From Hydractinia symbiolongicarpus (lineage: Eukaryota; Cnidaria; Hydrozoa; Anthoathecata; Hydractiniidae): 64,000 bases of DNA. Location of the stretch: assembly GCF_029227915.1 (NCBI RefSeq), contig NC_079876.1, positions 27,439,828 through 27,503,827 of the forward strand. The letters are read 5' to 3'. Below are positions 1 to 64,000 of this stretch, piece by piece. The notes under the pieces were generated by a model. It made no database searches. It was not told where the DNA came from and was given only the letters and a program-made list of their open reading frames with translations. Each line of letters begins with the position of its first letter. Positions within the stretch are counted from its first letter, which is position 1. The position numbers and the translations under genes were made by a program.

Positions 1-474
1 TCCCTTGTATAAAAAATATTAACCCATTCGGCACAAAATTGCGTGGCGTCGAAGAAATTCTTAAAAACTGTAATGTTTGTGCAAATATCTATATTGGCCA
101 CCAATTAAAAAACCCGGGAAAAATGTAATCGAAACGCCAGTTTAAACGCACTCATAATCATAGTAATAACCCCCGTCCAAGGAAATGTTATTACTTCGTG
201 TTAACAGGCGGGACAGGATGCCCGAAAGGCTGTGTATATTGTATATATGATGGACTTTACTCGGAATTAAAAAACGCAGTAAAAAGCAAGTCGCCCATAA
301 AAATTGCGAATATTTAGCACAAAGCAAACTTTAGAGACAATCGTATTCAAAATATTGAAATTAGTAAGAAAACCAAGCTTGAGATCCTAGAAAATGCTGC
401 ATTCCAGTAAAAGGATTGCTGTCTGTCATTGCAGATGTCACTACTATCGAAGGTGCAAAAAATGGGTATAAAAA
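1..474. other. No recognised feature
   Basis: AT-rich sequence without a coding region I can support. The 61-codon minus-strand frame at 142-327 has no recognisable motif. It may be flanking remains of the Helitron helicase fragment that follows. Confidence 0.4.
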
Positions 475-786
475 CTAGATCATCAATATTAGGTGGAAGT
501 TGATGGTTGCCCAATCACGACAATACAGTAAAGTCTGTTGCATAATTGAAAGAATGTCTACTTTATGTTCTACCCTATGCTGAAAATGCCGTGCAAGCAA
601 TAGAGGGTTGCTATTAAGGAGCTTGCATTTTTCTTCATAACTCATTATATGTATTTTTTCATCAGCCTTTTCGCATCTGTTCAATTTTGATATAATTTTA
701 GTCAATTCAAGCCAACGCAAGTCAGCACAGATTAACGTCATAAAAATGTAGGCAATCCTAACTGTTTTACCATTGCAAGACTTCAA
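475..786 (-). pseudogene. Helitron replicase/helicase N-domain fragment
   Basis: A 103-codon minus-strand frame contains the block MSYEEKCKLLNSNPLLLARHFQHRV. This resembles the conserved block of the Helitron-like N domain, which lies upstream of the Rep HUH centre in Helitron RepHel proteins and reads roughly leucine-asparagine-serine-asparagine-proline, then alanine-arginine-histidine-phenylalanine-glutamine. Only this block is present: no HUH motif or helicase domain follows, and the frame degrades after the RV. It is a dead scrap of an autonomous Helitron. The non-autonomous Helitron trimer lies 1.6 kb away, but nothing links the two directly. Confidence 0.5.
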
Positions 787-2394
787 CTCCAGTAGGCAGG
801 TGTTCCTTTAATAGTACTCATAAAATTATATGCTTTATTATTTGAAATAATTGATTAAAGGAATACTAGCAATACTAATACAACTGTTCATATTTAGCTG
901 TTGACACACAGAGTGGACGTAAAATATGTAATCTGCTTCTAAAGGAAATGTTTGTTTATAAAAAACCGTTGACTGAAGTACTCAAATGAAATAAGAAATC
1001 TATAGACTAGTACGCCTTATGTGTGTGTCTGCGCACAGTCAGGCCCTGACTTCGATGGTCACTCCTTTATAGGCGTTGGCAAGTGAGAATTTTATTAAGG
1101 AATTCAATCCCTTTGTTTTGGCCACAGTTTCTTATTGTTCACATGTGACGCTTTTCAAAAGCGTTCATCGGTTCAGAAGGTTCGATTAAGAACCAAATAC
1201 TTTTACATCGCTAAGAAAAAATAAAGAAAACAAACTATGATACAGGAAAAAAAGCTGAAGTATTTGTTCAAAGCAAAGTGAAAAGAGAAATTTGGTATTC
1301 ACAGGGTCGGTGATTTGCTTATTTGCATACACGTTAGGTAAGTTGAGTAATATTTTTTGTTATTAAAAACTAGCTAGCTAGGCATTTGTTTGAACCTACA
1401 GCCTTTTCGTTTAACGTGTTAATTATGACATTGATAAACGACGTTTGCTACGTACGTTTCCTTATCTTTGCTTTGTGACTTCTCTTCAAATTTAGTTTCT
1501 AGCGTACTTTTTATGCATTTATTTTATGAAAATACTGTTTTTACTGTATCTTTCAACCCTCCCTTCTGTGCTTTGGTGGTTTTTCGTAAAATGTAAAGAG
1601 TGAGCTAGCTACATATCGAAAAGTGATTATATCAGTTTAAAATGTTTTTTGTTATACCAAAAGAAAAAAACAACAGAAAATTTTACTTCTAGAGGGATTT
1701 TTTTTCATGACTGAAATGTTTTAATTTGTTTTTCAGCTCTAAGAGATAGTGTTAAGTCCCAAAATTTTAGGAACATCATAAGCCTTCGTAAAGCTTGACT
1801 CATGAAACTACAAAATACGATAACAAATCTAAGTAAAAAAGATAATAAATAAACCCAAAAAAACAGACATAATAAATCCAAATAGACGAGCAATTGGGAC
1901 AAAAATATTGAGACTAAGGCAGTGTTTTACTCGTTATCCAAATATGGACAAAAACTCGCTACTTTTGCACACAAGTAGGCCAGGCAGAGGGTTGAAAAGT
2001 TGCTAGTCACATTCTTTAGCACGCCCGCACACCGAAATAATTTACGTCGGAGACCACGAAGGCCCCGAAATTCGTGATTAATAGCCTTGCTGACGTCAGT
2101 AACAATTAGCACATTATAAGAATTTTGTATTGATCCGAAGTCCACTCTGAACATTGACAAGTGAACTTTGACAAGTTCAAGATGGGTGAATCTAATATAG
2201 AATGAGCCTACGCATTTACTTGTGGTGGCGAACTTCGAAATTCGTTGTCTTGTCCCAACATATTGTGACCACAATTGTAGGCTTCATTTAGACAGTAGAA
2301 AGAACAATGGAAGTCTTTCTTCCATTTTAATGTTTTTAGTCTAAACCAAAAAAGTGTGTGCCTTAAAAAATAAGTGTATATATAGTTTGAGTAA
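787..2394. other. Intergenic, no gene seen
   Basis: AT-rich DNA with several short poly-A/T tracts. The short frames at 1705-1902 and 1927-2274 (minus) show no family signature and are treated as chance. No promoter, RNA gene or repeat boundary can be supported before the Helitron array starts near 2395. Confidence 0.4.
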
Positions 2395-3125
2395 TGTATA
2401 TAATAATACGCCAGTTCTGTCTGTCTGTTACTTTTGCAAAGTGGATAAAATTTCTTTGATAAAGTCTATAAAACATCGCCTATAAATTTGTTCTGTACAT
2501 TACCAAACTTTGGCGTTAAGCAATATTGACGTCAAAGGAGAGTATATTAAGATTAGTGAAGCCATTGCATTGCACTTTTAAATTTAAGGCTAAATAACTT
2601 GGAAACGGGTGGAAATAATTTAGGTCATCTCCTGCCTGGGTAACTAGGGACCACCTGGAACCTATTTGGGTAAGTTTTCCAAACCTGGATCCCCAAATCT
2701 GTTTCGGAATGCACGGGTTGAAGACGTCATCAAAAAACCTTCAAAACCTAATACCTTTGCAACCGTTTATCAAAAGTTCATGACCCTATACATATTTTGC
2801 TCAGCGTTTCAAGATCTATACGATGAAGGCAACAGGTATAAAAATTTCCTGAAACATTTTTTTGTGTCTTCACAGGCCATTGCTGACGTCAGTAAATTTT
2901 TAAACCATTATATCTCATTAATTAACCGCTTATCAAAAGCACATAATCATATACATTTTCTGGATCAGCAGTCTAAGCTCTACACAATAGAGCGCAACGG
3001 ATAAACTGAATTTCGTCAGTTTGTTTTTCCATATGCACAGCTGACATCAGCAAAAAGTCTAAAATAACCAATTCTTACATTTTCCTCCTGCCTAAGTGGA
3101 TTTTTCCACGGGCTCTATCGACTAG
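2395..3125 (+). mobile_element. Non-autonomous Helitron, unit 1 of trimer
   Basis: The unit starts TGTATATAATAATACGCC (the other units start TCTATATAATAATACGCC) and ends with the hairpin GTGGATTTTTCCAC followed by GGGCTCTATCGACTAG. A 5' TC, a short 3' hairpin and a terminal CTAG are the defining Helitron ends (5'-TC...CTRR-3'). It is about 731 bp with no protein. Several CRE-like TGACGTCA palindromes lie inside. The first base after TC is altered, suggesting this is the oldest or a decayed left end. Confidence 0.75.
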
Positions 3126-3842
3126 TCTATATAATAATACGCCAGTTCTGTCTGTGACTTTTGCAAATTGGATAAAATTTCTTTGATAAAGTCTGTAAAA
3201 CATTGCGTATAAATTTGTTCTGTAAATTAGCAAACTTTGACGTTAGAGCAATATTGACGTCAACGGAAAGTATATTAAGATTGGTGAAGCCATTGCATTG
3301 CACTTTTAAATTTAAGGCTAAATAACTTAAAAACGGGTGGAAATAACTGACGTCATCTTCTGCGTGGGTAAATAGGGACTACCTGGGACCAATTTGGGTA
3401 AGTTTCCCAAACCTGGGTGCCCGAATCCGTTTCGGAATGGACGGGTTGATGACGTCATCAAAAACCATTAAACCCTAATATCTCTGCAACCGTTTGTCAA
3501 AAGTACATGATCCCATACATTTTCCTGATCAACGTTTCAAGATCTATACGATGAAGGCAAAAGGTATACAAATTTCTAAAAAAAAGTTTGGGTTTTGACG
3601 GGCCATTGCTGACGTCAGCAAAATTTTTAAACCCTTTCATTAATCACTCATCAAAACCACAGGATTATATACATTTTCTTGATCAGCATTGTAAGCGCTA
3701 CACAATGGAGGAAACATGAAAACAAGTTTCGCAATTTATTTATTGTGCATCTGCGCTGTTGACGTCACCAAAAAATCTAAAACAACCTATTTTTCCATTG
3801 TCCTTGTCCTAAGTGGATTTTTCCACGGGCCTTATCGACTAG
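3126..3842 (+). mobile_element. Non-autonomous Helitron, unit 2 of trimer
   Basis: This starts exactly after the CTAG of unit 1 with TCTATATAATAATACGCC and ends CTAG at 3839-3842, after the hairpin GTGGATTTTTCCAC. It is 717 bp and collinear with unit 1 throughout, including the GACGTCA-containing segments. The head-to-tail junction has no spacer, as expected of rolling-circle concatemers or repeated insertion at the same site. Confidence 0.8.
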
Positions 3843-4563
3843 TCTATATAATAATACGCCAGTTCTGTCTGTCTGTCTGTGACTTTTGCAAAGTGGATTA
3901 TATTCTTCACATTTTCTTTGATAAAATCTGTAAAACATCGCCCATAAAATAGTTCTGTAATTTACCAAAATTTAACGGTAAAATAATATTAACGTCAAAG
4001 GAAAGTATGTTAAATTAATGAAGCCATTACAGTGCACTTAAAACTTTGAAGCCAAATAACTTGGAAACGAGGTGGTGACGTCAATGATTTTTCACCGCGT
4101 GGGTAACTAAGCACCACCTAGGACCAATTTGGGTAATTTTACCGACTCTGGGTCCCCCAAATCCGTTTCGGAATGGACGGGTAGATGACGTCATCAAAAA
4201 ACCTGTAAACCTTGATATCTCTGCAACCGTTTGTCAAAAGTACATAACCCTATACATTTTCTTGATCAGCGTTTCCAAATCTATGCGATGAAGGCAACAG
4301 GTATACAAATTTATAAAAAAACATTCTCGGTCTTGATGGGGCCATTGCTGACGTCAGCAAAATTTTTAAACACTTCCTTATATCTCATTAACCGCTCATA
4401 TCAAAAGCACATGACCATATACATTTTCTTAATCAGCGCTTCAATCTCTACACAATAGATGCAACGTGAAAACAAAATTCTAAATTTTTAATGGATAGAT
4501 TGCGGACGTCATCAAAATTTTTATCCTGCCTCAGTGGATTTTTCCACTGGCCTTATCGCCTAG
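3843..4563 (+). mobile_element. Non-autonomous Helitron, unit 3 of trimer
   Basis: Third collinear unit, 721 bp, starting TCTATATAATAATACGCC and ending at CTAG (4560-4563), with the 3' hairpin in the form GTGGATTTTTCCAC. The right flank begins TTATAC, so the terminal CTAG is followed by T, as Helitron A|T targets require. Small frames within it are not genes. Confidence 0.8.
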
Positions 4564-4685
4564 TTATACATAATATCCGGATATTCCGGGTTATAACTTT
4601 ATGTTCATTATACTCATTTTATAAGAGATGTAACAGGTAGATCTTTTTTTTTTTAGGAAAACTTAAGCTTGTGTGTACATAAGTA

Positions 4686-5036
4686 ATGGCTGGTAGCAAT
4701 GGGTGTAGAGTAGTTTTAAACTCATTAGGCAGATTTGTTTGGCAGCGCTACTTACATACTAACCATGCTAATAATAATATAGATAATAATAATGCTAGAA
4801 ATAATATAGCAAAAGAATTTAAAAACCAGGAAATAAAATTAGTTCTTCCGCACATTGAATAGTAAGTCAGGTGTTCGCCAAAACTTCTCGCAGGGTAGCA
4901 CAAAGATCATTTGAAACTCCTGTGAAAGTGGAAGTTAGAAGAAGATGCAATGCACAGCAGGTTGCCCCTGCGAGGATAGCAGAGCAAGTAGTGCTAGAAG
5001 AGAGGCTTGCACGTAACGCTGAAAAACATGAGGCAT
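4686..5036 (+). other. Two short basic frames, uncertain
   Basis: A 58-codon frame (4686-4862, starting MAGSNGCRVVLNSLGRF) is followed in another frame by an Arg/Ala/Gln-rich stretch (about 4869-5036, containing RRRCNAQQVAPARIAEQ). Arg-rich NAQQ/NAEKH repeats of this kind occur near the start of some Helitron and cnidarian orphan proteins. Because it lies right after the Helitron trimer it may be a leftover of a Helitron or host coding exon. No function is assigned. Confidence 0.2.
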
Positions 5037-5604
5037 GACAGAGAAAACGCACATCGAGGTTTTCGCTGCTATACACACACTTGTCCACATGTCAATGCCC
5101 ACATTGTTTCAGTAAAAAAAAAATCAAAATGAAAGAAATTTTAAATGTTGTCAATCCCGTAAAGTAACTCCTTCTGAATTAAAAATTCTATCTCTGCATC
5201 CTTTGTTGTGCAACATCTCTTGTTTTTTTTTTCTTGTACATGTGCTTCCAAAAGATTTGCAACAGTGACTATTGTGTAAATGTTGTGCAGCTGTTGTGCA
5301 AAGGTTTTTGGTGAAAAAGGTTTACAATACAGCAAGCTGCACTAAAGTATCTTGTCTACAAGGACGGTGGTTGTCAAAACTGGGATTAGGTTTCCAGAAT
5401 ACACTTTCTTGGTTCTTACAGGCATGAGTACTGTCCAACTTGGACCTAAAACTATTCGTTAAGAAAATCGTAAAGAGAAAAAACAATCCTTCTATCGCAA
5501 ACAATACGACACACGACAGAGGTAACAACATAAACGGACTGGTTACAGATCGAACACAAATAGAAAAAATGTATATGTCGAAAATATATTAATATAAAAA
5601 AGAA

Positions 5605-7165
5605 TTAAAAAAACCCTCCTGTGTGCCAGAACTTGTGACTCTGCCTGTAGCTTTCCACATGTGTTACACGGCCCAAACACTCAGCCTTACACAGGAGGTG
5701 GTCACGACAGGACAATCCTGTCGATATTTTGACTAAGCACAGCAGGGTTGTCAAGCCTGAGGTCCAAATTAGCACACTTGGGCACCTTAGTGAACTGGGG
5801 TAGAAAGTGGGGTCGTTACACCCAAACACAAGCTAAAAGCAAACCCCCTTGCTAAGCTTCTATAAGTTACCAGAGAAGAGTGAGCTGAACTCTTTACCCT
5901 CTGGGTATTAACGGTAAACTGGCTTGTATAACCCAGCTTACAAATCCGCTTGAATTTACATTTTCCTCCTCCATGGCCCTGCTAGTACAGGTTAAAAGCG
6001 AAGGTATTTTAAAAAGAGGAAAAAAAGAAGAAAAAACGAGCAGCAGGTATAAAAGAAAACATATGATGTAGTGGTGTAGAGCGTTCTTGGATTAAATATG
6101 CTTGTCGCCTTATCATTGCAGAGGTACCAAGAGTTTGTGGTCCGATCTTTGATATGGGCCCAATAGTGGCCTGTATTCAATGTTCCAGAGTGAGCTACCA
6201 AAGCATACTTTTGGATAAAAGATGTGTCCTAGTCACTATATATCGGGATATTGAAATAAGGATTAGAAGAAGAAAAACTTTTAACAAATTTGTCCTTAAC
6301 CAGATGTTGTCCATCTTTTGCAAACCTTTTCAGGTGCAAGGTTAAAATTTCGCTATTCCTCGTAATCCTTGTTTCCGCAGTGCTCTCTTGGTGCAGGAAC
6401 ATTGTGGGCAAAACCATTTATATTCATTCTCCAGGTTTTCAGAATCTAAAAATATACTAACTGACAATTGGACGCTGGAAGACGGTGACAGTGTTAGGAT
6501 GTCCTGATTTTCAACAGTAACTGAAGAACAGACAGGTGTTACAGCTAATTGACACCGATACTACTGTCGAGATGTTCTGAGACGCAATTACCGAGAACCC
6601 TTTCAATTCTTTAAAGACAAGAAGTAACATCTCTGCTACATCTTGCTGAGAACTGTGTTGAAAAGCTGTATTTCCAGAAGAGTGTATCTTACGTTCTAGG
6701 GCCTTGAGAAAGTTTGAAGGATCAACCGGGGACAAAGAACGGTTTAGCATGGTCAATTTAAGAGCAATCGCCCTCATAATTAATGACAAACGGGATGACT
6801 CCGAAGCACTCTGGGACCATAGGGATGGAATAGTGCTTAGTGCTTGCAAAATAACATTGGCATAGCACGTATTGTCTTTGTTGACAAAACCTGCATTTAT
6901 AAAATTTGTCTTTGTTTTGGCACTAGTTTGTTATGGTTGATTACTAGAGAGGCCGGAGTGCGTGGACCTGATAAACGACCCTTGGGCATTTCTTTTACTG
7001 GAGCTGGATTACTTTGACGAGATGCAACAGACTTGGGTGGAAAAGTCTTTCTCGTTCCGGGTGCCTTAATTAAGGAGTCTTAAGACCAGTCTCTTTGACT
7101 CCCGAGCAATTCATACACAGAAAGAAGCTGTCATACTGATTTTACCAAGGTTTTTTGCGGTGGAA
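5605..7165 (-). mobile_element. USP-carrying repeat, divergent copy a
   Basis: Minus-strand unit: a USP domain (about 7165 to 5992) followed 3' by a GGGGTCGTTACACCC module (5795-5860) and a structured region. That region holds the perfect hairpin CGACAGGACAATCCTGTCG (about 5703-5721) and the outer pair CCTCCTGTGTG / ACACAGGAGG (about 5613-5699). The order USP, GTCGTC-type module, hairpin matches the better preserved copies at 9, 20 and 41 kb, but the primary sequence is strongly diverged, so this is an older or different subfamily. The 3' boundary is not certain. Confidence 0.5.
5992..7165 (-). pseudogene. Ubiquitin-specific protease (C19), nearly complete but frameshifted
   Basis: Reading down the minus strand, a proline/lysine-rich N-terminal stretch (about 7110-6915) precedes the catalytic Cys box NTCYANVILQAL (about 6875-6840). 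Next come the QQD box QQDVAEMLLLVF (about 6655-6620), a zinc-ribbon half FCPQC (about 6410), the LTLHLKRF strand (about 6330) and the His box TGHYW, ending NDKA then TSYVFFY. This is the USP order, and Cys, His and QQD elements are all present. At least three frameshifts and an in-frame stop near 7085 break it. The likely role was a cysteine protease removing ubiquitin. It ends in a hydrophobic tail read from low-complexity DNA. Confidence 0.75.
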
Positions 7166-7845
7166 TATGCCATTTTGTTGAAAAAACCCAGCCTTTTCAG
7201 ACACGACGTGGTTATTCTTGCGCAATAATCTCCGCAATAACCGTTACTCCTACAGCACAGAAATAAACTTGTCAACCAATAGTTTGTATTTTCTTCGCAA
7301 AGTCAAGTAAGTTCGATAATTATAACTCGTTTAAGCTTATTTGAAAAGATAACTATATCAAGTCTTTATCAAATATCAAGTTGTGACACAGCAAATTTAT
7401 TCTAATCTAAAATAACAAAAATAATTATTTCCGTGACAGAAATTGTGTGCAGAGTGAGAACTGAATGAAACATAAAAGCAAAACAGAAATTTCATTTTAA
7501 ATAAAGAGGTATTAGATACAGTAGGTGATGGAGGATTAAAAAGAATGATAAAAATTGTAAAGCTGCAGCTTTATGAAATTCGAACACCAACAGTGAGTAA
7601 AAACTTGGCTTTTAGTTTGTGAAGTTTAACTAAATGCTAATGAGCCAAAATACTAAGCAGAGCCAAACTGGGAAATTAAAACCAATTGATTGTACCAAAA
7701 ATTAGTTGTATATACAAAATAAAATAATAAACAAAACGAAATAAAAAAATTAGTACCTAAGTTATTACATACAAATGAGGCATGTGAAAGAAACCAATTT
7801 GAAAGACTGGCTAAAAGACCTAAGTATTATTAAATAAAAAACTAC
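7166..7845. other. No gene seen
   Basis: AT-rich sequence between the USP copy and a LINE tail. The best frames are short and interrupted. Nothing resembling an RNA gene or element end is visible. Confidence 0.4.
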
Positions 7846-7849
7846 TTAA

Positions 7850-8235
7850 AATGTTCATTTAAAAATGTTTTAAAATCAGACAATCCTAAAGAACGGGCCT
7901 CTACAAGAAGCGTATTATGAATTTTTGCTCCCATTAAATAAAAAATTTTTCTGGCATACTCTGTTTTAATTTTTGGAATAGTAATCAACTTTCTGTTATT
8001 TTCATTTTCGTGTTCATTTTCATGATTTGAGCGTGGAAATAGTTCTAAGCAGTACCATCAAGACTCGTTTTGACAATCAAAACTCACTTTTTTATTTTCA
8101 TTTACCATTGATTTAAGCCAATTTTTCAGATCAATATAATTTCTATAAACATACACAACACGCAAAGCTCTCCTGTGCAGGGAATCCATTTTGTTATGCT
8201 GAGTGTTCGTGATTGCCAAGAGATGCAGCCCACAA
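7850..8235 (-). pseudogene. Jockey/CR1-like LINE, reverse transcriptase C-terminal tail
   Basis: The minus strand encodes LHRRALRVVY at about 8190-8160 and then a tail with KTEYARKIFYLMGAKIHNTL (about 7965-7905). In jockey/CR1/L2-type LINEs the end of the polymerase has an LQ(K/R)RALR-type motif. It is followed by a tail of the kind 'R..F...G.K.WN.LP' and a final FK...L. Frame changes separate the pieces and the RT core is missing. It overlaps the start of the gypsy fragment on the other strand, which marks the insertion boundary. Confidence 0.5.
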
Positions 8236-8242
8236 TAAGTAA

Positions 8243-8938
8243 ATGGTGGACGGGTTACCTGGTGTGGTAAATAGCACAGATGGTTTCCAAGTTCATGATG
8301 GTGATGAAAACCATAATGAAAGAATGCACAAAATAATAAACACATTTGGCCAAAAGGGAGTGACACTTAACCCAGCAAAGTCCAAGTTCAACACAAATGA
8401 AGTTGAATTCTTAAGACATAAAATATCTTCAAGTGGAGTAAAACCATCAACATCTAAAACTGATGCAATCCTCAACTTTCCAACCCCAAATAGCTTTACA
8501 GAATTACGCAAATTTATGGGTACGGCCCAACAAATGTCGAAATACACAGACAGTTTGGCACTGATAGCCAAACCGCTCAGGAACTTGTTGTCAACTAAAA
8601 ATTCGTGGCTATTGAGATCGGTCCATGACCAAGCATTCTAGAAGATCAAGAAACTTTTAACAACACCTAAAATCTTGAAGTTATCTGTTGGACAAAAGTC
8701 ACAAAACTTAGAGTGGGTGGTAGCAAGTTGAATGGCATAAGTGTGATAATATACCAACAACATGGAAAAAGTGGGATCCTGTTTCCTGTGGGTCCAGATT
8801 TTTAACAGATACGAAAAAGAACTACGATCCGATAGAGATAGAAATGCTAGCAGTTTCAAGAGGATGTAGGAAAATGCACATGTACATACATGGCCTAACA
8901 GAATTTACGATAGAATTGACCATAAGTCACTGATACAA
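8243..8938 (+). pseudogene. Gypsy pol fragment (RT end, RNase H)
   Basis: The first 132 codons read as the end of a Ty3/gypsy reverse transcriptase (VTLNPAKSKFNTNEVEFLRH, then FTELRKFMGTAQQMSKY) and the connection to RNase H. Past a stop at 8639 a frameshifted RNase H segment reads YDPIEIEMLAVSRGCRKMH and then DHKSLIQ. Multiple stops and frameshifts make it a relic. Its right end at 8938 is cut by the 3' terminus of USP-repeat copy b. Confidence 0.75.
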
Positions 8939-8940
8939 AA

Positions 8941-10331
8941 AAAATAAATTTACAAAGAGGTGGTTATCCACCGCAATGATGAACTCAACCTGTTAGGTCT
9001 TTGGAAACAAGCTAGAGGTTGAACTCCTCTAGAGAAATGCCTCCAAAAGCATAAAGGAATTTTTTCAAGGAATTTATTAAAAATAAATTAAAAAAAAAAA
9101 AAAAAATGAAACGACACAACACATTTGAAAAGATGAACAGACCTTCAACAAAGGGCAGGTAGGTTTCGACCATTGTTTCTGAACCTAAGTTCCCTGGATG
9201 TCTAGCTTGGCCACCTCAAAGAGGTCCTCGGACGGTCATCAGCAGAAACTAGACATCCCTATTTTCTCAAAGTAAACTTTGACCACTTTCTGTTCAACTG
9301 TACTATTCTTTGTTTTTAACTCAGGTAATAAGTGGAGTCGTTACTCTCCAAAGACAAGATCATGTCTGATCTAAACCCCTTGCTAATAATTTTTATTTGA
9401 CTTTGTTTTTATTTTTCACTGGGGTAATAAGTGGAGTCGTCACTCTCCAAAGACAAGACTGAGTGTAGTCAAGCCCCCTTGCTGACTCATTCTGGTTAAA
9501 ATACTCCTCACTCAGCTCTTCTAAAAAGAAAACATATGACTCGTGACTGTTAATAAAGCGGTCATCACAAAAAATTACTGCTCTATCGTTGCAATGTATC
9601 CACCTGTGAACTTGTTGGTCGAAGGCTAAGGTTGTGTATTGACCATTATTTAAGTTGCCGCAATGGTTGATATTAGCCCTTAATTGACAATGTTTGCGAA
9701 ATTTCACTTCTCTATCTACGGTAAAAGGTATGGAAAGGGTACCAGGGTAAGCAGTAATACGAGAGGCAATTTTTGACACAAGGCCGTTGGCACTGGCAAA
9801 ACGTTTTAGCTGTAAAATGAGATGGAAACCGCACGACACTACCTCTTTTTCAACTAGAGCAGTTTGATGAGCGTTGCAAACATGGCAGAAGTAGGCATTA
9901 GTGTGTGACAACTCCTCGCTTTCATAGAAATTATCTAAGGAAGATTGTAACGCAGGGTGCATAAAAAGTTGGATGCAAGGTGCTATAACTTTTGAGGAGC
10001 TGGTAATATGACTTGAATTGCAAGTGGTGGATGTCTTGATGCCCATACTAAAAAGACTTGGAAAGTCTACAGACAGACCAGGTAGGAGATATTCAAGAAC
10101 CTCAGGGACGTGCTGAGCAAAGATATTTAAACACACCTCCCTTCGCAGCTGAGATATGATGTTTTGTAGCACGCAAAAAATAGGAGGAGTCAACTGGACT
10201 GTTACAAACAGCCAAACTTTGAAGAACACCTACAAATGCTTCGCCTAACTTTGAGGTTGTTTTGCTGACAGAAATGGCTTTTTTAACTTTTGGAAGGTTA
10301 TAAAATCATTGTAAGATTGAATTAGCATAAT
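8941..10331 (-). mobile_element. USP-carrying retroposon, copy b
   Basis: Minus-strand element of about 1.39 kb. From 5' to 3' it has USP domain (about 10290-9510), two GGAGTCGTCACTCTCC modules (9418-9485 and 9326-9390), the GGATGTCTAG...CTAGACATCC hairpin (9196-9258), an A/T-rich tract, and a 3' end equivalent to GCCACCTCTTTGTAAATTTA at 8941. The left flank is the gypsy fragment. The right flank is the truncated R2/NeSL-like LINE in the same orientation, so the 5' end is either a truncation point or a true fusion. Confidence 0.7.
9510..10290 (-). pseudogene. USP (C19) catalytic-domain relic, copy b
   Basis: The frame contains a remnant of the QQD box (QHVPEVLEYLL), the zinc site (CNSSH, where copy c has CNSCH, and CHVC), HLILQLKRF, and the His box as GNLNNGQYTT. 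The catalytic His is replaced by Gln and one zinc Cys by Ser. A frameshift separates an upstream piece (NSPVDSSYFLRA, about 10200) from the main frame. The Cys box is not present. The open frame runs on to 9393 through 3' module sequence, so the last 40 codons are not USP. It cannot be an active protease. Confidence 0.75.
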
Positions 10332-10550
10332 AAGGCGACGAAAACAGGTACTTACTGATTCTGAACAGAAACCCCTTGCACCCACGTCAATGGCAAAGAA
10401 ATGCACAAGCCATTCATTGTTTTTCATAGCAAAACAACGCGAAGAAGCTTTTGTTCGTGCCAATATTCCATGTTCTCTGCACATGGACAGATCAGTTCTA
10501 ACACAATTGCGTTTTGAAGAACTACAAATTTATAACACGTCTGGGCGTAG

Positions 10551-10922
10551 AAAAGAAAATAATTTACAAAAAGGTGGCTAACCACCGCAATGATGAACTC
10601 AACCTGTAGGTCTTTGGAAATAAGCTAGAGGTTGTACTCCTCTAGAGAATATGACTCTAAAAGCACAATTCTCCCTTTTTACAAGGACTTAATTAAAAAA
10701 ATAAAAAGGACACAACACATTTGAAAAGATGAACAGAACTTTAACCAAGGGCAGGTAGGTTTCGACCCTTGTTTCTGAACCTAAGTACCCTGGATTTCTA
10801 GCTGGGTCACCTCGAAGAGATCCGCAAACGGTCATCAGCAAAAACTAGATATCCCTATCTTCCTAAAGTAAACTTTGACCGCTTTCTGTTCAACTGTGCT
10901 ATTCTTTGTTTTTAACTCAGGT
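10551..10922 (-). repeat. USP-family 3' repeat inserted in LINE
   Basis: A 372-bp 3'-terminal portion of the USP repeat, with 3' end AAATTATTTTC then TTTT at 10551, and the hairpin near 10795-10860. The uninterrupted LINE copy at about 35580-35610 reads straight through this point, so both junctions are defined: GGGCGTAG on one side and TTGTGTTATTGC on the other. No target-site duplication is evident. The 5' end falls at the boundary with the GTCGTC module, one of several different 5' truncation points in the family. Confidence 0.8.
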
Positions 10923-12701
10923 ATTGTGTTATTGCAATGTATGGTTGGACAAATAAAACGTAATCTAAATCTGACAGTATTTCCAATCGGAAGCAAGGTG
11001 AAGAAGGCCCGGAGACTTTGTATTCCTCTTGTTAGATGGTGATTGACCAGCCGGAATGAAATTAATTTTCCTGCACTTGGAAACCCTAAGTGGTTCATAC
11101 GATGACAAAAACTCTTTTAAAGCCTTAACCAACACAATTAAAACCGAGACATGGCTGTATATGTACCTACCCTGCAAAAGGGTGGTCCTACAGGCACCAA
11201 ATATGTGAGAGACATTTCAGGATGGTTTCTTGCACAGAATGCAGCTTTTGTCTTTCTTAATTCCCAATCTCAGAAGATTGGTTGGAGAGAGAAGAGTGTC
11301 GTAGGTTGCCCCTATACAAAAGGCAGTTAGACATTGCGGCAGTGAAAGAATTGTTCTCCAAGATCAATCATTTTTCACACAAGGCACCACTTTGTCCAAT
11401 TGCCTTGCAAATGCAATTGTACAGCTCGGGCATGGTAAATATGTTCTTCGTTTCCTTCAATGATATTGGAAACAAGCTTTCGGTAAGCATAAGTGCTTTT
11501 TGGTTGCATAAGTGCTATTTGGTTGCATAATTTGGTGGTCCAAGAACCCTAAGCCAGCACACGACCAGTCTGATGCAAACCTAAAATCTTTTTGAGATTG
11601 AGCTGACTATCCGCCGAAAGAACTGCCTCCCTAACTTTCCAATTTGCAGCCTTTAAATCTGGAACGCACTTAGACACACAAGGGTCGACAGAATCTCTTA
11701 GTAACAGATGTCCACTGATTTTGGCAGATTTGAGAACAGATGCAAGACTTTTCAGGGGAAGAGGACAAGGCGATGTCGATGAATATAAGGAAATGTTGGA
11801 AATTGAATGATGTAGTTTTAAGCATTTCCTAATGAAAACAGAAAATCTTTGCTCTAGTTTTGTGATGGTTTTCGTTGCCAACAGTAAACGGTGAACTGTG
11901 GACGACGCTTCCCTTATCAATAACAATGCTGCGTGATTTAGAAGGCCTAAATGACATGCCCACACAATCAAGAGGTGTTGTGCATCTGTTTAATAAACTT
12001 TGAGTACTTGGAATTGATGTGGACATAAAGAATATATCATACATGAAAGCTTTTATTGGACGCTGGTCTAGGATTTTATTTTTATTAACTTCAGTACCAA
12101 TCAAACACATAATCAATAATAACGTTTATAGCTGCAAGAAATAGTATAATGGAAGTGTACAGCCAATAAAAATTCCCCTGCAATGTTGATACCAACTGGA
12201 AGGAGCAGAAGCAGAAAAAGACTTACTCCAAAGGCTGTTGTAGTATAGCTGAATGAGCCCTATCCAGAATTCTGGTACACCATAGCGTCTGAGAACCATG
12301 AAAATCAGTTTGTGCGGAACTGAAGAATATGCATTAGCAACATCAAGCAATATGGCTGAAAGTGAAGAATGTTGTGCCTTTGCATTCTTAAGTGTGGACC
12401 AAACAAGAGACATGTGTTCCCAGCAACCCAGAATTTTTTCCATACAGCGTTTTAAATAAAAGTATTAATGAAGCTGTTTTTCTTTATAATATGCGATTCT
12501 AACTGCTTGAAAATCAAACTAAAAAAGAGCTTCCTTTCAACATTCAGAAAAGCTATGGGGCAAAAATCCTTTATGTTGGATGTTTTTAGGCATATAAACT
12601 TCTGATGCTATTCTTCATTACACGGGTATAAACGACTTCTTTAGACAAGCTTGAAAAATGTTAAACAGAAACGATGCGATAATGAGGACAATTCCTATGG
12701 A

Positions 12702-13430
12702 GAAAATAATTTACAAAAAGGTGTCTGGCCACCGCAATGATGAACTCAACCTGTTAGGTCTTTGGAAATAAGCTCGTGGTTGTACTCTTCTAGAGAAAAT
12801 GCCTCTAAAAGCACAATTCTCCCTTTTTTCAAGGAATTAATTAAAAAAATAAAAATAAAGAAAATTTTAAACATTGCAGCAAGGCACAATGAAATACTCA
12901 ACCTGTTAAGTCTCAGGGTTAAATCATAGAGGTTTTGTTCCTCCAAAGTTACTGCCAAAAGACAGTTAAACTTCCTTTTCGCAGGATACACAATATCAGT
13001 GAAAAAAAAACAACAAAAAAAACACACACAACACAGATTGCACAATCCCAACCTTGACACCAAACGGTTTCGCCCCAAAGCCTCAACAAAGGGGTGTCAG
13101 GATTCCAGGCGGGGCAACTCTAATCCGAGGTCCACTAAGTGGTCATCAGGAGGCCCTGGAATCCTCTTCTGTCATCAAATGTTCTGTAATCCGTGCAATC
13201 TATTGACATATAAAACAAGGGTTGACTGGGGTAATAAGTGGGGTCGTCACACCCAAAGACAAGACTTGTAGAAACCTGTAAAAAGGGAACTAAGCAAGTC
13301 TAAAAAGGACAAAACACATATCAAAAGATGAATAGAACTTTAACCAAGGGCAGGTAGGTTTCGACCTATATTTCTGAACCTAAGTACCCTGGCTGTATAG
13401 CTGGGTCACCTCGAAGAGGTCCGAGGACCA
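12702..13430 (-). repeat. USP-family 3' repeat with nested relative
   Basis: The copy covers 12702-12859 and 13301-13430. The A-rich tract between is occupied by a diverged family member (12860-13300). The outer copy has the usual 3' end at 12702 and breaks off inside the hairpin at 13430, next to the LINE pre-RT region. The LINE resumes on the other side at about 12700, so this is an insertion in the LINE, with perhaps a few codons lost. Confidence 0.75.
12860..13300 (-). repeat. Diverged USP-family subfamily member, nested
   Basis: 3' end GAAAATTTTAAAC (plus-strand form) at 12860, hairpin arms GGATTCCAGG (13100-13109) and CCTGGAATCC (13154-13163), then the module GGGGTCGTCACACCC (about 13233-13250). 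The layout equals that of the main family although little primary sequence is shared. It is 5'-truncated at 13300, where a relative at 23.9 kb continues towards its own USP domain. Confidence 0.7.
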
Positions 13431-14163
13431 TCCTTTTGGTTCAGCTCAAGAGAAGAAGCATTTCTACGAGAATGTAAGACAGCTTGGAAATTCTTGAACT
13501 TCAGGTTAGAAGAATCAAAAGCTGAAACTAGATTTGGTGGTGAAGGCAATCAAGGGAGATCTGAAAGAGGTATATGGCGTCAAGGATCATTCAAGGTTGA
13601 ATGTTTGTGAGAATCCAAGTCGTCCTTGGCAACTTAAGTTTGACTGAACATTTGGGATCTAAAGTTGTTTTTCCAGCCTGATAAGGATTCTTGGTAAAAG
13701 TCCGGCGTGCATTCAAGATTCTCCAACGTCTTTTCCTATTCCGCTGACGTCTGCGAAGTAACCTTAACTTGGCCATTGTATCATCTAAATGGAGCAGATT
13801 GTTCTTCTCGTTCCTCAAACTGATGCTGCGTAAAGGTCTTCTGTTTAAACCTCATAGGTTGTGCTGTGGAAGTGACCTTACACCAAACAGGTGAGACGCA
13901 TGGTAGTAAATTGTTGATTCCAACAGCTCCACCTATTTTGACAAGGGGTAAGAGTCTAGAAGTTTTTGGAAAACTACATCATCAACATAATTCCACAATT
14001 TTGTGTCAATTGACTTCGGCCAAGCAATACGTTGTTTCCATTTCATAATGCAAAGATTGTCAGGTTCTGTTGATTGCTGAGAAAGAACACTGTGGGAGTT
14101 ATCCGGGTTAGCTTTCAGCAGCCGAGACTTTTTAGAGGAATTAACAGCCAGCACAACTTGCAA

Positions 14164-14666
14164 AACAACTTTACAAGGTTTTAATGTCCAATGCTTAGTG
14201 GAAGTGAGTAACGAAGAATCACAGGTAGCAGGAAGGACAGAGGAGTTAGTAATAACGAAATGAGATAAGTGATAATTACTATTAACCGAATACCTAACGC
14301 CGCTTTTGCTATAAATACTAAAAAATCGGGTGCCGCTAGATCAGTCCGCACTGCTTGCAAGGCCTTTAAATCTCGTGGAAGTGAAAACACAGTAGTCATA
14401 CTTTAATTCATAAAAATCCACATTAGTACCACTGTACGGTAACAGATTTAATGTATTATTTTGCAAAGCTGCTGCATTGTACTTGCATATAAAAGGCAGC
14501 TGGTAACTTCATTGATCAATTGTCTAATCCTGATGACTTTTTAAAAGCTGCCAAGAAAGACATTGCAAATGTTCTCTTACCAGAAGTGAGAGAAACTGAT
14601 AAAGTTACAGGAGGTTAATTGTCTACTTATCTATTAGCCTGAAAATAAAATTATCAGATTAATAAG
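14164..14666. other. Possible LINE 5' region
   Basis: The sequence upstream of the LINE frame. A 72-codon minus-strand frame (14181-14399) is leucine-rich and unrecognised. It may be the decayed amino terminus of the LINE protein or unrelated DNA. Confidence 0.25.
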
Positions 14667-14815
14667 AACATAATTTACAAAGAGGTGGCAAGCCACCGCA
14701 ATGATGAACTCAACCTGTTAGGTCTTTGGAAATAAGCTAGAGGTTGTACTCCTCTAGAGAACATGCCTCTAAAAGCACAATTCTCCCTTTTTACAAGGAA
14801 TTAATTACAAAAAAA
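14667..14815 (-). repeat. USP-family 3' repeat, 150 bp
   Basis: A short copy holding only the last 150 bases, including the terminal GGTGGCAAGCCACC hairpin and the CTAGAGG...CCTCTAG stem. It starts within the A-rich tract. Same strand as the copies inside and beside the nearby LINE. Confidence 0.8.
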
Positions 14816-16082
14816 GTAAGGGTCTAAGTCTTTCCCAGTGTCAATCTGTCTTTCCAGATTGTCATTCGTTATCCTTTCGGACAGTAGCAATATGACAAAC
14901 AATGATGACTTTGATGTGTTGACGCAGCAGTCTATAGAAGTCATTTGGCATGAATTGCTATTAAGTCTTCAACGCCACTGCCCTAATCAGTTGTTCGTAG
15001 AAAAATATTTGCATTCTTTACGTTCGTTGAGACATTTAGCTTTAAATGTTAAATGTGGTAGATCATTTCAGAGTTTTGTGATTTTTCTAATCTCTTTGTA
15101 CCAAGCCAAATTAATCAAGACAATTCCGTGTTAATTTTAAAAAATTTGCTAGTATTAAGGATAAATCTTGCTGTTTATAAATTTGAGGTAAAAACGTGCA
15201 CTGCTGAATGAAACATTCAAAGCTTGTCCCTTGCGTACCACTTTCATTTTTCATATTAAAATAACGTAGCGCTAGGGAACGAGGCTTTTTGAATATACTT
15301 TTCCTGACAACAGTGGTCATAATTCGCATAACAAAGCAATACAATCCTCAAGGTCCTATTCTGAGGAAAGTGTTGATATCGTTAGCAAAAAGAACGAGGA
15401 CAAAGTTTTAATTTCGTTTTAATTAAACAGCCCGCAAAAGATATGTTTTTCGAGCTTGACATCTTTTCTTTTATATTCGACAGGAATGGAGAATGAAGAT
15501 AGTATTTTTGTATGTGTTAAATAATCAGTGATAAAAACCACATAATTGAAAATATTGCATATAATAGGACGATAGGCTGAAAAGGTTTCTCGAGAGGTAA
15601 GTACTTATGACACTATCATGTTACATTTTTAAGAATAAATACTTTTAGGGCTAAACACAAGATCCTTACGTTAATCTTTGTGATTGTTCAGACGAAGAAA
15701 ATGAAGTGTAGTGCAGTGTGAACTACGTGGATAATTTAATGGACAGTCAACCTTTATCAGCAAGAAAACATTTATAGAAACAATCTGTCTTTCTAGTATA
15801 AGAATTACAGTGGAGTAAATTATTTAAACATTGTTCAACGTGGCCTTTAATGGCTCGTCGCAGATGACAGAAGTGGGGAACACAGGCAGTCGGTTGACTT
15901 CTAACTTTACTTCAAAAGGTACGTAAGAATTCTTTATAAATATAAACAATTATAAAAATTATAGTCAAGATAAGGAAGCGCTAGCTGTGTTTGCTGCTTA
16001 TATTCTGTTGTTGTAATGTTGAATATCTGTTTTTTCAAAGTTATGTTATTGTCAACTTGACGGAATTACGAGGTTATTAGTA
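14816..16082. other. No recognised feature
   Basis: AT-rich DNA. The 98-codon plus frame at 14838-15134 looks moderately coding-like (NDDFDVLTQQSIEVIWHELL) but matches nothing I know. No RNA gene or element boundary is seen. Confidence 0.35.
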
Positions 16083-16503
16083 GTCGATGAGGCCCGAAGA
16101 GAAATCCACTCAGGCAGGACATTGGAAAAATAGGTTGTTTTAGGGATTTTGCTGACGTCAGCAGTGCTGATACAAAAAAAGACATTGCTGACGTCAAAAG
16201 CTAAAATGTTTCTGTTAGAAATTTACATACCTGTTGCCTTCATCGTATAGATCTTAAAACGCTGATCAAAAAATGTAAAGGATCATGTACTTTTGACAAA
16301 CGGAATTTGGGACCGAGTTTTGGGAAACTTACCCAAATTGGTCGCAGAAGTTACCTAAGGGGTGAAAAATCACTGACGTCGCCACCTTGTTTCCAGTAAT
16401 TTGGCCTCAAAGTTTAAGATACATTGTAATGGCTTCATTAATTTAATATTATTGACATCTCGCCGTAACGTCACAAATTAGACACTCTGTATTATTATAC
16501 TGA
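16083..16503 (-). mobile_element. Helitron-like fragment related to the trimer
   Basis: On the minus strand it begins TCAGTATAATAATACAGAG and ends near AGTGGATTTCTCTTCGGGCC with CATCGACTA. This parallels the trimer units at 2.4-4.6 kb but is shorter (about 420 bp). It shares the GCTGACGTCAGC-type palindromes and the segment around ATCTATACGATGAAGGCAAC. The 3' hairpin is imperfect and the final CTRR is altered, so it is an older copy. Confidence 0.55.
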
Positions 16504-17500
16504 TTAGGGATTATTGCAGGTTGGCCACAGGTCTTTCGACTTTCCAATTTTTAAGTATTTCAGGGGAATCAGTCGGGAAATTAGTTGTTTTTTCCCGAAA
16601 CAAACGAACACATCTAGCTGTAAAAAAAGGTGACTAAACGCATCTTCGGTTTTTCGATGAGAATCAATTTTGCTTTGCCGAGTACCTGCTTACTTTATCT
16701 TCGACACACAAGAAACAGCAACAAATGTTACAACGACTGATTCCCAGTGTATTATGTCAGTGTGTAACATCAATTCCTGTTTTATAAAGTTGTACACCGA
16801 TTATGATTTTAGGTATAGTCAAGCGAAGATATGGCATTTACATTTAGGAACAGACCGTAATTGTGAGAAGTTAGAGAACAAGGTTAAGAAATGTAAACTC
16901 GATATAAAGTTTTTTAATCAGTGCATTTCTCATGATGTCAATTTAAAAGTTAGGTTGTAGATCTGCATATTATAACAAGGGCAAAGGTCAACTAAAAATA
17001 GTAAATGTTGACAGTGGACGGTGAAAACGTTGTGGATACATTACCCAATATAAAGAGAACAGTGGGGTACAAGTACATTCAATAAGAGCAGCAGATTTAC
17101 AAGATAACTGAAAAAAGTTGTAAAATCTGTATGGTGATATAGGACTTAAAAGAAGATAAGGATGTGAAGAAAAAGTTTAAAAAATAAAACATTTTTAGGA
17201 GATGTTTTACTAATAATCGTTGACATAATATTGTAAATGCCCCCTCCCCCTTTTCAGCGTTAAGAAAAGTATTGTGGGCGCCTTGGGTGTTTCGTACCTG
17301 CTTGGTCCAGCATTCAACAATGAAAACGGGAGAAAAAGGGGGGGCTTCTATAGAAATTTGAAATTTTTGCCACATATTACGTCAACAATTGTCTGACTTA
17401 GAAAAATTCTCGTAAAAACGTTGTTAAAATATATTTTAACGAATGTTATCCTAATATATTAAAAAGAAATGTCTATGATAATGTTTTTGTCTTTTTAGTA
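16504..17500. other. Mostly unassigned; weak Penelope-like frame
   Basis: A 96-codon plus frame at 16670-16960 ends LENKVKKCKLDIKFFNQC. It vaguely resembles the region just before the RT of cnidarian Penelope-like proteins, but that is all. A block TTTTTGCCACATATTACGTC (about 17370) recurs near 22435, ahead of a Penelope fragment, and may belong to the same element. No gene is called. Confidence 0.25.
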
Positions 17501-17511
17501 AGAAATAAAAA

Positions 17512-18421
17512 TGAACAAAAACAATAACAAGAAGGCTGCGACATCTGTCAACAAAAGATTCGTCCGACATGGCTGCATTGCACCAGAGGGCTGGTGTCTC
17601 TGTGAAAGAGCTGCGCACTTTGTTTCCAGCTTATAGCATGCGCAGCATATATCGACACGCCAACAGAAATTATGGGTAAGAAACATAAGACAAACGGAAA
17701 AACAACCCTGGCAGGCCCCGAAAGCTGACTAAACAAGATATCCGTTCAATTTTGAGGGCAGCACAAACACCACGCAGCGAACCGATCTGGTGAAAATAAT
17801 GCTATTTTGCAGAAAAATACGCAAACGAAAACTTTTAAGAGAACTTTGGGTAAATGGAATTGCCTTTTATCTGGATGGCAAGGGATTCCAGTACAAAACT
17901 AACCCTTATGACCAAGCAAAAGGACCAAGGGTCTGCCAGTGGAGAAAACGCTCGGAGGGAATCGAATTTGGTTGCACAGCGAAGGGGCGCAAAGAAGGAC
18001 AGGTAAACAAAAACTTTATGGTTGCCATTTCATGCAACAAAGGTGTTGTGTAGTGTGAGCGTTAAGAAGGGGCTATCACTGGCCAAAAGATCGTAGATCT
18101 GGTTGACACGTATTTTGAGGAGGCTTTCAAAAACAGTTGAGACCCTAGAGGGCGAAGATTCCTCATGGACACTGGCCCCCGACAAAATAGAGCAGCAGCA
18201 CACAGGGCTTATACCCGAGTAAAAAGAACAGTGTTTCTAATCCCTGTAAGATCACCAGACCTGAACCTGATCGAGAATTTCTTCAATCAAGTTGCCCGAC
18301 AATTACAACAACAAGCCCTCGACAATAACATTACCCGGGAGAGAAAAGAAGAACTCGCAGAGCGCATAAAGACAACGATGCGTGAATTACCAGCGCCGTT
18401 GTATTTATTTAATCAGGCGTA
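17512..18421 (+). pseudogene. Tc1/mariner transposase relic
   Basis: The N-terminal part carries a helix-turn-helix region (AALHQRAGVSVKELRTLF, then SMRSIYRHANRNYG) and the linker NPGRPRKLTKQDIRSILRAA. The catalytic part follows: FYLDGKGF with the first Asp, MDTGPRQN with the second, and SPDLNLIEN with the Glu. Counting between the second Asp and the Glu gives 34 residues, the DD34E spacing of Tc1. Frameshifts near 17560 and 17780 and stops near 17680 and 18053 kill it. Terminal inverted repeats were not located. It would have acted as a cut-and-paste transposase in the nucleus. Confidence 0.75.
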
Positions 18422-18816
18422 ATTTTCCATTGTTTACGTTTTAATAGGTGTTGTAATATATATACATATATATTTGCGTTAAGGAAGCGCTATACTGAAG
18501 ACTTGAAAATGGGTGTATGAACACTCGAAACGTCAATACACGTTGGTCAATACACGTTGTGTTTTTTTTGTTCAATGTTCCAAATGTCCATCTAGTTTCA
18601 ATTAATTTTACAATGTATTTTGCAGTAATTTGTGCGGTAACGTTTTTTCATATATATGTAAACAAAATGTGCAATGTGGTGCTATAACGTATTTTCATAT
18701 ATACTCATTCTGCCATTTAAAACAATATACTAAAGCAGGCTACACAGCTCTTTATTTCTTTCTGGTCACTTTGGGGAAAAACATGAATAAATTCTACAAC
18801 TCGCCAGGGATCGTCT
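18422..18816. other. No gene seen
   Basis: Contains a short TATATATACATATATATT low-complexity run and no supported coding region. It may include the right end of the Tc1 relic. Confidence 0.3.
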
Positions 18817-19574
18817 TCACTGTTGTAGGCCCCTAAATCGGATCCTAGATTTGCTTGCAGCAAACACCAGTATGTCCGAAGTGATAATAACATCGGAGCT
18901 GAATTGGTTTTTTAGGGCTGGAAGTTTTACAATCTCCCCTTCCAGCAGTAGGAGGAGGTCCTTCCAAGCGATTGCCTCCTTTGAATAATGGTAGTCCTGC
19001 ATTAGGATTAAATCAGCTCTATCAGCCCCCACCTATGCATAGGAAAATAATTTACAAAGAGGTGGCAAGCCACCGCAATGATGAACTCAGCCTGTTAGGT
19101 CTTTGAAAAAAAGCTAGAGGTTGTACTCCTCTAGAGAAAATGCCTCTAAAAGCACAATTCTCCCTTTATACAAGGAATTAATTAAAAAAATATAGAAAAT
19201 AAAAAGAACACAACACTTTTGAAAAAATAAACAGAACTTTAACCAAGGGCAGACTTGTCGATTGAAGGATTTTCAAAGCAATTAAAAATTAATTTCAAAG
19301 GCTTAAGGATAAATGTTTTTGCACAATTTGTTGAACCAACAACTATCATGAGATTGCGCCATTTACCACGACCCTTTACCAACAAATCTTTTATGTACCC
19401 AGCAAATGTGTGGGGTCTGATCGAGTTGCGCTGCAGCACTTCAATCGCAGACGCAAGCCATATACAATTATCAGGACAACTCTGCTGTACAGCCTGGGAA
19501 ATCATCTCCATGCCGCCGGCGTTTTCCCTTTGCATTTGTTTTGCTGCACCTTTCATCGTCCACGTTTTTTTCAA
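18817..19574 (-). pseudogene. Parvovirus NS1-like SF3 helicase gene fragment, split
   Basis: Two minus-strand pieces belong together. The first (19574-19255) has a Walker-A-type loop GSTNCAKTF (about 19340-19315). The second (about 19042-18817) has the Walker-B-side block ADLILMQDYHY, then AWKDLLLLLEGEIVKLPA and a downstream strand. Superfamily 3 helicases of the Parvo_NS1 type have this order, and related genes occur in cnidarian genomes. A USP-family repeat (19043-19253) separates the two, and an in-frame stop sits just after it. Only the ATPase core is seen, without the nickase domain. It could be an endogenised parvovirus gene or a cellular or transposon-borne relative. Confidence 0.6.
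19043..19253 (-). repeat. USP-family 3' repeat inside NS1-like gene
   Basis: A 211-bp copy with 3' end GAAAATAATTTACAAAGAGG (plus-strand form) at 19043 and a 5' end at TCTGCCCTTGG (minus strand). The host gene reads up to one side and resumes in register on the other, so the insertion site is clear and no target duplication longer than one or two bases is evident. Confidence 0.8.
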
Positions 19575-19688
19575 CTAGTTCACTTATGTTTTTCTCTGCT
19601 CTCAAGAACAAAAAACAGCAAGTTGACAATCGCCTTGTTACTTTCTATACTCTGCCATGGCATGAAGTTCAGTTATGTTGTGTAAGAA

Positions 19689-20828
19689 GAAAATAATTTA
19701 CAAAGAGGTGGCAAGCCACCGCAATGATGAACTCAGCCTGTTAGGTCTTTGGAAAAAAGCTAGAGGTTGTACTCCTCTAAAGAAAATGCCTCTAAAAGCA
19801 CAAGGAATTAATTAAAAAATATATAAAAAGATAAAAAGGACACAACACATTTGAAAAGATGAACAGAACTTTAACCAAGGGCAGGTAGGTTTCGACCCAT
19901 ATTTCTAAACCTAAGTACCCTGGATGTCTAGCTGGGTCACCTCGAAGAGGTCCGCGGACGGTCATCAGCAGAAACTAGACATCCCTATCTTCCTAAAGTA
20001 AACTTTGGCCACTTTCTGTTCAACTGTGCTATTCTTTGTTTTTAACTCAGGTAATAAGTGGAGTCGTCAGTCTCCAAAGACAAGACCTAGTATGATCAAA
20101 CCCCCTTGCTAACTTAATTTTTATTTGATTTTGTTTTATTTTTGACTGGGGTAATAAGTGGAGTCGTCACTCTCCAAAGACAAGACTGAGTGTAGTCAAG
20201 CCCCCTTGCTGACTCATTCTGGTTAAATTATCCTTACCTCAGCTCTTCTAAAAAGAAAACATATGACTCATGACTGTTAATAAGGCAGTTATCACAGAAA
20301 ATTACTGCTCTATCGTTGCAATGTATCCACCAGTAAACCATTTGGTCGAAGGCTATGGTTGTGTAGTGACCATTATTTAAGTTGCCGCAATGGTTGATAA
20401 TAGCTCTTAATTGAAAATTTTTACGAAATTTCACTTCTCCATCTACGGTAAAAGGTATGGAAAGGGTACCAGGGTAAGCAGTAATACGAGAGGCAATTTT
20501 TGACACAAGGCCGTTGTCACTGGCAAAACGTTTTAGCTGTAAAATGAGATGGGAACCGCACGACACTACCTCTTCTTCAACTAGAGCAGTTTGATGAGCG
20601 TTGCAAACATGGCAGAAGTAGGCATTGGTGTCTGACAACTCCTCGCTTTCAAAGAAATTATCTAAGGAAGATTGTAACGTAGGGTGCAGAGAAAGTTGGA
20701 TGCATGGTGTTATAACTTCTGAGGAGCTGGTAATATGACATGAATTGCAAGTGGTTGATGTCTTGATGCCATTCCTAAAAAGACTTCCAAAAAATGGAAA
20801 ATTTAATGACAGACCAGGTAGGAGATAT
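19689..20828 (-). mobile_element. USP-carrying retroposon, copy c (best preserved)
   Basis: A 1.14-kb minus-strand element. The USP C-terminal half (about 20828-20234) is followed by a GTAAGG sequence directly after the last conserved residues, two GGAGTCGTC modules (20146-20215 and 20046-20110), and a hairpin with perfect 10-bp arms (19922-19931 and 19975-19984). The A-rich tract is next, then the CTAGAGG/CCTCTAG and GGTGGC/GCCACC stems, and the fixed 3' end at 19689. It is 5'-truncated within the USP domain at GGAGATAT, where copy b continues. Flanks are unrelated to each other. Confidence 0.75.
20234..20828 (-). pseudogene. USP (C19) C-terminal half, copy c
   Basis: Conserved elements in order are a leucine-proline strand (LLPGLSLNF), zinc Cys pairs CNSCH and CHVC, HLILQLKRF, and the His box GNLNNGHYTTIAF with catalytic His kept. 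WIHCNDRAV and SYVFFLEEL end the domain. Unlike copy b, zinc ligands and the His are intact and 134 codons (20638-20234) are open without a stop; a frame change lies just upstream. The Cys-box half is absent because the element is 5'-truncated, so this copy alone cannot make an active deubiquitinase. GAG|GTAAGG after the final Leu could be a splice donor or simply UTR. Confidence 0.75.
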
Positions 20829-21609
20829 AAATTAGTCAGTCTTTGGACTTTAACATATTTGGAGGTTTCAACGGTATGTACACTGCTCTTGCACTTGTGA
20901 CGGCATGCACATACGCACGCGTTTGTTTGTTGTGAACCGACAGCAGTAAATCAGGGTGGCCAGGACATGGTCAACTTCATCGTCCTCTTATGTCTAGCGA
21001 TACGCAGATACTTAATGATCATGACAATCACAAAAGTGTAATCCATACTTTTGCTCGAAAGACAGTTTAACACTTATCCATTTCTTAACACCACTCAACT
21101 TTAATGCACAGTGATAATGCGAACTTCCAACCTTCCAAATCTGCCTGTGAATAGGTCACCAAATACTGTCGCTTTCCAATATTTGGGTATGCCAGTATTG
21201 GGTTCAGCTTCGGCGTCCATGTTTATGTTTACTTTACTGCAGGAAAATAAAAAACAATGAAATTTCACAGTGGATATACAACCTTATTTGTTTACATTTG
21301 TTTTCATACTTTAAAAAAAATCAACAATTTCTATGTAAGGCACTGTTTATTTACATTACAAGTAGCTACTTGTTTGAATTTGGTTTGTTAGTTACTGTAA
21401 TGAAAACGGAGCATTAAAACCTTGTTGTCAAAATTCAAAATGCCAGATACTCAACTGTCAAAAATGTGATATCTTCTTGTTTTCGGCTGTAAATCTTCTG
21501 TTTGCATTCTCTTTTCCATTTTTTTTACATATTAGATGTCTCACAGATGAGGTTTCACTGCTTTTTATTACAATTTTATTGTATTTATAGCAGCTGTAGT
21601 AAATATTAG
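20829..21609. other. Unassigned; weak coding fossil
   Basis: The minus strand from 21219 reads MDAEAEPNTGIPKYWKAT before degrading, and farther on has a Cys-rich stretch CVCACRHKC (about 20905). This may be a host or transposon exon relic. The rest (21240-21609) is AT-rich without features. Confidence 0.25.
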
Positions 21610-21925
21610 TGAGAATAGGAGTAACTACATTGCAATGTAGATAAAACTAGTCTTTTTTAGACGGAGAGTTTAATAAAAAAAAGAGGTTTCTCTCCAAAGA
21701 ATAAGAAGCCACTGGGAAACTTCTCCATTCTTCCCTTTACAGGGATAACCCGAAAGCGAATGGATTTCGACTGTGGTGAAACAAACGCCTATGAATGTGG
21801 AAACATGAGGATTGGTGAAATTCACTCATGCTTGGGATCTGGTTCGAGCCCTTGAGTAAGCATCCCCTGCCTCCTGCAAGACACCAGCCACATTCATTGA
21901 CACCGTCCGCCAAAACCAATAACTT
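21610..21925 (+). repeat. Dispersed repeat with tRNA B-box-like core
   Basis: A diverged inverted partner lies at 50575-50885. Shared landmarks are ACTCATGCTTGGGATCTGG, the AAGCCACTGG / CCAGTGGCTT block, and GTAACTACATTGC-like ends. The plus copy contains GGTTCGAGCCC, close to the RNA polymerase III B box, so a tRNA-derived SINE is possible, but no convincing A box or tail is seen. Confidence 0.4.
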
Positions 21926-22540
21926 TTGTTAAACTTTGAAAAAGAAAAGTCGACAGCTGCAAATCGTATCGTTGTCGCTTTTACCTACTGACACACCGCC
22001 CAGGGCTAAAAGAGACTAGACTTGAAACCCAGCCCTTAGAGAGGTTGTGCCCAGGAATAAAAGGCAGCAAACCTGGAAACGGAAAAGCGTTCTGACCTTA
22101 GACATGAACACTGGAGAAATCGTATTGTAATGCTTGGGCTAACCAGGAAACCGCCCCTTAGAAAGGTAGACTTGGAACCCAGTTGTGGCAACCCAGAAAA
22201 CCATTACATATCGTCTCGAGCTTAAACAAGTAATTCACTTCACCACCCAGTCAACTTTTCCGCTTCGGAATCCGCCACATGCCATTCTTTGGAAGGAGGA
22301 ATCAATTGACTGAAGACCCATCCTAACCATACTCCTGAAAAGTAGGTAGCTAATTTTTACTGTATGTTTATTTATGAAGAGAATCAGTTCACCCTGTTTA
22401 TATTTTATACACGTAAGATATTTGAAATTTTTGCCACATAATATGTCAACAATTGCAGTTGTTATACTTATTTTTAAAAAGAAAAGACAATTATCTATGT
22501 TTTAGTTTTTGCTATATGAAGTTGAACAAGAACATCGCTT
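21926..22540. other. No gene seen
   Basis: Sequence with several GGAAACC/CCCAG-rich short repeats (about 22020-22200) and the TTTTTGCCACATAATATGTC block near 22435 that recurs near 17370. No coding region. Confidence 0.3.
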
Positions 22541-22542
22541 AT

Positions 22543-22926
22543 GCAACTGTCAATCAAAGCCGACGTGCCTGCTTAACGGCAAGTGCCTTACGCAATGTAT
22601 TGTATATAAGCTCGAAGTAAATACGAACACAAGCACATCTTGGTGCCAGTGAGGGCGAGTTTAAAACGCGTTACAGGAACCATGTAAAATCCTTTAAACA
22701 CAAGAAATACCAGAACGAAACCGAGTTCATGTGGCATTTAAAGGACACTTCTACTCCTTTTGACCTGACATGGACCACTGGTGCTAGGGCATTCCTGTAC
22801 AGATGTGGAATAAGATGCGAACTTTGTCTCTCTGAAAAGGTGTGCATTAACTGGTTGAATCCAAAGGACTCCTTAACAAACGCACTAAGTTGCTTTCAAG
22901 ATTTCGCCATAGGAATAAGTTTATTA
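22543..22926 (+). pseudogene. Penelope-like GIY-YIG endonuclease domain
   Basis: Begins at a Cys motif NCQSKPTCLLNGKCL and IVYKLEV, then LGASEGEFKTRYRNHVKSF, then YQNETEFMWHLKD, and ends RCELCLSEK. This is the C-terminal GIY-YIG nuclease of animal Penelope-like elements, with its CxLCLxEK zinc-like end. One frameshift lies near 22640. The reverse transcriptase is missing, so it is a 5'-truncated relic. Confidence 0.7.
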
Positions 22927-23679
22927 TAGGAAATTTCAAATAGGCTACATATTTGTATTCCATACTGTATTATGAGACAGCATATAAGAAAACCACTAGT
23001 TGTAACCTGACAATTGTTAAAAACATAAGACTCAGAGTTGTTACACAGTTGTAATTTGTTGCTTGTTCTCTCAATTTATTTTTATCTCTTATAATAATAT
23101 GGAGAGTGTGTGTCTGTTGTCTGTCTGTAACAAGCAAAGTGGATGAGTTCATTCTCCGTTGATGTTGCCGAAAATACTACATGTTTTTTTACAAGAATAA
23201 CAAGGCTACTCATTAATTTTAAGTTTATACTGTTCTAAACTAACAGCTTATTGTTTTTGGTCTAAAATCACACTTTGACATTCTTATAAACAAATATGCC
23301 TAATAAAAAAAAAACTGTTCGTGTCTTTTTAGCAGAGAAAAACCGCGAGATTTTGTTTGTTTACATTTTAAAGTATGTGATGAAAATAAAACAATTTAAT
23401 TTACTGAACAAAATCACGTGATTAAAATAAAGTATAACTGTATTCGTCGGAAAATCCAAGTTTCCCTTGACGACCAAAACAGACGTAAGATTTCGAAATT
23501 CAAGAAGGCGAACGAAGGAAGTAGGCTGCTTGATATATACATTTACAAATATAGAAGAAAAACATAATTTATATGTTGTAACACTGTCTCCAATTTTGTT
23601 TAAGCACGATGGAAATTTTTAAAGAAAGTTGGTTGTTGGGAAGTACAGTCAGAGAAACAGAGAAAGAAAGTTTGTTCGT
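22927..23679. other. No gene; possible Helitron-like 5' end
   Basis: At about 23088 the sequence CTCTTATAATAATATGGAGAG followed by a TGTCTGTTGTCTGTCTGT run resembles the 5' ends of the Helitrons at 2.4-4.6 kb and of the motif near 33032. No 3' hairpin or CTRR end was identified, so only a possible remnant is noted. Confidence 0.25.
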
Positions 23680-23805
23680 TCAATCCGAGGTCCACTACGA
23701 CAATCCTTCTCTGTCATCAAATGTTCTTTAATTCGTACAATCTATTGACATATAAAACAAGGGTTGACTGGGGTAATAAGTGGGGTCGTCACACCCAAAG
23801 ACAAG

Positions 23806-23920
23806 GAATGAAAATTACAAAGTGCACGCACAATGATAAACTTGACCAGTTAAGTCTTAAAATTTAAATTCTAGAGGTTTTGCTCCTTTAAAGAATATGC
23901 TCATATAAAGGAACAGAATT
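23806..23920 (-). repeat. USP-family subfamily 3 short insertion
   Basis: 3' end GAATGAAAATTACAAAGTGC (plus-strand form) at 23806. It is closely related to the repeat at 30762-31036. It is inserted between GACAAG and ACTTGTAG of the subfamily-2 copy, giving another clean example of a short insertion with a fixed 3' end. Confidence 0.6.
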
Positions 23921-24048
23921 CTTACTTGTAGGAACCTGTAAAAAGGGAACTAAGCAAGCGACGTGTTAATTATCAATTTTTTTTTTAATTTTCCTATTTT
24001 TATTTTATTTTTTATTAATTTAAACTGCCTGGAAAAAAAAGACATGGG

Positions 24049-24545
24049 TTAGTTTGCTGTTAAGTTCTTCCGAACGTCACATTGTGTCACAGCTCTGTCA
24101 TTGCAGTGAAGCCACTGGTGTGTCTTTTGGTCTTGAACAATGGCTGTATAGTGCCCATTATTAAGAGAACCAGAGTGGTTTATAAGCGCTATGATCTTAA
24201 AGTGCTTAGGGGTTCTTACCCCAGGGTCAATGGTAAGAGGAAGGGATAAGAAGTCTGGGAAACAAGAAACTGGCGACACTTGTTTTGAGATACAACCACA
24301 ACGTTTTAACTGCACTATAAGGTGTGAACCACTCTTTACAATTTCCGTCTATCGTGTTGCTGTTTGACGGGAATTACACTTATCATTCCCTGTTAAAACC
24401 TCAGGTTGTAAGAAGAGGTTCAATGACTCTTGAATTGTGGGTCTTGGTTGCAATTCAAGAAATAGAGATATTTCATCAGTAGAGTGCGATTGGAAACATG
24501 TGTCACATGTGAGTGTAGTTCCAGTACGTAAAAGATCATCATTCT
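24049..24545 (-). pseudogene. USP (C19) domain relic, copy d
   Basis: The frame reads CDTCFQSHS (zinc pair), a long spacer with a leucine-rich helix, HLIVQLKR, then GSLNNGHYTAIVQDQ with the catalytic His, and WLHCNDRAVTQCD. One in-frame TAG near 24352 interrupts it. It is clearly a different subfamily from copies b and c although the order of motifs is identical. The N-terminal half with the Cys box is absent; at 24545 a Penelope fragment on the other strand begins. Confidence 0.7.
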
Positions 24546-24559
24546 GATTCTTGTGCGGT

Positions 24560-25640
24560 GTCGACTGATTCTTGTGCGATGTCGACTGTAGCGAAAGAGT
24601 ATGATAGGAAAAACATTGGCTTATACAGGGACAATGGCCTTACAGTTTTTAAAAACATCAGTGGTCCGGAAAGGATAAAAAAAGAGATAAGATATCATAA
24701 AGATATCTTATCTCTTCAAGATATCATAATTCAATACAACATGAATATTGTCAACTACCTCGATCTTACACTAAACCTTGCCGATTCCACATACAGTCTG
24801 CGTATAGCAAACCTGACATCGAGACACACTATGTCCACAAAGAATCAAACCACCCGCCAAATATCATAAAACAAATCCCATTATCCATTGAAACACGTTT
24901 ATCAAATCTAACATGAAATGAAGCTATATTTAACAAACCTGTCCCATACTATGAAACTGCACTAAAAAATTCTGGATCCATTCACAAATTCGAATATAAC
25001 CCAACTATCAGAACTTCGCAAAGCAAAAATAAAAATTGTAAAAGAAATATAATTTGGTTTAAACCTCCATACAACTGTAATGTTACCACAAATGTGGGGA
25101 AGTACTTTTTAAATTCTTTAAAAAAGCAATTTCCTAAAGACCACAAGTTAAACAAAAAATTCAACAAGAACAATGTTAAGATTAGTAATAGCTGTATGCC
25201 CAATATGGAATCTATAATCACTGCCCACAACAAAACTTTATGTACAAAAATAATACACCATTAGTAAAAACTGTAACTATCTCAAGAAAGAAGAATGCCC
25301 ATTGAACAACGAATGTTTGTCAAAAAACAGTATTTACGAAGCACTTTATTCATGGACAATAACGAGGCAACAAAATATGTAAGACTTTGCAACACTAAAA
25401 AGTACCAAACTAGTACATCTCTTTCCACAGAGTTTTGGAACAAGAAAGAACAAGGAAAGAATCCCCGTGTAACATAAAAAAAGTACAGAAGTATAAACTG
25501 GACAGAAAAACATGTTCGTTGTGCCTAAACGAAAAGTTTGAAATTGCAACATACACAGGATCACAAGAAAAAGTTTTTGCTTTCGTCTTTTGACAGTAAA
25601 GATTGATGTGATAAGAAGATATGACAATTAACATTGCACT
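24560..25640 (+). pseudogene. Penelope-like element, RT end to GIY-YIG
   Basis: RT thumb-side sequence (NIGLYRDNGLTVFKNISGPE; IIIQYNMNIVNYLDLTLNL) is followed by NIIWFKPPYNCNVTTNVGKY, SCMPNMESIITAHN, and the Cys motif CNYLKKEECPLNNECL. A shortened GIY-YIG region (YQTSTSLSTEFWNKKEQGK) and the CSLCLNEKFEIAT end complete it. Several stops and frameshifts make it non-functional, but this is the longest Penelope copy here and covers the last third of the protein. It lies tail-out against USP copy d. Confidence 0.7.
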
Positions 25641-26394
25641 GTATTGTATTTAAGGGATTAGTTTGGTGAGGATTGTTGCTCTTGCGGCAGCACGAAACTT
25701 TAAGTACAAACAAATATTCTGTTATTTTTAAACCTGAGTATATTTGCTCTACTGCAATGTTATCATCTGTCATTTTAGAAAGAGGAAGATGAAAAAGAGA
25801 AGATTTCTATTTAAATTTTATAGTTTTTTCTGTTTTTTGTTTTTCTTATTTTTTAATATTTGAATAATCTTTTCCAAAAGAAAGTCTTGCTATGTATACC
25901 TTTATACAACCTGTTTTTTGGAAAAAAGGAAAAGAACAACAAAATGAATAGGAAAACACCTGATGACTCATCAGTAGATACCAGTGCAACTGTTTCGGGC
26001 AATTATTTCTAAACAGTTTCAATTGCACTGGATGCCCAGCAGGAGTAGAGCTAATTCCCACCGTCATAGGTGTGTTTCTTGTTGGTATACTTAATGACAA
26101 TTGTCGCAAGTCAAAAAGGATTTGATGGTTTGTACCAGAAGTCGAGTTTCAAAGACCAGCTACGAAACGATTTGTAATATAAAATGTCCAGCATAATAGT
26201 GTCATTAGTATAAACAATAGTATAAAAGTATAAATAATAATATAAATAAGATAGCAAGCCTGACCTGCAGCGTGAACGTCCAGCATTTAGTGCGTATTGA
26301 AATAAATAAGAAACTGTCATATATATAACATGATGGAGGAATAACTGTCCAGCAGGTAAAAATGGTTTGATTTTGAAAAAACTATATCAATGAG
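25641..26394. other. No gene seen
   Basis: AT-rich DNA between the Penelope relic and the gypsy 5' LTR. Short minus-strand frames show no family signature. Confidence 0.4.
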
Positions 26395-26544
26395 TGTGAT
26401 ATCTGCGTTGCCTCTCGCGCACGCGGAGCTTACATGCCTTCCGACATCGCCTTTGCTTTTATATTTTGTTACGGATCTGTAGGTCATCGTTGAGGAGACC
26501 GTAAGATGGACCTAAAAAGTAAACATATGTTTTGAATCATCACA
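26395..26544 (+). repeat. Gypsy-1 5' LTR
   Basis: Starts TGTGATATCTGCG and ends CA at 26544, immediately before a TGGCGCTGCGAG primer-binding-type site (26546-26557). The first 136 bp match the 3' copy at 30469-30604 with only two substitutions. An LTR of 150 bp is short for gypsy elements. Confidence 0.8.
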
Positions 26545-26545
26545 C

Positions 26546-26557
26546 TGGCGCTGCGAG
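26546..26557 (+). promoter_or_regulatory. Primer binding site, gypsy-1
   Basis: TGGCGCTGCGAG lies one base after the 5' LTR terminal CA. The TGG start is the complement of a tRNA CCA end. The tRNA identity was not determined. Confidence 0.6.
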
Positions 26558-26705
26558 TTTATCTTTGTTAATCCTGACGAATCTCCCTACATACAGGACA
26601 ATTTTACTTTTTCTACTTCCTTTGTGATATCTAGAACGATATTATTCAATTATTTCTGCTTACCCACTCCGAGAGCTAGCCACAGAGACGTGTTGTGTTT
26701 ACATT

Positions 26706-29700
26706 ATGGCTAGGGCAGTGGACATCAGTTGTCCTCCACACTTTGATACAAATGGCGACGTTACTAGTCTAGGCACCCGCTGGAAGAGGTGGAGAAATGG
26801 GTTTGACCTGTATTTAGTAGCTGCAGGTATTACCGATAACACCCAGAAGAAAGCTCTTCTGTTACACTGTGCGGGTGAAGATTTACGTGAACTTTTTGAC
26901 ACGTTACCTGAGCCAGAGGCCGCAGACGGCCAAAATGATTATGTTAAAGCATGTACTGCATTAGATACATACGTCACTGCTGAAACCTCCTCCTCGGATG
27001 ATGATTTTGTGTTAGCCATCGACAATGACCCTAACTGTCCCAACCATAAAAATTCCATGTACCCAGCAGATGTAAATGGACAACGTGTCAATGTGCTCAT
27101 AGACAGTGGAAGTACCATCAATGTAATCAGCAAAAGCACCCTTAGTGCACTAAAATTAAAGTCACCTATCCTTCCATACCACAAGAAAGTTTTTGCTTTT
27201 GGTGCGTCGTCACCGCTCAAAGTTAATGGCTGCATATGGGTTGTCGTTGGTGCTGGAGAGAAAGTCGTGTCTACCAGATTTGTTGTTGTACCACAATCTT
27301 CTGTCACCATATTGGGTGTGGAAACCGCTTGCAAATTGGACCTACTCCGAGTTGGCCCAGGTGGAACCAAGAACGACAAGGTGAACCACATCTCTACCTC
27401 CGAGGACGGTGTATTAAAACAACTGCTTTGCAATTATGGTGACAGGTTTGAGGGCCTTGGAAAACTGAAAGATGTCAACCTCAAAATCCAAATAGATCCC
27501 ACGGTAACTCCAGTCGCACAGAAAGCCAGACGTCTACCGATCCTAATGCAGCAACAACTGGACATGGAATTAGAAAAACTCTCAGAACTCGGTGTCATCG
27601 AGCCCATAGAATCACCACCATCATGGGTTAATCCCCTTGTGATCGTACCTAAGAAAACACCTTCTGATGGCACACGTATGTGTGTTGACATGCGTGTTGC
27701 AAACACCGCAGTCATAAGAGAACCGTATCAGATACCAACTCTGGAAGAAGTGCTGCATGAGTTCAACGGGTGCACAGTGTTCACAAAGCTGGACCTGAAC
27801 AAGGGATACCACCAAATTGCTCTAGACGAGGCTAACAGAGACCTTACGGTCTTTGCAACACACCATGGTATATTCAGATTCACAAGGCTGATATATGGAA
27901 TCGCCCCTGCCGCTGAACAATATCAACGAGAATTGGAACTTGCACTATCAGGACTATCTAAAGTACGTAACATCTCAGATGATATCATTATTGGTGGCAC
28001 TAGTAATCAAGATCTACTGGATCGCATGCAATGCGTATTTGAGCGTCTCCCAGAGAAAAATCTCACAGTAAACCTAAAGAAATGCGAGTTTCTGAAGACT
28101 GAGCTTATCCACATGGGTCACAAGTTGTCAAAAGATGGAATTGCACCGGATGAGAGGAAAGTACGAGCTATAGCTGACCTCAAACCACCAACTAATGTGA
28201 AAGAATTGCAATCCTTTTTTGGCATGGTGACATACTGCTCCAAATTCTTACCACACTTCTCAACTGTGACTGCACCATTGCGTCAACTACTCAGCAAAGA
28301 CACTAAATGGAGCTGGGGAGATGCGCAACGACAAGCGTTCAATGATCTTAAGATCATGCTGTTGTCCAGTGCGACACTTGCTTACTATCAACCTGACGCA
28401 TACACCGAAATCTTTACTGATGCATCCCCTGTTGGGCTTGGCGCAGTTATAATGCAACGTTAGCCAGATGGTATCTTAAAACCAATTGGATATGCCAGTC
28501 GCTCACTACTAAATGCAGAAACAAGATATAGCCAGATTGAAAAGGAGTGCTTGGCTATCCTATTTGCAATAGAGCGGTTTCGAATCTATCTTTATGGTAT
28601 AGAATTTGTTGTTAAAACCGACCACAAGCCGCTAGTGACAATGTTCTCCCCTCGTAGGAAACAGCTTCCACCACGCATTGAACGCTGGGTTATGAGACTC
28701 ATGCCATACGCATTCAAGGTTGAGTATCACCCAGGCAGAACCAATGGAGCAGATTACCTGTCACGGTCAAACCCGATGCAAGACAATACACCATTGCACC
28801 GAATGACTGAAGAATTTGTCAACTTTATTCAAAGTAAACAACTACCAGTTGCCATACCAAAGAAAGACATTCGTGATGCACAGAATGATGATCCTGCCAT
28901 TGCCCTCATTAAGAAACACCTTGCATCTGGAACCATTCCAAAATTGGATGTTATTAAAGAGTATTATCCCTCACGTTTGCAACTATCCATTGTCAATGAC
29001 ATTCTCATGTTTGCCAACAAAATTGTCATCCCGCCAACCCTGCGAGAAAGCATCATCTCCATTGCACATGAAGGACATCAGGGACAAGTACGCACAAAAC
29101 AACGTTTGCGGAAAAAAGTATGGTGGCCACGCATGGGCTCCTCGGTTGAAGCCCACATTAAGTCATGTCATGGATGTCAAGTCACCGCTGGTGCACAAAT
29201 CAAAACTCCAGTAGTAATGACAGAAATACCTGATTCAGCTTGGTTGATGTTGGGTTGTGACCTTTGCGGTCCGTTCCCTACTGGTGAACACCTGCTAGTA
29301 TGCATTGATTATTACAGCAGATATCCCGAGGTAGAGATTATCCGCCAAATAACTGCTGCTAATATCGTTGACAAACTTCGTAAAATGTTTTGTCGTTATG
29401 GTGCGCCAGAGATAATAGTGACCAACAATGGACCACAATTCCGGAGCAATACAGATTTCGCTACTTTGATGAAAGAATTTGGGGTGGAGCACCGCAAAGT
29501 TACCCCATACCATCCCGAGGCAAATGGTGAGGTTGAAAGGTTCAACAGAAATCTGAAGAAAACCATCCAAGCTGCAATTGCTGAAAATCAGAACTGGCGA
29601 ACTGCCCTCCAGAATTACCTATTAGCATACCGTACCACACCGCACGCAACCACTGGTGCCACTCCTGCAGAGCTTCTGCTTAACAGACCGGTTAAAGACA

Positions 29701-30296
29701 AGCTACCAGCCTCAACCACAAGTTCCAAAAACACCATGTCTGTCGTTAAAAACCGAGACCGCATCCAAAAAGAGAGAATCGCGAAATATGCAGACAAACG
29801 CAACAATGCTCGCAGTCATGTCATTCAACCTGGGCAAAAGGTTCTTGTGGCCAATCAGTCAACACATCGCAACAAATTTACCCCTAGATGGCGCGATGAA
29901 CCTTGTACTGTTACTGCTGTAAAAGGAAATGCAATTTTCATTGAAGACGGTACAAAAACTATGATGCGCACTTCCTCTCACGTCAAACCCTACTTCATGC
30001 GAAATAACCAGCGGTCAAATAAACGACATCTTCAACAACCGACAGTGACAACCGATTCTGCAACAGAAAGCTCTGATGACGATTTTGACCTGCCACCAAC
30101 TGTAAACGACCCTGGGAACGAAACCGACTTGACGTCATCTGATGATACCGTTGTCACAGAAAGCCCATCCAGTGACGAGACCATTGCGTATGGCGAGGAA
30201 GAGGTGAATGATGAAGAACTCTTCGTTCCAAATAGAAACACACGTACTCGAAACGTTAAACCACCACCTCGTTTCAAAGATTTCGTTACTGCGTAA
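26706..30296 (+). pseudogene. Gypsy-1 gag-pol, one stop and key lesions
   Basis: One reading frame of 1197 codons, interrupted only by TAG at 28461-28463 inside RNase H. A gag amino terminus (residues 1-93) jumps directly to the protease (LIDSGSTINVIS, about residue 132), with no nucleocapsid zinc knuckle. RT follows (VFTKLDLNKGYHQI; catalytic ISDD near residue 424), then RNase H (FTDASPVGLGAV) and integrase with an HHCC finger (HEGHQG ... CHGC). The integrase catalytic Asp is changed: VTNNGPQF, codon 29424-29426 AAC, where the family has TDNG. The Glu (ANGEVERF) is kept. The end is an acidic tail and a PPPRFKDF motif. Gag loss, amber codon and integrase lesion leave it non-autonomous. Confidence 0.85.
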
Positions 30297-30460
30297 CTAC
30301 GAACACATGAACTTTATTGTGGAACTGCAAGACTTTATGTTTGTAGCTTGGTGGTAGTTGGGCAGCGTCGCTATGCCTCAACTAGCCAGTTGTTGTGCTT
30401 TGCTGGTGCACATAGTCTTATGTTGATATTTAATTCTACTAGGAACCATTTGGTTAAGTT

Positions 30461-30468
30461 GGGAGAGA
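30461..30468 (+). promoter_or_regulatory. Polypurine tract, gypsy-1
   Basis: GGGAGAGA lies directly before the 3' LTR start at 30469, the position of the plus-strand primer in LTR elements. Confidence 0.7.
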
Positions 30469-30640
30469 TGTGATATCTGCGTTGCCTCTCGCACACGCGG
30501 AGCTTACATGCCTTCCGACATCGCCTTTGCTTTTATATTTTGTTACGGATCTGTAGGTCATCGTTGAGGAGACCGTAAGATGGACCTGAAAAGTAAACAT
30601 ATGTAAACATGGCCTGAAAAGTAAACATATGTAAACATGG
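30469..30640 (+). repeat. Gypsy-1 3' LTR with altered end
   Basis: Identical to the 5' LTR for 136 bp except two substitutions (30469-30604). The last 14 bp of the LTR are then replaced by a second copy of a 28-bp unit beginning CCTGAAAAGTAAACATATG (30585-30612 and 30613-30640). The expected terminal CA and target duplication are absent, so the right end was rearranged after insertion. Confidence 0.75.
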
Positions 30641-30761
30641 CCTGCCGTAAAATATTTGGGATAGATACGGTGCGTGAATGGATCCAAAGACTTTATATGG
30701 TAAAGTGATAACAAAATAGACAAATTCGTGTAGCAAAACAATGCTCTTCCTATTTAGTGAA

Positions 30762-31036
30762 GAACGAAAATTACAAATTGAACGCACAATGATAAACTCC
30801 ACCAGTTAAATCTTAAAATTTAAATTCTAGAGGTTTTGTTCTTCTTAAGAATATGTTCATATAAAGGAACACAATTCTTCCTTTTTCCAAGGAGATAACT
30901 GGCTCGAAAATTGAACAAACAGACAGAGAGAGTAGGACAGGACTTCTGTAAATTGCACAAGGGTTTTGACTCATATTCCTGAACCAAAGTACCCAAAATA
31001 TCTAGCTGAGTCACCTCAAAAGAGGTCTGCGAACGG
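30762..31036 (-). repeat. USP-family subfamily 3 repeat
   Basis: 3' end GAACGAAAATTACAAATTG (plus-strand form), the CTAGAGG stem, an A-rich segment, and half of the hairpin region (TATCTAGCTGAGTCACCTC). It stops in the hairpin at about 31036. It is closely related to the insertion at 23806-23920. Confidence 0.65.
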
Positions 31037-31112
31037 TATTGGTAAACAATGGAACTAACCAGGATCAGCCAGAACCAGCCAGAATCGCTAAAATTGAGCC
31101 AAAACGAGTCAT

Positions 31113-33026
31113 GAAGATAGGGTGTCTAGTTTCTGCTGATGACCGTCCGCGGACCTCTTCGAGGTGACCCAGCTAGACAGCCAGGGTACTTAGGTTCGTA
31201 TATACTAAAAGTAGGAACCAGCAGTAACCAACAGTAACCAGCAGTATTTCGAAGTAACCACCAGAGAACCACCAGTATTTTGAAGTAACCACCAGAGAAC
31301 AAGCTGTTTTTTTAAGTAACAACAAGAGAACGAGCAGTTATTATTAATTTACTCCAGATAAGGCGGCAAAAGCGGCGCAAAGGTGTTGTGATTTTTATGC
31401 ACAACACTTCATGACTTTAAACTAACAAATATAATAAATAAAAGGGCACCTAGTTCCCAGGACTTTTTTCTGATACTTTATGTTGTTCTTGCTAATTAGC
31501 TACTTTAAAGTTGTTTTCATGAGGTCCAATAAAATGCATTCCGCGAAGATTAATTTTCGAAAATATGAATAAAAGTCGCGGAATTCGCGATAATTAATCA
31601 ACTTAAGTTATTTAGTTATTTATTTCGCCTAACGGCAATATGGAAACAAAAAAAAACAGAACGAAAATAGTGTTTTCAGAATTAAAGTTTATTCTTTGAA
31701 ATAAAATGTAACATGTTTCAAGTAAAAAACGTTCATAATAAAAGCATAAAATTATAACTTGACTGACTAGACTTTTTTATAAAAAGCTTGTAAATAAACA
31801 AATGAAATTTTCACACCAAGTGAGTAACACAACCCTTACCTCGGTAATTTCTCTGTCATTCTAAAAAAAACTGTCCTGGACACCAACAGATTTTCTTTAG
31901 TCTCAATATTTTATATTATGTTAACAAACCATGTGAGAAAAACAAACGTATATTTCTATCCGATGCCACGATGTTTCTCCACAACATTTATTAATTCATT
32001 CAATTCATTCGAACTTTATTTTGTCTACCAAAAGAAAAAAATGTCTCGTTTTGAACCCTCCTCCGTATAGCATTTTTCGTTATATTTGGGTTACATACAC
32101 GAATTGCAAAATGAAAATCCTTCGGTCAAATCATGGAGGTATACATAATCTGATAAAGCGGAATAATTTTTTAGGAAGCGTTAAAGGAAGTGTGTAATCG
32201 CTGCGAGAAATAAACTTTGATATGGATTCATCAACAGTGGATAGAATGGCAGTAGAGGTATCTCTCACGCTCGTGACTTCAAACTGTGCTGAATATTAAT
32301 TCATTCATTAAATTCATTTAATTCATTCGAACTTTAACTTTGTCTACCAGAAGGAAAAAATGTCTCCTTTTGGACTCTCATCCGTATAGTGTTTTTCGTT
32401 ATATTTGGTTTACAATTCAGATATTAGTTTATTATTTAAAATATTAATTTTGTTTTTGTTAATTCTCGCGTGTGGTTTTAAAATACTAATACAGTCAGTA
32501 TATACTTTTTTCAAAAAGCCTTCTGTCTTTTAATCAACTATTGCATAAAGCCCGAGTCACACCAGACATAAACATTTCAACAAATGGGTCATGAACTGTT
32601 GTGTACATTATAAAATGTTTCACATTTGAAGCGGTAATTGCGTTTATTTCGTTTTATCTATTTAACTGCTCGTTCTCTGTAGGTTACTTCAAAATACTGG
32701 TGGTTTTCTGTTGGTTACTTCACAATACTGGTGGTTCTCTGGTGGTTACTTCGAAATACTGCTGGTTACTGCTGGTTCCTACTTTTAGTAAAAGCGACTT
32801 AGGTTCAGAAATATGGGTCGAAACCTACCTGCCCTTGGTTAAAGTTCTGTTCATCTTTTCAATTGTGTTGTGTCCTTTTTATTTTTGTATATATTTTTAA
32901 TTAATTTCTTGTTGTGCTTTTAGAGGCATTTTCTCTTGAGGAGTACAACCTCTAGCTTATTTCCAAAGACCTAACAGGTTGAGTTCATCATTGCGGTGGC
33001 TTGCCACCTCTTTGTAAATTATTTTC
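31113..33026 (+). repeat. USP-family 3' repeat split by a transposon
   Basis: Plus-sense copy: the hairpin (GGTGTCTAG ... CTAGACAGCC, about 31121-31183) and TACTTAGGTTC run up to 31197. The copy resumes at ACTTAGGTTCAGAAATATGG (32797) and continues to the fixed 3' end AAATTATTTTC at 33026. The interruption is the TIR element at 31198-32796. This is one of the few copies here lying on the plus strand. Confidence 0.8.
31198..32796. mobile_element. Non-autonomous TIR transposon, 10-bp target duplication
   Basis: A 1.6-kb element flanked by ACTTAGGTTC on both sides (31188-31197 and 32797-32806), where an unbroken family copy has this once. The ends form long inverted repeats of about 100 bp containing ACTAAAAGTAGGAACCAGC and several AACCAGCAGT / AACCACCAGAGA units. 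A 9-10-bp duplication with long TIRs suits a MULE-type element; family assignment is an inference. No transposase frame is present. Internally, a block of about 105 bp is repeated directly (31988-32093 and 32296-32408). Confidence 0.7.
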
Positions 33027-33892
33027 TTATCTCTATAATAATAGCCGTATTTTGTCTGTTCATAAGGGTTACCGATATTCCTTTGATCTTTCCGCGAATT
33101 TTTAGAAACCAGGGGGTTGTTTAATTGGAAATCTTATGATTTATTAAAATAAATTACAGAAATTAAATTAATTCCTTACATAATTTTTCCTCTCTTAATT
33201 TAATTGATAAACCTCTAATTTAAAAAACAAATTAAGTTAATAAAATGAATTCATTATTTGAATGCGCCATTTTTAATAATAATTTACCCCCATGACCTTA
33301 ATCGCCGATTCCACCCAGGAGCCACAGAAAACAAATAGGATGATTTTACTGACAGTTTAACTGACTTTGTTTTGACCGCTTGCACGTGTATACCAATCAA
33401 AACGCCTGATTCTTTGGAAAACCAATCAAGACTTTCGCGGCCTAGACATGCCAACAAAGAAACATGATGGCTATTTTAGTTTTTAAAAAGTAATGGTGGC
33501 CAGTGTTGTTTCTAAGTCTGCTTCAGCTTTTTGTCTTCTATAAGCTTTTTATATTTGTAATATTTTTTTTTTTTTTATGTTCTAAAATGTGAAGATAAGT
33601 ATATTGTCACGTTTTTTAACTACGTGTGCAGATCCTAAACGAACCAGTTTTAGGATTTTTGTCAAGGAACGAATATTTTAAAGGCTACTAGCTGTTTGGT
33701 ATAAGAGGTTTCATATATCTCATATATTTACCTAAAAAGTGATAGTATAAAAAATCAGTTTGGCTATCATTATCGCAATATTCTCAGTAATAAATCTCAT
33801 GCTAAATGCAGTTTATCTTTAATTATTTTCTTAAAACATTTTTTGAAAATAAAATGGCTTAGCAATTGCTTTAGCTGGAGGGGTAACGACAG
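33027..33892. other. No gene; possible Helitron-like 5' end
   Basis: TCTCTATAATAATAGCCG followed by TTTTGTCTGTTC (about 33032) resembles the 5' ends of Helitrons elsewhere in the window. The rest is AT-rich and precedes the 5'-truncated LINE. Confidence 0.3.
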
Positions 33893-35951
33893 GCTGGGTC
33901 CACACTTAAGAATGCGAAGGCACAACATTCTTCACTATCAGCCATATGGCTTGATATTGCTAATGCGTACCCTTCAGTTCCGCACAAGTTGATTTTTATG
34001 GCTCTCAGACGCTATGGTGTACCAGAATCCTGGATAGGGCTCATACTGCTATACTACGACAGCCTGTGGAGTAAGTCGTTTTCGGCTTCTGCTCCATCCA
34101 GTTGGCATCAACACTGTAGGGGAATTTTTATTGGCTGTACACTTTCCATTATACTATTTCTTGCAGCTATAAACGTTATTATAGAGTATGTGTGTGTTAC
34201 CCCCAGCCTTATTGATACTGAAGGTAATAAAAACAAAATCCCAGACCAACCCCCAATAAAAGCTTTTATGGATGATATGTTCTTAATGTCCACGTCAATT
34301 CCAAGTACTCAAAATTTATTAAACAGGTGTACAGCAGCTCTTGATTGGGTAGGCATGTCGTTTAGGCCTTCTAAATCACGCAGCATTGTTATTGATAAGG
34401 GAAAAGTCGTCCAAAGTTCACCGTTTACAGTTGGCAGCGAAGAAATTCCATCCATTCATTCTAATCCAATTAGGTTTTTAGGCAGAACAATAAATCATCC
34501 TTGTCTGATTCTGCTGCAATACAAGAATTTCTAAATGATGCCGAAGACAAACTTATGCCTATAGACAGGTCCTTTCATAAAGGGGTCCATAAGGTTTGGT
34601 TTTTACACCATCTGTTAATTCCCAGAATCCGCTGGCCATTATTAATTTATGAAGTTTCTCTATCTACTATCACAAAACTAGAGCAAAGATTTTCTGTTTT
34701 CATTAGGAAATGGTTAAAACTACATCATTCAATTTCCAACATTTCCTTATATTCCTCGACATCGCCTTGTCCTCTTCCCCTAAAAAGTCTTGCATCTTTT
34801 CTCAAGTCTGCCAAAATCAGTGGACATCTGTTACTAAGAGATTCTGTCGACCCTTGTGTGTCTAAGTGCGTACCAGATTTGAAAGCTGGAAATTGGAAAG
34901 TTAGTGAGGCAGTTCTTTCGGCGGATAGTCAGCACAATTTCAAAAGGATTTTAGGTTTGCATCAGACTGGTCGAGCTGGCTTAGGGCTTTTAGACCACAA
35001 AAATATACCACCAAAAGGCACTTATGCTTACCGAAAGCTTGTTTCCAATATCATTGAAGAAAATGAAGAAGATATTTACCATGCCAGAGCTGTACAGTTG
35101 CATTTGCAAGGCAATTGGACGAAATGGTGCTCTTATGTGAAAAATGATTTATCTTGGTGAACAATTCTTTCACTGCCACAATGTCTAACTTCCCTTTGTA
35201 TAGGGCAACCTACGACACCCTTCCCTCTCCAACCAATCTTGTGATATGGGGAATTGAGAAAGACAAAAGTTGCATTCTGTGTAAGAAACCATCCTCAAAT
35301 GTCTCTCACATATTGGGTGCCTGTAGGACCTCCCTTACGCAGGGTAGATACACATACCGTCATGACTCGGTATTAATAGTTTTGGTTAAGGCATTAAAAG
35401 AGTTTTTGGTATCATATGAACCTCTTAAGCTTTCCAAGTGCAACAAAATTAATTTCATTCCGGCCGGTCAATCATCATCTAAGAAGAGGCATACGAAGTG
35501 TCCAGGCCTTCTTCACCTTGCTTCCGATTGGAAAATACTGTCAGATCTAGATTCCGTTTTAGTTGTTCCACCATACATTGCAATAACACAACTACGCCCA
35601 GACGTGTTATTAATATCCAGTTCTTATGTTAGAACTGACTTGTCCATGTGAAGAGAACACGGAATATTGGCACAAACGAAAGCTTAGCAAATATTCTTCA
35701 CTTTGTTATGCTATGAAAAACAATGGATGGATCGTGCATTTCTTTGCCATTGAGGTGGGCGCAAGGGGTTTGTGTTCAGAATCAGTAAGGACCTGTTTTC
35801 GTCGCCTTGGTTTCCCTAACAAGCCTTTACGTTCCCTATTAAAGTCCCTAACTTTTACCTCCATGACTGCTTCTTTTTACATCTGGATGTCTCGAAATTC
35901 TACCACTTGGGTTGAGCCTGAAAAGTCATGGATATTTCTATGTAAAATGTA
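33893..35951 (+). pseudogene. R2/NeSL-like LINE copy 2 (RT, knuckle, RLE)
   Basis: 5'-truncated inside the RT. Domains in order are RT (LRRYGVPESWIGLILLYYDS, catalytic AFMDDM at 34261-34278), a long thumb region, and the CCHC knuckle CILCKKPSSNVSHILGAC (about 35272-35325). The restriction-like endonuclease follows: RPDVLLIS near 35595, ELTCPCEEN near 35631, HKRKLSKY, and FFAIEVGARG near 35750. A C-terminal RLE after a knuckle is the hallmark of R2/NeSL-type LINEs. Three frame changes (near 34515, 35157 and 35640) split it. It ends TAA at 35950-35952 and no USP follows. Confidence 0.8.
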
Positions 35952-35952
35952 A

Positions 35953-36190
35953 GGGACATAGTTCTTTTTTGATGCAGTTGCAGTTGTGTTCTTTTTGGGA
36001 AGGTTTGGTGTTAATAATGTTTTTTTTATGGGCATCTATGTGTTGTTTCATGTTAGGCACGCAACTGTAGCTTACTTTAACATTGTTTCGGTTAAATATT
36101 TTGTGATACTTGTGTTTTCGAGTAAAATGTTTGTCGATTAGCGATAAAAATTGCTTTGCAATTCTTGTTTTAACATTTACGCTGTAGGGG
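35953..36190 (+). other. LINE copy 2 3' region
   Basis: AT-rich tail after the LINE stop codon up to the neighbouring Penelope fragment. Likely 3' UTR. It does not resemble the USP-family 3' end. Confidence 0.35.
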
Positions 36191-36193
36191 GGA

Positions 36194-36311
36194 TTAAACC
36201 AAATTATATTTCTTTTTCTGTTTTTTTTGGTATTGTTTTTTTGTTTGTTTGTGTATGTAAGTTTTTTGGAATAACCTGAGTTTTTGAGCGCTAAGGTACT
36301 TGGTACGCTTG

Positions 36312-36387
<76 letters not shown>

Positions 36388-36780
36388 AGATATAGATATA
36401 GATATAGATATAGATATAGATATAGATATAGATATAGATATAGATATAGATATAGATATAGATAAATTTGCAATAATTCAATCTGGCTTTAGCGTTCGTG
36501 GTTTTGATAATTTTCCAACTGATAATTGGCTCTTTGTTTTGATCTTTCAAGTTCCAAACGTAGCTTGACAATGCGGTACTTTTTCTATACCCCAATGATT
36601 TTATATCTCGTTTGTGATTTCGATATCTTTCCTTAAACGTAGTTTCAGCGGCGCCTACGTATATCCTCTTCTCTTCATCTTTGTTATTACCGACCTCTGC
36701 CTGGTAAATCAATTTCAATATTAAGCATTGATTTTGCAAAGGACATTCTCCTTTTTTTCTGCAGTTTCGATTTAAGACGT
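36194..36780 (-). pseudogene. Penelope-like GIY-YIG domain with microsatellite
   Basis: The minus strand reads NCRKKGECPLQNQCLILK, IYQAEV, IYVGAAETTFKERYRNHKRDI, then STALSSYVWNLKDQN and ISWKIIK. This is the Cys motif plus GIY-YIG nuclease of Penelope-like elements. The frame then runs into a TA/GATATA tract (36313-36463) instead of the usual CxLCLxEK end. One frame change lies near 36740. Confidence 0.7.
36313..36463. repeat. TA / GATATA microsatellite
   Basis: About 58 bp of TA dinucleotides followed by GATATA hexamers to 36463. The long IY and ID frames across it are translation artefacts. Confidence 0.95.
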
Positions 36781-36784
36781 AGTG

Positions 36785-37078
36785 TCATAATCTTTTCTGA
36801 CGTCCTTTTCGGATTAGGCCTATACAAGTCAACTGGATGATCTGTTTTTGTGCAATGATAATTTCCATTTTTCTTTTTTTTATCACAACAGGAGAGGCAA
36901 CTGTCTCGTTGTTTGGGCTTATGCGTTCTTCCACAATGATGCTAGAACAAGGTGCTTTTCTAGTTGATTGATTTGGCTTTTTCCCTATGTTTTCCGGCTT
37001 TCGATATAGCAAGGATGGTAGGGGTTTGAAGGCAAGAAATGTGTCAATATGCTGACTTATCCTGTCCTGGCTCCATCT
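36785..37078 (-). CDS. Unidentified terminal exon
   Basis: After a TTTCAACTTCAG acceptor-like site (near 37080) an open minus frame of about 97 codons starts VDPVTWHRWSQDRISQHIDT and ends in a basic stretch (KKRKMEIIIAQKQ ... RKGRQKRL). It has amino-acid composition like real protein but no family I recognise. It lies between the LINE tail and the Penelope fragment and may be a host exon or part of either element. Confidence 0.3.
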   Translation of the reverse strand, partial: RWSQDRISQHIDTFLAFKPLPSLLYRKPENIGKKPNQSTRKAPCSSIIVEERISPNNETVASPVVIKKRKMEIIIAQKQIIQLTCIGLIRKGRQKRL

Positions 37079-37164
37079 GTGCCATGTAACTGGATCTACC
37101 TGAAGTTGAAAGATATAAACTATAACACAAAATTTGCATATTTCAAATTTAAATTTCAAATTTC

Positions 37165-39818
37165 TAGACTACGGTTTAGTATCTTCATGGTCGTAAAGAC
37201 GACAGATCCATTTAAGTAGAAGGGATTGTACTTTTAGGTGGGGGTTAACGATTCCCAGGCCCCCTTGTGAGATTGGGAGTTGTGTAGTGGCTCTTTTGAC
37301 AGTAATTTTTTTGTTGTTCCATAGAAAATCGTATGTGATTGTGGTAATGTTGTTTAGGAATTGGGTAGGGGTTGTGATAGCTTGGGCTAAATACCAGAGT
37401 TTACTAAGGAGGAAATGATTATTTTTTTACTTTTTAGTGAGAGGTGAAGAATAGTCCAAAAGTACAAGGTACTTGTAATTTTCCTTTCACGTCTTATCCA
37501 ATTTTCTCCGTAAGTGTTGGTATTAGGATTACCAAATGTATTACCCAAGATTTTTATGGATGAGGATTTCCACTTAAAGCCCGAACTCTGGGTTGTGGAT
37601 TGTTGGTAGCTTCCCAACCAGAGACCTTCACATTTGTTTCTATTTATAATTGCCCCAGAGGCTCCTTCAAATAATTTAAGGATCACAGCTAAGCTCTGTA
37701 TAGATTTTTTTGCTAACAAAAAGAAATTAGTGTCATCAGCATATTGTGATAGTTTATGTTCTGTTTTGTTTGTGATAATGCCTTCTAAATTTTTGTCTAG
37801 AGACGCATATGACGCGATGACTTCCATAAATATGTCATATAGGGGGGCAGACAAAGAGTCTCCTTGCCTTACCCTGCGTGTCGGTCGTATGACATCAGAT
37901 AAGTAGCCGTTGACAAGGCAACGAGCAGTGATGTCGTTATATAGAGGTCGAATCAAACAAATGAAATTCAAACGAAATCCAAGTCGTTTCGTTATGGATG
38001 TTTAAAAGTCGATGTCTACCCAATTGAATGCTTTCGATTGGTCGATTGTTACTATACTGGCTGGCAGTCTGTTGTCGCTTGCATATTGTATTATGTGGCG
38101 CGTTTTTAATAAATTTAGAAAAATTGTTCTGCTTGGAATATAAGCTGTTTGTGTATTTGTTATGATATGTGGGAGGGATCTTGGCCATTCTCTTGCACAC
38201 TGCCTTCGAAAGGATTTTGTAGTCAACATTTAGTAAGGTTATAGGTCGCCAGTTGTGTAGGTCCTTTCTGTCACCTTTCTTGTGAAGTAGACAGAGAATC
38301 CCTTCCCTTTGTGTGGGTGGGTAGTACGTTTAATATTATACTTTCTAGAAAGGATCTGTGTAGGTTATTGTTAAATACTTCCCAAAAAAATTGGTAGAAT
38401 TCCACAGTAAAACCGTCGCCTCCCGGGGATTTATTCTTATTCATGGCCTTCAGTGCGTTAGTCAGTTCGTCCAATGTGATATCCTGTTCCAACGTAGACC
38501 GTAGGTTTTATTCTGCTGTAGAGACTATGTAAAAGCTGGTCCTGGTCGGTCCCGTTTGTCTCCTGTTTCGTATACAGTGCAGTATAAAAGTCTGTCATTA
38601 CTTGGGTAATGTCCGGGTTGGTACTGGCAGTTGTGCCATCATTTCGCTTTAGGGAGCAGAAAACTCTCTTTCTCTCTCACCAGTCAAACAAGAAAAGTGT
38701 ACATTTTCCCCAGTCCTTTTTACAGCGTATTTTGGCAGCCTGGGATTCTTTGGTATTAATGGATTGTAGGGTTGTTTTTAGGTTATTAATTTGTTTTTCG
38801 TTAAGGTTGGGCCTATTTAGGTAGTTGCGTATGGACTTTTTTAGATGTTTTTTTGCCTCTTTGTTTTTACTGATGTCCGAGGCAAATCGAATTTTAATTT
38901 TTTTACATAGGTTTTTCTTTTTTCCCATCATTCCTTCATTGACGGAAAGTTAAGTTTTTGTTGTTGCCAGTTTTCCCACCAGAGTGGCACAGTATTCTTA
39001 TAGGTGTCATCGTTCAATATGTTTTTATTAAAATGCCAGTACCCAGGGCCTCTGTCGAGGTTGCCCAGCTTTAGTTTAGTTCTTTTTTTTTTAGTTCTTT
39101 ACAAGATTATGGTGATCAGTCATTACTGTCGGGTTGTGTTTAATATCGGTGACTTGTGATCTTTGCTGTTTTGTTAGATACAATCGATCTATCCTTATAC
39201 GCATTTTGTAACGTGACAAGGGTAAATTCACTTTCATGTGGGTTAAGAACCCGTCAGGTATCCTGTAGTTTTGCTAGGAGTCGCTGTAAGGCGGGTCTAG
39301 ATCGACAGTTGTATGTGAGGTCGTTGTGTTCCCATTCTTCTGGGTTTGTTGTGATATTGAAGTCACCACTCAGACAAATAATTTCTTCTTTACTTGGTGC
39401 CGGGAGGGTTTTTGATAGTAGGTTGAGAAAAAGTCTTCGCTCGTCCAGTTTAGCTTGTGTACAACCAGAAGGTGCGTAGATATTAATTAAAAGGAAATTT
39501 TTCTCTTTCAACATGCCGCACGCTAAGACCCAGCGGCCACCATCATCAGCAGTAATCTCTACTTTGGAATCTTTAGGAAGGAGTGTAGCTACTGCGCCTG
39601 AGTTGTTAGTTAAAGGCGAGTAAACTACAGAGCCTGGCCATGACTTCTTTATTTTACCTAAACTGGTATTTGCAAAATGTGTTTCTTGTAAGAAATAGAA
39701 AGTTGCTTTTTCCCCAAGAAGGTGGTTTACAATTGTACCACACCTGGGGGGAGGGCCCCCCTCCCCCCAGGTGTGGCTTAAGCCCGTTGACATTTGTGTT
39801 GACAATAGTGACCGCCAT
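37165..39818 (-). pseudogene. L1/Tx1-like LINE ORF2
   Basis: Starts MAVTIVNTNVNG at 39818 as an APE-type endonuclease (FLQETHF near 39680; LLINIYAPSGC near 39480; LSGDFNIT near 39365). After a decayed linker the RT follows (LKAMNKNKSPGGDGFTVEFY at about 38450; RQGDSLSAPLYDIF near 37860; catalytic YADDT near 37745). RT ends near 37390 and the C-terminal region reads to about 37165. At least four frameshifts break it, one at the G-run palindrome 39738-39776. APE plus YADD RT with an upstream zinc-knuckle ORF1 places it in the L1/Tx1 group; the exact clade is open. Confidence 0.75.
39738..39776. repeat. 18-bp-arm G/C palindrome in LINE ORF2
   Basis: CCACACCTGGGGGGAGGG and its exact reverse complement, separated by CCC. 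The related copy at 43.5 kb has only a G run here, so the palindrome arose in this copy. It shifts the reading frame of ORF2 just after its start. Confidence 0.9.
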
Positions 39819-40680
39819 TTCTATACATATATAAGTAACGTAGAAAATAATAAAGATTGCTCTACTGGGAGGTGTGGATTCCCGTCCTTGCCGCGGTATC
39901 GGCGTTCTAGCAGGCTTTTTCACCGGCGGGAATTTGTCTGGTGGCGATGTTGCCTGCTCTGTCTCCGCCCTCGCGTCTTTATTTAGAAGTTCAGTCTCAC
40001 CGTTGGCACGTTCTGCCGAATCTATACGGGGCTTCGTAGCCTCAACTACAGCTCGTCCCGGGCGCTTCTGCTTCGGAGGCTCATTCTTTTTGTTCTGTTT
40101 TGATGGCGAAGGAGTGACGTCCGGCGTTTTACGTGGTTGTACTTCTTCCGCCACAGCATCTTGTGATTTGTTATCTTGTGGAGGCGGGTTTGTTGTGGGT
40201 GGCCACTCGTCAATGACCAAGTTGTTTTCGTCGGAGAGTTGATATATCTCGTCCTCTCTGGGGTCCTCCTCGAGTAGACAACCCTCTCACTCTGAATGGC
40301 ATGTCTTGCAGGATGCACAGTCCATCTTCTTACCCTTGAAAAGAGGGTATATCATGGACCGTCGATAATCATTACGTGGGGTATATCCTCCACGTAGATT
40401 CTAGGTACGAAACGTACCAACATTCTGCCATCTTTTATGTGACGGCTGAATGGGTAGGTACCATAGGTGATGTTTTGTACCTGCCCGTATTTGGACAGGT
40501 TTTGCGATATTTCGCATTAGTGACCGTCACGTCAACTTTTACAGTGATAAGTATGCTATCCCTGATTCTGGGGATAACATGTACTGGCCGTTCCCCAGCG
40601 CCAAAGTTGAGGGTTTGTATCATGTCGATGTTTGCCTCCGGTGAAAATGTGTCGAGCCATAATCCAGACGGAGCTTGAAT
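39819..40680 (-). pseudogene. L1/Tx1-like LINE ORF1 C-terminal half
   Basis: Coming from 40680 the frames encode a beta-rich region (VIPRIRDSILITVKVDVTV; KYRKTCPNTGRYKTSPM), a linker, and a compact Cys cluster (CASCKTCHSE then EGC, around 40325-40285). A TGA stands where another residue separated the two. A Pro/Lys-rich tail (PKQKRPGRAVVEATKPRID) runs in frame into the start of ORF2 without a stop. The Cys/His cluster is a zinc-knuckle type nucleic-acid binding motif usual in Tx1-like ORF1p. The 5' side is cut by the USP-family repeat at 40686. Confidence 0.6.
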
Positions 40681-40685
40681 AAGGA

Positions 40686-41399
40686 GAAAATAATTTACAA
40701 AGAGGTGGCAAGCCACCGCAATGATGAACTCAAGCTGTTAGGTCTTTGGAAATAAGCTAGAGATTGTACTCCTCTATAGAAAATGCCTCTAAAACCACAA
40801 TTCTCCCTTTTTACATGGAATTAATTAAAAAAATATAAAAAATAAAAAGAACACAACACATTTGAAAAGATGAACAGAACTTTAACCAAGGGCAGGTAGG
40901 TTTCGACCCATATTTCTGAACCTAAGTACCATGGATGTCTAGCTGGGTCACCTCGAAGAGGTCCGCGGACGGTCATCAGCAGAAACTAGACATCCCTATC
41001 TTCCTAAAGTAAACTTTGACCACTTTCTGTTCAACTGTGCTATTCTTTGTTTTTAACTCAGGTAATAAGAGTCTCCAAAGACAAGATCATGTGTGATCAA
41101 ACCCCCCTGCTAATATTTTTTTTTAACTGGGGTAAATAAATGGAGTCGTCACTCTCCAAAGAGAAAAGCTAGTATGATCTAACCCCCTTGCTAACTTAAT
41201 TTTTATTTGATTTTGCTTTATTTTTGACTGGGGTAATAAGTGGAGTCGTCACTCTCCAAAGACGAGACTGAGTGTAGTCAAGCCCCCTTGCTCACTCATT
41301 CTGGTTAAAATATTCTTACCTCAGCTCTTCTAAAAAGAAAATTTACGATCGTGACTGTTAATAAGGCGGTCATCACAGAAAATTACTGCTCTATCGTTG
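40686..41399 (-). mobile_element. USP-carrying retroposon, copy e
   Basis: Minus-strand element with the fixed 3' end at 40686, a perfect hairpin (40933-40942 and 40986-40995), three GTCGTC-type modules (about 41054-41115, 41129-41195 and 41228-41295) and only the last 25 or so USP codons. The USP part ends NDRAVIFCDDRLINSH and then EEL followed by GAG|GTAAGA. It is 5'-truncated at 41399, beyond which an unrelated frame begins. It has one more module than copies b and c. Confidence 0.75.
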
Positions 41400-42336
41400 A
41401 AATCATTTAACTGTTGATCGTAGAAGCATGGTATCATGTACTCATCTGGCTGAAGGACGCAATTTCGAATAAACTTTGGTTGCTCATTCTTCATCATATT
41501 GACTATGGATACGATTTCATCCTGCTCGACTTCTTTGTCTTTTTCTTTCTTCTGCAAGTTATAAACCTGAACATATAATTAATGGTAGTATATTGATGGC
41601 GGCATATTAAATACTTTATTTTAGCAAAATATATTCCACATAATCAACACTGAAATTTTGTATGTATTTTTACTGAAAGTGTAAAATTATTCAGACTACT
41701 ATTGCTTTGTGAGATCTTTATTACATTAGCTAATATGTAAAAAATACCTGTTGTACGTCTCTGGGTTCATTACTTTGGGAAGAACAGCCCAATGGTCCTC
41801 CACTAGTTTCTATAGCATTTTCATAAATAGTTGATGCATCCATGCCTTTTTTGCTGTCCTCCCTCATTTTTTTGAGAATGCTTGGAGCTGTTCGAATATA
41901 TGGTGTTGATATTTTGTTATTATTTTTTTTTTGAGTTCCCATGACAAGTTATTTCAAATTTCTCTGGGATTTCCTGTTTAGTATCGACTTGTTGATTACC
42001 ATACAATAATGTCCAAACGATTGTGTTATCACAGACTGTACTCTGCAAATGATATTTACCAGGTATTTATTTGTTTTGTGACGGCGGTACGTTCTCATTA
42101 GACGATAAACGTTGTGAGCATCTACAGCCACATCCACCTACTTTTTTCCTTTCCTCTCCTTTTTCCAAACACCATCATAACAATGGACTTTAGATGTTTT
42201 TATCCCATCAAAATAAACTGCGCTTGTTGGAGACCCCTCATAGCGGTATACACCATTGTTATCTGCTGTGATATCACCAATTGTTGATACCACCTATTGT
42301 TTCTGTTTCAATTGGTTCAGCGGGTATTGGTGATAG

Positions 42337-42412
42337 TGATGGTAACCGTGGTTGTGGTTGTGGTAAATCATTAGTGATGGTAACCGTGGTTGTGGTTGTG
42401 GTAAGTCATCTA
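42337..42412. repeat. 38-bp tandem duplication
   Basis: TGATGGTAACCGTGGTTGTG plus the following 18 bp occurs twice in direct succession with one or two differences, within the presumed exon region. Confidence 0.85.
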
Positions 42413-42758
42413 ATGTAGTATTTTGTAATAGAAGCTAAACGAAAACGTTTACGAAAGAAAATAAAAGCATAGTACGATATGTCTAAAGTTGCCCAGTAAA
42501 TTTTTCGACACCAGTACATCTACGCATATCTAAAAATCCGAATATAAAGCACAGGCCGTATATATAGGGTAACTTACCATTGTACTGTCCTCGATGAAGG
42601 AATCCTGACGTTGAAAATGAAGAGACGGCTCAATACTTGCTGTTTTCTGGTCAGTTAACAATATCAGTTTCGTGAGAGGTTGATACACACTCTTACTCTT
42701 ATTGTTGCGCAAAATCGGTGCGGCAATGTCACGTGAAAAATTCAAAACGTGGGAGTAA

Positions 42759-42890
42759 AGATGCTTCATATTTTGATTAATAATATTACAAGCGTAGTGC
42801 GCAAAATTCATATACCATTGCGCAAGATGCTTCATATTTTGATTAATAATATTCCAAGCGTAGTGCGCAAAATTCATATACCATTGCGCT
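42759..42890. repeat. 66-bp tandem duplication
   Basis: Two adjacent copies of a 66-bp unit starting AGATGCTTCATATTTTGATT, differing by a single base (ATTACAAG / ATTCCAAG). Recent local duplication. Confidence 0.9.
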
Positions 42891-43339
42891 GTCCGTCAAA
42901 TCAGCTTCGTCAGATACTGGTGCATCTTGTCCATATCTCGATACTTGTCCCTATTGAATAAACATTTTTATGGATACTGAAGTTGATATATTGTAATTGG
43001 TTAAATATAGAACTGTCTATGTGAATTTCCAAATCCTATCTAAGGTGGTTTTTAAAGAGATACTCACAATAAATTTTTTGCCATATTCTAAAAGAATATT
43101 GATGATCGGAGCTGGTAATAAAGTATAACCAGGTTCAGCGGATTTTTGATGTCTGCGGAATCTTTCAAAGTGTGATAGTCATCGCCATTGTCTGCAATGT
43201 ATGTTTCCGAAAGATGTGAAACATCCAACACTTCATCCAGTTCTGTGGTGATAAATACTTCTAATCGTCCAAAAGGTAATTTCTTAAACTAGAAAGCAAA
43301 AAATGAATAAAAATGAGTTATCAAATCTTGCGGTACCGC

Positions 43340-44300
43340 ACATATGGAGTTGTTAGTTAAAGGCGAGTAAACTACACAGCCTGGCCATGACTTCTTTATT
43401 TTACCTAAATTGGTATTTGCAAAATGTGTTTCTTGTAAGAAATAGAAAGTTGCTTTTTCCCCAAGAAGGTGGTTTACAATTGTACCACACCTGAGGGGGG
43501 GGGGGCTTAGGCCCGTTGACATTTGTGTTGACAATAGTGACCGCCATTTCTATATACATATAAGTAACGTAGAAAATAATAAAGATTGCTCTACTGGGAG
43601 GTGTGGATTCCCGTCCTTGCCGCGGTATCGGCGTTCTAGCAGGCTTTTTCACCAGCGGGAATTTGTCTGGTGGCGATGTTGCCTGCTCTGCCTCCGCCCT
43701 CGCGTCTTTATTTAGAAGTTCAGTCTCACCGTTGGTACGTTCTGCCGAATCTATACGGGGCTTCGTAGCCCCAACTACAGCTCGTCCCGGGCGCTTCTGC
43801 TTCGGAGGCTCATTCTTTTTGTTCTGTTTTGATGGCGAAGGAGTGACGTCCGGCGTTTTACGTGGTTGTACTTCTTCCGCCACAGCATCTTGTGATTTGT
43901 TATCTTGTGGAGGCGGGTTTGTTGTGGGTGGCCACTCGTCAATGACCAAGTTGTTTTCGTCGGAGAGTTGATATATCTCGTCCTCACTGGGGTCCTCCTC
44001 GAGTAGACAACCCTCTCACTCTGAATGGCATGTCTTGCAGGATGCACAGTCCATCTTCTTCCCCTTGAAAAGAGGGTATATCATGGACCGTCGATAATCA
44101 TTACGTGGGGTATATCCTCCACGTGGATTCTAGGTACGAAACGTACCAACCTTCTGCCATCTTTTATGTGACGGCTGAATGGGTAGGTACCATAGGTGAT
44201 GTTTTGTACCTACCCGTATTTGGACAGGTTTTGCGATATTTCGCATTAGTGACCGCCACGTCAACTTTTACGGTGATGGGTATGCTATCCCTGACTCTTG
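43340..44300 (-). pseudogene. L1/Tx1-like LINE, second ORF1/ORF2-start copy
   Basis: Collinear with 39600-40560 at high identity: the same ORF1 tail, Cys cluster with the same TGA, ORF2 start at about 43542 and the first endonuclease codons up to VVYSPLTNN, then unrelated sequence at 43340. Upstream it diverges from copy 1 near 44290. It is a short segment in the same orientation 3.7 kb away, more like a duplicated block or an internal fragment than a normal 3'-anchored LINE insertion. Confidence 0.7.
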
Positions 44301-44399
44301 GTTCTACCGTAATTTTCTTTCCATCGACGCCGTTAAAAGAAGCATACAACTTCATGGCTGTATTCTACGCATGTCTGCGATTTGATAAAAAGTTGTAGT

Positions 44400-45000
44400 G
44401 CATTTTAGTCGCCTGTTCTCTGTTTTTCATGAAATGCTTCGCAAATAACCCCGATTTAAAGCCGCCATTGTTACAAGCAAGCGTTGCCTGACCACATCGC
44501 ACTCTTGTACATGAAGTGCGTTAGTATTCATTTTGGGATAAAACATTTGCAAGTTAAAGCTTGCCTTTAAGCTTGCTGACACGTTTTTTGGCTCATCTTC
44601 GGCGTTCCTGATGATTGATCTCAAATTGCGAGGTAAAAATGAAATTGCGAAGAAAATTTGAAATTGCAAATAGAGCATGTCATTTACAAGAATAAATCTT
44701 TCGCCATAATTGTACTTATATTATATTTTTAGTTACAAAGTTCTCTTTGTCCTTCATAGCCCTCCACAATTGTGGCATTATCCACATCCTTTATTTTGAC
44801 TCGATAATGTTAGAGGTGCGCAATCCGTTTCCATTAACTAAATTGATAATCAAGTAGTCACGAAATTGAATAGCAAACGATCTTGTGAATTGCACTTCTT
44901 TGTTACTACCTTCTACAATTGTGAAATTAAATGTTGCACAAATGAGCTCTCCCCATACTTAGTAAAATGCATTGGTCGAAGCAGATGCTTGTACTTGTTT
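44400..45000 (-). pseudogene. Decayed gene segment, paralogue of 55300-55750
   Basis: The minus strand encodes RNLRSIIRNAEDEPKNVSAS and ECDVVRQRLLVTMAALNRGY. DNA here aligns with 55300-55750 over separate blocks, for example AAGCAAGCGTTGCC with AGGCAAGCGTCGCA. The pattern of an LL(V)....N(G)(L)R segment recalls the core-binding part of tyrosine-recombinase-like orphan proteins in cnidarians, but the catalytic residues are not visible. Confidence 0.3.
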
Positions 45001-45476
45001 TTTTCTTATTTCGAACTTTCTCTGCTTTACCAACCGGTTTAACTGCTCATTGAAATCATTAGCGGATAGGGAAAGACAGGAGGAAGTTTACAATCCGCTT
45101 ATTTAGGCAAATATCTCGTTACGATGGAGGTGCTGTAGAAACATTTCTAAAGATCCAAAACCTGTAGTACTTGCCTGCACTTCATCCTTTTTGGAAATAG
45201 TTTAAATGTAGGCTAATGGTAATAATCGCTTACAAAATGCATGTAAAAAGGGGATTTAATGGAAACATGACAAAGGTCCATATCAATTTAAACTGGTTTC
45301 TATGTTGAATTGCTTTGGACAAATAAATGCTAAAAAAGTCATCGGATTTTACACCCAATTCCATTCGTTTCGACAAAGTGAGGCAGCAAGATCCTGGCGG
45401 AATATTAAAACTAGGATGATCATGTTGTAAACTGGTTGTGATCTTTGCACAAAAGCGTCCCAATCCGACTCAACAT

Positions 45477-45479
45477 TTA
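45477..45479. repeat. Harbinger target-site duplication, left
   Basis: TTA directly before AGCTAAGGCGCC. The matching TTA follows the right end at 48592-48594. Three-base TWA duplications are the PIF/Harbinger hallmark. Confidence 0.8.
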
Positions 45480-45485
45480 AGCTAA

Positions 45486-45565
45486 GGCGCCACGAGGAAC
45501 ATTTTCATGCGCGTGCTATGCAACATGTCCCATAGCATGCGCATGAAAATGTTTCTCGTGGCGCC
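45486..45565. repeat. 80-bp palindrome at Harbinger left end
   Basis: GGCGCCACGAGGAACATTTT and following bases return as the inverted arm ending CTCGTGGCGCC at 45565, with about 10 unpaired bases in the middle. The left TIR is therefore followed at once by its own inverted copy. The right end has a shorter palindrome around 48530-48565. Confidence 0.85.
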
Positions 45566-45672
45566 ACATCTTATTTGCTGCAAGATTATTTCGAAAATCG
45601 AAGTTAAAAAATCATGCTCAAAGGGTATACCGTATCCTTAAGTTTTTTATTGAGTTCATGTGTGATTAAAAT

Positions 45673-46944
45673 ATGGCAGGAATAAACAGAGAAGTTATTT
45701 TAGCTTTACTTTTGTTGGACGAAGAAGAAGAGGAAGATCGTGAAGAACCACCAAGAAATTGCTGGGTGCAACCGTGGCTTGGGAATAGAGAGTGTCTTGG
45801 CGCTTTTCATACAATCTTCAACGAAATAAAAAACGATGAGAAGAAATGTAGAGGGTATATACGTATGAATAACGCTCAATTCGAATACCTAGTCGGTCTT
45901 CTTTCTGAGGATTTGCAGAAACAAGATACAAATATGAGGAATTCTATCACACCAGCTGAGCTCGTTTGCGTGGCCCTACGTTACTTAGCGACTGGTGAGA
46001 CTTTCAGGTCTTTAGAATTTCAATTCAGAGTGTCAAGAAAAAGAATTTCAGCAGCTGTTATGGAGGTATCTGAAGCTATCATAAAGAGGTTGGGTCCAAC
46101 CTTCCTTTCAACTCCGAAAACACAGGGGGAATGGCTAGATATCTCCAGAAAGTTCAATGAGCGTTGGAACTTCCCAAATGGATTAGGTGCTCTCGATGGG
46201 AAGCATATCGTCATTCAGCAGCCCCCAAATTCAGGGTCTCATTACCGAAACTATAAAGGGACAGACAGTGTAGTGCTCATGGCTCTTGTCGGGCCAGAAT
46301 ATGAGTTTCTTTATGTGGAAGTTGGAGCGAACGGTAGAAATTCTGATGGAGGTATATGGGACCAATGTAATTTAAAGAAGGCGCTAGACAGTGGATCGCT
46401 AAATTTACCAGAGGTTTGCAATTTACCAGGTCGAAACAACAAAGTGCCGTATGTGATAACAGGAGATGATGCGTTTCCTCTTAAGAATTACCTGATGAAG
46501 CCTTATCCACAAAAAAATCTGACAGTAAACAAACGCATCTTCAATTATCGACTGTCACGAAAGAGAAGAATTTCTGAAAACGGATTTGGGATATTGGCAA
46601 ATCGGTGGCGCATTTTTCGTCGACCTATAAACTTAGAACCAGAAAAGGTTTCTACCATCACAATGGCAACAGTGGCATTGCATAACTGGCAGAGGAGCAA
46701 AAGTTCTGTGGGCAAAATTGAGCTACCAATTGGTCTTGTCGACCGAGAGAATGAGCGTGGTGAAATTATTGAAGGTGCTTGGAGAGAACATACTCCTACT
46801 GGCACATGGTTTTCACTGTCCAATGACATTTACGGCAATCGATCTAGTAATCAAGCCAAAGCAATAAGAGACGAGTTCACGGAGTATTTCGTAATGGAAG
46901 GTGCTGTACGCTGGCAGTGGCATTGCGCTAGAGTTGACATTTAA
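45673..46944 (+). CDS. Harbinger transposase (DDE nuclease)
   Basis: 423 codons, open throughout. The N-terminal region is acidic, then a helix-turn-helix-like segment (FQFRVSRKRISAAVMEVSEA, about residues 116-135). The DDE_Tnp_4-type catalytic core has GALDGKHI (first Asp near residue 174), ITGDDAFPL (second Asp near 264) and ENGFGIL (Glu near 303). VALHNW near residue 337 closes the core, as in the domesticated relative HARBI1. Length is in the usual 350-450 range. It cuts and rejoins element ends in the nucleus, normally together with the Myb/MADF partner. The start ATG follows an AT-rich leader and gives full N-terminal coverage. Confidence 0.92.
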   Translation: MAGINREVILALLLLDEEEEEDREEPPRNCWVQPWLGNRECLGAFHTIFNEIKNDEKKCRGYIRMNNAQFEYLVGLLSEDLQKQDTNMRNSITPAELVCVALRYLATGETFRSLEFQFRVSRKRISAAVMEVSEAIIKRLGPTFLSTPKTQGEWLDISRKFNERWNFPNGLGALDGKHIVIQQPPNSGSHYRNYKGTDSVVLMALVGPEYEFLYVEVGANGRNSDGGIWDQCNLKKALDSGSLNLPEVCNLPGRNNKVPYVITGDDAFPLKNYLMKPYPQKNLTVNKRIFNYRLSRKRRISENGFGILANRWRIFRRPINLEPEKVSTITMATVALHNWQRSKSSVGKIELPIGLVDRENERGEIIEGAWREHTPTGTWFSLSNDIYGNRSSNQAKAIRDEFTEYFVMEGAVRWQWHCARVDI

Positions 46945-47054
46945 TTTTATTTTTTGCGAGGATAAATAAAAAATGATAAGATTTACTGAACGTTTAATAT
47001 ATTTTTCTGATTTATTTTACTCCAGAAAATGTCTGCCAACCATAACGTAACGTA

Positions 47055-48203
47055 TCAAAACGTATCGTTCGAACAGGATGAATTTGCGGGTGAATACGGC
47101 TGATTTTGAGAAGGTAGAGGTGGCGATTGCAGCATACCAGTATATGTATTTGCCATGGGATATGATGGGGTGTATGGAGTAAACGTTGAAGCTGCGAACA
47201 TACGAGCATGATGGTTGGTAGGCATAGATTGGTGTTGTTTCTGCTCTTCATACTCGAAAAAAATATCCATGATTTTTTTCTTCAACCTTGGCCAATCTTT
47301 TAGTTCGCACTGGACCAAACTGTCGGCCACTGTACTTCCAAAAATTTGGGCACGTTTTTCGACAGCAGATTGCGCTTCGCATCCATATGTAGAAGCTTGT
47401 TGCGGCCGGATTTCATGGTGATCAGCCCTTTGTGTGATGGAAGTTGTCAACGCTTTCCACAGTTCGGCTTTGGCACACTGCTCCTCCGTCATCTTCTTCT
47501 CCGGTCGTTTTTTAGGAGCAGGGGTACGTGGTTCATCCTCGTTCATTGTATCGACGGTCTCATCCATATCGCAAGTAATCTCAACGAAATCCATTTGATT
47601 ATAATGGTCCCAGGTAGAAAAATATGCTTCGTTTACACCTGCACCAGAGGATCTTGATCCAATCTCCCTATTGCGCTCACTTCTATACTTTGTCAATGCG
47701 TTATGCCATGACGTTTTGAGCTCGTTTACGGTATACTTCCCATCAAAACGCTCACTCAGTTTGACCATCAGAGCTTCGCGCAACACTCTGTCTCTATAAT
47801 CTTGTAGAGTGTGGTTCCAAAGCGCGGGATTTTCACGATAAAAATCAATCAATTCTTCCAACTCGTCGGACGAAAGTTGCGCTTTTTTCTTTTCTTTTGA
47901 AAGATCAGTTACGATAAACTCCATTTGTTCATAAAACTTCCACTTTTTCGATGGAACTTCGCTTCCAGCATTACGTTTAACTTCACGGAGCATCGATGAA
48001 CGAAGAGAATGGAATGCTTTTTCTAGAAAATCACAGCTATACGCCCCCTCAAATTCAGTGACAAGGTCTATTTTCGCAGCTTCTTTTTTGTCTTTATTTT
48101 TGTAATATATATTCCCACTGTCCCATAACGTTGGGTTCGCTTTATAAAAGTTTATTAAAGTAACTTTCTCCTCGTCTGATAGTTTTTTCTTTTCATCCGC
48201 CAT
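47055..48203 (-). CDS. Harbinger accessory protein with two MADF domains
   Basis: 382 codons, intact, starting MADEKKKLSDEEKVTLINFY. Two MADF/Myb-SANT-like DNA-binding domains lie in tandem: residues about 10-75 (FYKANPTLWDSG ... FHSLRSSMLREVKR) and about 112-180 (FYRENPALWNHT ... WHNALTKYRSERNRE). A linker with a KKRPEKKMTEEQ basic patch and a helical region with KDWPRLKKKIMDIFFEYEEQ follow, then a Ser/Pro/Tyr-rich tail. In Harbingers the Myb-like partner helps the transposase reach the nucleus and bind subterminal DNA. Most known partners have one such domain, so the duplication is notable. Confidence 0.85.
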   Translation of the reverse strand: MADEKKKLSDEEKVTLINFYKANPTLWDSGNIYYKNKDKKEAAKIDLVTEFEGAYSCDFLEKAFHSLRSSMLREVKRNAGSEVPSKKWKFYEQMEFIVTDLSKEKKKAQLSSDELEELIDFYRENPALWNHTLQDYRDRVLREALMVKLSERFDGKYTVNELKTSWHNALTKYRSERNREIGSRSSGAGVNEAYFSTWDHYNQMDFVEITCDMDETVDTMNEDEPRTPAPKKRPEKKMTEEQCAKAELWKALTTSITQRADHHEIRPQQASTYGCEAQSAVEKRAQIFGSTVADSLVQCELKDWPRLKKKIMDIFFEYEEQKQHQSMPTNHHARMFAASTFTPYTPSYPMANTYTGMLQSPPLPSQNQPYSPANSSCSNDTF

Positions 48204-48339
48204 TTTCGCTATTTTCTCACTAGCTACTCTTCACTTGCAGTTCAACTTCTCAAGAAAAAACTTGTTTATATCTTTCTGTGATTTGATTGGTCAATAAAAT
48301 AATGCCTCAAATAATTTTGTAAAATATTTGTTGCAGAAG

Positions 48340-48490
48340 GTGGGGACACGTGCAACATTTGCTCCACAACAAATTTTTCAGCACATTTTGTCCCCGGAGC
48401 ACGGGAGCAAAATAGATTCAGATCTATTTTGTCCCCGAAGTTGTGGAGCAAAATGTTTGCTCCATGCAACATTTTTTTGCTGCATTGCAG
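48340..48490. repeat. Nested inverted repeats, Harbinger right subterminus
   Basis: GCAACATTTGCTCCACAAC pairs with GTTGTGGAGCAAAATGTTTG, enclosing GGAGCAAAATAGATT/AGATCTATTTTGTCCC. This could form a long cruciform or serve as transposase or MADF binding repeats. Confidence 0.7.
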
Positions 48491-48591
48491 TGAAAAATAG
48501 GCATGGGACACGAGTAATTTTTTTTATGCGCGTGCTATGCAGCAATGTTGCATAGCACGCGCATGAAAATGTTTCTTGTGGCGCCTTAGCT

Positions 48592-48594
48592 TTA
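48592..48594. repeat. Harbinger target-site duplication, right
   Basis: TTA after ...GGCGCCTTAGCT, matching 45477-45479. Confidence 0.8.
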
Positions 48595-48849
48595 GGTTAA
48601 ATGTAGACTTTTCTGTTACTTTGTTCTCGTTCTGTACTTCACCCTCATTCTAAATCCTTTGCTCCAGTGTTCAACCCTAGCTTGCACTACTGTTGCTTTT
48701 TTTTGTTTATGAAAAGGATGACGTTTAAGATGATGGTCTAGCCTTAAAGTATAGTATAAGCAATGAGTCACTATGAATGTTTTCACTTTCTAAAAACGTA
48801 CAGATACGTATAGCATTGCTCCAGCTTGCTTGCCTGTTCAACAGTACAT
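48595..48849. other. No gene seen
   Basis: Flank of the Harbinger element; AT-rich without coding or repeat signal. Confidence 0.4.
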
Positions 48850-48945
48850 TTTAAGTGCACCGGCGTGGGCACTCAAACCTGAACCCTTATGATTGCAAGC
48901 TGAATGCCCTGCTACTAAAACATCTTCGTCTAAAGTGGCATTGCG
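48850..48945 (-). repeat. tRNA-derived SINE head or tRNA pseudogene
   Basis: The minus strand reads TAGTAGCAGGGCATTCAGC, TTGCAATC and AAGGGTTCAGGTTTGAG: an A-box-like start, an anticodon-arm-like stretch (TGC in the loop position) and a weakened B box. The acceptor arms do not pair well, so this is not a working tRNA gene. Confidence 0.45.
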
Positions 48946-50060
48946 CATTGCGTTTATCTCCAGCAGCTAGGCCGCTGCACACGATGTAACGGTAAGTAAG
49001 TAACGGAAAGATTTTGGAAAAAATAATTGCATTAAAAAATAAAAATAAAATGCTCAAAATAGCCTTGACACATTGCTACTTTACCACTAAACGTGTTTGC
49101 CGTTGGATAGATCTTCGTAATGCATTCGTTGAAGAAAGTATCTACGCTGCGTACTAGGGGTTGTATTCAAAACCTTGTATTAAAATATTGACGTTTTTAT
49201 TAAATTAAAACACGTATGCGTTTCGAGGTTTTTGGAACATTAGAAGGTTTACTGTTTATTTTAAAGTTTCTGATCGAGAAATAAATTTTGCTTTTAACTT
49301 TATTAAAACACATGTCAAATTTTTTATTATTCCACTTGATTTTAAACTCAATTTTGAAAAAATCTAGAAATTTAAGGTGTAGTTTTGAGTACTTATTCAC
49401 TAAGGCTATCCTAGGGCATAGGCTATTAATAATCGGTTTTGTGATCGATTAATATGAAGCCTAGGAAGTATCGTAGTCATACAATATAGGAAAAGAGAGC
49501 TGCTAAAAACCTGACAAGGGCGACGACGCCCAGAGGAGCTTTGATAGCTAAAAAAACCCTACCAGATATGCCTTTCACTACACTCCATACAACGAAACAA
49601 TGTGTTTCATGTTTCTTTGCGTTGCACCGCAAAAAAATACACCATCTTCGTTTTCTCTAGCATGGCATCCAGTCACGTTTTTCTTGCAAATGTCTTCCTA
49701 ATTTTTAGCTGACAAACATCCCACAGACAGGACACTTGTAGATATAGTACTTCTTATTAAAACCATGATATAACATCGACAGAACCTTAATGTTGGGAAA
49801 CAAGTTCTTCAACTTTCTTTCCCCTTTCTTTAATTTCAATTCAGTTTTACTTTTCCAAGAGGGTTATTTCTTTTTTAAAACAGAGTTGAAATTCACGTTT
49901 TTTACAAATAACTTGTGGCTGGTACTCCGCAGCTTGCTTTGCTCATCTTAGTTTCTTTGTCTAGAAACAAGCTAGTCACTATATCCAAAAAATGATATCA
50001 CTTGATTATGGTACCACAGATCAGCTGAATTTAATATATATTTTAATATATAATTTATTT
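48946..50060. other. No recognised gene
   Basis: AT-rich. A 66-codon Lys/Phe-rich minus frame (49200-49400) and other short frames have no family signature. Confidence 0.35.
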
Positions 50061-50143
50061 TACAACCTCTAGCTTATTTCCAAAGACCTAACAGGTTGAG
50101 TTCATCATTGCGACGGCTAGCCACTTCTTTGTTAATTATTTTC
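50061..50143 (+). repeat. USP-family 3' repeat, shortest copy (83 bp)
   Basis: Plus-sense copy holding only TACAACCTCTAGC to the 3' end AATTATTTTC. It is the most severely 5'-truncated family member here. The 3' end abuts an RTE-like LINE fragment. Confidence 0.8.
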
Positions 50144-50159
50144 TGTAATACCTTGCTTT

Positions 50160-50312
50160 GAGAGAAGATGCCCTATTAATCAACCTCTGATAATAATTCT
50201 TCCAAGCTACCTTTTTCTCCTCCTCTGTGCTAGCCAAAACACCTTCATCATTACGTATACACTTCTCACCTACAACATCTTGATTAGCCTTTTTCATTTG
50301 CTTTGCTGTCTT
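50160..50312 (-). pseudogene. RTE-like LINE linker fragment
   Basis: The minus strand reads FKTAKQMKKANQDVVGEKCI, RNDEGVL, STEEEKKVAWKNYYQRLIN. This (IR)NDEG...EEK..AWK.YY..L(L)N segment lies between endonuclease and RT of RTE-type and related LINEs. It is only about 50 codons and is followed by no RT. Confidence 0.6.
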
Positions 50313-50574
50313 AAATATGTTAATGCTATCTCAATATGTTAAAAACGTTATTACTGACAGGTACTTGCAATGCTCTGGATATGGTGACATCATGTTTCTA
50401 TGTTGTAAAATCAATGATTTTTTTCAAAATTTTTCCCATTTGTTCTCATTAAAAATTATTTTTTTACAATACATCCCAAGAGCTTATATATTTAGATAGT
50501 TTGTCGGAGTACTCCTCGACACTACTAAATGCTTTGCAAGTGCGATCAGCCAATATTTGAGATTATCTTTTCCC
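50313..50574. other. No gene seen
   Basis: AT-rich; the 60-codon plus frame (50317-50499) is not recognisable. Confidence 0.4.
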
Positions 50575-50885
50575 AACGTTTTCGTGGATGGTGTCAATGA
50601 ATGCGGATGCTGTCTTGCAGGGGGGCGGGGGATCCTTACTCAAGCGCCCGCACCAGATCCCAAGCATGAGTGAATATCACCAATCCTCATGTTTCCGCAT
50701 TCATAGGTGTTTGTTTCAGGACAGCTGAAATCTTTTAGCTTTTCAATCATCCCTGTAAAGGGGAGAATACAAAAGTTCTCCAGTGGCTTCTTATTCTTTT
50801 TCTTCTTTTTTTCATTAACATCTTTGTCTTAAGGCTAGTTATATCTGCATAGCGATGTAGTTACTCTCATTCTCTATTTCGATTT
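50575..50885 (-). repeat. Inverted partner of the 21.6-kb repeat
   Basis: Carries the same landmarks in reverse: AATGCGGATGCTGTCTTGCA, AGATCCCAAGCATGAGTGAA, CCAGTGGCTTCTTATTC and the GATGTAGTTACTCTCATTCT end. The B-box-like core is degraded here. Confidence 0.4.
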
Positions 50886-51737
50886 CATTTGACACCAACA
50901 ATCTAGAACCTCGTATGCACGTTATGATGCATTTACATAGACCAAAGGATAATTTTTGATCTATCCAGTTGCTTCCTCTTGACATTCAGACATTTCTTTT
51001 CTCCGAATTTATTTCATCAAGTCGTTGATAAAATGATTGACATTCTCCTGCTTTTCCTCCGTGCATATTGAAAACCAATTGTATGGAATTTCCTCAAAAA
51101 AGTGCGACATATCAAGATAAAAAACCTTAAAGTATGTCAATTTGTTTTGATGAAGAAGTATAAAGCATCTGAATATATGTTATTTCAGGGTCCTAAAACA
51201 GTAAATGTGCACTACAAAATCCCTTCCATTTCAGCTTTACAGATCATTGATGTAACTACCTATTTTTACGTGTAACCTACGTTACATCTTGTAAATTAGG
51301 ATATTTTATCACTACTAGGTCTTCCTTCTCTAAACAATTAAAAGTAGTGTAGAAATATTTAGGGAACGGAAATGTACCAAAAAAAGTAACACGGTTTTCA
51401 TAATAAACGCTGTAAAAAATATGTGGTTACAAACTAAACCAAATGGAATTCAGAACATTAACTATAAATCAATAAAAGTTACCGAATAATCTTGTCTGAA
51501 AGGTATGCAACGAAAATTAAATAAAGCATTTCAGTTTTTGATGTAATGTTTTTGTCTTGTTTTTTGTTTTTTTCAATATCTATTTACCTTGTTTTGGCAC
51601 ACCCTACTTTCATCGCGATTTCACGTCTACTAATTTTGGTGCACATTATAAATTTTGGCGCGTGGCAAGAGAGTTGAAATTTTTGTTTTCTTGATATTAA
51701 CAAATTCAACAAATATAAACTATTCTCAATAAATAAA
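50886..51737. other. Unassigned, faint coding fossil
   Basis: The minus strand near 51130-51010 reads FYLDMSHFFEEIPYNWFSIC, suggestive of a protein relic, then decays. The remainder is AT-rich without features. Confidence 0.25.
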
Positions 51738-52453
51738 TGTCATAAAAGTCATTCAAAAAGATCAAAAATGATTCCATCATCTTCGTTATCATCGTTACTA
51801 GCTTCGAAATCGAATTCCTACTAAGATTTGTCGCTGTCTCAAAATGGTCGGTCATTAACAGAGTTATCATATTCTGTAGATGCCTCTGTGGACATTGCTT
51901 CATTAAGTGTATCAAAAACTTCTAAGGGCTCAATATCTTAAATAGAATCTACGCTAGGCAAATCCTTTGACCCGAGCATTACAGCATCGTAGATCCCGGA
52001 CTTCAACTTCAAACTTTTTAACCTTTTTCAGACGTAAGTTCATTAAATATTTTTATTACCCAATGTCCACTTAACGGCTTCAGAGTGGTTAAATGGAACT
52101 GTATATCAATGTCCTCGATCGCCTGTGTCAACTCCTGTTGTACTTTAACGATGTACCAGCTGCTAAATCTGTTCTTCACGTACTCTCCAACTGTTGGCAA
52201 TAATTCCTCATGCTGTTTGGATATATTCGACTGTGATGTTATTTGCTTTTAAAAGTTCTAAAACAGGTTCTGTTTGTGTCGATATATTCAAATTATTACC
52301 CTCAACTTTAATTGCAATATCTGTATCCTGATTATCATTTGCAGATTGCTGTTTAATGCTATTCTGATGCTGTTTACTTTTTTTATAAATTTTTGACATC
52401 TTCTGGTATAACCTTCTGGTATGACTTCTGAATTTAAATATTAAACAACTCAA
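51738..52453 (-). pseudogene. Unidentified protein relic, possibly DDE-transposase-derived C-terminus
   Basis: Blocks in order are a Lys/Gln-rich start (MSKIYKKSKQHQNSIKQQ), STQTEPVLELLKANNITVEY, then TVGEYVKNRFSSWYIVKVQQ, DIDIQFHLTTLKPLSGHWVI and FNELTSEKG. A tail with LGSKDLPSVDSI, DIEPLEVFDTLN and an acidic end (NDDNEDDGIIFDLFE) closes it. The motif LKPL..(H/K)W..(K/E).(F/Y)N.(L/M)TS is familiar from the C-terminal part of orphan invertebrate proteins, some next to DDE domains, but I cannot name the family. Stops near 51940, 51840 and 52208 break it. Confidence 0.35.
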
Positions 52454-52829
52454 ATTTGAATTATTTAAGCATTCTATGAATCGTATTCTGTCACAGAGGA
52501 GGAACAGCAGCTTTTTGCAATAAAGTGAAATATCAGACAGCTTAATAGAAGGACCAAGGATGTCACGCGAAAAGATTGTTTATGTGCAAACTGCCGACAG
52601 AGGCTTCCACTTTTATAAGTCAATCTACCAGAACCAATCGATTCAGAAGTATTGCCATGTGGATATAAAAAAACAACCCGTGTGATCTGTTTGCAATAAA
52701 GAGAATGTCAAGAGAATGGTTGGATTTGCCTATGACAATATCTCAAATAACCAAATTTTTGCTTAATAAGGGCGCAAGAATTAACGCAAAATTAACTAAA
52801 ACACATTACAGAAGATCTCCTTAGGTCCA
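52454..52829. other. No gene seen
   Basis: AT-rich sequence with no supported frame. Confidence 0.4.
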
Positions 52830-52990
52830 AGGAGGTACATACTGCCAAGCAGTGAGCGGGACCGCGGATCGAATCCCGCTCACTAACATACTGCTCACTG
52901 GCAGTATGTTAGTGATGAACAAAAAATAGTTCTTCTTCAATATGACTCACACGCATTACACTCGCCCGTCATGATCAGAGGTCTGATCGG
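52830..52990 (+). repeat. SINE-like repeat with palindrome
   Basis: Contains CGGATCGAATCCCGCTCAC (B-box-like) followed by the inverted repeat CACTAACATACTGC / GGCAGTATGTTAGTG (about 52879-52915). TACATACTGCC upstream echoes the arm. A second GAGGTCTGATCGGGG stretch follows. Possibly a tRNA-derived SINE, diverged. Confidence 0.35.
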
Positions 52991-53232
52991 GGTGAAGCAT
53001 TCTCTGTTGAGAATGAAATACGAATGTGCTATGATAAATATTCACCTATATTGTTTTTTGTTGTTGTAAATGCAAAAAGTATTGCTAAATTTTGAGAAAT
53101 ACTAATAAAGAATAAGTTAAAACATTTAATTCACATAGTTTAGGTCGTAGATAACTAAAATGGCTTATTTTAACAATTGGTCACGTAGTTTATTGATGAC
53201 GTCTGGAAATGTTGGGTATTGAATATTAAATT

Positions 53233-53302
53233 GCCGTCAAGAGGAATCGAACCCTGGCTCCTGCACAAAATGGAAGAGCTATAACCACTAATCTACGGCG
53301 CC
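53233..53302 (-). repeat. tRNA-like sequence
   Basis: The minus strand has TAGATTAGTGGTTATAGC (A box type) and a canonical B box GGTTCGATTCC, 40 bases apart, with partly pairing ends (GCCGT / ACGGC). Anticodon and T stems pair poorly, so a tRNA pseudogene or tRNA-headed SINE is more likely than a functional tRNA. Confidence 0.45.
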
Positions 53303-54043
53303 ACAATAACGCTCTCTCCTTTCTGCAATATTCACAACGGAGATAGGCTTTAAAAGAATTAACGCTGCCAAAGACAATGATTAATCCAGTTTTGAAATGT
53401 TTAATTTTAGGTTTCTTATATCTATATGTAGTCCAGTTTAACATACTCTGTCAAAGCGCATACACAACACTCTGGTCGATAAGCCCATGCAAGATGTTTT
53501 ACCGCAGCTTATACCAGGGGTCAAATGTTAATAAATCAAAACAATTTTGCACAAACATATCTTTGTGCAGAAGTTTCAGCAATAAGTCTCCTGAAATCGA
53601 GCTACCAACTAGAATTCTTTCATAAAACAAAATCCACTAAAACTATCATCATTTAGCATTTCATTTGGCAATATCATTTTTTAGATGGCACAGCTGGAAA
53701 CGTCATTGCAAACTCACAAAAAAACATTAAAAAAAGCAGTTGCATTTTGTGTTATTGTTATAAAAAAGGAGAACATATAAAAGTTACAATAAGCACAACT
53801 TAATGAACACAAAATTCTAATCAAAATATAACTTTCTTTCGTACGCTATCCTTGTACTGAGCCGCTTCCAATCAGTCTATTTAATCAGGTTAGTACCAGC
53901 TAATGCGTCCTTGATTTGACTTTTTGTTATTGGTTCGCATTCGCAGATCATTCTTTTGCACTTCTTTCGTAAGACATCTTCGCCAAACAACTTTTTCCGT
54001 TTTCGCGCTTGCCGTTGCTAAATCATATTCAGTCATAATCCAC
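53303..54043. other. No recognised gene
   Basis: An 82-codon plus frame (53377-53625) shows no signature. The rest is AT-rich. Confidence 0.35.
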
Positions 54044-54290
54044 TTAGTTACAAATCAGCAAATTATAGTTTCTTGTGAGAAAAAGTACTCTTACCTTAGT
54101 TAGCTCATAATCATCGTCATTATTGGAACTTCCTTTGTCACTTTGTCCATGTAAGTTTATGGTGTCTTTTTCCTTAAAAAATATGTTTTCTTTCAAAAAC
54201 AATCTACAGTATTGGTTTGTACAATGTGCTGCTCGACAAATAATGCCTAATGAACTCTTATCACGACGTGGAAACAATTTTCTGCAAGTA
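54044..54290 (-). CDS. Unidentified exon with splice donor
   Basis: A minus frame (CRAAHCTNQYCRLFLKENIF ... GSSNNDDDYELTK) ends at AAG|GTAAGAG near 54095, a good 5' splice site. Four Cys and acidic residues suggest an exon of the same kind of host or orphan gene as the pieces at 54.5-55.2 kb. No family is recognised. Confidence 0.3.
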
Positions 54291-54528
54291 TGTGTTTTCT
54301 TAAGTGACTAACAGACATAAAAAAGGTAGTTAAAAGATAAAGAATGGAGTGAAATTTTGGCTACATGCGTGGGTGTAATAAGCATTTAAATAACAATAAA
54401 CAAACTAGCTTGTATATACATTTTGTGCGAGGTGAGTTATTTAACCCACCAACAGATGGATGACCTAATAGAAGAATTCTTTATAATTTTAACTTATCAT
54501 TGTAATGCAGATAAACAAAAAAAGTAAC

Positions 54529-55037
54529 TTATACATTTTCGTCATCACTGCCAATGCCATCTCTATTGTCGTCGACAGGTTCACCAAGAATAACGTTATT
54601 TTCGTCGTCATTAACATGATAAATTAGATTTCCTTTACCACTATCATTATTAACAAATTGGGCAAAATCAACATCACATTCACCACCACCATCATTAACG
54701 TCTCGATCAGCATTGCTGTAACCATTGTTACCATTGTGATCAACGACACCATTTTTACCATCATGATCAACCTCACCATCGTTACCATCATCATCAACGT
54801 CACCAACGTCGTCAACGTCTCCATCGCTACCATTGTCATCAACATCATTATTCACATCTAAACCAACTTCCTGCAGAAAAAAATACGTTATCACTGTTAA
54901 CTATTTTAAGGCAACTATTTTGTGTCGGTTTTTTGTACAATTACAAATTATTGAGTTTAGTGGATATTTATGTCTTACGTTGACGGTGTTTCCATAAAAA
55001 GACAAAGAGTTCCCACTAACAGTTTCAAGTTCTCCCA
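54529..55037 (-). CDS. Two-exon acidic Asp/Gly/Asn-rich protein
   Basis: Exon 1 starts MGELETVSGNSLSFYGNTVN (55037) and ends at a GTAAGA donor near 54979. A short intron of about 107 bp ends TTTTTTTCTGCAG at 54873. Exon 2 continues in phase EVGLDVNNDVDDNGSDGDVD and runs through many (V)DDxG repeats to GSDDENV and a stop at 54529. It is about 134 residues, highly acidic and low complexity. It could be the C-terminal end of a larger spliced protein, since the upstream frame is also open for about 18 codons. Function unknown. Confidence 0.35.
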
Positions 55038-55231
55038 TTATGGTGTCGAATTTCCACAATTTCTTTCGGTGAAATATCTTTATTACGGTCTTTTAACCAC
55101 CTTAAAACTGTCTCCTTCTTTGGAAAATCAACCGTGTGCTGTTTAATTTCACTTGTTATTGAATCCATCTCTGCTGCCTTTACTTTAACCACTGAGTCAT
55201 CTGACTTGGTAAATGATTGATATAGTTTCAT
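55038..55231 (-). CDS. Short unidentified frame
   Basis: A minus frame beginning MKLYQSFTKSDDSVVKVKAA and continuing FPKKETVLRWLKDRNKDISP, 60-odd residues, protein-like. It overlaps the upstream extension of the acidic gene in another frame, so only one of the two is likely real. No family recognised. Confidence 0.2.
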
Positions 55232-55299
55232 TGCAATGCTTAGTTATAATGCACATCAGTTGTATCCTCTTGATTTATCATGAAGTGTTTGGTAAAAAA

Positions 55300-55750
55300 G
55301 CGGATTCGAAGCAGCCTTCATTACAGGCAAGCGTCGCAATCCCGCACCTTACTCTTGTGCAACTGACTCGTTGGTATTCTGCAGCTTGAAAAATACCTAT
55401 CCTTTTAGTGAAGCGTGTATATTGGTTTTAATCATCTTTTTTGATACAGGGGACGATGAAAGGAAAAACATGCGAGAGTTAATTATCTTCTCAATTATGG
55501 TTGGTAGAACACGTTGGTCACATTGGTCTTGGAGATCATTACTTAAAACCAAATTTCTCATCATAAATATTCGAGGTTTTATAGAAGCTATTGGTTATAG
55601 TTCTATGCCCAGGATATTTCTTATCAATTTTACTTTCATCGAAATCCGTAATTCCATGACGTCGGATGTTCGAAGTCCATTACCAATGCAAAGACTATTG
55701 ATCCAGTACTCGTGAGTTTCGATTGCTGCCTTTTTGCTAATCCGCTTTGT
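55300..55750 (-). pseudogene. Decayed gene segment, paralogue of 44400-45000
   Basis: The minus strand reads THEYWINSLCIGNGLRTSDV, MELRISMKVKLIRNILGIEL, a stop, then RNLVLSNDLQDQCDQRVL and IEKIINSRMFFLSS. It aligns in blocks with the region near 44.4-45.0 kb. The (W/L)...L.I.NGLRTS.V.EL pattern resembles the start of tyrosine-recombinase-like domains in orphan cnidarian proteins. The active-site Arg/His/Tyr set is not seen. Confidence 0.3.
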
Positions 55751-56172
55751 CTGTACTTTTTACTCTTTCTGCTCTCCGCCATTATTCTTAAAGTTTTTGC
55801 ACGTGTTTACTTCGACCGTACCTAATGAAGTGCTGTGAAGTTAAAAGGTGGCAAGTTTTGTTACGTCGCACGTCAATTTTTCGCTGTTTGATGTGAGGAT
55901 TTAGTTCCTTATGGAAATCCTTTACAACTTATCAGTGATCAAAGTGTTTTATGTGAATAAACGTAAAAAACAGTGAACAATATATATACTGTGTGAAATG
56001 TAAAACAGAAGTGTAAATAACAATAATATCAACATCAGTGTGAATAGTTCAATAAAGATGAAGATTTGATAGTGCATTCTTCGGCAATATAATATAGTCA
56101 TATTGTTGCCCACAGTTGATGTTGCAAAGTGTTGTTTGTCTCATCGCTGTATTAGGTCATTTTACAAGGCTG
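55751..56172. other. No gene seen
   Basis: AT-rich intergenic or intronic DNA. Confidence 0.4.
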
Positions 56173-56720
56173 TCAAAAGATTACCGGTGGAACAGGCAAT
56201 GGTGCAGGTTTAGATTGATAAGAAAATGACTCATTGTCACTTTCGTTTGCGTCTTTATTGCCAGTTGATGTGTCATATAGTTTTAACATCTCGACTGGTT
56301 TCGTTATCAATCGTGATGTTGTAGGTTGGGAATTAGTACCTAGTTTTACTTGTCGACAAGCCATTATCCCATACAATACTCTTAACCTGTGACACCATCT
56401 TTTGCCAGTTTTTCTTCGTCCTTATTGGCATGTTTTTTGTGGTCCCCGAAATAATGATCAATCAGAAGAAACCACTCATTACATGAAGAACAAGGCGCTG
56501 GTAAATGACAAATGTGTTTTCTTGATCGACACCATAGAAACATCACTCGTTTTACACTTTGTTTCAAGGCTGTCTCCTTCATTTCCATTTTGTGAACTCG
56601 AACTAAATGCCTTGCCATCTTATTTCGGATAGGTGCGTGTCATTCATCGCATTTGTACGTGTAGTTTCGCACTCCATTTATGTACTTCTCTGAAACAGCA
56701 TCTTTGTCACCGAAATTTGC
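56173..56720 (-). pseudogene. C2H2-like orphan protein fragment
   Basis: The minus strand has VRNYTYKCDE, an in-frame stop, then NKMARHLVRVHKMEM, together a damaged C2H2-type finger (CxxC changed, H-x3-4-H kept). After about 60 residues with a CSSC pair and HYFGDHKKHANKDEEK, a second frame (56376-56173) gives CRQVKLGTNSQPTTSRLI and an acidic, Pro-ending tail. This may be the N-terminal part of the protein whose later segment lies at 55.3-55.75 kb on the same strand. Confidence 0.35.
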
Positions 56721-57123
56721 CACCATGAGCTCGTTTAAAGTCTGCTCTTTGGCTTTTCTTTTTACTTTTAAAGATAGGTTCACTTTACATACGTTCACCT
56801 AGTACTTATGGCATCTTCTTTTTTTTACCATTGGACCCTCTTCATCACTTTCGCTTAACATCTCCTTTCTGCTGCTCGCTTCGCCCTACGCATTCCTTCC
56901 AATGATATATCAGGATGTATGTAAGTACTGTATAATGTAATGAAAAGTTAATTCGGATTGGCTAATTCTCAGAAAAAAGGAGAAGTTCTTGCTCCCTTTT
57001 CTTCTGGCTTAAGCATTTCACACCTGTTATTAACCTCTTATGCCCCACCTCTGACTGTCAGCGCTGCATCCCCGTGCTGTTATTTCCACAGTCATCTGTC
57101 CTGCTCGCGTGGGGCACCGTCGT
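56721..57123. other. No gene seen
   Basis: Mixed sequence. A more GC-rich stretch begins near 57040 (CACCTCTGACTGTCAGCGC) that continues into the next frame. No family recognised. Confidence 0.3.
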
Positions 57124-57393
57124 TCATCCCCTCCCACCTGTACTAAATACACCATACTCTTCCAGGGGTACACGCACATCTCTACACTTTGTGGCTGCCC
57201 AGGGCAGCCCAGCACCCCCAAATTCCCCAAATGAAAATTCATTATCTATCAGGCAAAATTTTTGACGAGAACTACGACGAGATAATTCAACATGCCATAA
57301 CAGGCTTAACAAATTAATATGAAAAAGAAAGCTAATTCTACAAAGTCTCTCAATAGACTTTGAATGTCCATAACTTTCATCAAGGTCAGCCAT
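57124..57393 (-). CDS. Hypothetical 89-codon frame
   Basis: Starts MADLDESYGHSKSIERLCRI with a hydrophobic middle (FHINLLSLLWHVEL) and a Gly-rich end. The downstream half lies in locally GC-rich DNA unlike its surroundings. It could be a first exon. No motif recognised. Confidence 0.2.
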   Translation of the reverse strand: MADLDESYGHSKSIERLCRISFLFHINLLSLLWHVELSRRSSRQKFCLIDNEFSFGEFGGAGLPWAATKCRDVRVPLEEYGVFSTGGRG

Positions 57394-57923
57394 TTTTATA
57401 AAAAAAAATCACTAAAGTTTAGGCGAATACATCTTCATAACAAAAATTGAAGTGTTATTGGTATTTTCCACAAAGCAAAAGTAGCTATTAAATAAACTGT
57501 GGCTAGTAGTATGGACCTTTAAAAAACTCTTGATTGGCTTGTGCACGTTCTTGAGTGATAGGTGAAAATATACGATTTTACAAGTACCCTCAGTTCAGCT
57601 AGCTATTTCAAGCGCGTTTGAAAGTTTTGTGGTTTAAAAGTTAAATACACGAGTAGTCAGGTCCCTATTAAAGCAAATTCAAACTATTTTATTCATCGAA
57701 GATAAGAAATACAAGCAAAAAGGACTTTGAGTTAAGTGTAAATATTCATGATGTTTTTGTTTACATATTTCCCGAACTCGCCCGAGACCTCTTCGAAACG
57801 CTTAATTTCCGATTTGCTTGCTTTGAAACAGCCGTGTTGGCCTAATAAAATTAAGAAGACCTGTTTTAAATTTCGAGATTGATAGTAAATTTTTTAAATC
57901 CGGCCCAAGTTTATTCCACTCAT
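57394..57923. other. No gene seen
   Basis: AT-rich. Sequence before the 3' end of the LINE on the minus strand; it may hold its 3' UTR. Confidence 0.35.
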
Positions 57924-59813
57924 TTACCGTGCACGGAAAAAAAGTATTCTAAAATATTCAGTATTGATTTTAAAATTCCTAAACAAATTACTTTTAGCCT
58001 GGTCATAAGAACTTTGCTTCAAGGGAAGCAATGAACCTAGATAGCCAGGTAAGGTATCTGATACAATATTGAAAAAGAGAACAAGTCTGCGATACCAACG
58101 CCTGTCGCTAAGGCTCTCAAGACCAAGTTCTTCATACAGACGCTTGCGAGAAGTACCTCTGATAGCTTTAGTTATAGCAAGAGCAGCATTGTATTGGACA
58201 GATTCTATCTTATTGCAGAAACTGTCATTGTGTGGCTGGTCATATATTACATCTGCGTAATCAAGATGTGGTCTAATAAATGACTTATAACCTTTGTTAG
58301 CCTTACATATCTTCTCATTCAAATAATGATCAAAACTAAGTTTATTATCAAGAATTAATCCAAGATGTTTTTGTGTTGGCAAAGATACTACGGTAGAGTC
58401 ATTAAAATATAAAGGAGGATGGTTAATGGACTTCTTTTTGTGGGGGAAAATTACCTTTTTAGCTTCTCTGCTAGGATCAGGGTTAAAAGCCATCTTCCAT
58501 TGAAAAGCCCACATTTTTTAACAGTAGACAGAACATTATTTAGGTCTATGCTAAACTTTGTAATGTCATAAACAGTAGAAAATATAGATGTGTCATCAAC
58601 AAACAGCTTGGATACAGATACAATGTTTTCAGGAAGATCATTAATATAAATCAAAAAAAGCAGTGGACCAAGGATAGTGCCTTGTGGAACACCAGCATTA
58701 ATATTGAGCCAATTGGATGACTGACCACCTAAAACTACTGCTTGTGTTCTATCGCATAGATAATCGCAAAATATTGTAGAAACCTTCGACACGACAGCAT
58801 TTTAATTTATAACGAAGACCTTCGTGCCAAACTTTATCAAAAGCCTTGGACATATCAAGAAATACACCTCCAGTTTCAAGAGAAGGATTGCAATCAAAAG
58901 ATTTGTATAATTCATGATTGATGACAAGTAACTGGGAAGTGCAGGAATCACTTCTACGAAATCCAGATTGCTGATAAGACAAAAGCTTATTCTCCTGAAA
59001 ATATCCAAATAAACTGTTGTAGATTAATTTTTCAAATATTTTGCCAAAAATTGATAAAAGTGAAATTGATCTGTAGCAATAACAATGTAACAATATTTTT
59101 ATTTCCCTTCTTGTGGACAGGGATGATGTTTCCTCTTTTCCAAGTATAAAAACAGGCAGATTTTATTCCTGCTTCAAAGAGAAATTTCAAGGGAAATATT
59201 ATAGAATTACCACACATTTGTATCTTCTTAATAGAATTATTGTCATGCCCATGTGCTTTATTTGTGTTTAAATCCTTCATGATTTTTGACAAGTCAGTGG
59301 ATGAAAAAGTAATACTATTTATGCGCTTATCAGTCTTGAGATTAATGTCAGGGATAGTACTTCCATGATCTAGGATGTTACATTGGTCAGCAAAAAACAG
59401 AATAAAGATGCCAGCTTTTTCCTTAAAATCAGTCACAACAATATTGTCCACAAGAAGAGAAGAAACTGTAGGTATTTTGACCTTATCCATAAGACGTTTT
59501 AGGATAGACCAGTAAGTCTTGGGACAAGTCAATTGGTCGTTTAGATTTTCACCAAGGTTTTTAAAGTAGGAGGACTTTGTGTCTGTAATTAGTTTGGAAA
59601 CAAAATCTGTATTTTCCCTTAAGTTTACTTCATCATCTTGTTTTTTACCACCTGCAATGTATTTCTTATATACCCTATTTTTGTGTCGAAGAGCATTTTT
59701 TATTTCTGTATTCATCCAAGGTCGATCTTTATAGGTACATTTAAGTGATTCGTGTGGAACGAAGTTTCGAAAAATATTTAGTACGATGCTGTTAAAATCT
59801 GTACTAGGTCTTT
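57924..59813 (-). pseudogene. Jockey/CR1-like LINE reverse transcriptase
   Basis: Begins mid-protein at 59813 (FRNFVPHESLKCTYKDRPWM), then a linker and RT. RT blocks include NKAHGHDNNSIK (about 59240), FRRSDSCTSQLL, GVFLDMSKAFDKVWHEGL (about 58865), AGVPQGTILGPLLFLIYIND (about 58680) and the catalytic FVDDTS (about 58590). KMAFNPDPSREAKKVIF and HLGLILDNKLSFDHYL follow, and a C-terminal tail ends near 57924. Four frames alternate, so at least three frameshifts are present. The APE endonuclease is missing because the 5' side is cut by the gypsy-2 LTR. Motif style is jockey superfamily; the exact clade is uncertain. Confidence 0.75.
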
Positions 59814-59819
59814 TATATT

Positions 59820-60059
59820 ATGGTTTCCAAAGGCCCTGACCCAGTCAAAGTTCTTCTTTCAATGAGGTTGATTTGAGCACGATTATAGTGCCAAACTTCC
59901 CTTTCATATGTGTATGGTAGTTACAACTTAGAAGGATGAGAAACTAGACGCCATCTTAATTCGTACTAAAAACGTGTTACCGAATTGCCGTGACCGACAT
60001 ATATATAAACAAACTATTATATATCAAAATGGTAGCCGCAATAGTGGTATAGTGCAACA
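59820..60059 (-). repeat. Gypsy-2 3' LTR (outer end approximate)
   Basis: On the minus strand TGTTGCACTATACC starts at 60059, immediately after the purine tract GGTAGGGAGG. The far end is not defined because the partner LTR lies outside the window. It is placed near 59820, where LINE coding sequence begins. Confidence 0.55.
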
Positions 60060-60070
60060 CCTCCCTACCA
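60060..60070 (-). promoter_or_regulatory. Polypurine tract, gypsy-2
   Basis: GGTAGGGAGG on the minus strand directly upstream of the LTR TG. Confidence 0.6.
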
Positions 60071-60150
60071 AAAAAAAAAATTAACAAAAGAAAAGTGAGT
60101 CTGAGTCAATAAAACGATGGCCTTTTGATCAAGTACTGTCCTATTTTTCT

Positions 60151-63100
60151 TTACGACATGACATAGTCCTTAAAGCGAGTTGGTAATTTAGTTGTTCTCT
60201 GTGGCCTTATTGGTGTCATGGACGAATCTTCGATTGAGGCTTGCTTTGCTTGTGGACTGCTGCGTGGTCGTTCAGATGGAAGAGGTCGTGCTACATGGGT
60301 TACAGGTGCTTGATTGTGTGCAGGTGTTATTTGATCCAACCGTGGTTTGACTGTGGTATGTTGAGGTTGTACGATGACAGTTTTATGTATGCTCAGTGGC
60401 CCGGATGGTGCTGCCGCTGGTTTGATGTGAACCCGGTTTCTTGTGTAATGGTATTCTGTGGTATTTGCAAGGTATACGACATGTCATTTTTTCAGATTAT
60501 TCGTCCATACGTCCATGGTTGTCCCCGTTTTTGTGGAGGTGGTTTAGCATATGCGTATGTGCCAACGTCTGGTTTGTCGTGAACCGGTCCTGAATGACGG
60601 TCGTATATTTCCTTGGCTGTTCTACGTTTGTCAATTATCTGTTGTGTTGTATTGGCTACGTCTATGGGTGATGGTAAAAGTGCAGACTTTGAGGTTGGTA
60701 GCATAGTTCGGGTTCTTCTGTTCATCATTCTTTGTGCAGGGGAACTCAAGTGTCCCTGTTGCGGAGTATTTCTGTAGTTTAGAAGCGCTATTTGGAAGTC
60801 TTGAGACTTTTTGAGCATGTTTTTTGCAACTTTGACTGCAGCTTCAGCACGCCCATTCCCTTTTGGGTAATATGGAGCAGAGCGAGTATGGTGGAAGCAA
60901 TATTGTTTGGCGAAATTCTTGAACTCATTGCTGATGAACTGTGGTCCATTGTCTGTATGGCATATTTCAGGGATCCCATAACGCGAAAAGTGTGCTGTGG
61001 TATGCCTTACAACAGTAGAAGCAAGGGTGTTTGGTAAGTGATCAACTTCAAACCAGTCAGAGAAGTGGCATACTGTGACCTGATAGTCCTTATTCTCGTA
61101 TTCAAACAGATCTTGGCTAACAATTTGCCAAGGGAGTGACGGAACAGGAATTGATCGCATCGGTTCTTTAGATGCTGATCTTTGGTATTTTGCACAATCA
61201 GAGCAGTCATGACACATGTTAGTAATGTCTCTTGCCATATTTGGCCAGAAAAGTACTTCTTTTGCCATTCTCGTGTTGGAAGCTGCACCCATGTGATTGG
61301 CATGTATTTTCTGAAGCATTTCATTTCTCAGTCCGTTTGGTATCATGGTACAATGTCCTTTATATATAAAACCATTGTTGATGGACAGTTCGTCTCTAAA
61401 GTTCCAGTATGGTTTGAGATCCTGATCAAGTTGTTGTGATTCATCTGGCCATCCTCTTTGTATCAGGGTGTAGAGCCGTTGAAAGGTTGGGTCATTTTTC
61501 GTAGCTGATAGGATGTTCATTTCCGTGTCGTTTTTGAGCTGATGGTGGTGTTGTGGATACTCTGACTCTGTATCAAGGCGGAATACTTCAAAGGCATTTA
61601 TTGTGTTTGTAGAAGGTTTGGTGAGTGGTGCTCTGGATAGGGTATCTGCTATGTAGAGTGTGGTTCCTTTCTTGTAGGTTACCGTAAATTGGTATCTCTG
61701 TAGTCTGGATAGCATTCTTTGGAGTCGTGCCGGTGCTCGGTTGAGTGGCTTCTTCATGATGATTTCCAGAGGTTTGTGGTCGCTATGTACTTCAATGTTT
61801 TTGTGTCCGTACAGCCAGTGGTCAAACTTGGAGAATGCATTACATATAGCTAAACACTCTTTCTCAATTTGAGAGTATCTTCTCTCAGTTTCAGTGAGAG
61901 TACAAGATGTGAATGCGACTGGTTGTAACTGTTCTTGATTGTTGTTTTGTAGAAGTGTTCCTCCAAGACCATTGTCACTTGCGTCAACCTGGAGTATCAC
62001 CTTCTTAGCTGGATCAAAGTATTGTAGGACAGGTGTAGATGCTATAAGTGATTTAGCATCTGAAAATGCAGTCTGTTGTGTTGAAGACCATGTGAACGCC
62101 ATGTCTGTTTTTGTTAGTTCAGTCAATGGCCGGATGGATGACAGTGCTCAAGTTCTGGCAGTAAGGTGATAAGTAGTTGACCATTCCAATGAAGCGTTGC
62201 AGGCTCTTTTTGTCGTGTGGTTTTGGCATCTGTAGGATGGCATCAGTTTTCTCCGGATCAGCTTTGATGCCATTTTGTGTAAGAATGTGTCCTACAAATT
62301 TCTGTTCTTTCTGCTTGAATTTGAGTTTTGCTGGGTTGAATCTGATGTTCTTGGTTCTAGCTCTTTCCATTAGTGCAATGAGATTTTTGTCATGATCCCT
62401 TTCTGCTGTCTGGTATGTTTCCCCACAACCATATACTAGGATGTCATCAGCTGTGGGTGCGATACCTTCTAGTCCTTCTAACGCTGTCATGAGTCTCATT
62501 TGAAATTCCTCTGGAGCACTGTTGATGCCAAATGGAAGTCTTTTCCATCGATAACGTCCATAGGTAGTGTGCATTGTTGTCATATCTGATGATTTTTCAT
62601 CTAACGGCACGTGAAAATACCCATCCTTTACATCAATTAATGTGAAACATTTTGCATTGTTCAGTTTGTGTAGATGTTCATTCAGTGTTGGCATTTGGTA
62701 TACAGGTCGTTCTATTGCTTTGTTTATTGTTTGGCTGGGGTCTATGCATACACGAAATTTGTTTGGTTGTTCTCTGCAAAGTATGTTTGAGCACCATGGA
62801 GTTGGTTGTGTCACTTTTTCCAGTATTCCTTCTTTGACATATCTGTCTATAGCTGCTTTTTCTTTCCCACGTTTGCTCAGTGGTATCCGGTGAATTGGCA
62901 TTTGAACTGGTGTAACATCATTTTTTACCCGGAATGATACTGGTGGTTGGAGACAGCCAACACCGTTAAAGCTATCTTTATAGCATTCAATTAATGACTC
63001 TTTGGTCAGCGGATGGGTTGTATCTAAAGGCTTTGTTTTGTTAACATGTGTTTTTGGTTGGCTAGTGGTTGTTGGCTGATTCAGGTTGCCTTGCTGTTGC

Positions 63101-63990
63101 AGAGAGTAGATATCCCCTGTGTTGATTGTCATGATGTTCATGTTTACACAGTCTTTACCGGAAAGGAGAGCTGGCTTTCCGATCATGTCCTTCGAGTCAA
63201 GGACTTGGAACACTAGACTATGATACTTTTTGAACTTTTCGCACAAAAGGGTAATTTTCCCGATGGGTCTGATTGGCTCACTTTTGTTCCCATAAGGAAG
63301 TAATACACAACGCGATTTCTGAAGCTCGATATCAGGAAAGTATTTCTGGACGACCTGGTGCGATATGGTGTTGGATGTAGCGGCGGAGTCGATTTGGAAC
63401 TGTAGGTTTACAAAGTTTCTCCCTGTTGATGAACACAAAAGCTTTGAATAAAATTTTTCCTAATTTGATTGGGATTGTCCATTCCGTTGATCTGTTGCGT
63501 ACGCTGTGCTGTAATACAGTGGTTGTTCATCAGTGTAGTATGTTGGTTGTTGCTGCTCAGGTGATTCTGTTCTGCTTTCTGGTTGATGATATGTTGATGT
63601 TGCATGAAGGTGGTTGGTCGACTTTTGCATACCCTGCGGATTGCTGTTTGGTTGTGGAGGACGTTGGTTATTTCTTCTGTTGTAGTTGGGTCTGTTGTAT
63701 CCCTTGTTGCCAAGGTGGCTGACATTTTGTTGTTCTAGACATACTCTTGCAAAGTGGTCAAATCCACCACACCTTGTGCATTTACGTCCATTAGCTGGGC
63801 AATTTGCCCAAGGATGTGGTCCTTTATTGTCTCCACACCAGTGGCAAGTATTTGGCTCACGTCTCAATTTCATGTCTCTGTGTTTCTTTCTTTGTTGTGG
63901 TGGTATTGTTGCTTTTGTCCAGTGAACATTCTCTTCTGTCCCTTTTGATGCATCACTGATGAGTTTGTTTGTCACTCGAGCAGATTCCAT
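60151..63990 (-). pseudogene. Gypsy-2 gag (end) and pol
   Basis: Gag end (63990-63460) has two zinc knuckles, CHWCGDNKGPHPWANC and CTRCGGFDHFARVC. A TAG (63460-63462) separates it in frame from pol. Protease has IDSAATSNTIS (DSA in place of DSG), then RT (CFTLIDVKDGYFHVPL; catalytic TADD). A 4-bp duplication (GGATGGAT at 62132-62139) shifts the frame to RNase H (LQVDASDNGLGGTLL). Integrase has HHCC finger residues (HANHMG ... CSDCAKY) and an intact triad (SQDLF, HTDNGPQF, GRAEAAVKV). Another frameshift near 60500 precedes the C-terminus, which ends LPTRFKDYVMS at 60151. The 5' part and LTR lie beyond the window edge. Confidence 0.85.
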
Positions 63991-64000
63991 TGACTTGGCC

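Follow-up and report, generated by a model that had tools for sequence, protein, structure and literature searches.

The window, a stretch of 64,000 nt of Hydractinia symbiolongicarpus contig NC_079876.1, holds five minus-strand loci, here copies a to e, for which an earlier note had claimed a C19 ubiquitin-specific protease (USP) domain, and the domain was found at all five. The Pfam UCH profile (PF00443) was significant in copies a (1.8e-11 and 2.5e-11), b (2.3e-11), c (5.9e-14), and d (1.3e-12), and copy e was recognized by DNA match, with 88.5–91.6% identity to copies b and c over 296–297 bp, including 17 residues near the USP end. Copy c (19687–20828), the locus at which the earlier note was placed, is 5′-truncated and comprises the C-terminal part of the USP, the 3′ UTR, and the terminus; it is 90.5% identical to copy b up to 20786, and the two copies, by eye, share ATATCTCC at the truncation point of copy c. 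Copy e (40680–41403) is also 5′-truncated, with the last part of the USP, the 3′ UTR, and the terminus. Copy d (24049–24540), 44% identical to copy c, carries the USP of another subfamily with the His box NNGHYT. Copy a (6049–7395) contains the end of a restriction-like endonuclease (RLE; about 7084–7395), a linker, and a USP with its Cys box (about 6049–6910); it alone retains the boxes for Cys, His, and Asp, and its reading frame is interrupted by stop codons. The GACGAC/GTCGTC module, described previously for four loci, was present in copies b, c, d, and e, and copy a has an AACGAC variant at 5805–5853 in its 3′ flank (5605–5981).

Reverse transcriptase (RT) and RLE sequences, which the earlier note had not noticed, lie directly upstream of the USP. 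Copy b (8938–14340, 5′ end not fixed) is a nearly complete but decayed RT–RLE–USP LINE, colinear by tblastn from 14259 to 9519 with the predicted H. symbiolongicarpus protein P0021 as well as P0004 and P0041. It consists of an N-terminal region (13436–14259, matching residues 56–263 of P0021), the RT and the region following it (11384–12680; tblastn of RT_33887 and P0041), a zinc linker and RLE (10332–11378, by tblastn), a USP beginning at YANSILQ (9519–10329), and the 3′ UTR with the same terminus as in copy c (8938–9508; 87.1% identity to copy c over 574 columns). A deletion between RRL and YANSILQ has taken the RLE end, the linker, and the Cys box, and the His box reads NNGQYT, so that the catalytic His is lost. 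In copy a, which belongs to a more diverged subfamily, a single alignment to residues 988–1451 of P0004 (39% identity, 3e-80) runs across several stops and covers the RLE end, the linker, and the whole USP; identity to P0026 was 60–86%. RLE and USP are thus colinear in both copies. Furthermore, a second copy of the LINE of copy b lies on the plus strand (33887–35934), with RT (RVT_1, 9.8e-14), zinc linker (zf-RVT, 5.8e-6, just under its cut-off), and RLE; it is 93% identical to P0021 over residues 649–753, its homology ends after the RLE end, and RT–RLE dN/dS against copy b was 0.25, 0.28, and 0.53 in three pieces. Because RT and RLE precede the USP in copy b, and RLE precedes it in copy a, the repeat is a LINE with a C-terminal USP. 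Its protein is ordered as N-terminal region, RT, zinc (CCHC-like) linker, PD-(D/E)xK RLE, flexible linker, and C-terminal C19 USP.

Other elements accompany the LINE copies in the window. A Gypsy-like element, named by eye, occupies 26392–30604 (+), with two long frames between 98%-identical 140-bp direct repeats, and a second Gypsy-like pol, likewise named by eye, lies at 60492–63459 (−). Frames with long (TATATA)n tracts at 35938–36784 (−) adjoin the end of the plus-strand LINE and look by eye like a Penelope-like remnant. A 111-aa frame at 19239–19574 (−) has a P-loop-like motif, GSTNCAKT, and is perhaps a helicase fragment.

The claim that copies b, c, and e end at one common 3′ terminus was borne out by DNA comparison. 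In this terminus, a short hairpin, GGTGGC..GCCACC, precedes TTTGTAAATTATTTTC; copy a lacks the terminus, and the 3′ flank of copy d (23702–24048), with one copy of the module, has, by eye, a diverged form of it. The terminus also occurs on six shorter copies beyond the five loci, which begin later than copies b, c, and e and are therefore 5′ truncations. Short 5′-truncated copies lie at 10549–10923 (−; within the RLE of copy b, by DNA match to the 3′ end of the family), at 12701–13428 (−; nested in copy b and split by other sequence into 12701–12864 and 13301–13428), at 19039–19252 (−), at 32797–33030 (+), and at 50061–50144 (+); a 3′-end copy at 14660–14814 (−) lies within the 5′ region of copy b or adjoins it, and an internal 3′ UTR piece with the hairpin region is at 31113–31197 (+). 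Among terminus-bearing copies, those reaching more than about 550 nt from the terminus are b, c, and e, and all three contain USP sequence. The insertion at 10549–10923 has a clean empty site near 35595 in the plus-strand copy, against which no target duplication was visible. The window loci and the six shorter copies are thus 5′-truncated or decayed copies of RLE non-LTR retrotransposons.

A fixed 3′ end with a hairpin is the rule for Helitrons. A Helitron reading was dropped on account of the 5′-truncated copies, the exact empty site, and the RT and RLE. No known RNA family matched at its gathering score in the 64-kb window, the 3′ UTR of copy c gave a single chance-level match, and the 5′ region of the genome copy L016 gave none at E values up to 1. 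The 3′ UTR folded only slightly better than shuffled sequences (z −2.0; 3/100).

The H. symbiolongicarpus genome (480.9 Mb) was searched with P0002, covering RLE and USP, with 75 of 1694 candidates scored. At least 80 match rows were obtained, 66 of which run from the RLE to at least residue 388 of P0002, into the USP; some of the remaining rows are pieces of one copy or the RLE alone. Half of 20 fetched genome copies had open frames of 1345–1426 aa, and one intact copy of 1421 aa matched both RVT_1 (8.1e-16) and UCH (3.8e-32). In subfamily A, twelve copies on several contigs are 99.47–99.75% identical to L016, and these 13 copies end within a few nucleotides of one place, with scattered 5′ starts. 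Such near-identical copies with one 3′ end and varied 5′ ends point to recent activity of subfamily A. As for target preference, the 13 copies have no common 3′ flank, and in 11 of them flank matches were no longer than between-copy controls (mean 4.5 vs 4.5). In an independent copy of the window subfamily, L033, zinc linker, RLE, and USP are encoded in one uninterrupted frame of 667 aa, and the 3′ UTR and terminus behind it are those seen in copy c.

All five loci occupy the same strand and fall within 36 kb, an arrangement that would also result if a host USP gene had given rise to tandem pseudogenes close to repeats of unrelated origin. However, the USP of copies a and b is preceded by the RLE, and 41 LINE USPs separated from 12 others in the more careful of two USP trees; above all, RT, RLE, and USP occur together in single ORFs, and 99.5–99.8% identical copies are spread over several contigs. 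These last two results exclude tandem host pseudogenes for practical purposes and uphold the earlier proposal of a mobile family carrying a C19 USP.

Several further arrangements were seen among the genome copies. Immediately after L033 comes the Cys-box portion of a different USP-LINE, which suggests that a USP-LINE has landed within the USP of a second one. The complete 5368-bp unit is present in eight of the 13 copies of subfamily A (L016–L021, L025, and L026 with L036–L039). In each of these, 111 to 2450 bp of the 3′ end of another unit lie directly upstream, always with exactly the same junction; at one site, two full units stand in tandem. In a second subfamily, L029 has its own subfamily's 3′ end (1744–2142) shortly upstream of a long copy. 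The full-unit junctions resemble a tandem or Penelope-like pseudo-LTR organization, and transcripts may start in the upstream unit. Near the 5′ end of the unit, L016 has 19-bp tandem repeats (GACACTGGGAAAGACTAGT) at 2179–2250, and the window has a similar 15-mer at 14827 (−), next to the 5′ region of copy b.

Related proteins were collected in two ways. A first search, scored on the RLE end, linker, and USP (7966 candidates scored), gave 35 proteins, of which 22 cover at least 99% of the query stretch and 13 have both RT and USP Pfam domains. In a second search, words were taken from the first 500 residues, so that selection was not by the USP; among the best 120 of the 439 proteins obtained, RT and USP were combined in one ORF in 69, and 51 had no precomputed UCH domain, although P0069, P0078, P0096, and P0103 showed partial USP matches. 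Relatives among these 120 are up to 2151 aa long, and for most of them the sole source tag is ena, lgn, or jgi. Two USP-LINE proteins, P0061 and P0085, are filed under 'Pseudomonadales bacterium' MAGs and are probably misbinned eukaryotic DNA. Of several scans of viral contigs, one gave four loci with the USP part alone and the others none; a genome contig collection gave three loci, also with the USP part alone. The IMG/VR contigs L004–L006 (56–132 kb) encode distant USP-like proteins with 23–25% identity to the USP part.

Against the PDB, the RT of P0004 matched the R2 protein (3.9e-28), and its USP matched human USP36 (5.2e-21). The CCHC, RPD, E, and K columns, which we take to be the mark of an RLE, were invariant in ten aligned relatives; under stricter regular expressions, the 76 proteins with a complete LINE USP (of 143 scored) contained CCHC in 68, RPD..E..K in 40, and FxDD in 57 cases. 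A C2H2-like N-terminal pattern was present in 14 of 43 proteins with at least 200 aa before the RT. In the 76 complete proteins, the USP is the last domain, with a tail of median 2 and at most 18 aa, and is joined to the RLE by a Ser/Pro/Lys/Thr-rich linker of 34–457 aa (median 57 aa). USP-less relatives account for 33 of 105 labelled rows in the RT–RLE tree, a few of these rows being fragments; the USP is therefore not required by all such LINEs. One USP-less protein, P0132, has after its RLE a 500-aa tail with no Pfam match, the first 160 residues of which are Ser/Gln/Asn/Thr-rich.

The catalytic residues of the USP are almost fully conserved: Cys in 76/76, His in 75/76, and Asp in 76/76 complete LINE USPs, and the four zinc Cys in 75, 76, 76, and 76 of 76. 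The earlier suggestion that conservation of the USP part be compared between subfamilies was followed, and copies c and d gave pN 0.33 and pS 0.83 over 153 codons. Between subfamilies A and B, pN was 0.23 in the RT, 0.27 in the RLE, 0.38 in the USP, and 0.48 in the linker, with pS of 0.68–0.82 (0.77 in the USP). The pattern of substitutions thus indicates purifying selection on the USP between subfamilies. In the recent window pair b–c, USP dN/dS was 0.85–0.90, as expected of dead copies, and this pair lends no support to selection. The USP changed about 1.9 times as fast as RT–RLE, the two trees having been calculated under different models; such faster change suits a conflict with the host but also a dispensable domain. 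A USP that is no more than a captured piece of a gene, of no use to the element, would agree with the related lineages that manage without it, yet we hold this to be very improbable, given the retention of catalytic and zinc residues in 75–76 of 76 proteins, the open frames in ten fetched genome copies, a pN far below pS, and USP distances congruent with those of RT–RLE. The variable linker between RLE and USP, with its pN of 0.48, would also be in keeping with self-processing, in which the USP would act as a polyprotein protease freeing itself or the RT at a ubiquitin-like site. However, LRGG and LRLRGG occurred in none of the 76 complete proteins, which speaks against self-processing, and Pfam scans of P0004, P0068, P0075, and P0264 revealed no ubiquitin-like domain; we consider this role improbable.

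The unrooted RT–RLE tree (106 rows) contained one outer clade of nine USP-less rows; in the rest of the tree, every larger branch included proteins with the USP, USP-less groups being nested there and P0132 forming a USP-less branch of a single row. The tree required 8 changes of USP state, compared to 28 in shuffles. When the tree was rooted with R2, itself on an extremely long branch, the USP lay inside a fully supported clade of 90 rows with nested USP-less groups and 5 state changes, seven near-identical rows having been omitted and the uncertain USP-less P0112, P0079, P0101, and P0103 left uncounted. RT–RLE and USP distances were correlated in 65 proteins (r 0.81), a value reached in 0 of 2000 permutations, which ignore relatedness. 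The earlier view that the USP has long resided in the family is supported. In the careful USP tree, which kept 41 of the 76 LINE USPs and 12 of the 26 others, the LINE USPs were set apart with support of 100/99, several deep branches being poorly supported; in the larger tree, the 76 were separated from the 26 with support of 94. The host sample consisted mostly of USP8/DOA4 types along with human USP2 and USP15, and the LINE USP may have originated from a USP family outside it. When the USP of P0075 alone was the query, the best other proteins were two plant proteins, followed by host USP8s, and no other LINE was among the best 120 of 2957 matches. Furthermore, a LINE-USP model scored the USPs of P0086, P0088, P0093, P0095, and P0098 at 3e-22 to 2e-24, weaker than Hydra USP8 (3e-33), and the USP of one deep lineage looks host-like. 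The P0075 results and the weak scores of several deep-lineage USPs count against a single capture; nevertheless, the simplest reading of the trees appears to be one old capture with several later losses.

LINEs of the RLE family spread by target-primed reverse transcription (TPRT), and from this family membership and the truncation pattern we infer the same mode of spread here. We favour, as the rather probable account, an RLE LINE with one ORF in which a predicted deubiquitinase is carried on the RT protein. An RNA copy of the element would be inserted by TPRT, giving a fixed 3′ end and variable 5′ ends. The USP, predicted to have deubiquitinase activity and joined to the RT protein, would most likely remove ubiquitin from the protein or RNP of the element itself, and host ubiquitin ligases could then not send the element protein to the proteasome. 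Such self-deubiquitination is suggested by analogy with a single report, according to which TRIM41 ubiquitinates human L1 ORF2p, leading to its degradation and to lower L1 retrotransposition (PMC10716122), L1 being a different kind of LINE. Alternatively, the substrates of the tethered USP may be host proteins that carry ubiquitin where the element inserts, such as histone H2A/H2B, PCNA, or repair factors, so that chromatin is opened or repair steered during TPRT: its position after the endonuclease, with a linker of median 57 aa between them, would bring it to the nick, and the Ginger paper suggests that transposon-borne Ulp1 and OTU may act on DNA-repair factors (PMC2836005). Related RLE LINEs without a USP exist, which tells against this action at the insertion site, and we regard it as unlikely. 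Returning to removal of ubiquitin from the element's own protein, a wider scenario can be put forward tentatively, with the chances slightly against it as a whole: a lineage of RLE LINEs that is widespread and apparently has no name may have captured a host USP long ago and kept it as a working deubiquitinase against ubiquitin-based restriction, with loss in some sisters.

USPs are a well-studied enzyme class for which inhibitors and probes exist. The predicted USP is here fused to a LINE protein with young open-frame copies in a laboratory animal, and ubiquitin control of LINE mobility, as well as counter-defence by the LINE, can thus be tested directly via one catalytic residue.

Dualen LINEs carry OTU, and to our knowledge the role of Ulp1 and OTU proteases in LINEs is unsettled. 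Host USPs (USP36, USP8/DOA4, USP2, and USP15) have the same C19 domain, Cys/His/Asp boxes, and zinc Cys pairs as the LINE USPs, but have no RT fusion, and a branch separates the LINE USPs in the sample from the host USPs in it. The best solved USP relative differed by lineage, being USP8 for window copy c, USP36 for P0004, USP2 for P0075, and USP15 for P0088. The R2 protein (PDB 9nl3, 9dou, 9nl2, and 8gh6), which gave the best solved RT match, is also that of an RLE-type LINE, but no USP was matched in it. P0223 from Littorina saxatilis (1895 aa) is a Helitron-type protein (Helitron_like_N, PIF1) with a C-terminal USP (UCH, 2.1e-56); its USP groups with host USPs rather than LINE USPs and thus looks like a separate capture.

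The earlier note knew of no element family carrying a C19 USP. As regards LINEs, this stands: no C19-bearing LINE was found in the open-access literature, most subscription papers and Repbase lying outside this scope. For mobile elements in general it has to be qualified, given the Helitron-type USP protein P0223 and a Trichomonas transposase_11 protein with a C19 domain mentioned in print (PMC2836005). The same source describes Ulp1 or OTU in Ginger1, Mutator, and Helitron elements, which, as here, combine a mobile-element protein with a ubiquitin or SUMO protease but are DNA transposons, none of those described there being a LINE (PMC2836005). LINEs with Ulp1 are already in print: NeSL/Utopia elements, as reported for nematode elements (PMC4640811), are RLE LINEs with an N-terminal Ulp1-like cysteine protease. 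Pfam detected no Ulp1 in the Hydractinia elements and their relatives, which have UCH at the C terminus instead. Utopia insertion is described there as target-specific, whereas the 13 subfamily-A flanks showed no target preference. Insertion at specific targets is frequent in the R2/NeSL/Utopia/HERO group of RLE LINEs but does not define it. As far as these sources go, a C19 USP within a LINE protein therefore appears to be new. The Hydractinia LINEs share with NeSL/Utopia a central RT, a C-terminal zinc finger and RLE, and a captured cysteine protease of the ubiquitin pathway, but differ from the elements described there in that the protease is a C19 USP, placed behind the RLE and found in many lineages.
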